Source of the DNA: Acidobacteriota bacterium
GTDB lineage: Bacteria; Acidobacteriota; UBA6911
DNA: 39,076 nt
NCBI GenBank assembly: GCA_012719455.1
Contig: JAAYAJ010000029.1
Location: 1-39,076, forward strand
Direction of reading: 5' to 3'
In this document: in pieces, positions 1-39,076 of the stretch
Numbering within the stretch: the stretch's first letter is position 1
How the letters are laid out: each line of letters opens with the position of its first letter
The notes under the pieces: generated by a model
The model's database searches: none
Seen by the model: the letters and a program-made list of their open reading frames with translations, nothing else
Told to the model about the DNA's origin: nothing
Made by a program: the position numbers and the translations under genes

Positions 1-1794
1 ATCAAAATAAGCGATATTGTATAGCTCTTCCTCGTATAAGGATTTTTTCTTTGCGTCTCCCAATATGTTTGCAACAATTCCTAAAAATGTCAGCCGATTG
101 TCGCTTAGGCGCACATCGCTCTTTCCACGATATTCAACGACTAGCATTCCCGTTATGTTTTCGTTGATTAATATTGGTATCGCGTAATAAGAATTGATCC
201 CTCTTGATGCAAAATAATTTCTTTCTTCGGCATCGGGGATGTTTTCTATATTTTCACACGCTATGGGTTGTTTTTGATCGATCAGGGTCTTGGCCATGGG
301 CAAGACAGCAGCCTTGACTTTCATGCCCGGGCAACAGGGAATCGATTCATTCACAATATACGAACTAAAAATCAATGCGTCTTCGTAATCCGCGCTGAAT
401 TCGATCAAATATGCCTGGTCAAAACCAAGCCTTTCCTGCGACAATCTATACATTTCACCCATTTTTTCTATAACAGTTTCCCGATTAACCGAAACAAAGA
501 TATTGGAAACTTTTTCAAGCGTTTCTTGCTCTTTTGCATATCTCCGATATCCTCGCAGCTTTAACGCATATTCTTTCGTCAGATGTCGCACGGCGTAATA
601 AGAGAGTAGGATAATAAAAAACCTGCTAAGATACTGGACATTATTGATAACGACAGTAGTTTTCGGGAGAGTTATTGCAAGGGCAACTTGAATTGCCACG
701 GTTATCCCTATAAAGATAAGCGCGTGGATGTCGCTATTAAGAAGAACGGTATACAGAAGAAATACTACATACACTACCCATACCGTTTCCGCTCCCTTGT
801 CAATGTTTGTAATTATGAAATAACTCTGGCCCAATATGCTTATTATCAGAAAGAGGGTATTCTGAAGGGAATGGCTTTTTATTATATGCGGTATAAGAGC
901 CAAAAACAGGCTAAACATCAACACGGTTAGAGCGAGTGGAAGCTCTTTTGCTAAATCGCTTCCCCCGATAAAATATGCCAAAAAAAAGGATGCTGCGGCT
1001 CCTGCCCCAAATATCCTTGCCGCCGTGCGAAATAATTGCAATCGGCTTTCATCCGGGAAATCGTTGGAATCCAGGTGCAGGAACTCCATCCTGCTTCTTT
1101 CGAAAAGCCTTCCGGAAGTTTTCAATAAATAGAACATCACTATCGTGGGAATTATATTGATTACAACTTCTAAGGCGGGGAAGAGCGGGCTTTCAAAAGG
1201 CATGATATCCACTGCCACTATCACAAAATAGGGCAATATTACGGACATCAATAAATATGTTATTCTCTTCCTCCGAATGGTATTGGATTTATGTTCTATG
1301 CGCCAGCGAATGACCAATAAAACAGCTGCCGTTGAAAATACAATGCGATATATGCTGATCCAGATTCTCCCCAAATTCATGCCAAGCACGTTGATTCCGC
1401 TGAAGGCGGTCGGCAGGGTTTCGAATGGGGCCGCGGCAAAGTATCCAAAGGGAGCGAATAAAACGATGTTTATAACGGCGGGCAAATAAATTATAAGAAG
1501 CGCGCTTCGTTTATTGGATAGGTTTTTGTATTCTGTGATAATGAGTATAAAGTGCAGAAGAACGCTTTGAAAGACTCCCCAGCCGAAAACGGAAATGGAC
1601 CTCCAAAAGGCACTCGATTCCGCTGTAGGTTCTGTGCTTGAAATGGCAAAGGCAATCGCCCAAATCGCCAATGAGGTTGTTAAACGAAAAAATTGCTTGT
1701 TTACACGACTCTTTAAGTTGAAAAACCTTGTATGTGTTCCAAGAAACACGTAAAAACAACCGCAAAGGTAAGTTGCCATTGCTGCATATTTCAT
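1..1794 (-). CDS. Membrane GAF-domain sensor, probable diguanylate cyclase (partial, C-terminus beyond window)
   Basis: The frame is open from the ATG at 1794 to base 1 (598 codons, no stop), so the gene continues off the left edge. Residues 1-220 are strongly hydrophobic with about seven membrane segments, like the histidine-kinase N-terminal 7TM sensory region. A second set of membrane helices follows (about 255-400), then a soluble GAF-like domain (about 420-585). The last visible residues, EEELYNIAYFD, match the linker that normally runs into 'DxLTGLPNR' at the start of a GGDEF domain, so a diguanylate cyclase output is inferred; the GGDEF itself is not visible. An in-frame TAG lies upstream of the ATG and no alternative start codon lies between. 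Base composition is much more AT-rich than the rest of the window, suggesting transfer. A histidine kinase output is the main alternative. Confidence 0.8.
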   Translation of the reverse strand, partial: MKYAAMATYLCGCFYVFLGTHTRFFNLKSRVNKQFFRLTTSLAIWAIAFAISSTEPTAESSAFWRSISVFGWGVFQSVLLHFILIITEYKNLSNKRSALLIIYLPAVINIVLFAPFGYFAAAPFETLPTAFSGINVLGMNLGRIWISIYRIVFSTAAVLLVIRWRIEHKSNTIRRKRITYLLMSVILPYFVIVAVDIMPFESPLFPALEVVINIIPTIVMFYLLKTSGRLFERSRMEFLHLDSNDFPDESRLQLFRTAARIFGAGAAASFFLAYFIGGSDLAKELPLALTVLMFSLFLALIPHIIKSHSLQNTLFLIISILGQSYFIITNIDKGAETVWVVYVVFLLYTVLLNSDIHALIFIGITVAIQVALAITLPKTTVVINNVQYLSRFFIILLSYYAVRHLTKEYALKLRGYRRYAKEQETLEKVSNIFVSVNRETVIEKMGEMYRLSQERLGFDQAYLIEFSADYEDALIFSSYIVNESIPCCPGMKVKAAVLPMAKTLIDQKQPIACENIENIPDAEERNYFASRGINSYYAIPILINENITGMLVVEYRGKSDVRLSDNRLTFLGIVANILGDAKKKSLYEEELYNIAYFD

Positions 1795-1983
1795 GATTGT
1801 CCCGCCCCAGAGAACAAGCTTTCCAAATCCCTACTTATTGCGGCTTCTCCCCGTTGCCCACCGCTTTTCAGGCATGTCCGTCATTTTTCTCGTATATCAT
1901 ACACACTTTAGGATATCACGCGCATTATTGCCATGTAACTAATGCATTTAGTGCGTTTTAGCCCGTCGATGCGTGCAAAGCCT

Positions 1984-2270
1984 TGACGTAGTGTGCCAGC
2001 GGTAAGGCCACCAAATTCATGCGCCGGCTCTGCGGAATCGACGTAGCGCATGCCCAGGTTAGCCGGGCCAATCAACTGCTGGACGAGGAACTGACTGGCT
2101 GGCGCCGGTTGGCCTTGGGTGACATCCAGCGCCTGATTCTGGACGTACGCCGCGAAAAGATCGGGCATGGCGGATCCGCGGTTTCCTGCGCTGTTGCCGC
2201 GGACATCACGCCCCATGGCCGTGGCGGCTTGCTGGGTGTGAGCGTCTCGTTGAGGGAGGGCGAAGTGGAT
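1984..2270 (+). pseudogene. IS256/Mutator-family transposase remnant
   Basis: Translation of this strand gives pieces typical of IS256-family transposases in the right order: a helix-turn-helix-like segment ending in FMRRLCG, then a VSRANQLLDEEL stretch, then the core around the first catalytic aspartate (LILDVRREK), and then LLGVSVSLREGEVD. In intact members this continues for more than 200 residues to the second Asp and the Glu; here the similarity stops near 2270. An in-frame TAG lies at about 1999-2001 and no start codon with the expected N-terminal domain is present. It is a dead fragment lacking both ends; I saw no terminal inverted repeats. It lies between the AT-rich block and the 3' end of tRNA-Arg, consistent with an old island boundary. 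Confidence 0.7.
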
Positions 2271-2353
2271 CAGTGCGGCGGCACGCGATCCGGTGCCACA
2301 GGGAGCCGGGGCGTGAGCGGTCTGGGGAAATTCCGCCAAGCTGTTGATTTGAA

Positions 2354-2431
<78 letters not shown>

Positions 2432-2447
2432 TCCTGCAAACCTCCAT

Positions 2448-2476
2448 AAGGTACAGTTTCCCGCGCCTTTGCGCAA
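2448..2476 (-). promoter_or_regulatory. Probable sigma-70-type promoter of tRNA-Arg
   Basis: On the minus strand TTGCGC (2471-2476) is followed after 17 bp by TACCTT (2448-2453), 17 bases before the first base of the mature tRNA. The spacing is right for a short 5' leader. The -10 box is a weak match, so this is a placement argument more than a sequence one. Confidence 0.4.
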
Positions 2477-2643
2477 CCCCATTTTGGATCCGGCCGGCTC
2501 CGGAGGGGGGCCAGGGCGGCCAGGGGGAACCATGTGCGTTTCCTGTTTTTCTCCTTAGGTGAATGGACGGGCTGAGGATTATAGTAGGGGCAATCGCCAG
2601 ACGTCACCCATATCGTGAATCCGCACCCGGAAGGGGGAGCCCG

Positions 2644-4248
2644 ATGTCCCAGGAACTGTCAGTACAGTACGTCTACGACCGCAGGCGCCTGGTCGTGGGG
2701 CTGGTGTCCATTTTTCTCGTCTACTTCACGATGGCCTATTTCCTCCAGGCCCTCAACATCGCCCGGCCCAAGATCGCGGCCGACCTGGGAGGGATGGATC
2801 TCTACGCCTGGTCGGTCTCGCTCCCGGGGCTGGTCGGCGCCTTCGTGACCCTCATATTCGGAAAGCTCTCGGACATCTACGGCCGCCGGATCATGATGCT
2901 GATCGCGGTCGCGTTCGCCCTGCTGGGATCGGTCCTCTGCGCCCTCAGTCCCAACTTCGTGCTCCTCGTCGCCGCCATCTGCGTCGGCTCGCTCGGGACC
3001 GGGGCGATGATGCCGCTGGTGTTTTCGGTGGTCGGGGACATGTTCCCCCCCGTCGAGCGGAGCAAGTGGATCGGGATGCTCCAGCTCCCGATGGGGATCG
3101 CGGCGCTGTTCGGGCCCGCGCTGGGGGGGTGGTTCGCCGATACCCTGGGGTGGCGCTACTTCTTCTGGTCCACCGTCCCGCTTCTGGCCCTCTGCCTGGC
3201 GCTGGTGCCTCTCGGCATTCCCGCCCCCTCCGGGGCGCGGGTCAAGCGCAAGATCGATTACGCCGGCAGCGTCTGGATGGTGCTGGCCTCCTCGGCCCTG
3301 ATCATCGGGATCTCCCTGGCCGGGGGGCGGTACGCCTGGGGTTCGCCGCAGATCGTGGGGCTGCTGGCCGTCTCGCTCGGCTGCTGGGTCCTCTTTTTCA
3401 GGACCGAATACGGCGCCGAGGAGCCGGTGCTCGACCCCCTCGTGCTGCGAAACCGTTCGTTCAACACGGTCGCCGCCGCCTCCTTTCTCTCCTTTTTCGG
3501 GCAGATGGCGATGATGATGTACTTCCCCATGTTCCTGCAGGGGGTTCAGGGGATCGGCGCCGCCAGGAGCGGCTGGATTTTCACCCCCTACAGCGTGCTG
3601 ATGGCCTTTATCGGTGTCCCGGTGGGGTTTCTGCTCGCCCGGACGAAACGGTACAAATGGATGTATGTCGCCGGCTACGGCATCGTGACCGCGGACATGT
3701 TCGCCGTCGCCTTCCTGGGCGAAAGCACCCCTGCGCTCGTGAGCCTGGCGGTTGCCGCCTTGGCGGGCCTGGGGCTCGGCGCCATCCCGACGGTGAACAC
3801 GGTGGTGGTGCAGAACGCCGTCCCCCGGCGGCTCCTCGGCTCCGTCATGGGGGCCATCTTTTTCTGCCTGATGTTGGCTGTGGCGGTTTCCCCCGCGATC
3901 CTGGGGGCGGTCATGAACGCGGGCTACGTCCGAACGCTTGCCGCCACCCTCCCGGAGGGGCTCGGCCGGGTGGCCGACGCCGAAACCATGGCGGACTTGA
4001 CTGATTCCCAGGTCCTGCTGTCGCAGGAGAGGATGGGGGAGCTGGAACAGCGCTTCCGGGGGCTCGGGGCCGAAGGGGCGGGGCTTTTCGCGCCGACGGT
4101 GGAGGCCATCCGGGCGGCGATGCAGGCGGGGCTCAAGCGGGTGTTCTGGCTCGGCGCCTTCACCATGCTCGCTGCCTTCCTGATCATCCTGACCATCCCG
4201 GAGGTCCCCATCGGCTCGGATCCGCCGCCGGGCCAGCCCGGCGCCTAG
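2644..4248 (+). CDS. MFS drug:H+ antiporter, 14-TM DHA2 (EmrB/QacA-like) family
   Basis: A 534-residue, almost wholly hydrophobic protein with the MFS motif A loop GKLSDIYGRR after TM2 and a motif C-like GPALGGWFAD, characteristic of proton-driven drug exporters. Length and hydrophobic segment number fit the 14-helix DHA2 group, which act in the cytoplasmic membrane. A soluble stretch of about 60 residues (near residues 435-500) lies before the last helix. The start at 2644 is preceded by AAGGGGGA at proper spacing; an upstream ATG at 2563 would add 27 residues of non-membrane sequence and has no good ribosome site. It is monocistronic, converging on pgi with three bases between stops. No TolC or EmrA partner is adjacent. 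The substrate is unknown. Confidence 0.88.
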   Translation: MSQELSVQYVYDRRRLVVGLVSIFLVYFTMAYFLQALNIARPKIAADLGGMDLYAWSVSLPGLVGAFVTLIFGKLSDIYGRRIMMLIAVAFALLGSVLCALSPNFVLLVAAICVGSLGTGAMMPLVFSVVGDMFPPVERSKWIGMLQLPMGIAALFGPALGGWFADTLGWRYFFWSTVPLLALCLALVPLGIPAPSGARVKRKIDYAGSVWMVLASSALIIGISLAGGRYAWGSPQIVGLLAVSLGCWVLFFRTEYGAEEPVLDPLVLRNRSFNTVAAASFLSFFGQMAMMMYFPMFLQGVQGIGAARSGWIFTPYSVLMAFIGVPVGFLLARTKRYKWMYVAGYGIVTADMFAVAFLGESTPALVSLAVAALAGLGLGAIPTVNTVVVQNAVPRRLLGSVMGAIFFCLMLAVAVSPAILGAVMNAGYVRTLAATLPEGLGRVADAETMADLTDSQVLLSQERMGELEQRFRGLGAEGAGLFAPTVEAIRAAMQAGLKRVFWLGAFTMLAAFLIILTIPEVPIGSDPPPGQPGA

Positions 4249-4251
4249 GCG

Positions 4252-5871
4252 TCATTTTCGCTCCCGGTATCTCCGGATCAGGGCGTTGGTGGAACTGTCG
4301 TGTTCCGGTCGGGCCGTGCCTTCGAGTTCAGGGGCGATCCGCCCGGCCAGGACCTTGCCCAGTTCCACCCCCCACTGGTCGAACGGGTTGATGTCCCAGA
4401 GGACCCCCTGGGTGAAGATGCTGTGCTCGTAAAGCGCCACCAGCGCCCCGAGCGCAGCCGGCGTCAGCCGGTCGAGCAGCAGCGTGTTGCTGGGGCGGTT
4501 TCCTTCGAACACCTTGTGCGGCGCCAGGCGCTCCGGCACCCCCTCGGCCCGTACTTCTTCAAGCGTTTTCCCGAAGGCCAGGGCCTCGGTCTGCGCGAAA
4601 AAATTGGCCATCAGCAGGTCGTGCTGGTCCCCAAGCGGGTTCAGCGAACGGCAGAAACCGATGAAGTCGCACGGGACCATCCGGGTCCCCTGGTGCAGCA
4701 ACTGGAAGAAGGAGTGCTGCCCGTTGGTCCCCGGCTCCCCCCAGTAGACGGGGCAGGTGTCGATCTCCACCCGCGCCCCCCCGTGGGTCACCCCCTTGCC
4801 GTTGCTTTCCATGGCGAGCTGCTGCAGGTAGGCGGGAAAACGTTCCAGGTACTGGTCGTAAGGGAGGACGGCTTGGGTGGCGGCGCCGAAGAAGTTGTTG
4901 TACCAGACGGCCAGGAGCCCGAGCAGGACGGGCAGGTTGCGCTCGAAGGGGGCGGAGCGGAAATGGCGGTCCATGGCGCGCGATCCCCCGAGCAGTTCGT
5001 GGAAGCGCTCCGGGCCGATCGCGATCATGGTGGAGAGCCCGATGGCCGATTCCATCGAGTAGCGGCCGCCGACCCATTCCCAGAAGCCGAACATGTTGGC
5101 CTCGTCGATCCCGAATCGTTTCACCTCCGCGGCGTTGGTCGAGACGGCCACGAAATGGCGCGCGACGGCGTCTTCGCCGAGCGCCCCGGCGACCCAGGCT
5201 CGGGCGCTTCGGGCGTTGCGCATGGTTTCGAGCGTCGTGAAGGTCTTCGAGCAGACGATGCAGAGGGTTTCGGCCGGATCGAGGTCCCGGACCGCCTCGG
5301 TGAAATCGGTGCCGTCGACGTTGCTGACGAAACGGAATTGGAGGTCGCGCCGGGCGTAATGCCGGAGCGCCCTGTACGCCATCGCCGGGCCGAGGTCGGA
5401 TCCGCCGATGCCGATGTTGAGGACGCGGCGCACGGGGCGGCCGGTGCTGCCCGTCCACTCGCCTGCGCGAACCCGGCGGGCGAAAGCGGCCATCCGGTCG
5501 AGCACCGCGTGCACCTCGCCGACCACCTCGGCGCCGTCGACGGCGATCTTCTCCCCCCGCTCCGCCCGCAGCGCCACGTGCAGCGCCGCCCGTTGTTCGG
5601 TGGTGTTGACCGCCTCCCCCCGGAACATCGCCTCGATCCTCGCGCGGAGGCCGCGTGCCTCCGCGAGCGCGACGAGCAGCCGGAGGGTCTCCTCCGTGAC
5701 GCGGTTTTTGGAGTAGTCCAGGTAGACGCCCGCCGCCTCGGCGGCGAAGCGCTCCCCGCGGCGCGGGTCGCGGGCGAACAGCTCCCGCAGGTGGAGCGGA
5801 CGCACCACGGCGGCATGGGTTTCAAGGGCGTTCCATTCGGGGAGATCTCTCAGGGGTGGCTGGATCTTCAT
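4252..5871 (-). CDS. pgi: Glucose-6-phosphate isomerase
   Basis: This cytoplasmic glycolytic enzyme interconverts glucose 6-phosphate and fructose 6-phosphate. The protein is 539 residues, close to the 549 of E. coli Pgi. Visible family blocks are [11 protein letters not shown] (about 152-162, sugar-phosphate binding), SKTFTTLET (208-216), the first signature WVGGRYS (266-272), the second signature [19 protein letters not shown] with catalytic Glu379 and His393, and the C-terminal WGVELGK lysine (506). All catalytic residues are present. The position usually Trp in GRYSLWSAIG is Glu here (YSMESAIG), which the pattern tolerates. GGAGGA precedes the ATG by about 9 bases. It is transcribed alone, convergent with the MFS gene and divergent from the exported-protein cluster. 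Confidence 0.97.
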
Positions 5872-6009
5872 GGGCGTTGTCCTCCGCGGAAATCCGGTTT
5901 TTCCACTTTATTAATATCATGGACTTGAAATCCGGGCCATTATACGATGGCTTGGGAGCGCCGGGGGGGACTGTTCCCTTCGGCGCCGCGAGGAAACGAG
6001 GCAGGGAAG

Positions 6010-6618
6010 ATGCAAAGGAATATAGGCGGAACATTCGCGGCGCTTTCGGCGCTGCTGCTGGCCCTGACGGCGCTTCCGCGTCCGCTCTGCGCGCAGTATG
6101 CCACGCGCCAGGTCAACCTGGCCTATCTCACGCAGCGGGCCGACGTCATCGTGCAGGGGAGGGTGGCCCGGGTCAGGCACGCGCCCCTGCCGGGATACCC
6201 GAACATCCCCACGGTGGAGGTGACGCTGGAGGTCGAGAACATGCTGCGCGGGCCCCGGGGGCGCACCTACACCTTCCGGGAGGTCTTCCTGGGACTCCGG
6301 GCGCGGGAGGGGAAGCAGGGATACCGGGAGGGACAAAGGCTGCTCCTTTTTCTCCCCGCGTCTTCCCGGTACGGCCTGAGCAGCCCGGTCGGGATCGAGC
6401 AGGGACGCTTTCACATCACCTGCGGTTCCGGCGGGGAGGAAATCGTGGCCAATGAAATGGAAAACGCCGGGTTGTTCCGCAACACTGCGCTCGCGGCCCG
6501 GGGGGTGCGGCTGACCGAAGGCCAGAAGCGCCTCCTGGGCGTCAAGCGCGGCCCGGTCCGGCTGGGGGAGATGATTCCCGTGATCCACGCCTTCACGGCG
6601 CTGCCGAGGATCCCATGA
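6010..6618 (+). CDS. Small exported beta-rich protein, partner of the downstream matrixin
   Basis: 202 residues from the ATG at 6010 (GGCAGGGAAG just upstream), beginning with a clear Sec signal (MQRNIGG, a Leu/Ala core, probable cleavage after LCA-Q). An in-frame ATG at 5947 would bury this signal behind 21 residues and is rejected. The mature part starts with ADVIVQGRVARV and continues with alternating beta-type segments (VEVTLEVENMLRGP, TYTFREVFLG, GQRLLLFLPAS). I have the impression that similar small proteins accompany matrixin-type proteases in other bacteria, but I cannot name a Pfam family. Its stop overlaps the next start by four bases (ATGA), so translation is probably coupled. A role in folding, inhibiting or presenting the protease is inference from position only. 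Confidence 0.75.
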   Translation: MQRNIGGTFAALSALLLALTALPRPLCAQYATRQVNLAYLTQRADVIVQGRVARVRHAPLPGYPNIPTVEVTLEVENMLRGPRGRTYTFREVFLGLRAREGKQGYREGQRLLLFLPASSRYGLSSPVGIEQGRFHITCGSGGEEIVANEMENAGLFRNTALAARGVRLTEGQKRLLGVKRGPVRLGEMIPVIHAFTALPRIP

Positions 6619-7904
6619 AGAGCTGCGCCCGAACGATTTGTTGCTCCATCGCGATGCTTGCGGCGGGGATGCTCTTTTCCGCCTTCGCCGGGGGGCCGTA
6701 CTACGTGACCGGCCCCGGCGCCGCCGTTCCCGGGGAGGCTTACCGCTGGTCCGGAAGCCTCCTCCGCTACAAGACCGACCTGGGGAACCTGGGGCGCCTG
6801 ACCAACGCGGAGGCCGACGCCATGGTCTCGGCGGCGTTCCAGGTCTGGGAGGATGTGGATACCGCCTCGATCGGGTTTCAGCACGACGGGAAACTCTCCG
6901 GCGACGTCACCGCCGACAATATCCTCGGTTTTCAGAATGCGCTCGGCATGTGCTCGGATCCCTCGCAGCCATCTGGCTCGATCGTCTACGACTTGGATGG
7001 GAGCATCATCGAAGCCCTGGGGATGGACAAGAATTCGGTTCTCGGGTTTACCGGCGTGGTCTGCACCGACGACCGGCTGGGGACCTACACGCGCGGCTGG
7101 GCGGTGATGAACGGGAGGTTCATCGACGGCACGCCCGACTCGGCCGGGCACCGGTCGGTTACGCTCGACGAGTTTCACGGCGCCTTCGTCCACGAATTCG
7201 GGCACCTGCTCGGCCTCGGGCATTCCCAGATCAACGTCGAGTGCGCCACGGAATGCTCCGCCGAGGACCTTTCGGGGGTGCCCACGATGTTTCCGTTCCT
7301 GGTCAGTCCCGGGCAGGCGACCCTGAACGCCGACGATATCTCCATGGTGTCCTCCCTCTACCCCGAAGCCTCCTTTCATTCCTCCAGGGGCAGGATCCAG
7401 GGCCGGGTCGTGTTCTCCGACGGGGTCACTCCCGCGCAGGGATACAACGTGATCGCCCGGAATACGGCCGACCCGCGCGTCATTGCGGTCTCTTCGGTTT
7501 CGGGGTATCGGTTCACCGCGGGCGCCGGAAATCCCCTGGTCCCCTTTGGAATGGACACGAGCTTTTTCTACGGGTCGCACGACCAGAACCTGATCGGCTT
7601 CTACGACCTCCCGGGGCTTCCCCCGGGGACCTACACGGTTGAGGTGGAGGCGATCCTCAACTCGGGCTCCGTCCCCTTCGTCTACAATAGCGGGGTGGGT
7701 CCCATCGGGGACTACCTCGGCTTCCAGTACAAGATGCCCGGAAGCTGCGAGCTCCAGTATCTACACCACCCGCCGCGTTCGACGGACGACTGCGGCACGC
7801 GCACGACCGTGAGCGTCGGGGCGGGGCAGGTTGTCTCGACCGGCACCGATATCGTTCTCATCGGAACCGGGCCGCGCTACGATGCCTGGGAGAGCGGTGA
7901 ATGA
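6615..7904 (+). CDS. Secreted matrixin-like zinc metalloprotease
   Basis: 429 residues with a Sec signal (cleavage near AFA-GG, about residue 25). The zinc site HEFGHLLGLGH at residues 193-203 is a perfect HExxHxxGxxH metzincin motif, followed about 30 residues later by a Met-turn (VPTMFPF) and by LNADDISMVSSLYP, the typical C-terminal helix of M10/matrixin catalytic domains. Residues from about 255 to the end carry a carboxypeptidase-regulatory-like or Ig-like beta domain (GRIQGRVVFSDG; LPPGTYTVEVEA). There is no obvious cysteine-switch propeptide. The cysteines in the catalytic half probably form disulfides outside the cytoplasm. It is coupled to the upstream small exported protein and followed after 34 bases by a lipoprotein gene. 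Extracellular or periplasmic proteolysis is strongly supported; the substrate is unknown. Confidence 0.9.
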   Translation: MKSCARTICCSIAMLAAGMLFSAFAGGPYYVTGPGAAVPGEAYRWSGSLLRYKTDLGNLGRLTNAEADAMVSAAFQVWEDVDTASIGFQHDGKLSGDVTADNILGFQNALGMCSDPSQPSGSIVYDLDGSIIEALGMDKNSVLGFTGVVCTDDRLGTYTRGWAVMNGRFIDGTPDSAGHRSVTLDEFHGAFVHEFGHLLGLGHSQINVECATECSAEDLSGVPTMFPFLVSPGQATLNADDISMVSSLYPEASFHSSRGRIQGRVVFSDGVTPAQGYNVIARNTADPRVIAVSSVSGYRFTAGAGNPLVPFGMDTSFFYGSHDQNLIGFYDLPGLPPGTYTVEVEAILNSGSVPFVYNSGVGPIGDYLGFQYKMPGSCELQYLHHPPRSTDDCGTRTTVSVGAGQVVSTGTDIVLIGTGPRYDAWESGE

Positions 7905-7938
7905 AAAGGGGGCGTCCGGCCCCATGAGGAAGGATCCT

Positions 7939-9261
7939 ATGCGTTTGTTTCTCCATCTGGTGCTGGCCGGCTTCCTCGTCGCGACCGCGGTGAGTTGCGG
8001 CGGGGGCGGAGGATCCTCCTCCTCCCCGATCGCGCCGCCCCAGGTGGACACGCGCCCGGTGATCACCTCCCTCTCGCCCGCGGAAGTCCAGGCGGGCTCC
8101 GTCACCTTCACCCTGACGGTGAAGGGAAGGAACTTCACGAAGGGCGCGCAGGTGCGCTGGAACGGCTACGAGCGCCCCACGGCCTATGTGAGCGCCACCG
8201 AACTGCGGGCCGACATCTCCTCGGCGGACGTGGCCTCGGCGGGGACGGCCAAGGTCCTGGTGTTGAACTTATCCCCCAAGACTGAATACTCGGCCGAGTC
8301 CAGCTTTGCCATCAACAACCCGGTCCCGGTCCTCCATTCACTGAACCCGCTCCGCATCACGGCCGGAAGCGCCGCCACGCCCCTGGTTCTCTACGGGGCG
8401 AATTTCGTGTCGGGCTCCATCGTCCAGATCGACGGCGCCGACCGGACCGGCACCTTCATCAACTCGACCCGGCTGTCGGTGACCCTGACCGCGGCGGATC
8501 TGGCCGCGGCGCGGGGTGTGTCGGTCCAGGTGCAGAATCCCTCCCCGGGCGGGGGGACGAGCGGCCAGATCGCTCTCGACGTCGCCGCACCCGGTCTCTA
8601 CGTGTCGACCCGGAGCCTCCCCCCGGGCGCTTCCGGCAGGACCTACGACTACGCGCTCCGGGCCGAGGGGGGGATCGCCCCCTATTCCTGGGCGCTCGAA
8701 TCCGGCGCGCTCCCCCCGGGGCTCGGTCTTTCCGCCGCCGGCGTGATCACGGGGACGGCGCCTGTTGTCACGGTCGACGCCGCTTTCCAGTTCGAGGCGA
8801 AAGTGACCGATTCCACGGGCTCGACGGTCACGGAGCCCCTCGAGGTTGCGGTCCGCACCGCGGCGCCGGGGCGCAACGACGTCTGCGGCCCGGCGACGGC
8901 CAGCCCCATATCGAACGGCGTGATCCGCGCCTCGCTGAGCCCCTACGGCGATGTCGATGTCTATAGGTTCCAGGCGGGCGCGGGAGCCAGGATCACGGCC
9001 GAAATCCGGGCCCGGCGCCTGTCGCTGTACGGGGACCCCACGAGCCCCGACATTTTTCTCGATTCCTTTCTGGAAATCCTCGACGCCGACTGCGTGCGGA
9101 TGACGTACAACGATGACCTGGAGCTGGGGGTGGTGCAGGATTCGGGGATCTCTGATTTCTACATTTCCACCGCGGGGACCTACTACCTCCGGGTCAGCGA
9201 CCTGCGCGGCGACGGCCGTCCCGACTTCATCTACGAGCTGGAACTTTCGGGCGCAGAGTAA
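7939..9261 (+). CDS. Lipoprotein with IPT/TIG, putative-Ig and PPC-like domains
   Basis: 440 residues from the ATG at 7939, which has AGGAAGGA five bases upstream; in-frame ATGs further upstream lie inside the protease gene. The signal ends in a lipobox (TAVSC, Cys20) followed by a Gly/Ser linker. The mature part reads as two IPT/TIG-like beta domains (about 37-205: VITSLSPAEVQAGS, VLHSLNPLRITAGS), one He_PIG-type putative Ig domain (about 215-300: PYSWALESGALPPGLGL, ITGTAP), and a C-terminal bacterial pre-peptidase-like (PPC) domain (about 310-440: DVYRFQAGAGARITAEI, YYLRVSD). No catalytic motif is seen, so adhesive or scaffolding use on the cell surface is inferred. It is probably cotranscribed with the matrixin. 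It converges on the CARDB gene with four bases between stop codons. Confidence 0.85.
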   Translation: MRLFLHLVLAGFLVATAVSCGGGGGSSSSPIAPPQVDTRPVITSLSPAEVQAGSVTFTLTVKGRNFTKGAQVRWNGYERPTAYVSATELRADISSADVASAGTAKVLVLNLSPKTEYSAESSFAINNPVPVLHSLNPLRITAGSAATPLVLYGANFVSGSIVQIDGADRTGTFINSTRLSVTLTAADLAAARGVSVQVQNPSPGGGTSGQIALDVAAPGLYVSTRSLPPGASGRTYDYALRAEGGIAPYSWALESGALPPGLGLSAAGVITGTAPVVTVDAAFQFEAKVTDSTGSTVTEPLEVAVRTAAPGRNDVCGPATASPISNGVIRASLSPYGDVDVYRFQAGAGARITAEIRARRLSLYGDPTSPDIFLDSFLEILDADCVRMTYNDDLELGVVQDSGISDFYISTAGTYYLRVSDLRGDGRPDFIYELELSGAE

Positions 9262-9265
9262 GTCC

Positions 9266-12200
9266 TTACCATCGCAGTTTCCCCGGCGTCTCGGAACCGC
9301 CTCGCTCCCCGCTTATAGTAAAAGGTACCAGGGTGCAGTTGTTCCCGCGATCCGATTCCGGCACCCGGACGGTTCCGTCCGGACTCAAATCGGCGCAGGC
9401 GGCCAGGTAATAGGTTCCCGCCTTGAGATCCGCCGGCAGCGACACCGCAATGGGCCCCACCTCGAGCGACTCCCCAGCGTCCAGTTCCCCGCAGGGGAGG
9501 GAGCGGAGTTCGGGGTCGTTTTCATCGACGATCCTGTCCGCCGACAGCCGGATGGAGTTCGTGAATTCCGGGGTTGCAGCGTTGCCGTTGTTGGACAAGG
9601 CGAACGAAAGGTATACGGCCTCGCCCGGCCGTCCCGCCGGGGCGGAGGTGAACAGGTTCGATGTCTTCAGATCGTGCGTTTTCGACGACTGAACGGATAC
9701 TGGGACCAGGGAGCAGGAATGCATCCCTTCCCAGTCCAGCGATGAGGGGCCGGGCCGGGTACAGATGCCGACATAGTAGGAACCCGCCGCAATTCCCGAT
9801 GGGACACGCAGCCGAGTGCTGAAATGGTAGTTCGAAGCCGCAGAAAGAGAACCGAGCTCGGCTTCATGGATGACGGCGTCTCCCCCGTCGAGAACCGGGT
9901 CCGGCGACCAGAGAAAGTAGGCGGTGACCGGAGTCTCGGATCCGCTGACGTATGCCGGGCCGTCCGGAACGGCCGAATAGGTTACGGTGAAGATCTCGCC
10001 GGGAGCGACCGGGCCTGGGCCGGATGCGGCTCCGGCAATGCTGAAGTGGTTGGGGAGAAAGCCCGGCGGGTTCACCGTCAGGGGGACGGTTTTGCAGTTG
10101 TTGCCTTCGTCCGCTTCCCGCACCGCATCGGTCGTGTCGGCGCAGGCGGTGAGGTACACCGTTCCCGTGGGGACATCCCCGGGAAGCGGGACCTGGAAAT
10201 AATCCGCATGGGATGCAAATGGTCCCAGGAAAGGAATGTGCAGATCCGCCATGACATATTGATAGGAAGCGAATTCGGGGTCAGGGGACCAGAAAAGGGT
10301 CGTGCGGGTGGGCGTTGTCAGCAAGGCGTCGCCGCCGCTGGAAGTAACGACGGCAAGGGACAGCGGCACACCCCGCGTGATTGTGGAGGGGGCATGGATA
10401 TCGGCCGTCAGCTCGTGAGTCTCCGCAGGCCCGACTAGGAAGCCGGCGAAGGCCTGATCGGAGTAGCCGCTCGACAGGGAGGTCCGGACCACAATATATG
10501 CCGGGCCGGAGGGGGCGGAGCCGGGTATTTGAATGGAGACGGGACCGAAGGCCCGGGATGCTCCGGGGGCGATCCCTGCGGTTTCGAGCGAGCCCAGGGG
10601 GAGGAAACCGTTGTCATCTTCGGAGAAGGCGTAGTCGATGCCGAACTGTATCAGGACGGGCCCGGAGTCGGCGCTGCCCGTGTTTCGCACCCTCCAGTTC
10701 AGCCCCAGGCTTTCGCCGGGGAGGGCCCGGAGGAGTTCGGGCGTGACCTCCTGCACTTCGGCCGTGGCCGTAACGGGAGAGCCGGCGCTTTGCACCGTAA
10801 AGGGGACGAGGGAGCAGTTATTGTCCTCGCGCGTTTCCACGACCCCATTCAGCGAGGGGTCGGCATAGGAATCCACACACACGGCGATATAGTGCACGCC
10901 CGGAGGAGCGTTCCGGGGGATGGTCACGGCCGATGATCGGACGTGGATGTTCTGTCCCGGATCCAGTCTGCCCCATCCGAAATGACGGATGGGCGGATCT
11001 TCCGGCGTGATCAGGGCATCCTTGGACCAGCGAATCGTGTTGAGAAAGGAATCCGTCCCGGCATTTCCGTCGTTGATTGCCGAAAACTCCACCCGGACAG
11101 TGTCCCCGGCGAAGCCCTGGGAGGGGGTCACGCTCAATCCATATGCACGCAAGTCATGCGACCTCGGGGAGAGGACCTGGATGGGTGCGACAGCGCATTC
11201 GTTCCTCTTGTCCCTGAAGTCCGACGGATCCAGGCAGACCAGAATGTAATGGGTTCCGGCGCTCAATCCCGGCGGGATCTGCAACTGGAGAGTATATTCC
11301 CGCTTCCCCCCGGGATCGATCGAGGGCACTGGGATAAAGCTCAACTGCTGGTAGTCTTTCCGAATTGGGTGGACAGACAGAAGGGCCCGCGCCGTCTTGG
11401 CATGGGGCCAGTGCTTGGAGCCCTCCCCGCCGTTTTGGATGGCAAAGGAGGCGGTGACGTATTCCCCAATCCCGGCGGCCGGCGAGTCCAGTTCAAGATC
11501 GGCGACTCGGAGAAAATCTCCGAGCGGCTCGGCCCGACACTCGAAGGTTTGGCAGTTATTGCTCTCATCGGTCTCCGCCACCAGGTCGTCGGTGTCCACG
11601 CATACGGTGATATAGCTCTTCTTCGGGGCATTTTCCGGGAGCCCCACCGTAATCGCCCCCCCACGGCTGATGTCATCACGCGGGTCGATGGCCCCGGTAT
11701 AAAAGCTCGCCAGGAGCCGGTCGCCCGGGGCGGGATCGGGATAGGGGGACCAAGTGATCCGCGTGCGGGTGGAGGTGAGCAGGGGGGCGGGCGATTGGTA
11801 GGTCGGCTTCCTGAAGAAGGATACGGTTCCGTACGCGCGTTTGGAAGGAATGTACCCCGGGGTATAGGGGTTGTCTAGAGACAGATCCCTCGGCGGTGCC
11901 TCGGCGCCTATATAAAAGGGAAGGTCGAAGGTGGCGATCTCCACGAATTTCAGGATGCCCGCATTGAAGTCCGTCTGCGCCCAGGCCTGCAGGACCAGGT
12001 CCTCCCGGTTGAGACCGTCCGGAATCCGGAGGGGGATCGGCCCGAAAAAATGGGACGAGTCTGCGGGCAGGGGATCGATGGTCTGCGCCCCGCTTTGCGC
12101 AATCGGCTCTTCGGATTTGGCGGCGCCCCGGGGCTTCAACAAGACCTTGACGGTTATGGGATGTGTGGCGGCGCCGCCGCTGTTGGTCACATTGAAGTAG

Positions 12201-13765
12201 AGGTTGACGGTTTCGCCGGGTGCCGCCCAGTCGACGTCGGTGGTTACGCCCAGGATCTCCAGGTCCGGCGGCAGCTTGGCCGGCGGGATGTCGGCCGTCA
12301 CCGTGACCGGGACCGAGACGCAGTTGTTGGATTCATCGCTTTCGCGGACGCTATCCATCAAATCCACGCATACTCCGAAATAATGGGTGCCGGGAAATGA
12401 AGGCACGACGACGCTCTCGTTGGGAGTGGTCCGTTCCTGAAGCGATCCCAAACCGTAGATCGGTATGGTCTGCATGATCCGGTCTTCCCTGCCGATGACC
12501 GGATCCCTCGACCAATGACTGGTTACGAGGACTTCCCTGTTCAAATCATGGCCGTTGTTCCTGATGCGGGCGGACCAGGTGATTTCTGCGGGGCCTGATG
12601 CGCTCAATGACAGGGAGGAAATCTCGAGATCGGGAATTCCCTCGACCCGGAAGGTTGAAATCACCCCGCAGTTGTCGGTTTCATCGAGTTCGATGAGGCT
12701 GTTTGCGGGGTCGGCGCAGACGTACAGTTCATATGTGCCGGGGGCCAACGTTTCAGAAATCGGGATCTGGATGGGGGGGCTGACCCAGGAGACATCGGCA
12801 TCCATCCCGGACAGGGAATAGATCCCCAGGTCGTGAATCTGCTCCCCTTGGCGCAACGCCATGGATACATCGAAGGAATCCACCGGGGCCGGGCTGGGAT
12901 AAAAATGAATAGCGGCGGTGATGGTTTCCCCGATATAGGCGAGATCCCCTACATTCCCAGGGCTTTGAATTTTGAGGTTGGGGACGTTTTCGGAACTCAT
13001 GACGGTGAAGGGGACGCTGGCGCAATTGTCGCTGGCATCGTCGTCGGGCACGACCCGCGAATGGATGCAGCCGACCAGAAAATAGGGGCCGGGGGCCAGG
13101 TCCGAGGGGATATGCAGGGGTATCGTGTCACCGTGACCGAAAGAATGAGCGACATAACGATCGTTGTCGTCCATAACGGTGTCTTCGGACAGGCAGATGT
13201 CGATGGAAATGGCCCGCGGCGGCACATTCCCGTTGTCGCTCCACTCGACTGAGAAATCAATGACTCCCCCGGCGGGGGCATAGGACTGGCTCGGCGAGAT
13301 GGCCGACAGCTGCAGGTCGACGTAATAGGAACTGTCAAGATCAAAGAACGCCCGTCCGTAGTTATTGGCCTCGATCGGATCCGCAAATGATGCGAAGGCG
13401 ACAAGTTCATAGGTGCCCCTGGGGGCTTCCGGGAGCGTTTCGACCGCCACCGGTCCAAGCGAAAATTCGGCGCCCGCGGCGATCGTTTCCTGCACCGACA
13501 CCGTGGTGCCGAACATGCCCTGTACAGACAGGTGGCAGTAGAAGGGGGCCGTGATGTCCCCCTCCCCGTTGTTGCGGAAGGTGACGGTAACGGAGAGGGG
13601 ATTCCCGGCATCGACCCTGGTGCTGGCGAGGGTGACCGAGATTATCTCGAGATCGTTCTCGGATTTCGGGTTGAAGACTTGGGCCGTCCCCCATCCGGCC
13701 TGGAGCAAAAGGAGCAGCAGGAACGGGAACAGTCGGCGGCGGGGCGTGGGGGTCTCGATGCTCAT
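9266..13765 (-). CDS. Giant exported protein of tandem CARDB-like beta-sandwich repeats
   Basis: 1499 residues. The ATG at 13765 begins MSIETPTPRRR plus a hydrophobic signal core and a cleavage region near GWGTAQ; GAAGGGTGG lies upstream. The open frame continues to 14341 but that part is antisense to the next gene. The mature protein is about 12 repeats of 110-125 residues, each opening with a DLxIxxL-type strand, then 'G..V...F.V.N.G', then a W/LSxDP stretch, and closing with YYLxVCxDxxxxVxExxExNNC, often with a paired cysteine. This is the CARDB (CARF-unrelated, adhesion-type) pattern. No catalytic domain or C-terminal sorting signal is evident; the C-terminus simply ends after the last repeat. 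Codon use appears somewhat less GC-rich than neighbours. Probable extracellular adhesin or scaffold; function unproven. Confidence 0.87.
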   Translation of the reverse strand: MSIETPTPRRRLFPFLLLLLLQAGWGTAQVFNPKSENDLEIISVTLASTRVDAGNPLSVTVTFRNNGEGDITAPFYCHLSVQGMFGTTVSVQETIAAGAEFSLGPVAVETLPEAPRGTYELVAFASFADPIEANNYGRAFFDLDSSYYVDLQLSAISPSQSYAPAGGVIDFSVEWSDNGNVPPRAISIDICLSEDTVMDDNDRYVAHSFGHGDTIPLHIPSDLAPGPYFLVGCIHSRVVPDDDASDNCASVPFTVMSSENVPNLKIQSPGNVGDLAYIGETITAAIHFYPSPAPVDSFDVSMALRQGEQIHDLGIYSLSGMDADVSWVSPPIQIPISETLAPGTYELYVCADPANSLIELDETDNCGVISTFRVEGIPDLEISSLSLSASGPAEITWSARIRNNGHDLNREVLVTSHWSRDPVIGREDRIMQTIPIYGLGSLQERTTPNESVVVPSFPGTHYFGVCVDLMDSVRESDESNNCVSVPVTVTADIPPAKLPPDLEILGVTTDVDWAAPGETVNLYFNVTNSGGAATHPITVKVLLKPRGAAKSEEPIAQSGAQTIDPLPADSSHFFGPIPLRIPDGLNREDLVLQAWAQTDFNAGILKFVEIATFDLPFYIGAEAPPRDLSLDNPYTPGYIPSKRAYGTVSFFRKPTYQSPAPLLTSTRTRITWSPYPDPAPGDRLLASFYTGAIDPRDDISRGGAITVGLPENAPKKSYITVCVDTDDLVAETDESNNCQTFECRAEPLGDFLRVADLELDSPAAGIGEYVTASFAIQNGGEGSKHWPHAKTARALLSVHPIRKDYQQLSFIPVPSIDPGGKREYTLQLQIPPGLSAGTHYILVCLDPSDFRDKRNECAVAPIQVLSPRSHDLRAYGLSVTPSQGFAGDTVRVEFSAINDGNAGTDSFLNTIRWSKDALITPEDPPIRHFGWGRLDPGQNIHVRSSAVTIPRNAPPGVHYIAVCVDSYADPSLNGVVETREDNNCSLVPFTVQSAGSPVTATAEVQEVTPELLRALPGESLGLNWRVRNTGSADSGPVLIQFGIDYAFSEDDNGFLPLGSLETAGIAPGASRAFGPVSIQIPGSAPSGPAYIVVRTSLSSGYSDQAFAGFLVGPAETHELTADIHAPSTITRGVPLSLAVVTSSGGDALLTTPTRTTLFWSPDPEFASYQYVMADLHIPFLGPFASHADYFQVPLPGDVPTGTVYLTACADTTDAVREADEGNNCKTVPLTVNPPGFLPNHFSIAGAASGPGPVAPGEIFTVTYSAVPDGPAYVSGSETPVTAYFLWSPDPVLDGGDAVIHEAELGSLSAASNYHFSTRLRVPSGIAAGSYYVGICTRPGPSSLDWEGMHSCSLVPVSVQSSKTHDLKTSNLFTSAPAGRPGEAVYLSFALSNNGNAATPEFTNSIRLSADRIVDENDPELRSLPCGELDAGESLEVGPIAVSLPADLKAGTYYLAACADLSPDGTVRVPESDRGNNCTLVPFTISGERGGSETPGKLRW

Positions 13766-13893
13766 GAATGCCACCCTTCGGCTTAGGTATGCTTTCCAGG
13801 CATGAACAAGGGTTCGGTTGCCCGGCATTTTATTATGGGGGGCGCCATGCGGTCCAGCGAATTGTGGGTGCGGGGAACCGTGGGCGGAGAACG

Positions 13894-13922
13894 AAAAGGG
13901 GCAGGCCCTCAAGGCCTGCCCC
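13894..13922 (-). terminator. Intrinsic terminator of the duplicated-domain lipoprotein gene
   Basis: A perfect 10-bp inverted repeat (13898-13907 with 13913-13922, GGGGCAGGCC arm) encloses a 5-base loop. On the minus strand it is followed by TTTT (13894-13897). It lies about 30 bases past the stop of the leftward gene ending at 13951, so it should end that transcript before the CARDB gene. Confidence 0.8.
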
Positions 13923-13950
13923 TGAGGTGGTGCGGAATCGGGCGGCGGGG

Positions 13951-15774
13951 TTATTCCCAGCCGCTCGGGATGCCGTGCTTGTCCATGTAGCCGATCGCCT
14001 CGATCTCGTAGATCTTCCCGTTGCGGATCTTGAAGACGTGGGCGGCGGGGAGGTCGAAGGGGCCGTAGTCGTTCCTGCGCTCGGTGATGCCGGGGACGCC
14101 GATGATGTTCATCACCTTCGGCTCGCCGTCGTGGCGGAAGATGGAGAAGGCGAAGGCCAGCCCCTTCTCCTCGTCGAGGGCGAGGATGCGGCGGTTGTTG
14201 ATGTCGCCGATGTAGCTCATGACTCCGGTCGAGAGCTGCGCGGCGCAGGTCATCCGGCGGAAGGGGGAGAAGTCGTCCTCGCCCGCCCGCGGCGGCGTGC
14301 GGTCGCCCGCGCTCGTGCCGCCGTTCTCCCTGCGCTCGCACTCGTCGGCGAAGGGGGCGACGGCGCCGTTGTCCTGAATGATCGCTTCATAGTAGGAGTC
14401 GGCGATCTCCCGCATCTTTTCACGCGGCACCCGCTCGACTTTCGGCACCCGCTCGAGCAGGGCCGGGCGCGGCTGCGACATGTTCGGGTTGAGCGGCCCG
14501 TCGCTGCGGGCCACCAGGTGGTCGATCTCAGTGATCTTGTGGTTGTCCACCTTCAGCCGGACGGCGGCGATGGTCGGTTTCCCATTCTCCCCGATCACCC
14601 CCATGAACCCGATCTCCCCGCTGTCGGGGTCGGCGGCGTAGATCTTGAAGTCGGTCGGCCCGGCGCTGGCCGTTTCCCAGAGTCCCTTGCCGACGGGGAT
14701 CTTCTTCGTGTTTTCCACCAGCTTCACGTCGCGGTCGAGCGGCACCCCGGAGGGGTCGTGCCGGGCCAGCGCGGCCAGGTAGTTGTCCATGATGTCGACG
14801 AGGCTCTGCCTGGTCAGGCTCCAGCCGTCGCTGGTCCGGTAGGGGACGCCGACGATGGCCATCGCTTCGATCTCGTGGATCCTGCCATTCCTGATCTTGT
14901 AGATGTGAGCGGCCGGGACGGTGAATTCACCCCAATCGTTGGGGCTTTCGGTCACGCCGGGCATGTTGCGGATCTTGAGGGGATTGGGTTCGCCGTCGTG
15001 GTTGAAGACGGAATAGGCCATGACCAGTCCCAACTCCTCGTCCACGGCGAACAGGCGCCGCTGGTTGATGTCGGTGATGTAGCCCATGATCCCGGTCGAG
15101 AGCTGCTCGGCGCACTTCATCCGGCCGAAGGCGGCCATGGCGCCGAAGGGGGTCGGCCCCGGCGGAAGGGGATCCTGGTTGTTGGCCGCGGTGACCCCGT
15201 TCTCCCGGCGCTGGCACTCGTCGGCGAAGGGGGCCACGTTGCCGTCGCTCTGTTCGATCGCGTCGTAGTAGGCGTTCGCCGCCCGGAGCATCTCCGCGCG
15301 CGACACGCGCTCGGAAGGATCGAGCGGCGTCAGCAGCCCGGCGCGCGGCTTGAGGAGGCCCGCCGGCAGCTCGCCCGCCAGCGGGGATACCATGTGGTCG
15401 ATTTCGGCGATCCTGCCGTCGACCAGCTTCAGGCGCGCCCCGAGCAGGGCCGGTTCCCCCTTGTCCCCGATCACCCCCATGAACCCGACCTGCCCCGCCT
15501 TCGGGTCGGCGACATAGATTTTGAAGTCGGTCGGACCGGCGCTGGCCGTTTCCCAGAGCCCTTTGCCCACTTCGATGGGATTGGTGTTTTCCACGAGCTT
15601 GACGTTGCGCGCAAAGGGCAGCCCGGTGGGGTCGTGCCTGACGACGGCTTCGAGATAGCGGTCCATCATCTTGACGAGGGCGGCGCGGTCCGGCTGCTTC
15701 GGTCCCCTCGAACAGGCGGCGGCCAAGGATCCGGCGGCGATTAGGATACAGAGACGAACCATTGTTTTTTTCAT
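13951..15774 (-). CDS. Lipoprotein made of two tandem copies of an NTF2/SnoaL-like (DUF8021-like) domain
   Basis: 607 residues with a lipoprotein signal (AAGSLAAAC, Cys21). Residues about 30-317 and 321-606 are two copies of the same domain at an offset of 292. Each holds HDPxGxP, VKLVENT, GKGLWETASAGPTDFKIY, GFMGVIGxxGxP, APFADECxRREN, QLSTGxMxYIxDIN and a final NGxIxEIEA strand. The VENT/GKGLW/RLKV-IxEIDH pattern resembles the DUF8021 group of NTF2-like proteins, best known to me from fungi; this assignment is by memory. NTF2-like folds bind small hydrophobic ligands or act as isomerases or dehydratases, but no catalytic residue can be named. The two copies are also very alike in nucleotides. 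CGGGAGCC lies upstream of the ATG; a strong terminator follows the stop. Confidence 0.85.
   Translation of the reverse strand: MKKTMVRLCILIAAGSLAAACSRGPKQPDRAALVKMMDRYLEAVVRHDPTGLPFARNVKLVENTNPIEVGKGLWETASAGPTDFKIYVADPKAGQVGFMGVIGDKGEPALLGARLKLVDGRIAEIDHMVSPLAGELPAGLLKPRAGLLTPLDPSERVSRAEMLRAANAYYDAIEQSDGNVAPFADECQRRENGVTAANNQDPLPPGPTPFGAMAAFGRMKCAEQLSTGIMGYITDINQRRLFAVDEELGLVMAYSVFNHDGEPNPLKIRNMPGVTESPNDWGEFTVPAAHIYKIRNGRIHEIEAMAIVGVPYRTSDGWSLTRQSLVDIMDNYLAALARHDPSGVPLDRDVKLVENTKKIPVGKGLWETASAGPTDFKIYAADPDSGEIGFMGVIGENGKPTIAAVRLKVDNHKITEIDHLVARSDGPLNPNMSQPRPALLERVPKVERVPREKMREIADSYYEAIIQDNGAVAPFADECERRENGGTSAGDRTPPRAGEDDFSPFRRMTCAAQLSTGVMSYIGDINNRRILALDEEKGLAFAFSIFRHDGEPKVMNIIGVPGITERRNDYGPFDLPAAHVFKIRNGKIYEIEAIGYMDKHGIPSGWE
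13954..14814 (-). repeat. Internal duplication, copy 2 of the domain
   Basis: C-terminal copy (residues about 321-607). It aligns with copy 1 without large gaps except in the linker after QxRREN/ExRREN, where copy 2 reads GGTSAGDRTPPR and copy 1 GVTAANNQDPLPP. Confidence 0.85.
14824..15687 (-). repeat. Internal duplication, copy 1 of the domain
   Basis: N-terminal copy (residues about 30-317) of the approximately 290-residue domain repeated in this lipoprotein. The stretch around 15520-15570 is nearly identical in bases to copy 2 around 14630-14690, including synonymous positions. Confidence 0.85.
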
Positions 15775-15875
15775 CTGCGGCTCCCGGTTTGGGCCCCGGA
15801 ACGTCGGGGCTGTTTGTCGTGTCCCTTCTTCAGGATGGCAGTGATACGTTAACGCAAATGGGGGGCGGGGGCAGC

Positions 15876-15911
15876 AAAAAAAAGGCCCCCGGGGCCGGTG
15901 CCCCGGAGGCC
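15876..15911 (-). terminator. Strong intrinsic terminator of the AOR-ferredoxin operon
   Basis: Arms 15884-15895 and 15900-15911 pair over 12 bp with a single mismatch (GGCC[C/T]CCGGGGC) around a 4-base loop. On the minus strand eight T follow (15876-15883). It sits 24 bases after the stop at 15935. Confidence 0.92.
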
Positions 15912-15934
15912 GTTCGGAGCGGCCGCGGTTTGGC

Positions 15935-17986
15935 CTACCCCAGCTTGCCCTTGTCCTGGAGATAGTCGGCCGCGTACTTCATGTCGAGGTCCTCCAGCGT
16001 CTTGCGGGTGGGGTAACCTGATTCGGTATTCCACCCTTCTTCCTTGTAGAAGTGGGTCTTGAAGGTGTCCACCCCTTCCCGGGTGAAGTAGAGCTCCCGG
16101 CAGTTTTCCCACTGCCACTTGGAACCGTCGAAGATGGGGAGTTCGGTGGCATAGCCGCAATAGGAGGCCCCCGGCCGGTAGTAGTACCCGGTGAAGTTTT
16201 CCATGTTGCGGTGGCGCCCCTGCAGGACGAAGATCGCCCTCTTCAGGTTCCAGGCGCGCCGGCCGATTTCCAGGCCGTCCTGGAAGGTGTGGTTGCGCCC
16301 GGTGACGGCGTTGAGGTACCGGGGCTCGAGTTCAGGCGTGTGCCCGTAGCCCTTGGGGTGGGCCTGGTTGTAGAGCTGGGAGTAGCCCCAGTCGCAGAAA
16401 CCCACCGATTCCTTGTAGTAGTTCCAGTAGTGTTGGTGCCAGGCCACCCACTTGGCGGTGTGCTCGGAGTAGATCCCGGTCTTGTAGGCCTGTTCCCCCT
16501 GCCAGCTGTAGTCGAACCAGTAGGGGTCGTTCGCCAGCGTCCGCTCGGCGAGGATGTTGACGAACTGCTCGCAGGTGATCCCGCGTTTGGTCCCCACGGA
16601 CATGTCATGGTTGTTGATGTCGCGCGAATCGAGCAGGTTGCCGTAGGCCCATTCGACCCCGGGCATGGACCAGTGGTCCTGGTACCCCCACATGGTCAGC
16701 CGGCAGAGGGTGTTGAAATCGTCCGTCCGCCCGAGCTTCTCGGCAAAGCGCGCAGTTCCTTCCGCCAGCAGATCGCCGATGCCGATCCGGTTGGCCAGCG
16801 CGATGCCGTAGATCTCCATGAACTGCTCGCTCTTGTAGGCATCCATCGGCAGGGGCGAAGTGTCGTACTTGGTGCCGGGGCCGATGATGCCCATGTCGTA
16901 CATCTTTTTCATGTACCAGCCCAGCGCCGTGTAGGCGGGAACCCTCGGCTGGATCGGGAAGTCCTTGTTGTGGTCGGTCGGGAAGGACATGGGGCCCATG
17001 AAGCAGGTTTCCATGGCGTTCAGGCTGAGCTTCTGGCAGATGTCGGTCCCCTTCTGGTTGATTATGGTCGGGGTCTGGTGGTCGACAAGCGAATACCAGG
17101 TCGATTCCGCGCAGTCGTCCGAGTCCTGGCTGTGGGCGCGGTTGCGGTTGTGGCACTGCCGCGGGAGGCCGCAGCCGGCGCAGGCGGAGGTTATCGAAGC
17201 GGGTCCGAACCCGCCGAAGCCCCCCATCCGGGGCCAGGTCTTGTCCCACCATTCCCGGGTGTTCTTGAGCTCCTTGGGGTCGGCGATCTTGATGCTGCCG
17301 GTGCCGATGACGGCCACCGCCTTCAGGTTTTTCGACCCGAAAACGCCTCCGAACCCCCCCTGGCCGGCGCCGCTGCCGCCGCCGTGGATGAGGGACGCCA
17401 CGCGGGTCAGGTTTTCTCCGGCCGGACCCATTGTCACGATCTGGGGCCGTTGCAGGGAATAGCCGCTGTCGAGGCGCCACCACTCCTCGCCGAAGCGGAC
17501 GCCGGAGCTCTTCCAGATCTCCTCCTGGGTCTTCCAGGAATCGAGCCCCCACAGCGCCTTGGCGTCTTCCAGGGTGACTTTGTCGTCGACGATGTTGATG
17601 TAGACGGGGGATTCCGCCTTGCCGACGACGGCGACGCCGTCCCAGCCGGCGAATTTCAACATCGTGGCGAAGGCGCCGCCGAAGTTGCTGTGGCAGAACC
17701 ACTGGACCGGGTAGCACTGGGGGGACAAGCCGGAGACGCTGGTGCGCGCCGCCGCCGGGGTGCCGGTGCCCGCCATCGCCCCCGTCATCAGGGCGACCAT
17801 GTTTTTCGGGTGGAAGGCGTCCTGCATGTCCCAGTCTCCGGGCGCCACGCAGAACTCCCAGAAGAGGGCCGTGGCCGTGCCGTGACCTCCGCCGTACATT
17901 TCATATTTCTGGGAATCGAGCGCCCTGATCTCTTTCGTGGACAGATTGACAAATAGAATCTTTCCGCCAAATCCTGGTGTAGCCAT
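15935..17986 (-). CDS. Aldehyde:ferredoxin oxidoreductase family (tungsten/molybdenum) enzyme, YdhV-like
   Basis: 683 residues. The N-terminus (GFGGKILFVNLSTKEI, then YGGGHGTATALFWE) and the GAGQGGFGGVFGSKNLKAVAV block (pterin-binding domain 1) are typical of the AOR family, whose members carry a bis-pterin W or Mo cofactor and one [4Fe-4S] cluster. The C-terminus (HFYKEEGWNTESGYPTRKTL) closely resembles E. coli YdhV as I recall it. Cluster ligands are probably Cys269, Cys272, Cys278 and Cys531 (SVGFCDW). Spacing of the first three is CX2CX5C where AOR and YdhV have CX2CX3C. No signal peptide is visible. GAGGAGGAG precedes the ATG. It forms an operon with the ferredoxin gene 17 bases upstream, which probably carries its electrons. 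The substrate (an aldehyde, a carboxylate or something else) cannot be told from sequence. Confidence 0.9.
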   Translation of the reverse strand: MATPGFGGKILFVNLSTKEIRALDSQKYEMYGGGHGTATALFWEFCVAPGDWDMQDAFHPKNMVALMTGAMAGTGTPAAARTSVSGLSPQCYPVQWFCHSNFGGAFATMLKFAGWDGVAVVGKAESPVYINIVDDKVTLEDAKALWGLDSWKTQEEIWKSSGVRFGEEWWRLDSGYSLQRPQIVTMGPAGENLTRVASLIHGGGSGAGQGGFGGVFGSKNLKAVAVIGTGSIKIADPKELKNTREWWDKTWPRMGGFGGFGPASITSACAGCGLPRQCHNRNRAHSQDSDDCAESTWYSLVDHQTPTIINQKGTDICQKLSLNAMETCFMGPMSFPTDHNKDFPIQPRVPAYTALGWYMKKMYDMGIIGPGTKYDTSPLPMDAYKSEQFMEIYGIALANRIGIGDLLAEGTARFAEKLGRTDDFNTLCRLTMWGYQDHWSMPGVEWAYGNLLDSRDINNHDMSVGTKRGITCEQFVNILAERTLANDPYWFDYSWQGEQAYKTGIYSEHTAKWVAWHQHYWNYYKESVGFCDWGYSQLYNQAHPKGYGHTPELEPRYLNAVTGRNHTFQDGLEIGRRAWNLKRAIFVLQGRHRNMENFTGYYYRPGASYCGYATELPIFDGSKWQWENCRELYFTREGVDTFKTHFYKEEGWNTESGYPTRKTLEDLDMKYAADYLQDKGKLG

Positions 17987-18003
17987 AATGTCTCCTCCTC
18001 TCC

Positions 18004-18768
18004 CTAGTTGGCGGGCGTCTTGGGCGCCGGCGTTTTTGATTTTGGTTTAGCTCCAGGGGCTCCCATAGGAGGCATTTTTTTCGGCGGCGGCTGCAGATTG
18101 CGGTCGTACCCCCGGTTATCGGCCTGGTCTGGAAGCTTGTCCACGATCGCCAGCGCGTTGGCCGGGCAGATTTCCACGCAGGCCTGGGTTCCGTCGGGCC
18201 CCCCCTTCTTGTTGTAGTAGGGGGTGTCGACGCACAGGTCGCACTTGGAGACCTTCCTGGTCGCCGGGTTCCAGATCGGGCGATGGGGGCTGTAGGGGCA
18301 GGAGCGCATGCAGGTTTGGCACCCGATGCACTTTTCCTTGTCGATCATCCGGACGTTGCCGTTGGCGGCGCTGACGTGGCAGGCGCCGGTGGGGCAGTTG
18401 TCCACGCAGAGCGGTTCCGGGCACTGCCGGCACACGTTCTTTATGATGTCCTGGGGGTACTTGTTGAGCACCGCCCGGTGGACCTGGATGCGGGCCAGCG
18501 ACAGGCTGGTCGCGCCCTCGTGCACCATCGAGCAGGCCATCATGCAGTTGAGGCAGCCGGCGCAATGCTTGCTGTCATAGACTAGGTACTTGGCGGACAG
18601 GGGATAGTTGATAACGTTTTTGGGGGTACCCTGCGCCGCCGTCGCGGTGGCGCCGGATACGGCGGTCAGCGCCCCCCCGGCGAGGACGGTGCCGCCGCCC
18701 ACGACGAAAGCGCGCCGGGAAAACTTCTTCTCGGGGTTTTCAGCTTCTGTTTTTTTGTCTCCAGCCAT
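18004..18768 (-). CDS. Tat-exported four-cluster ferredoxin subunit (YdhY/DmsB/HybA type)
   Basis: 254 residues. A twin-arginine signal (KKFSRRAFVVGG, Arg18-Arg19, then an Ala/Gly-rich hydrophobic stretch, cleavage near residue 45) shows export of a folded, cofactor-bearing protein. Four [4Fe-4S] cysteine sets are seen: C69/72/75/79, C113/116/121/125, C147/150/153/157 and C176/179/197/201, as in electron-transfer subunits of DMSO-reductase-type complexes and YdhY. After residue 225 there is a Pro/Lys/Ala tail with no predicted fold. AGAGGTGAG precedes the ATG. It lies 17 bases upstream of the AOR gene, so the two probably form one complex. There is no membrane-anchor or quinone-binding subunit next to them. 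Confidence 0.9.
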   Translation of the reverse strand: MAGDKKTEAENPEKKFSRRAFVVGGGTVLAGGALTAVSGATATAAQGTPKNVINYPLSAKYLVYDSKHCAGCLNCMMACSMVHEGATSLSLARIQVHRAVLNKYPQDIIKNVCRQCPEPLCVDNCPTGACHVSAANGNVRMIDKEKCIGCQTCMRSCPYSPHRPIWNPATRKVSKCDLCVDTPYYNKKGGPDGTQACVEICPANALAIVDKLPDQADNRGYDRNLQPPPKKMPPMGAPGAKPKSKTPAPKTPAN

Positions 18769-19002
18769 GGATGCTCACCTCTTTGAAAAACTATTCATCT
18801 ATCTATATCTACGAAGAAAGCGACCGTTTTGTCTCAATTCTCGGCTCCTTTTTTCTGGGGTGGGGGCCCCTCCGGACATGGCGCGGCGCCCGGTCTGGTC
18901 GGCGATGCGGCAGAACAGGGTTCATGAGCCCTTTCATCCTAAGGTTTTGTGGGGCGGCGGGTCAAGCGAATTGAAGGCGGGCCTGTTTGCGCGTGGTTTT
19001 CC

Positions 19003-19401
19003 CTATCGACCGGGAGCGGCCATGACCCAGACCTCGCGGGTCCTCGGGCCGTCGAATTCACAGAGATAGACCGCCTGCCAGGTGCCGAGCATCAAGCGCC
19101 CGTCCTCCACCACGACTTGCACCGAAGACCCCATCATGCTCGCCTTGAGGTGGGCGGCTGCATTCCCCTCGGAATGGGTATAGCCGGCCTGCCAGGGGAC
19201 GGCGCGGTCCAGCGCGGCGGCCATGTCTGCGGTGACGCTCGGGTCGGCGTTCTCGTTGATGGTGATCCCGGCGGTGGTGTGCGGCACGAACACCGTCAGC
19301 ACCCCGTGCCGGAGTCCCATGGCCGCCGCCGCCGATTCGATTTCCCGGGTGATGTCCACGAACTGGGTGTGCCGCCGGGTCCGGACCGGGAATGTCTCCA
19401 T
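19003..19401 (-). CDS. yjbQ: YjbQ/UPF0047 family protein (secondary thiamine-phosphate synthase-like)
   Basis: 132 residues from the ATG at 19401, preceded by GAGAGGAGGAACC; a longer frame to 19470 overlaps the glgP 3' end and lacks a ribosome site. Family marks are VFVPHTTAGITINENAD, HSEGNAAAHLKAS and LMLGTWQAVYLCEFDGPR, with the conserved histidines and acidic residues of the trimeric YjbQ fold. E. coli YjbQ has weak thiamine-phosphate synthase activity; the true role in most bacteria is unsettled. It starts 35 bases after the glgP stop in the same direction, so the two are probably cotranscribed; I know of no functional reason for the pairing. Confidence 0.9.
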   Translation of the reverse strand: METFPVRTRRHTQFVDITREIESAAAAMGLRHGVLTVFVPHTTAGITINENADPSVTADMAAALDRAVPWQAGYTHSEGNAAAHLKASMMGSSVQVVVEDGRLMLGTWQAVYLCEFDGPRTREVWVMAAPGR

Positions 19402-19436
19402 GGTTCCTCCTCTCTTCTCCCCGCGGTTGCGGGGGA

Positions 19437-22040
19437 TCAATGCGCCTTCCCGGACGCCCCGTTGGCCCACAGGATGAGCCCGGGGACGAACGGGTTCCGG
19501 AGGTCGGGGTGGCGCGGCAGGACGCGCGCGGTGTAGCCGTGCAGTCCGCTCCCGCAGGCGGGGGCGGCGGTGATTTCATAGATCGTCGCCCCGTCCTTCT
19601 CCCGTTTGGGCCGCATCTCGAGAATGAGGGGGTTTTCGATCTCCCCCTGCGCGTTCAGGCGCCCCGCGTAGAGTTCGACCCTCAGGTCTTCGGTCGACAG
19701 GAGACCGGTGCGGACCCGGGCTTGGAACCGGATGCTTTCGCCGACGGTGATTTCGGCGGGCAGCGAGGTCTCGATCATGTCCACCTCCAGTTCCGGCCAC
19801 GCGGCGCGGATGCGCGCGAGAGCCGCGGAGAGCTCCCGTGCACGGGCGGCGCCGTCGGCCTCGAGCCGAAGGAAGCGTTCGTGGGCCGGCAGGTAGAACC
19901 GTTCCGTGTATTCCCGGACCATCCGGTTGGTGTTGAACCAGGGGCAGAGGTCGACGATGGACGATTTCATGAGCCGGATCCAGTTGTGCGGCACCCCGTC
20001 GGCGCGGCGATCGTAGAAGGTGGGCACCACGTCGCGCTCCAGGATGTCATACAGGGCTTCGGCCTCCACCTGGGCCTGGACCTCGGTGTTCGCGTACGAC
20101 TCTCCCTTGCCGATCGCCCAGCCGACCAGGGGGTGGTTCGGGGTGCGCGAGCGGAAGACCTCGTCCCACCAGCCGTCCAGGGTGCTCAGGTTCAACACCC
20201 CGTTGGCGATCGCTTTCATGCCGCTGGTTCCGCTGGCCTCGTTGGGGCGCAGGGGGGTGTTCAGCCACACGTCGACCCCCTGGACCAGGTAGCGGGCGAC
20301 GCTCATGTCGTAGTCTTCGATGAAGACGATGCGGCGCCGGAATTCGGGCTCCCGGGCCAGCGCGGTAATCTGGCGGATCAGCTCCTTCCCCTCGTCGTCT
20401 TTCGGGTGCGCCTTGCCGGCGAAGATCACCTGGACGGGGCATTTGAAGTTGTTGAGGATGGCGGCCAGCCGGCGCCGGTCCCTCAGCAGGAGGGTCCCCC
20501 GCTTGTAGGTGGCGAAGCGGCGCGCGAACCCGATCGTGAGCGTATCCGGATCCAGGGTGTCCTCGACCGCGGCAATCTCCGCCTGCGGGGCTCCCCTGCG
20601 CTCCAGTTGCAGGCGCAGCTGCCGGCGGGCGAAGGCGACGAGGCGTTCCCTCCGGAGCTCGTGGGTGCGCCACAGGCTTTCCGGGGAAATCGATTCGATC
20701 CGGTTCCACACGTTCTCCGCCGACGGCTGGGTGCGCCAGCCGGGGCCCAGGTAGCGCTCGTAGAGCTGGTTCATCTCCTCCGAAATCCAGGACTGGAAGT
20801 GGACCGCGTTGGTGATGTGGGTGATCGGTACTTCGTGCTCGGGTACCCCGGGCCAGAGGCCCTTCCAGAGCCTGCGGCTGACCTCTCCATGCAGGCGGCT
20901 GACGCCGTTGCTCGCGGAAGCCGTCCTCATGGCCAGCACGGTCATGCAGAAGTTCTCCTCCTTCTGCGCGGGGTTGCTCCGGCCCAGGGCGAGGAAATCG
21001 TCCCACGGGATCCCCACCTCCGCGGCGTACGACGAGAAATAGTGTTTCATCAGCCCCGGGGGGAAATAGTCGTGCCCCGCGGCGACGGGGGTGTGGGTGG
21101 TGAAGACGAGGGCGGAGGAGGCCAGTGTGCGGGCCTGTGCGAAAGAGAGCGACCGGCGCCGGATCAGGTCTCGGACCAATTCCAGCGCCAGGAAGGCCGA
21201 GTGCCCTTCGTTCATGTGGTAGACGGTCGGATGCAGGCCGAGCGCCCCGAGCGCCCGGTACCCCCCGATGCCGAGCAGGATCTCCTGGCGGAGGCGGTAT
21301 TCCAGGTCGCCCCCGTAGAGCTGGTCGCTCAGGTCACGGTCCTCGTCCCGGGTGTTTTCGGGGATGTTGGTGTCGAGCAGGTACAACGCCACGCGCCCCA
21401 CGTTGACGCGCCAGATCCGGGCGGTCACGTTCCGTCCGGGCAGGGGCGCCTCAATGGTGAGTTCCCGGCCGTCGGGCCCGCGCTGCAGTACGGCCGGAAG
21501 GGTGTGGAAATCGTTGTCGGCGTAAGCCTCCTGTTGCCACCCGGAGGCGTTCAGGTACTGCTGGAAGTAGCCCTGCTGGTAGAACAGGCCGACGCCCACG
21601 AGGGGCACCCCCAGGTCGCTTGCGGCCTTCAGGTGGTCTCCGGAGAGGATGCCGAGGCCGCCGGCGAAAATGGACAGGCATTCCGTCAGGCCGAATTCGG
21701 CGGAGAAGTAGGCGACGAGGGGGGATCCCGCCCCGGCGTGGGTCTTGTCAAACCAACTCCCGCGGTTCTGCAGGTAGGCGTCGAAATCGGCGACGACGCG
21801 TTCGAAATAGGCCAGGAACGATTCGTCCGCCGCGGCTTCCTCCACCCGCTTCTGGTCGAGCATCCCCAGCATGCGCACGGGATTGTGCCCGCTCTCTTCC
21901 CACAGGTCCCGGTCGAGACGGCGGAACAGCTCGATGGCGTCATGGTTCCAGGCCCAGCGCAGGTTGTAGGCGAGGTCGCGCAGGCGTTCGAGCGCCGCCG
22001 GGAGCCTGGGGACCACGGTGAAGGAATGGATCGGTTTCAT
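19437..22040 (-). CDS. glgP: Alpha-glucan (glycogen/maltodextrin) phosphorylase
   Basis: 867 residues, the size of the 'short' bacterial glucan phosphorylases. It releases glucose 1-phosphate from alpha-1,4-glucans using pyridoxal phosphate. Visible blocks are AYFSAEFGLTECLSIFAGGLG (about 107-127), VYHMNEGHSAFLALE, VFTTHTPVAAGHD, ITNAVHF, IGFARRFATYKRGTL, and the PLP site EASGTSGMKAIANG with the Schiff-base lysine at residue 609. The N-terminal DUF3417-like region (LRDLAYNLRWAWNHDA) is typical of this subgroup, and there is a beta-rich C-terminal extension after about residue 740. With pgi in the same window it feeds glycolysis. It is first gene of a probable glgP-yjbQ operon, divergent from the serine acetyltransferase gene. 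Confidence 0.96.
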   Translation of the reverse strand: MKPIHSFTVVPRLPAALERLRDLAYNLRWAWNHDAIELFRRLDRDLWEESGHNPVRMLGMLDQKRVEEAAADESFLAYFERVVADFDAYLQNRGSWFDKTHAGAGSPLVAYFSAEFGLTECLSIFAGGLGILSGDHLKAASDLGVPLVGVGLFYQQGYFQQYLNASGWQQEAYADNDFHTLPAVLQRGPDGRELTIEAPLPGRNVTARIWRVNVGRVALYLLDTNIPENTRDEDRDLSDQLYGGDLEYRLRQEILLGIGGYRALGALGLHPTVYHMNEGHSAFLALELVRDLIRRRSLSFAQARTLASSALVFTTHTPVAAGHDYFPPGLMKHYFSSYAAEVGIPWDDFLALGRSNPAQKEENFCMTVLAMRTASASNGVSRLHGEVSRRLWKGLWPGVPEHEVPITHITNAVHFQSWISEEMNQLYERYLGPGWRTQPSAENVWNRIESISPESLWRTHELRRERLVAFARRQLRLQLERRGAPQAEIAAVEDTLDPDTLTIGFARRFATYKRGTLLLRDRRRLAAILNNFKCPVQVIFAGKAHPKDDEGKELIRQITALAREPEFRRRIVFIEDYDMSVARYLVQGVDVWLNTPLRPNEASGTSGMKAIANGVLNLSTLDGWWDEVFRSRTPNHPLVGWAIGKGESYANTEVQAQVEAEALYDILERDVVPTFYDRRADGVPHNWIRLMKSSIVDLCPWFNTNRMVREYTERFYLPAHERFLRLEADGAARARELSAALARIRAAWPELEVDMIETSLPAEITVGESIRFQARVRTGLLSTEDLRVELYAGRLNAQGEIENPLILEMRPKREKDGATIYEITAAPACGSGLHGYTARVLPRHPDLRNPFVPGLILWANGASGKAH

Positions 22041-22085
22041 GTCCTGGTTTCTGCCTCCGTATACAGGGTTGTCGGTTTCGCCATT

Positions 22086-22091
22086 ATTATA
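22086..22091 (-). promoter_or_regulatory. Possible -10 box for glgP
   Basis: A consensus TATAAT on the minus strand lies 46 bases before the glgP ATG within the short divergent spacer. The palindromic ATTATAAT also gives a plus-strand TATAAT (22088-22093) that could serve the serine acetyltransferase gene. No good -35 box is seen for either direction, so confidence is low. Confidence 0.3.
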
Positions 22092-22167
22092 ATGTCGGAC
22101 AGGGCCGGGGGGCGTAAAAAATGGTACAGTGATCCGCTAGGGGATCGAACGGACAAGGGGGATTGCG

Positions 22168-23082
22168 ATGCGCGCAACAAAAGATGGAGTATCCATATCC
22201 GAGATCGCCCGGCGGCTCGTCGAGGTGAGCCGGCGGCACGATTTTTTGCCCAATGTTCCGAAGGATTGCGGGACGCAGCTGCCGTCGCGCGCGAGCTGCC
22301 TGGAGATCATGCAGCAGCTCCGGTCCGTCCTGTTCCCCGGCTTCTTCCGCCTGGCGGAATTCAGCCCTGAAGCCCTGGAGCTTCACGTGGGGGCGATCCT
22401 GGACCGCGTCGCGATCACGCTCGAGGAGCAGGTCCGGCGCGGGTTCTGTTTCGTGTGCCCCGGGGACGAAGACAGCCCGTCCGAGTGCCGGGCCCGGGCG
22501 GCCGGGATCACGCGCCGTTTCCTCGAGAGGATCCCCGGGGTGATGGAGCTGCTCGCGGAGGACGTGCGCGCCGCCTACGACGGGGACCCGGCGGCCAAGA
22601 GCCCGAGCGAGACCATCTTCTGCTACCCGGGCATCTATGCGATCACCAACCATCGCGTCGCCCACGAACTGTACAACCTCGAGGTGCCGGTGATCCCCAG
22701 GATCCTCGGGGAGAACGCCCACAGCGTCACCGGGATCGACATCCATCCCGGGGCCAGGATCGGCCGGAGCTTCTTCATCGATCACGGCACGGGGGTGGTG
22801 ATCGGGGAAACCTCGGTCATCGGAGACCGGGTGCGGCTCTACCAGGGGGTCACGCTGGGGGCGAGGAGCTTTCCGCTCGACACGAACGGGGTGCCCATCA
22901 AGGGGGTCGACCGCCACCCCGTCATCGGGGACGACGTGGTCATCTACGCCGGGGCGACCATTCTCGGGAGAATCACCGTCGGAGCGCGCTCCGTCATCGG
23001 CGGGAACGTGTGGCTGACCGACAGCGTCCCCCCCGGGAGCGTCCTCTCCCAGGGGAAGGAGTCCAACTTCCGGAAAGGCTAG
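22168..23082 (+). CDS. cysE: Serine O-acetyltransferase
   Basis: 304 residues, cytoplasmic. It makes O-acetylserine from serine and acetyl-CoA, the first step of cysteine synthesis. A helical N-terminal domain (1-180, ending SETIFCYPGIYAITNHRVAH) is followed by a left-handed beta-helix: GIDIHPGARIG (catalytic-dyad Asp191 and His193 region), FFIDHGTGVVIGET (His206), YQGVTLGARS and the closing turns. Its length is greater than E. coli CysE (273) because of a longer N-terminus, as in the SAT group of many anaerobes. AAGGGGG lies eight bases before the ATG. No cysK partner is next to it. The last residues, ESNFRKG, lack the usual C-terminal isoleucine that plugs the CysK active site, so a classical cysteine synthase complex may not form. 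Confidence 0.92.
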   Translation: MRATKDGVSISEIARRLVEVSRRHDFLPNVPKDCGTQLPSRASCLEIMQQLRSVLFPGFFRLAEFSPEALELHVGAILDRVAITLEEQVRRGFCFVCPGDEDSPSECRARAAGITRRFLERIPGVMELLAEDVRAAYDGDPAAKSPSETIFCYPGIYAITNHRVAHELYNLEVPVIPRILGENAHSVTGIDIHPGARIGRSFFIDHGTGVVIGETSVIGDRVRLYQGVTLGARSFPLDTNGVPIKGVDRHPVIGDDVVIYAGATILGRITVGARSVIGGNVWLTDSVPPGSVLSQGKESNFRKG

Positions 23083-23084
23083 GC

Positions 23085-24386
23085 CTACGGCGCCTTCTCC
23101 GGAAGTCCGCAGGGCTGACCGGTCTCCCGCCAGTAGACAGTGCGGTGCGGGAAGGGGGTTTCGATCCCCTTGCGGTTGAAGGTGTTCTGGATCCGCCGGC
23201 GCAGTTCGCGCCCCACCGCCCACTGCTTCAGCGGCAGGGTCTTGATCCGGAACCTGAGCGTCACCTGGGATTCGTCGAACGCGTCCACGCCCATGATCTC
23301 CAGCGGTTCCAGGATGAAGGGCTGGTAATCCGGGTCCTCCTGCAGTTCTTTCCCGATGTCGCGGAGCACCTCCGTGACCTCGTCCACGTCTTGACTGTAG
23401 GTGATCCCCAGGTCGATGACGTAGTAGGAGAATTCCTTGGTCCGGTTGGAAACGGCCTTGATCTCCCCGTTCGGGAAGATGTGCACTATCCCCTCGATGT
23501 CGCGCAGGATGGTCGTCCGCAGGCGGATGGCTTCCACGGTCCCCCCCGTGCCGTTGATCAGGACCACGTCGCCGATGCGGATCTGGTCTTCGAGGATGAG
23601 GAAAAAGCCGCTGATGACGTCGCGCACCAGGTTCTGGGCGCCGAATCCCACCGCCAGCCCCGCGATCCCCGCCCCGGTGATGATAGGCATGATGTTGATG
23701 CCGAACTGGTCCAGGACCAGCATGATGGATACCCCGATGACCAGGACGTAGCCGATGCTGTTGATGATCTTGCCCAGCGTCCGAGCCCGTTTCTGGGCTT
23801 CCGACGGCACGTCGGACTCCGTCCCCGCCACCATCCGTTCCATGTGGATGACGGCGAGGCTGATGATCCGGAGCAGGATATAGGCCCCCACGAGGATTCC
23901 CACGACGCGGAACAGGCGCGCCCCTTCGCCCGAGATGCTGAGGTCGAGCGTTTTCATGGAGACGGTGGCGACGACGAGGCCGAGGAGGACGTTGGCAAGG
24001 GTCCGGAGAGGCTGCAGGAACCGCTGCCAGCTCTCGTAGCGGTCGCCGAGATCGGCCAGCAGCACCGAAACCAGCCGCGCGGTGAAGATGCCGGCGATCA
24101 GGAGGGCCGCGATTCCCAGCCCCTTGTGGACGTAGCCGACGAACGTTTCTGGGATCGGGACCAGGTAAGCCAAGTAATAGAGTACGGCCAACGCGAGCAG
24201 CGGGCTGACCAGCGACTCCAGGTAGTGGATGATGCGATCGTCCAGGGTGGTGGCGGTACGCGCCGATCTCTTGCGCAGGAACCTGAGAATGCCGAAACGG
24301 AGGACGGCGGCCGCGATCACTGCGAGCAGCGGGTAGATGACATAGCGGGCGTCGATGCCCATCAGTTCGGACAGGTTCTCCATCAT
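23085..24386 (-). CDS. MscS-family mechanosensitive channel
   Basis: 433 residues. Five or six hydrophobic segments in the first 230 residues are followed by the MscS core: the pore helix with glycine/alanine packing (GAGIAGLAVGFGAQNLVRD, about 258-276), ISGFFLILEDQIRIGD, the beta domain (GGTVEAIRLRTTILRD, IFPNGEIKAVSNRT), and the C-terminal alpha/beta domain ending RRRIQNTFNRKGIETPFP. It is an inner-membrane osmotic release valve. Compared with E. coli MscS (286 residues) it has extra N-terminal helices, as in the YbdG/YnaI-like groups. GGGAGGG precedes two adjacent ATG codons (24386 and 24383); either may be used. It converges with cysE, with two bases between stop codons. Confidence 0.93.
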   Translation of the reverse strand: MMENLSELMGIDARYVIYPLLAVIAAAVLRFGILRFLRKRSARTATTLDDRIIHYLESLVSPLLALAVLYYLAYLVPIPETFVGYVHKGLGIAALLIAGIFTARLVSVLLADLGDRYESWQRFLQPLRTLANVLLGLVVATVSMKTLDLSISGEGARLFRVVGILVGAYILLRIISLAVIHMERMVAGTESDVPSEAQKRARTLGKIINSIGYVLVIGVSIMLVLDQFGINIMPIITGAGIAGLAVGFGAQNLVRDVISGFFLILEDQIRIGDVVLINGTGGTVEAIRLRTTILRDIEGIVHIFPNGEIKAVSNRTKEFSYYVIDLGITYSQDVDEVTEVLRDIGKELQEDPDYQPFILEPLEIMGVDAFDESQVTLRFRIKTLPLKQWAVGRELRRRIQNTFNRKGIETPFPHRTVYWRETGQPCGLPEKAP

Positions 24387-24581
24387 GCTCCCTCCCATGG
24401 CGGATCGATTCCCGGAGATGTTACCATAAAGCCTGCGGCGGGCCTCCGGAGAGCGTGTTCCGCCGCCGCGGGGCCGGGGGGATGCATGGAATCGAAAAGG
24501 GAAATGACGCCCGATCGCGCGCTCTCGCTCTTCGGCGATCTCCCCTCCGTGTTTATCGGACGCTTGCCGGTAAAAAAATCC

Positions 24582-24911
24582 TCAACGACGAATGCCGGGA
24601 GGGTCGCCCGGGCCAGCTTCCCGCCAGAGCAGTTCCCATTCTTCATGGGTCAATTGTTGTATCTTTTCCAGGTCGCGTGAAATGCGGAGCAGGAGGCGCA
24701 TGCGCGCATTCTCGTCCGGAGTCGCTGAAAGGACCTCGTCGAGCCGCCGCCGGATCGTCTCCGGGCCGACATCCGCGGGCGCTTTCTGGTTGAGCGATTG
24801 CTCCACCACATGAAGCACCAGGGCTGGAGCCGAGGTTCTGGCTGTCCCGTAAGCGGCCGCCGCAAGGGCCATCAACCCCATCATCACCAGCGACCGCCTT
24901 TTCAACGTCAT
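24582..24911 (-). CDS. Small exported protein of unknown function
   Basis: 109 residues starting MTLKRRSLVMMGLMALAAAAYG, a good Sec signal with cleavage near residues 20-25, followed by a charged, probably helical mature part (ETIRRRLDEVLSATPDENAR, DLEKIQQLTHEEWELLWRE). I do not recognise a family. GGGAGG lies about 12 bases before the ATG, a rather long spacing. A consensus -10 box lies upstream on the same strand (24936-24941). A plus-strand reading over the same bases (to 24680) is less plausible because it lacks a signal and a ribosome site. It sits between mscS and the RDD gene with no clear partner. The bases 24387-24581 between it and mscS show nothing I can support. Confidence 0.6.
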   Translation of the reverse strand: MTLKRRSLVMMGLMALAAAAYGTARTSAPALVLHVVEQSLNQKAPADVGPETIRRRLDEVLSATPDENARMRLLLRISRDLEKIQQLTHEEWELLWREAGPGDPPGIRR

Positions 24912-24935
24912 TCGGGCTACGACCTCCCGGCGTTA

Positions 24936-24983
24936 ATTATAGCAAAAGGGCGGAGGGGCAACAGGCGCCCGCTGTGCTATAAT
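24936..24983. promoter_or_regulatory. Divergent -10 pair forming an inverted repeat
   Basis: The 8-base arms ATTATAGC (24936-24943) and GCTATAAT (24976-24983) are exact inverted copies 32 bases apart. Each reads GCTATAAT outward, so the left arm gives a -10 for the small exported protein and the right arm a -10 for the RDD gene. The -35 boxes are poor in both directions. An alternative is an operator for a dimeric regulator covering both promoters. Confidence 0.45.
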
Positions 24984-25060
24984 CAGCCCGGTTTTTCCTG
25001 AGAGCGCCGAGCCTCCGGCCGGCGTGAAGCCGGCTTGCCGGGCGCGCGCGGGAGCGGCTT

Positions 25061-26086
25061 ATGCACTGTCCTCACTGTCTGGTGATCGAATTGGATGCGG
25101 CGGGCTCCTGCCCGCGCTGCGGGTACCGCGCCGTGGAGGAGTCCCGGGAGCCCGAGCGCGGCGATTCAGGCACGACCCCGGCCGATGCCGACCCGGCCGC
25201 CGCGGCTCCCGCTCCGGCGGCTCCGGAGGCGGAGATTGCGGATTCCGAAATCGCCGGGGAGGAGGCCATCCCCGGGTGGCGCAAGGAGCTCTCCGAGCGT
25301 TTGCGGGCCGTCAAGATGAAAAAAGAGGCGTCCGCGGCCGCTGCCCGTTCCACGGCGACATCCCCGGACCCGGCCAAGGGGGATTTCCCCGATGCCGCCG
25401 CCGCCGCGCTGCGGGCGGAGATCATGGAACGGATGAAAGCGCGCAAGCCGGCGCCCCGTCCGCCGGTCCCCGTCCCGCTGCAGAAAAAGCTCGAGCCCCT
25501 GAAGGCGGTGCCGCCGGCAGCCCAACCGGCCCCCCAACCGGCCCCCGAGGACCCGCGCAGGATCCAGAACCTCATCGATTCGGCCGTGTCCCGCAAGCCG
25601 GTCGCCGCGCCCGCCGCCGCGGCTCCCCCCCCTGCAACAGAGCGTGCGGTCCCGGAGGAGTGGGGCGCGCCCCATGCGGAGGGGAAGCTCATTCTCCTCT
25701 CCCGGACCCTGTCCGGGCTGGTGGACCTGATCTGTGTCGTGGTCTGCGTCGGGATTTTCGTGGTCGCCGCTGATGCCTTCTCCGGGATCCTGGTCCTGGA
25801 CGCCGTGAGTTTCGTCCATTTTGCGGTTCTTTTCCTGCTGACCTATTTCGTTTATTCCGTGTTCTTCCTCACTTTTTCCAGCCAGACGATCGGCATGATG
25901 ATCACGGACCTGCGCGTGGAGGGGATGGACGGGGAACGGCCCTCGCTGAGCCAGGTCCTGGGCCGATGCGGGGGGCACCTGGTGGCCCTGTTCGGGCTCG
26001 GGCTCGGGCTCCTGTGGGGGCTCGTGAACCGGGACAACCTCTGCCTGCACGACCGGATCTCCGGGACGCGCGTCGTTCGGAGTTGA
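25061..26086 (+). CDS. RDD-family membrane protein with N-terminal zinc ribbon
   Basis: 341 residues. The N-terminus MHCPHC...CPRCG (Cys3, 6, 17, 20) is a small zinc ribbon. Residues about 25-205 are Ala/Pro/Glu-rich and low in complexity, probably a disordered linker. From about 210 there are two or three membrane helices and the RDD signature region (SQTIGMMITDLRVEGMDGE, then LVNRDNLCLHDRISGTRVV). RDD proteins are small inner-membrane proteins of mostly unknown function, some implicated in transport or Na+/H+ exchange. The zinc ribbon would lie in the cytoplasm. GGGAGC lies six bases before the ATG. It converges on the protease-like gene with 13 bases between. The linker makes the N-terminal half unsuited to homology-based naming. 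Confidence 0.85.
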   Translation: MHCPHCLVIELDAAGSCPRCGYRAVEESREPERGDSGTTPADADPAAAAPAPAAPEAEIADSEIAGEEAIPGWRKELSERLRAVKMKKEASAAAARSTATSPDPAKGDFPDAAAAALRAEIMERMKARKPAPRPPVPVPLQKKLEPLKAVPPAAQPAPQPAPEDPRRIQNLIDSAVSRKPVAAPAAAAPPPATERAVPEEWGAPHAEGKLILLSRTLSGLVDLICVVVCVGIFVVAADAFSGILVLDAVSFVHFAVLFLLTYFVYSVFFLTFSSQTIGMMITDLRVEGMDGERPSLSQVLGRCGGHLVALFGLGLGLLWGLVNRDNLCLHDRISGTRVVRS

Positions 26087-26099
26087 TGCCGGCGGCGGG

Positions 26100-27350
26100 T
26101 CAGAAACCGTCGATTTTCGGGGCGTCCGCTTCGGGGAGCCCGAGAACGATCCTGACGGAAGCGCCCGTGCGCCGGAGTGCATGAAACTCGCCGTCCTCCA
26201 CGAAGGAGAACCTTTCGGGGAGGGTTTCCCTTCGGGCGGCGCGGGGATTCCGCTTCTCAAACCAGGCCTGTACCGCCTCGGCAAACTTGGCGGCGTCCTC
26301 CTCCGTGTCCCATTCGGTCAGGAGCAGGACGGCTGTTTTCCCGGCCCGGTTTTCCACGAGCACCGCCTCGTCCCCTCCCCAGCCCAGCGCGGCCTTGTGC
26401 GCCCGCTCGTCCGTCAGGTGGAGGCCGAGCAGCCGCCCCAGGCCGAATTCCCCCATCACCCGCTTGTGGGCCACCTGCCACCCTGCTCCCAGCGCCGCGG
26501 CCCAGGGGGCGGCGTCCACCGGCCGGGGACGGTCGCGCGTTTGCAGATATTTTTCCGGGTGCATGATCTGCTCGGTCGATTCCGGCAGGTCGGCGTAGAT
26601 GTCGTTGACGGCGTCCCAGGACGGTTTGTGCTTCCAGACCTGCTGCAGGAAGGAGGGGCCGTAGCCGTAAGGGAACATCAGGCTTTCCTGCAGGAACGCG
26701 GGGGCGAGCTTCAGGACCTCGTAATGGGACTTCATCGCCTCCATCTGCGCCTGCATGACGAAGGCCAGGTTGGGCAGGTCCGCGAAATGCCGTTTTTGCG
26801 GGGCCACCAGGTGCTGGAGCATCACCGCGGTGCTGTCCCCCTCGATGAAGGCCTTGCGCGCCAGGGCCTGGTCGGCGTTCCCCTCCCTCCCGCTCTCCGC
26901 GAGGATGGATTCCACGTCAAAATGCTGGTCCTGCAGCGCCAGGGCGATTTCATGCACCAGGACGTGCTCCTGTTCGGGCGCCGGCAGCCAGGAGGCGATC
27001 CAGAGGGTTTTGCGCTCCGGGTCGTACACGCTCTCCACCTGCTCCGAGCGGAGCTGCGCCATTGTCTCCCCGTATGCGACCCCTGCGGGGATGAGGCCGA
27101 GCCTTTGCAGCAGCTTTTCTTCCCGGAGCGTGGATTCGGAGGCGATACCGGCGCGGGCGCGCTCCGCGAGCAGGGCGCGGATTTCGGCATGCGCCTTGAG
27201 TTCCTTCCGGATGGGGGCCCGGGGGACGAGTCCCCGCAGGCGCGCCACCGTGCCGGCGAGTCGTTCCGCTGTCTCCCCGAGCGGTTCCTCCGCCGCAAAC
27301 CCGTTGCAAGCCAGGATCACCGCCATCCCCAGGACCGCCTGAATCCTCAT
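26100..27350 (-). CDS. Exported metalloprotease-like protein with degenerate HExxH site
   Basis: 416 residues from the ATG at 27350 (GGGGGA six bases upstream; the ATG at 27356 is too close to it). A Sec signal (MRIQAVLGMAVILACNGFAA) comes first. The core VYDPERKTLWIAS, LVHEIALALQDQHFDVES and FIEGDSTAVMLQHL follows the order of a group of putative zinc peptidases whose motif is normally HExxHALQDQHFD with a downstream EGDA. Here the second metal-binding histidine is Leu137 (His133 and Glu134 remain), encoded by CTG. If the alignment is right the protein should not bind catalytic zinc normally and may be a pseudo-enzyme. I know no named family for certain. It is divergent from nuoA. Confidence 0.75.
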   Translation of the reverse strand: MRIQAVLGMAVILACNGFAAEEPLGETAERLAGTVARLRGLVPRAPIRKELKAHAEIRALLAERARAGIASESTLREEKLLQRLGLIPAGVAYGETMAQLRSEQVESVYDPERKTLWIASWLPAPEQEHVLVHEIALALQDQHFDVESILAESGREGNADQALARKAFIEGDSTAVMLQHLVAPQKRHFADLPNLAFVMQAQMEAMKSHYEVLKLAPAFLQESLMFPYGYGPSFLQQVWKHKPSWDAVNDIYADLPESTEQIMHPEKYLQTRDRPRPVDAAPWAAALGAGWQVAHKRVMGEFGLGRLLGLHLTDERAHKAALGWGGDEAVLVENRAGKTAVLLLTEWDTEEDAAKFAEAVQAWFEKRNPRAARRETLPERFSFVEDGEFHALRRTGASVRIVLGLPEADAPKIDGF

Positions 27351-27430
27351 CGTCATCCCCCGCAGTGGTCAGATCATAGTGTCCGGCGGCGGGGCAGTCA
27401 ATGGCCCGGTCGGGGGCGGGGCCGAATGGA

Positions 27431-27460
27431 TTGATTTCCGGGCTCACGCGATGCTAAATT
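27431..27460 (+). promoter_or_regulatory. Candidate promoter of the nuoACGH operon
   Basis: TTGATT (27431-27436), an 18-base spacer and TAAATT (27455-27460). Transcription would begin at about 27467-27468, the nuoA ATG itself, and no Shine-Dalgarno-like run precedes that ATG. This suggests a leaderless message. The boxes match the consensus moderately. Confidence 0.4.
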
Positions 27461-27467
27461 GGTCGGC

Positions 27468-27821
27468 ATGAACCCGCTGATTCCCCTGGCCGTCATGGCG
27501 CTCCTGGTTGCCGGCATCGTCGCACTCTTCATCCTGGCGTCGGTCTTCCTCGGACCCGGAAAACGCCATCCGGTCAAGGATACACCTTTCGAATGCGGCA
27601 TCCCCTCCGAGGGGTTTGCCGGCGGGCGCATGCACATCGGATACTACATCATGGCCATGCTCTTTGTCGTCTTCGACGTGGAACTGGCTTTTCTCTTTCC
27701 CTGGGCCGCCGCCCTGCGGGGGCTGGGGTGGTTCGGTTTCGTCGCCATGTTCCTTTTTATCGCGGTGATCGGCGCGGGCTTCGCCTACGCTTGGAAGATG
27801 GGCGCGCTCGAATGGGAATGA
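27468..27821 (+). CDS. nuoA: NADH-quinone oxidoreductase subunit A
   Basis: 117 residues with three membrane helices. The TM1-TM2 loop carries the conserved cysteine region DTPFECG, followed by HIGYYIMAMLFVVFDVELAF, the hallmark of NuoA/ND3 at the junction of the membrane and peripheral arms of complex I. The ATG at 27468 was preferred over a TTG at 27459. There is no clear ribosome site, and a candidate promoter ends just upstream. Its stop overlaps the nuoC start (ATGA), so there is no room for nuoB, which normally follows. Confidence 0.93.
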   Translation: MNPLIPLAVMALLVAGIVALFILASVFLGPGKRHPVKDTPFECGIPSEGFAGGRMHIGYYIMAMLFVVFDVELAFLFPWAAALRGLGWFGFVAMFLFIAVIGAGFAYAWKMGALEWE

Positions 27822-28336
27822 ACGGGGAAACGCCGGAGATCGTCCTTGCGCTGCTGACGGAAACGTTTCCCGAGGGCATCGTCGACACTTGCGCGCCCCT
27901 CGGGGAAGCGACGGCCGTGGTCCGTTCCGGGTTCCTGGTCCGCGTGGTCGATTTCCTGAAAAATGACCCGCGCCTCCGCTTCGACTTCCTGGTCGACATT
28001 ACCGCCGTCGACCGGGGTCCCGTGCCCGGAGGCGGTGCGCCCGGGGAGGAAGACCACAGGTTCACCGTCGTTTACCATCTCCTCTCCCTGCCGTTCAGGC
28101 GCCGCCTGCGCCTCGAGGTCCCGGCAGGGGGGGCGGAACCCGAGGTCGATTCCCTGACGCCCCTGTGGGGATCGGCCAACTGGCTCGAGCGCGAGGTGTG
28201 GGACATGTTCGGCATCCGGTTCCGGGGACACCACGACCTGAGGCGCATCCTGATGTACGAGGAGTTCGAGGGGCATCCGCTGCGCAAGGACTACCCGGTC
28301 GACCGGCGCCAGCCGCTGATCGGACCGAAAAACTGA
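27818..28336 (+). CDS. nuoC: NADH-quinone oxidoreductase subunit C (30 kDa)
   Basis: 172 residues from the ATG at 27818 overlapping the nuoA stop; an ATG at 27812 would add two residues. The family signature is clear: LDIT-type strand FDFLVDITAVD, the WGSANWLEREVWDMFGI block, then LRRILMYEEFEGHPLRKDYP. NuoC is a peripheral-arm subunit that packs against NuoD and NuoB. An insert with acidic and glycine residues (PVPGGGAPGEEDH) is found before the central strands. It is not fused to NuoD, and no nuoD follows; nuoG starts seven bases after the stop. Confidence 0.95.
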   Translation: MNGETPEIVLALLTETFPEGIVDTCAPLGEATAVVRSGFLVRVVDFLKNDPRLRFDFLVDITAVDRGPVPGGGAPGEEDHRFTVVYHLLSLPFRRRLRLEVPAGGAEPEVDSLTPLWGSANWLEREVWDMFGIRFRGHHDLRRILMYEEFEGHPLRKDYPVDRRQPLIGPKN

Positions 28337-28343
28337 GGAGAGC

Positions 28344-29975
28344 ATGCGGGAATCGGTGTCTCTGACCATCGACGGACAGGAAATCCGGGCGCCGAAGGGG
28401 ATGGCGGTGCTCGAGGCGGCCAAAATCGCCGGCATCCGGATTCCCCATTACTGCTACCACGCCGGGCTCGAGGTGGTGGGGAGCTGCCGGATGTGCCTGG
28501 TGGAGATCGAAAAATCTCCCAAGCTGCAGCCGTCGTGCGCCACCCCGGTCGCCGAGGGGATGGTCGTGCGCACCACGACGCCCCAGGCTATCGAAAACCG
28601 CCGCTCGGTGCTGGAGTTCCTGCTGGCCAACCACCCCATGGACTGCCCCGTCTGCGACCAGGCGGGCGAATGCGAACTGCAGAACTACTACATGGCCCAC
28701 GGGCGGTTCGACGCGCGCCACGACGAGGACAAGACCAAGCGTAAGAAGGCCGTCGTCCTCGGCCCGCACATCATGCTGGACCAGGAGCGGTGCATCCTCT
28801 GCACGCGGTGCGTGCGCTTTACCCGCGACATCGCCCGGACCGCGGAGCTGGGCGTCATCTCGCGGGGGCACAGGAGCGTGATCGACGTCTTCCCCGGGCG
28901 GGAACTGAACAACGCCTATTCGGGGAATGTGGCCGATCTCTGCCCCGTCGGCGCCCTGACCGACCGGGATTTCCGTTTCCAGTGCCGGGTCTGGTTTTTG
29001 GGGAGCGCGCCCTCGATCTGTCCCGGATGCAGCCGGGGATGCAACATCGAGATCCACTACAACCGGCGGTTCAACCCGCGCTACCACGACCGCCGGGTGC
29101 ACCGCCTGAAGCCCCGGTGGAACCCGGAGGTCAACGGCTTCTGGATCTGCGACGAGGGGCGGTACGCCTATCGCGCCATCGACGCCCCGGACCGGTTGAA
29201 GGTTCCCGCGCTCAGGCGGGAGGGCGGGTTGCGCCGGGCCTCTTGGCCGGAGGCGCTCGGCGAGGCGGCCGGCGCGCTCCAGGGCGTGCTCGAAGCCTTC
29301 GGGCCCGGGGGCGCGGCGGTCATGGTTTCGCCGCAGATGAGCGACGAGGAGCTCTTCCTCGCCCGGCGGCTGTTCGGGGAGCGCCTTGGGATCGAGCGCA
29401 TCGCGGGACGCGCGCCCGCCCCCGCCAGCGCCTTTGACGACGGCCTCCTCGTCCGGGCCGACAAAAACCCGAACACCCGGGGGATGAACATCGTGTTCCC
29501 CGGCGTGGGCGACTGCCGCGACCTCATCGAGGCGTGCGCCGGAGGGAGCGTCCGCTACCTCCATATCTTCGGGCACGACCTGGCGCGCTGGAACGACCCC
29601 GGGCGGCTCGCCGAAGCCCTGCGGCAGGTGGAGTGCGTGGTCTTCGAGGGGGCTTGGGATTCCCCCACCGCCCGGCTGGCGGACGTGGTGCTCCCGGCCG
29701 CCGTCTATGCGGAAAAGGACGGGACCTTCGTCAATTTCCAGGGGCGGGTCCAGCGCTTCGAACCGGCTGTCCCCCCGCCGGGGGAGGCCCTGACCGATCT
29801 CGACATCCTCGCGCGGCTTGCGAGTGCACTGGAGGCGGGTCCGTTCGAGTCCACGGCGTCCGGACTGTTCGGAGAGCTCGCTCGGCGGGTGCCGGAGTTC
29901 TCCTCCCTGACCTGGCAGGCGCTGGGCCCCATGGGCCGGTGGCTTGCCGATGCGGGAAACGACCATGCTGTTTGA
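28344..29975 (+). CDS. nuoG: NADH-quinone oxidoreductase subunit G, short form
   Basis: 543 residues, against about 900 in E. coli. Iron-sulfur ligands are complete: [2Fe-2S] Cys37/48/51/65, the His97-Cys101/104/110 cluster, Cys150/153/156/200, and the fourth cluster Cys226/229/233/269 (N7), which many species have lost. From about 280 to the end is a shortened molybdopterin-oxidoreductase-like domain without cofactor motifs. It should relay electrons from NuoEF toward NuoI/NuoB, none of which is encoded here. TGAGGAG lies directly before the ATG. The 3' end overlaps nuoH by 11 bases. The short form could also belong to a formate- or hydrogen-dependent relative of complex I. Confidence 0.93.
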   Translation: MRESVSLTIDGQEIRAPKGMAVLEAAKIAGIRIPHYCYHAGLEVVGSCRMCLVEIEKSPKLQPSCATPVAEGMVVRTTTPQAIENRRSVLEFLLANHPMDCPVCDQAGECELQNYYMAHGRFDARHDEDKTKRKKAVVLGPHIMLDQERCILCTRCVRFTRDIARTAELGVISRGHRSVIDVFPGRELNNAYSGNVADLCPVGALTDRDFRFQCRVWFLGSAPSICPGCSRGCNIEIHYNRRFNPRYHDRRVHRLKPRWNPEVNGFWICDEGRYAYRAIDAPDRLKVPALRREGGLRRASWPEALGEAAGALQGVLEAFGPGGAAVMVSPQMSDEELFLARRLFGERLGIERIAGRAPAPASAFDDGLLVRADKNPNTRGMNIVFPGVGDCRDLIEACAGGSVRYLHIFGHDLARWNDPGRLAEALRQVECVVFEGAWDSPTARLADVVLPAAVYAEKDGTFVNFQGRVQRFEPAVPPPGEALTDLDILARLASALEAGPFESTASGLFGELARRVPEFSSLTWQALGPMGRWLADAGNDHAV

Positions 29976-31047
29976 CGTGACCGCCGTATTGGCCAAAACG
30001 CTCCTGGTCCTCGGCGCCGTGTTGGGGTTGACATCGCTGCTGACCTGGATGGAACGCAAGCAGTCGGCCGTGATGCAGGACCGCCTCGGCGCCAACCGCG
30101 CCTCCATCCTGGGCGTGCGCGCCTTCGGCCTGGTCCACATCTTTTCCGACGCCCTCAAGATGTTTTTCAAGGAGGACTACGTGCCGCCGGGCGGGGACCG
30201 GATCCTGCACACGGCCGCCCCCTGCATCGCCCTCTTTTTCGCGCTGATGAGCTTCGCCGTCATCCCCTTCGGCGACACCCTCACCCTGGCCGGCCGCGAC
30301 ATCCCGCTGCAGGTGCTCCCGCTCAACGCCGGGATCCTGTTCGTCTTCGCCATGACTTCGCTCGGGATTTACGGCACGTTCCTGGCCGGGATCAGCTCCA
30401 ACAACAAGTATGCCTTCCTCGGGGGGCTGCGCGCCTCCAGCCAGATGATCAGCTACGAGATCACCATGGGGGCCACCCTCATCGGTCTCCTGATGATCTT
30501 CGGCACCCTCGACCTGCAAGAGATCAACCGCGCCCAGGGGGACCTCCTCTGGGGCTGGCTCCCGAAATGGGGCGTCGTGCTGCAGCCGTTCGGGTTCCTC
30601 CTCTTCCTCATCGCCGGGATGGCCGAAACCAAGCGGGTGCCCTTCGACCTGCCGGAGGGGGAATCGGAGATCGTGGGCTATTTCGTTGAATACAGCAGCA
30701 TGAAGTTCGGCGCCTTCTTCATGACCGACTTCATCGAGACGATCCTCATCGCGGCCCTCATCGCCACCCTCTTCTTCGGGGGGTGGCAGGTCCCTTTCCT
30801 CCAATCCGACGGTTTCCACCTTCCCGGGGGGGCGCACCTCGCCCTGGGGCACCTGGCCGTGGTCCTGCTGCAGGCGGCGGCGCTGGGGCTGAAGGTCTTC
30901 TTCTTCTGCTGGTTGCTGTTGCTGATCCGCTGGACGCTCCCCCGCTTCCGGTACGATCAGCTGATGCGGTTCGGGTGGAAGTTCCTGCTGCCGGCTTCGA
31001 TCCTCAACATCTTCGTGACCGCCTTCGTCCTCCTCCTGCTGAGGTAA
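29965..31047 (+). CDS. nuoH: NADH-quinone oxidoreductase subunit H
   Basis: 360 residues (E. coli 325) with eight or nine membrane helices. Conserved loops are WMERKQSAVMQDRLGANRA, GSKYAFLG-type SNNKYAFLGGLRASSQMISY, and AETKRVPFDLPEGESEIVGY, which form the quinone channel entrance at the foot of the peripheral arm. The ATG at 29965 (GGGAAA seven bases upstream) overlaps nuoG by 11 bases; upstream alternative starts have no ribosome site. The extra length is mostly a loop of about 20 residues before the last helices (SDGFHLPGGAHLALGH). It is the last gene of the operon and converges with the acyl-ligase gene, with four bases between. Confidence 0.95.
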   Translation: MLFDVTAVLAKTLLVLGAVLGLTSLLTWMERKQSAVMQDRLGANRASILGVRAFGLVHIFSDALKMFFKEDYVPPGGDRILHTAAPCIALFFALMSFAVIPFGDTLTLAGRDIPLQVLPLNAGILFVFAMTSLGIYGTFLAGISSNNKYAFLGGLRASSQMISYEITMGATLIGLLMIFGTLDLQEINRAQGDLLWGWLPKWGVVLQPFGFLLFLIAGMAETKRVPFDLPEGESEIVGYFVEYSSMKFGAFFMTDFIETILIAALIATLFFGGWQVPFLQSDGFHLPGGAHLALGHLAVVLLQAAALGLKVFFFCWLLLLIRWTLPRFRYDQLMRFGWKFLLPASILNIFVTAFVLLLLR

Positions 31048-31051
31048 CGAA

Positions 31052-33763
31052 TCACTCTGCTAGCAGGCGGGCCACCTCCCGGTACAGCCGGTCGGTATCC
31101 TCGGCGTAGGCGTCGCCGCCGGCCGGGGGGCCGGGCGGGATGGGGGCGCCGAAGGTGATCCGGACCTTGTGCGGGCGGATGCGCAAACTGCCGCGGGGCC
31201 ACACGGCGTGGGTCCCGTCGATGGCGGCGGGGACCATGGGGACGCCCAGTTCGCGCGCGAGGATGGCCGCCCCCTTCTTGAAGTCCTGGAGCTTCCCGTC
31301 GTAGGAACGCCCCCCCTCGGGGAAGATGCAGAGGATCAGCCCCCGCCTGAGGCCGGCCGCTCCCGCCTTCATGGCGCGCAGGAGGTGGGCGTCGGGGTCG
31401 ACGGGAACGATGTTGGTGAGCCGGGCGGCCAGCTTCATCGGCCGGGAGGTGAACAGCATACTGTAGCCGACGAAGAACATCCTCCGGAACAGGCCGAAGG
31501 GGAGGATGGAGACCAGGACGAAGGGGTCGAGGTAGCTCTGGTGGTTGGGGCAGACGAGGTAGGGTCCCTGCGCCGGCAGGTTCCCGATGCCCCGTGTTTC
31601 CAGCCTCAGCAGCGGGAGAAACAGGAGGTAGTACAGGAGCCGGGCGAGCAGGTATTTGACCAGGGAGAGGACCGGGCCCGAGACGGGCGGCTCGTCCGAC
31701 GAAGACCCGGCTGCGAGGATCGTTTTCCAGTTCTGGCGGGAGGCCGCCCCGCCCCCCTCGCCCGCCCCCGCCTGCCGCTGGAGGCCGCGGACCAGGTCGG
31801 CCACCGTGAAGATTTCGGCGCCGAAATCCTCCGGCAGGGCGAGCTCGAGTCTCTGTTCCAGGCTGGCGAGCAGCTCCACCTTTTCCATGGAATCGAAACC
31901 GAGGTCCAGCTCCAGGTTCATCGCCGGGTGGAGGGCCGCTTCCCGGTGATGGGTCTCGGCGAGGCAGCGGGCGACCTCCCGCCCGACGGCCGATTCCATC
32001 AGGGCCCGGTCGGCCGCGCTCACCGCGACCGGCTCCGCCGCGATTTCCCCTTCCCGCAGCTGTCCGCTTTCCACCATCCGTTTCAGTTCGAGCCGCTTGA
32101 TCTTCCGGGTCGTGGTCCGCGGCAGCGGCTCGGACTGGAGCTGGTAGCTCATCAGGCGCTTGTAGCGGGGGAGCCGGTTGGAGAGCGCGGCGATCTCGTC
32201 GCGCAGGATTTCCCGCGTGTTGGCGATCTTCCTGGATTTCAGGTAGTCGAAATCGGGGACGACGACGGCGTGCAGCCGCTCCCCGCGCTCCTGCGGGGAG
32301 ACCACCCCGATGACGGCGATCTCCCGGATCGCGGGGCAACGGCCGTAGTACGTCTCCAGCTCGTCCGGGTAGACGTTCTTCCCGTTGGCGAGCACGATGA
32401 CTTCCTTCCTGCGCCCCGTGACGAACAGGTTCCCGCCCGCGTCCAGGCGCCCGAGGTCCCCGGTGCGAAACCAGCCGTCGAGGAAGGCTTCGCGCGTGGC
32501 TTCGGGGTTGCGGTAGTAATCGCGCATGACGACGGGGCCGTGGACCAGGATCTCCCCCACGCCGGCCTCGTCCGGATCAGCGATCTTGAGGTCCGTGCCC
32601 GGGAGCGCCGGCCCCACCGAGCCGATCACGTTGCTTTCGACCGGCGTGACCGTGCAGGCTCCCGTGGTTTCGGTCAGGCCGTACCCCTGGAGGATGGTAA
32701 AGCCCAAGTCGTGAAAAAACCGGGCCACCGCGGGATCGAAGGCGGAGCCGCCGCTGATGAAGAGGCGCAGCTTCGCCCCGAAACTGCGGTGAATCCGGGC
32801 GAAGAGGCGGGGGCCCAGGTTGAGGCCGAGGGCGCTTCGGCTGAAGCGGTTCAGCCGGAGCAGCGCGTGAAAAGCCCGGCGCACGGCCGCCGGTTTGTTT
32901 GCCAACTCCTCATGGATCCGGTTGTGGAAGAGATAGAAAAACTGGGGCACCGTGACCAGGATCGTGATGCCCGCTTCCTCGAGCGCCGCGAGGATTTCCG
33001 TCCGGCGGAGCGTGTCGGCGAACACCACCTGCCCCCCAAGGTAGAGGGGGATCAGGACGTTGATCACCGAGGCCAGCACGTGCTGCAACGGCAGCAGGCA
33101 GAGGAACGCCTCGTCGTCCCGGAGCGGAATGACGCCGAGCGTGCCTTCGATTTCGGAGAGGATGTTGCCGTGGGTGAGGCACACTCCTTTCGGGGTCCCG
33201 GTGGTTCCCGAGGTGTAGATGATCGTGGCGAGGTCGGAGGGGAGGCAGCGCGGCAACGGGGGAGGGTCGGGCAGCGCCGCGGCCCACTCGAGGAATTCCG
33301 CGAGTTCCCGGCGCGTCCCCTGCTTTTCCGGGAGCGGGTCGAAAGAGATCACCTGCCGCCGCGCCCCCTCTCCTTCCAGGGCCTGCTCGAGTCTTTCCCT
33401 CAACCCCCCGCTCACGAAGATCACCCGCGAATCGGAGTCGAGGATCAGCCGGAGCCACTCCTCGGGTGAGATCTGGGTGTCCAGGGGGACCGCGACCATC
33501 CCGGAGAGATAGACCCCGAGGTAGGTCGTCACCCATTCCGGGCGGTTTTCGGAGAGGATGGCCACTCGGCTCAAGGGCTCCAGGCCGAGGGCGAGCAGGC
33601 CGTGGGCGGCCGAGCGGGCCTCGGCATGGGCTTCGCGGTAGGAGACGGAGATGTAGCCCCCCGGAATTTTGAGCCGGAACGCGGTCCGGTCCGGGACGCG
33701 GAGCGCCCTCGCTTCGAAATGATCGTTGAATGTCGCCGGTTCATTGCGGGGGAGTGGTGTCAT
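31052..33763 (-). CDS. Three-domain fusion: acyl adenylating ligase - acyl carrier protein - PlsC acyltransferase
   Basis: 903 residues. Residues 1-560 are an AMP-forming long-chain acyl-CoA/acyl-ACP ligase (YTSGTTGTPKG 183-193, GYGLTETTGA 360-369, WFRTGDLGRL 431-440, conserved lysine in TTTRKIKR near 551-558). Residues about 585-665 are an acyl carrier domain with the phosphopantetheine serine in LGFDSMEKVE (Ser625). Residues about 700-903 are a 1-acylglycerol-phosphate acyltransferase-like domain with a hydrophobic lead, NHQSYLD (740-746) and FPEGGRS (814-820). This suggests a fatty acid is activated, loaded on the in-cis carrier and transferred to a lipid or other hydroxyl acceptor at the membrane. 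The acceptor is unknown. The E. coli Aas protein fuses the same activities in the opposite order. The ATG has a poor ribosome site; ccmH ends 16 bases upstream. Confidence 0.92.
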   Translation of the reverse strand: MTPLPRNEPATFNDHFEARALRVPDRTAFRLKIPGGYISVSYREAHAEARSAAHGLLALGLEPLSRVAILSENRPEWVTTYLGVYLSGMVAVPLDTQISPEEWLRLILDSDSRVIFVSGGLRERLEQALEGEGARRQVISFDPLPEKQGTRRELAEFLEWAAALPDPPPLPRCLPSDLATIIYTSGTTGTPKGVCLTHGNILSEIEGTLGVIPLRDDEAFLCLLPLQHVLASVINVLIPLYLGGQVVFADTLRRTEILAALEEAGITILVTVPQFFYLFHNRIHEELANKPAAVRRAFHALLRLNRFSRSALGLNLGPRLFARIHRSFGAKLRLFISGGSAFDPAVARFFHDLGFTILQGYGLTETTGACTVTPVESNVIGSVGPALPGTDLKIADPDEAGVGEILVHGPVVMRDYYRNPEATREAFLDGWFRTGDLGRLDAGGNLFVTGRRKEVIVLANGKNVYPDELETYYGRCPAIREIAVIGVVSPQERGERLHAVVVPDFDYLKSRKIANTREILRDEIAALSNRLPRYKRLMSYQLQSEPLPRTTTRKIKRLELKRMVESGQLREGEIAAEPVAVSAADRALMESAVGREVARCLAETHHREAALHPAMNLELDLGFDSMEKVELLASLEQRLELALPEDFGAEIFTVADLVRGLQRQAGAGEGGGAASRQNWKTILAAGSSSDEPPVSGPVLSLVKYLLARLLYYLLFLPLLRLETRGIGNLPAQGPYLVCPNHQSYLDPFVLVSILPFGLFRRMFFVGYSMLFTSRPMKLAARLTNIVPVDPDAHLLRAMKAGAAGLRRGLILCIFPEGGRSYDGKLQDFKKGAAILARELGVPMVPAAIDGTHAVWPRGSLRIRPHKVRITFGAPIPPGPPAGGDAYAEDTDRLYREVARLLAE

Positions 33764-33779
33764 GGGGAGCGTATCCGGC

Positions 33780-34259
33780 CTAGATGTCCAATTCCTTGAG
33801 TTCCTGTTCGATCACGGCGTCGAAACGGGCGTCGGCCGGCAGGGGTGGAGCGGCTGGTGCTGCCGGGGCGGAGCGGCGCCGCTTCCGGAGTAGGAGGAAA
33901 AGGTATCCCCCGCCCGCGATCAAGGCGGCCCAGGGGAGCAGGTATGCCAAGGCGTTGATCCCGCGCGCGCGCGGCGTGGCCAGGATCCGCTCGCCGTACC
34001 GGGCGACGAAATGATCGAGGATGTCGCGTTTCGTCTGCCCCGCGGCCACCATGGCGCGCACCTCCCGCCGCATCTGTTCCGACACCTCGGAGTAATGCTG
34101 CGAGATCGGCTGGTTCCAGCAGCAGGGGGCGATCAGGGTGTCTTCGATTTCGCGGATGAGGCGCTCGTTCCCCGCGCCCCGGGCGGAGAGGTGCCCGGGG
34201 AGGAAAAGCCAGGCTGCAAGGAGGGTGATGAAGACGGGGAATCGGATCGGGCGTTTCAT
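33780..34259 (-). CDS. CcmH/NrfF/CycL-type cytochrome c maturation protein with CC motif
   Basis: 159 residues from the ATG at 34259 (AAGGAGAG upstream; the longer frame to 34343 adds a non-signal leader). Signal peptide, then the CcmH core: IEDTLIAPCCWNQPISQHYSEV, VRAMVAAGQTKRDILDHFVARYGERIL, then a membrane helix and a cytoplasmic tail. CcmH normally holds apocytochrome c through an LRCxxCQ motif; here the cysteines are adjacent (Cys45-Cys46). I believe this variant exists in other bacteria, but it implies different thiol chemistry. No other ccm gene is nearby. It is the first gene of a two-gene transcript with the acyl-ligase fusion, a functionally odd pairing. Confidence 0.85.
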   Translation of the reverse strand: MKRPIRFPVFITLLAAWLFLPGHLSARGAGNERLIREIEDTLIAPCCWNQPISQHYSEVSEQMRREVRAMVAAGQTKRDILDHFVARYGERILATPRARGINALAYLLPWAALIAGGGYLFLLLRKRRRSAPAAPAAPPLPADARFDAVIEQELKELDI

Positions 34260-34302
34260 GGAATCGGTCGCTCTCCTTGTCGGGTGCCAGGGTTCATCAT
34301 CG

Positions 34303-34330
34303 AGTGTACCCCGAAGCCGCGCGGACGCAA
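34303..34330 (-). promoter_or_regulatory. Probable promoter of ccmH
   Basis: Minus-strand TTGCGT (34325-34330), 16-base spacer and TACACT (34303-34308), 43 bases before the ccmH ATG. The boxes match sigma-70 consensus at most key positions. Confidence 0.45.
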
Positions 34331-34422
34331 AGCTGCAAACCATCCGCGGCGCTCGACGGCCGGCATCGTGCCGGGCCGGAGACGGAGCGCGAAAATAATC
34401 GGACCTCCGTGTGCCGGGAATG

Positions 34423-34428
34423 TATACT
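34423..34428 (+). promoter_or_regulatory. Possible -10 box for the GlmU-like/glmM/nagB-like operon
   Basis: TATACT on the plus strand lies about 70 bases before the first ATG of the operon in the divergent spacer. A TCGGAC (34399-34404) 18 bases upstream is a weak -35. Placement is the main support. Confidence 0.3.
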
Positions 34429-34498
34429 GGAACCCTCCGGCCGTGTCGAAGTGGACCAGGTCCGGATTGAACCGGCGCAGGATGGAGAGAGTCCCCGG

Positions 34499-35734
34499 AT
34501 GAACAAATCAGTGCGGTTGCCGTCGCAGGTCGAGAGACTCCTGGCCCGGGGGGTTGTAATCTCTTCCCCCCATACCGTTGAAATCGACGAATCGGTCGTC
34601 CCGGAGCGGATAGCTCCCGGGGTCCGGATCCACGCGGGGTGCCGGATAACGGGCGCCGACACCTCCATCGGCCCCGGTTCCGAAATCGGCCGGGAGGCCC
34701 CGGTCACGATCGAGGCCTGCCAACTCGGCCACCGGGTGGAGCTGAGGGGGGGCTATGTCTCCGGCGCCACCTTCCTCGACGGGGCGAACATGGGAAGCGG
34801 GGCCCACGTCCGTCCCGGGACCCTTCTCGAAGAGGAGGCCGGCGCCGCCCACACCGTGGGTTTCAAGCAGACCATCTTTCTCTCCTACGTCACGGCCGGG
34901 AGCCTGATCAACTTTTGCGATGCCCTGATGGCGGGCGGCACCAGCCGGAAGAACCACAGCGAGATCGGCTCCTCCTACATCCATTTCAATTTCACCCCGC
35001 GCCAGGACAAGGCCACCCCCTCGCTGGTCGGTGACGTGGCCCGCGGCGTGTTCCTGGACCAGGCCCCCATCTTCCTCGGGGGGCAGGGGGGATTGGTCGG
35101 GCCGGCGCGGGTCGCTTACGGGACCGTCATCCCCGCGGGCACGGTTTGGCGCGACGACATCCTGGAGGAGGGGTGGATCGCGGCGGCGCCCCGCGCGGCG
35201 GCGGAGGCCCGCGCTTTCGCTCCCGGGATCTACCGCGCCATCCGGCGCGTCGTGGTCAACAACCTCCTTTACATCGGGAACCTGTGGGCCCTCCGGGAGT
35301 GGTACCTCCGGGTGCGCATCGGGAGCATGGGGGGCGATCCCTACCGCGAGGCGTGCCGCGCGGGCGCCCTGGCCCGGATCGGGGAGGGGTTGGAGGAACG
35401 AGTAAAAAGACTCGGGGAACTGGCCGATAAGATGAAATATTCGCTCAGGCACGCCCGGACCGCTACCGGCGCCGAGTTGCCGGACGGGGTCCGCCAGGAG
35501 CAGCGGGCGCTCCTGGAGAGGTGGCCTGAAATGAAGGCGCGGCTCGAGACGGGGCCGCCGGAGGGTGGCGGGGTGCTGCAGCGCGACGCCTTTCTCGAAG
35601 AATGGGAGGGGATGGATCTCTCCTCCGGTCACTGTGGGGCGGTGGGCGCGCTCTCCCCGCGGGCGCGCGCCGAGGGGAGCGCATGGCTCAAGGGGATCGT
35701 GGAGGGCGCCGGAGCTCTCTGGACCGATCATTAA
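34499..35734 (+). CDS. Left-handed beta-helix protein related to the GlmU acetyltransferase domain
   Basis: 411 residues. Residues about 20-230 are hexapeptide-type repeats (APGVRIHAGCRITG, TSIGPGSEIG) leading to GSGAHVRPGTLLEEEAG, a VGFKQTIFLSYV segment and SEIGSSYIHFNFT...KATPSLVGD. These follow, in order, the R/K/Y/N landmarks of the GlmU C-terminal acetyltransferase domain, though divergently. There is no N-terminal uridylyltransferase domain. Residues 250-411 are a helical extension of unknown kind (LLYIGNLWALREWYLRVR; LGELADKMKYSLRHART). It lies 15 bases before glmM, so a part in UDP-GlcNAc formation, acetylating glucosamine 1-phosphate, is inferred; another amino-sugar substrate is possible. 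GGAGAG lies upstream of the ATG. Confidence 0.75.
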   Translation: MNKSVRLPSQVERLLARGVVISSPHTVEIDESVVPERIAPGVRIHAGCRITGADTSIGPGSEIGREAPVTIEACQLGHRVELRGGYVSGATFLDGANMGSGAHVRPGTLLEEEAGAAHTVGFKQTIFLSYVTAGSLINFCDALMAGGTSRKNHSEIGSSYIHFNFTPRQDKATPSLVGDVARGVFLDQAPIFLGGQGGLVGPARVAYGTVIPAGTVWRDDILEEGWIAAAPRAAAEARAFAPGIYRAIRRVVVNNLLYIGNLWALREWYLRVRIGSMGGDPYREACRAGALARIGEGLEERVKRLGELADKMKYSLRHARTATGAELPDGVRQEQRALLERWPEMKARLETGPPEGGGVLQRDAFLEEWEGMDLSSGHCGAVGALSPRARAEGSAWLKGIVEGAGALWTDH

Positions 35735-35749
35735 TGCGGAGATAATCGA

Positions 35750-37105
35750 ATGGAACGCATGTTTGGTACAGACGGGATAAGGGGGATCGCGAACGTTCAC
35801 CCCATGACGGCGGAGATGGCGCTCGAAATCGGCCGCGCCGCAGCCTATGTCTGCAAGAAGCACCCGAAGCAGCGGCACAAGATCGTGATCGGCAAGGATA
35901 CCCGGGTCAGCGGTTACATGCTGGAATCGGCGCTGACGGCGGGCATCTGCTCCATGGGGGTGGACGTGCTGCAGGTAGGGCCGATGAGCACCCCCGGCAT
36001 TGCCTTTCTCACCCGCAGCATGCGGGCGGACGCGGGGATGATGATTTCGGCGTCGCACAACCCGTACCAGGACAACGGGATCAAGATCTTCTCTCGCAGC
36101 GGCTTCAAGCTCCCGGACGCCGAAGAGGACGAGATCGAGGACCTGATCACCTCCGGTCGGATCAAGGACATCAGGCCGACGGCGGAGGAGATCGGTCGGG
36201 CCGAGCGGATCAAGGACGCGAGCGGCCGCTATATCGTCTTCTGCAAGAACACCTTTCCCGAGGATCAGACGCTCGCCGGGATGAAGATCGTGCTCGATTG
36301 CTCCAACGGTGCCACCTACCGGCTGGCGCCCGCGGTCTTTTCGGAGCTGGGAGCCGACGTGAGCACCATCCATTGCGAGCCCAACGGGGTCAACATCAAC
36401 GACCGCTGTGGGTCGCAGCACACCGAGGATCTATCCGCCCGGGTGCGCGAGCTGGGGGCCGACGTGGGGCTCGCCTTCGACGGCGACGGCGACCGGCTCA
36501 TCGCGGTGGACGAGCGCGGGGTCAGAATGTCGGGCGACCAGATCCTGGTCATCTGCGCCCGGATGTACAAGGACCTGGGGTTGCTCAGGAACAACCTTGT
36601 CGTGGCGACGGTGATGAGCAATTTCGGCTTTTTCGCCGCCCTGAAACGGCTCGGGATCCGGGAGGCGGTCAGCAAGGTGGGGGACCGTTACGTTCTGGAG
36701 CTGCTGCAGGAAAAAGGTGGCGTCCTCGGAGGGGAGGAGTCGGGGCATATCATCTTCCTGAACCACCACACCACCGGCGACGGGATTGTCTCCGCCCTGC
36801 AACTGCTGTGGGCCATGAAAGAGAGCGGCCGACCGCTGTCGGAACTGGCGGAGGTCATGACCCCCTCCCCGCAAAAGATCGTCAACGTGGATGTCACCGA
36901 CAAGCCCCCGCTGGAGACCCTTCACGGACTGCAGGAGAAGGTCAGGGCGGCGGAGGCGGAACTGGGCGAGCGGGGGCGCGTGCTCATCCGCTATTCCGGG
37001 ACGCAGTCGATGTGCCGGGTCCTGGTGGAAGGGCCCACCGAAGAGATGACGGGACGGTTGACGATGGCCCTGGCGGACGTCGTCAGGGAGTGCATCGGCC
37101 GTTAA
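35750..37105 (+). CDS. glmM: Phosphoglucosamine mutase (alpha-D-phosphohexomutase family)
   Basis: 451 residues. It converts glucosamine 6-phosphate to glucosamine 1-phosphate for peptidoglycan and lipopolysaccharide precursors. The phosphoserine loop MMISASHNPYQDNGIKIF (active Ser102, the same number as in E. coli GlmM), the metal loop AFDGDGDRLIA, the sugar loop GGEESGHI and the C-terminal phosphate loop RVLIRYSGTQSMCRVLVEG are all present; the last differs from the commoner RPSGTEP form. MERMFGTDGIRGIAN is the typical GlmM N-terminus, favouring it over phosphomannomutase. It is the second gene of the amino-sugar operon, with 15 and 20 bases to its neighbours. Confidence 0.94.
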   Translation: MERMFGTDGIRGIANVHPMTAEMALEIGRAAAYVCKKHPKQRHKIVIGKDTRVSGYMLESALTAGICSMGVDVLQVGPMSTPGIAFLTRSMRADAGMMISASHNPYQDNGIKIFSRSGFKLPDAEEDEIEDLITSGRIKDIRPTAEEIGRAERIKDASGRYIVFCKNTFPEDQTLAGMKIVLDCSNGATYRLAPAVFSELGADVSTIHCEPNGVNINDRCGSQHTEDLSARVRELGADVGLAFDGDGDRLIAVDERGVRMSGDQILVICARMYKDLGLLRNNLVVATVMSNFGFFAALKRLGIREAVSKVGDRYVLELLQEKGGVLGGEESGHIIFLNHHTTGDGIVSALQLLWAMKESGRPLSELAEVMTPSPQKIVNVDVTDKPPLETLHGLQEKVRAAEAELGERGRVLIRYSGTQSMCRVLVEGPTEEMTGRLTMALADVVRECIGR

Positions 37106-37125
37106 CCCAGGCCGAGGAGACCCGC

Positions 37126-38151
37126 ATGCCATTCAAGGTTATAGTCACCCGGGATTTCGATCACATGAGCGAGGTGGCCGCCGGCCTGGTCGTCGATGAC
37201 ATCCGCCGCACCCTCGCCTCCCGCCCCTCCTACGTTCTCGGCCTGGCCACCGGCAATTCGCCGACGGGGCTGTACAAACACCTCGCCAGGGAGGCGAACG
37301 CGGGGGAGATCGATCCCGCCCGGATAACCAGCTTCAACCTGGATGAATACGTCGGGCTGCCCGGGGAAAACGCCGAGCAGCGGGCGCTGCACCGGGAGAG
37401 CTACAGTTTCTTCATGGTCCAGGAACTGTTCGGGCTGCTCGCGACCAATTTTCACGAGGTCAACATCCCCTTGGGCACCCTGATCGACCAGGACAAGATG
37501 GAATTGGAGCTCAAAACCCATCCCGGGGACTGGACCCTCCGTGGGAACGACCGGGGCAAAGCCATCGTCATCCACCCCGAAGCGGGTTCGGATTATCTCC
37601 GCTGGCTCCAGGAAACGGTCCTGGACGGCTACGCAGACAAGATCGCGCGCGCGGGCGGTGTCGACCTGCACATCGTCGGGGTCGGGGGGCGGGGGCATGT
37701 GGGTTTTCACGAGGTCGGCATTCCTTTCGAGGGGAGCGAGGTTCTCCTGGTCAAGCTGGACGACAACACCGTTCACAACGCCGTCGTCGACGGCCACTTC
37801 GCGAGCCGGTCTGAATCCCCGACCTACGCTGTGACCATGGGGGCGGAACTGGTCTACCGGGCCAAGTCCGTGCTGCTTTTGGCCAACGGCAAGCGCAAGG
37901 CGGACGCCATCGCCAAGGCTCTCTTCATGGAGCCCGACTGCTCGGTCCCGATCTCCTACGGGCACACCTTCGCCCGTTCCGGGGGGAACATGATCTTCGT
38001 CGTCGACCGCCTGGCCGCCGCCGGTTTCCTGGGGCGGGAGGCGCAGCTCCGGGAGCGGGGAATCGACGTCGAGGATATCGGCGAGGAGCGGGCATCGGTC
38101 CCGGTCGAAAGCCTCAAATTCTTCTGCGCTCCCGGCTCCGCGGCCAGCTGA
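37126..38151 (+). CDS. NagB-family glucosamine-6-phosphate deaminase/isomerase homologue with altered active site
   Basis: 341 residues (E. coli NagB 266). The fold markers are clear: LGLATGNSPTGLY (phosphate loop), ITSFNLDEYVGL (Asp73, equivalent to Asp72), HxSYSFFM, and GVGGRGHVGFHE. In NagB the last motif is GxGxDGHIAFNE with Asp141, His143 and Glu148; here His191 and Glu196 remain but the Asp is Arg189. About 35-40 extra residues lie between 115 and 165 (DWTLRGNDRGKAIVIHPEAG), plus a C-terminal tail after 300. The usual lid is changed too. GAGGAGA precedes the ATG by seven bases, 20 bases after glmM. It may run in the synthetic direction supplying GlmM, or act on another sugar phosphate; a classical deaminase is less certain. 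Confidence 0.85.
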   Translation: MPFKVIVTRDFDHMSEVAAGLVVDDIRRTLASRPSYVLGLATGNSPTGLYKHLAREANAGEIDPARITSFNLDEYVGLPGENAEQRALHRESYSFFMVQELFGLLATNFHEVNIPLGTLIDQDKMELELKTHPGDWTLRGNDRGKAIVIHPEAGSDYLRWLQETVLDGYADKIARAGGVDLHIVGVGGRGHVGFHEVGIPFEGSEVLLVKLDDNTVHNAVVDGHFASRSESPTYAVTMGAELVYRAKSVLLLANGKRKADAIAKALFMEPDCSVPISYGHTFARSGGNMIFVVDRLAAAGFLGREAQLRERGIDVEDIGEERASVPVESLKFFCAPGSAAS

Positions 38152-38357
38152 GCCAGTCGCGGCGGTTCTCGGCCGCCCGCGCCCCCGCCCGGGCGAGGAG
38201 TTTTGAGATTCGGTCCGCTTCCGCCATTGCCTCCTTCGGTCCGGGTTCACCCTTTGCGCACATTCCTGAAAGCTCCGTGCCCTGCCCCAAATGTGCTAAA
38301 ATAGCCCCAATACTTGATCGATTTCATCCACAGGCATTCACGAAAAAGGAGAAAACC

Positions 38358-39035
38358 ATGGACCCTGTAAACAGCGGGGAAAAGGGAACGACGCGCAGGG
38401 GGTTTGTCAAGGAAATCACCGCGGGCGCGGGAGGGCTGGCGCTCGGCGGCCTGCTGCTGGATGCACTCGCGCCCCGGCCCGGCCTGGCCGCGGCCGACGC
38501 CCCGTCCGCCGACGGGACGAAGTACGGGAAATACTTTCTCAGCGACAAGGGGGAGCCGCCCAAGGCCAACGATTTCGTCTCCCTCAACAGCCTTCCCCCC
38601 TTTCCCGAAATCGCCAGTCCCCAGACATACTTCCGTGGCGCCTCCGCGTTGCCGGGCGCGACCGCCACGATCGGGTGGCAGGTGTTTCAGGCTCCCGTCT
38701 GCTGGGAGACGCCCCATACCCACAAGTACGATGAATTCCTGATCTTCCTCGGCGCCGAGCTGCCCGACCTGTGCAAGAGCTTCGACGCGGAGATCGATTT
38801 CTGGATGGGGGAGGAGTTCGAGAAGCACACCATCACCTCCACCACCGTCATCTTCATCCCCAAGGGGGTGATGCACAGCCCGCTCAATTTCCGGGCGATC
38901 CGCAAGCCGGTGCTCTTCCACGCGCTCTACCTCGGGCCGAGCCTGGACGCCGTGCGGATGCCCAACTTCGACCTGACCACCTTCGACTGGGGCGGACCGG
39001 TCAACCTCAAGATGTTCGGGCCGTCGAAAAAATAA
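38358..39035 (+). CDS. Tat-exported cupin-fold protein
   Basis: 225 residues. Its N-terminus TTRRGFVKEITAGAGGLALG is a twin-arginine signal (Arg13-Arg14) with cleavage near AAADA. A cupin-type motif follows: TPHTHKYDEFLIFLG (HxH...E) and about 60 residues later IPKGVMHSPLNF (the final metal His). WMGEEFEKHTI lies between. This fits a metal-binding single-domain cupin in the periplasm, exported folded. Substrate is unknown; it could be a dioxygenase, isomerase or binding protein. AAAAAGGAG lies just before the ATG. The 206-base gap after the nagB-like gene argues for its own promoter; TAAAAT at about 38297-38302 is a possible -10 without a convincing -35. Confidence 0.82.
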   Translation: MDPVNSGEKGTTRRGFVKEITAGAGGLALGGLLLDALAPRPGLAAADAPSADGTKYGKYFLSDKGEPPKANDFVSLNSLPPFPEIASPQTYFRGASALPGATATIGWQVFQAPVCWETPHTHKYDEFLIFLGAELPDLCKSFDAEIDFWMGEEFEKHTITSTTVIFIPKGVMHSPLNFRAIRKPVLFHALYLGPSLDAVRMPNFDLTTFDWGGPVNLKMFGPSKK

Positions 39036-39037
39036 TG

Positions 39038-39047
39038 GGGACGTCCC
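39038..39047. repeat. Perfect 10-bp palindrome GGGACGTCCC after the cupin gene
   Basis: GGGACGTCCC begins two bases after the cupin stop codon, within TGGGGACGTCCCACATG. Similar GGGGACGTnCCC words recur as dispersed elements near small REP-associated transposases in some GC-rich anaerobes (from memory). Only one copy is visible here, so this is a flag, not an identification. Confidence 0.25.
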
Positions 39048-39076
39048 ACATGTTTCCCATTTTCCATGCTCCACCG

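Follow-up and report, generated by a model that had tools for sequence, protein, structure and literature searches.

A NagB-like gene next to enzymes of UDP-GlcNAc synthesis raises the question of what a relative of a catabolic deaminase does in a biosynthetic operon. The gene lies in the 39,076-nucleotide stretch of acidobacterial DNA analysed here (the window), whose forward strand carries three consecutive genes. The first (34499..35734) encodes a left-handed beta-helix (LbH) protein related to the C-terminal acetyltransferase half of GlmU; GlmU profiles match over that half only, at about 50 bits, and the pyrophosphorylase half is missing. The second is glmM (35750..37105), encoding phosphoglucosamine mutase. 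The third, whose start codon lies 20 bases beyond the end of glmM, is an open reading frame for the 341-residue NagB-like protein P0001 (37126..38151). Next to the operon on the reverse strand (31052-33763) is a 903-residue protein that reads like an AMP-dependent acyl ligase with a carrier domain and an acyltransferase, and just 3′ of the NagB-like gene (38361-39035, forward strand) is a 224-residue protein that has a weak twin-arginine signal and matches no Pfam family.

P0001 has a NagB fold and is a member of the NagB superfamily outside the curated deaminase equivalog: it exceeds the gathering cut-off of PF01182 (46.1 bits against 27) and falls below that of the NCBIfam nagB model TIGR00502 (132.8 bits against 236.9). 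6-Phosphogluconolactonase (Pgl, SOL/DevB) shares the superfamily fold, but P0001 scores 42.2 bits against the pgl model TIGR01198 (cut-off 124.45), and it retains the Asp72/Glu148 pattern of NagB. The AlphaFold model has a pLDDT of 89.3; within the body of the protein, its least confident loop spans residues ~190-200, beside Arg189. Foldseek places NagB deaminases at the top, with TM-scores to the target of up to 0.89. Structure alignments give 22-27% identity to NagB (EC 3.5.99.6; Bacillus subtilis 2bkv, Streptococcus mutans 2ri1, Escherichia coli 1dea). Between the copy in the window and its sister copy, dN/dS is about 0.3, near the 0.27-0.28 of a neighbouring gene, which indicates purifying selection; the value for glmM is 0.16-0.18.

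Homologues of P0001 form a distinct clade, a point that the preliminary description of this DNA had put forward as a check. In a tree of 66 proteins, 42 members fall on one side of a branch with 100/100 support and a length of 2.39 changes per site. The clade occurs in Acidobacteriota (the genus of the window's organism and Vicinamibacteria), Desulfobacterota (Thermodesulfobacteriota), Myxococcota, Verrucomicrobiota, Lentisphaerota, Auribacterota, and Lokiarchaeota. It is present in 7 of 199 genomes of the organism's own phylum and in 16 of 198 genomes of the phylum of a Desulfobacterota genome. The open-licence papers searched contain no account of it.

Active-site residues were compared across 47 main-clade members, three members from family f7, and 24 ordinary NagBs; the E. 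coli NagB reference sequence, like that of GlmS, was checked by residue numbering and alignment only. The catalytic core is intact. Asp73 (37342..37344), His191, Glu196, and Lys258 correspond to Asp72, His143, Glu148, and Lys208 of E. coli NagB, the first being its catalytic Asp, and all four are invariant in clade members with sequence at these positions; the preliminary description had rightly listed the first three as retained. Around this core, the active-site loop and the insert differ systematically from NagB. The loop GVGGRGHVGFHE (residues 185-196, 37678..37713) contains Arg189 (codon CGG, 37690..37692), at the very place given in the preliminary description, and this residue aligns with Asp141 of E. 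coli NagB. Position 189 is Arg in 43 and Lys in four main-clade members, so the basic residue is not a chance event; the f7 proteins have Val (two) or Lys (one). None of the 24 ordinary NagBs has a basic residue there (14 Asn, six Asp, three Thr, one Ser).

The same counts undo the significance first attached to Arg189, namely that a catalytic Asp had been lost and the reaction had changed. Asp141 is indeed the E. coli residue, but it is not a constant of the family, and the characterised B. subtilis (2bkv) and S. mutans (2ri1) enzymes have Asn. Since the position varies in working deaminases and, within the clade, extends to Lys and Val over an invariant core, Arg189 was rejected as a sign of lost catalysis. 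An apparent loss of the phosphate-binding Arg172 in the initial alignment was also dropped, as the refined alignment gave no support for it.

Other differences are sharper. Position 195 (37708..37710; Asn147 in E. coli) is His in all 50 clade members and Asn in all 24 ordinary NagBs, so the Phe-His-Glu triplet reported earlier in place of Phe-Asn-Glu holds for the whole clade and for none of the ordinary NagBs. All 50 members also have the DGHF motif (residues 222-225) and Arg257, which directly precedes the phosphate-binding Lys258 (37894..37899). The extra insert, first put at 35-40 residues, measures 40 (residues 119-132 and 138-163, within 37480..37614) and is modelled as a helix and a beta hairpin; a further seven residues (82-88, 37369..37389) are missing from most ordinary NagBs. 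Judged from the alignment, the hallmarks of the clade are the Asn147-to-His change, the invariant Arg before the phosphate Lys, DGHF, and the two inserts of 7 and ~40 residues. Such a pattern fits retained sugar chemistry within an altered active-site frame.

The altered frame could instead signal a different substrate, as the preliminary description suggested, with the protein acting as a ketose/aldose-phosphate isomerase or aminase on another sugar phosphate whose related amino sugar would enter GlmM. The long stem to ordinary NagBs speaks for this reading, as do the features at or close to the active site: basic residue 189, His195, Arg257, and the inserts. Its weakness is the neighbourhood, which consists of standard UDP-GlcNAc enzymes: GlmM is itself an equivalog match (TIGR01455, 600.7 bits, cut-off 447.55), and its usual substrate is glucosamine-6-phosphate (GlcN6P). 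We consider another substrate improbable; unchanged chemistry put to biosynthetic use, possibly in reverse, agrees better with the data than a new substrate does.

The genomic context of the clade differs from that of a catabolic deaminase, with glmM as partner instead of nagA or nagE. GlmM is adjacent to the NagB-like gene or within two genes of it at 33 of the 34 loci with usable flanks, mostly immediately 5′ and on the same strand; loci L004 and L033 end at contig edges. Whether glmM always accompanies these genes was a check proposed in the preliminary description; it does so nearly everywhere, the exception being locus L013. Repeated neighbours are a GlmU-like LbH protein, YvcK/GlmR, and GlmS or a 1240-residue GlmS-like protein, and in Lokiarchaeota the LbH, GlmS, NagB-like, and GlmM genes stand together.

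The large GlmS-like protein, of 1227-1264 residues, occurs in metagenome-assembled genomes of Desulfobacterota and Myxococcota (L020:9105-12821, L018, L019, L028, L032, L033). Its N terminus is extended ahead of a CGLTGI motif. The protein scores below the GlmS cut-off, and its glutaminase and isomerase residues are kept (equivalents of Cys1, Lys485, Glu488, His504, and Lys603); it is possibly a GlmS with a pro-peptide or a fused GlmS. At another locus (L024:9261-10016), only its first 252 residues follow the NagB-like gene, and the remainder lies in a 1039-residue reading frame elsewhere on the same chromosome, a possible rearrangement.

Adjacency to GlmS, GlmM, and YvcK/GlmR, the last being a regulator known to bind UDP-GlcNAc, invites the idea that the protein binds GlcN6P through its NagB fold without catalysis and so senses or regulates the GlmM/GlmS step, and LsrR-type regulators with NagB-like folds are among the weaker Foldseek matches. 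We regard this as very improbable, given that the core catalytic residues are all invariant in about 50 divergent members and that the gene has been retained where GlmS was lost.

One such loss occurred in the genome that contains the window. This genome is 97.4% complete. None of its proteins reaches the cut-off for GlmS; the matches are limited to partial glutaminase domains and small SIS matches, and neither another GlmS nor a GlmD-like or NagB-II-like protein came to light. When the 17-kb glmS region of a congener is compared with the syntenic region, which lies on a single contig (C100), both flanks match (congener positions 1-7743 and 9479-17000) and glmS (7615-9462) is missing between them, leaving a scar at about 7.3-7.8 kb (L083). 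A decayed remnant of ~45 codons from the GlmS C-terminus persists on C100, with DVDQPRNLAKSVTVE changed to DEDQPRKRARSVTRE, the tail AKSVTVE changed to ARSVTRE, and the stop codon lost. A decayed remnant inside intact flanks indicates an aged, real deletion of glmS and not an assembly gap. Within the genus, three genomes have both genes (G113, G172, G188), two have GlmS only (G037, G104), and one has the NagB-like gene only (G000).

No NagB-like protein other than P0001 was found in this genome, and NagA was found neither there nor in the genus, so a role in GlcNAc catabolism is unlikely. The presence of MurA (560 bits) implies a need for UDP-GlcNAc. With dN/dS values of about 0.16-0.23, GlmM and the GlmU-like gene remain constrained, which argues for flux through glucosamine-1-phosphate (GlcN-1-P). 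For the uridylyl-transfer step, the genome yielded neither a canonical GlmU nor UDPGP. Once GlmS is lost and a single NagB-like protein remains, the simplest link from fructose-6-phosphate (Fru6P) to GlcN6P would be that protein working with ammonia.

The main competing explanation retains the textbook activity: a true GlcN6P deaminase would act as an overflow valve in the UDP-GlcNAc operon, returning surplus GlcN6P to Fru6P, and the window's organism would live on scavenged amino sugars, much as Akkermansia does. Intact core deaminase residues, coexistence with GlmS in many genomes, and the existence of GlcNAc-dependent bacteria that lack GlmS (PMC5902328) all speak for it. Set against these, the missing NagA removes the usual route of GlcNAc-6-P deacetylation, a deaminase kept alone after GlmS loss would drain a scarce precursor, and the constraint on GlmM and the GlmU-like gene implies continued GlcN-1-P flux. 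A deaminase valve is therefore possible but, in our estimate, doubtful.

Beyond this genome, the association with GlmS loss is uneven. In the organism's phylum (199 genomes), GlmS is missing from 4 of the 7 clade-bearing genomes and from 6 of the 192 others (Fisher p=1e-4, kinship ignored), and five of those six GlmS-less genomes without the clade are <90% complete. All three genomes of family f7 lack GlmS, and one of them is a single contig. A Desulfobacteraceae genome has lost the large GlmS-like gene, of which a 46-residue remnant lies just after the NagB-like gene (L027 8973-9110), and no GlmS was found elsewhere in that genome. Across Desulfobacterota, canonical GlmS is lacking in 10 of 16 clade-bearing genomes and 33 of 182 others (p=2.6e-4), whereas genomes devoid of every GlmS-like protein show no enrichment (2 of 16 against 14 of 182). 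In genome G240 the contig stops just after the NagB-like gene. In G219 and G226 the GlmS matches are cut off by contig ends, and these two were not counted as losses. The independent losses number two or three, and nearly all genomes concerned are metagenome assemblies. In clade-bearing Candidatus Euphemobacter frigidus (L101; G209 contig C5), glmS is split into two overlapping frames by a frameshift in the first SIS domain, reflecting either a pseudogene or an assembly error.

Most clade-bearing genomes keep GlmS or the large GlmS-like protein, sometimes adjoining the NagB-like gene, and the idea that the clade is a general GlmS replacement was rejected on account of the many members that coexist with one or the other.

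The proposal that remains is a NagB-fold enzyme run biosynthetically (Fru6P + NH3 -> GlcN6P) and able to stand in for GlmS, to which we assign roughly even chances. The direction of the reaction, the use of ammonia as donor, and the functions given to the altered residues are what we infer from the pattern described above. P0001 would be the first enzyme of the LbH(GlmU-like)-glmM-nagB-like UDP-GlcNAc operon, aminating and isomerising Fru6P to GlcN6P, which GlmM would turn into GlcN-1-P. The Asp73/His191/Glu196 core would carry out the usual sugar ring-opening and proton transfer. Arg/Lys189, His195, Arg257, DGHF, and the inserts would tune phosphate and ammonia binding or the direction of the reaction, and these changes may be what makes the biosynthetic direction workable. 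The predicted product and pathway position are those of GlmS (glutamine-fructose-6-phosphate amidotransferase), which adjoins the gene at some loci; the folds are unrelated, GlmS being built of SIS domains and a glutaminase. Because P0001 has no glutaminase domain, its ammonia would come from outside. In the window's organism the enzyme probably took over from the deleted GlmS; relatives that have retained GlmS would use the two side by side.

A precedent exists in eukaryotes. Giardia lacks GlmS and uses NagB anabolically; in Giardia and Entamoeba, NagB makes GlcN6P in place of the missing GlmS/GFAT (PMC4281351), but there the gene is eukaryotic and not in a glmM operon. The principle is thus already known, and the prokaryotic prediction of an anabolic NagB relative is new within the literature searched. 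Together with this precedent, the anabolic reading draws on GlmM adjacency at 33 of 34 loci, the glmS deletion with its remnant, absence of NagA beside presence of MurA, enrichment of GlmS absence in the organism's phylum, the f7 genomes, the Desulfobacteraceae remnant, and the retained fold and core.

Several observations count against it. GlmS or its large relative persists in most clade-bearing genomes, and those of Desulfobacterota show no enrichment for a complete lack of GlmS-like proteins. Ordinary NagBs fail to support synthesis in vivo: Akkermansia NagB has a Km of 5.5 mM for Fru6P and 41 mM for NH4, and the organism requires GlcNAc (PMC5902328); a glmS mutant of S. mutans, in which nagB is retained, likewise requires it (PMC3306399). 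The lack of a detected canonical GlmU or UDPGP in the window's genome, and the small number of loss cases from metagenome assemblies, weigh on the same side. The broader claim is accordingly a tentative one, which we place a little short of even: that the clade is a hitherto unrecognised family of NagB-fold GlcN6P synthases that depend on ammonia, are spread widely among prokaryotes, and are encoded in the UDP-GlcNAc operons of both bacteria and Asgard archaea, working beside GlmS and permitting its deletion in some lineages.

Bacteria that make peptidoglycan are considered unable to do without GlmS unless they receive amino sugars (PMC5902328). The bacterium of the window, with MurA kept, glmS deleted, and a divergent NagB beside glmM, is a natural experiment on this point. 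If the anabolic reading is correct, a large uncultured group makes its cell-wall amino sugar from free ammonia, proteins that are likely annotated by homology as catabolic deaminases would be reassigned to biosynthesis, and organisms with the clade enzyme would be expected to be spared by GlmS inhibitors.
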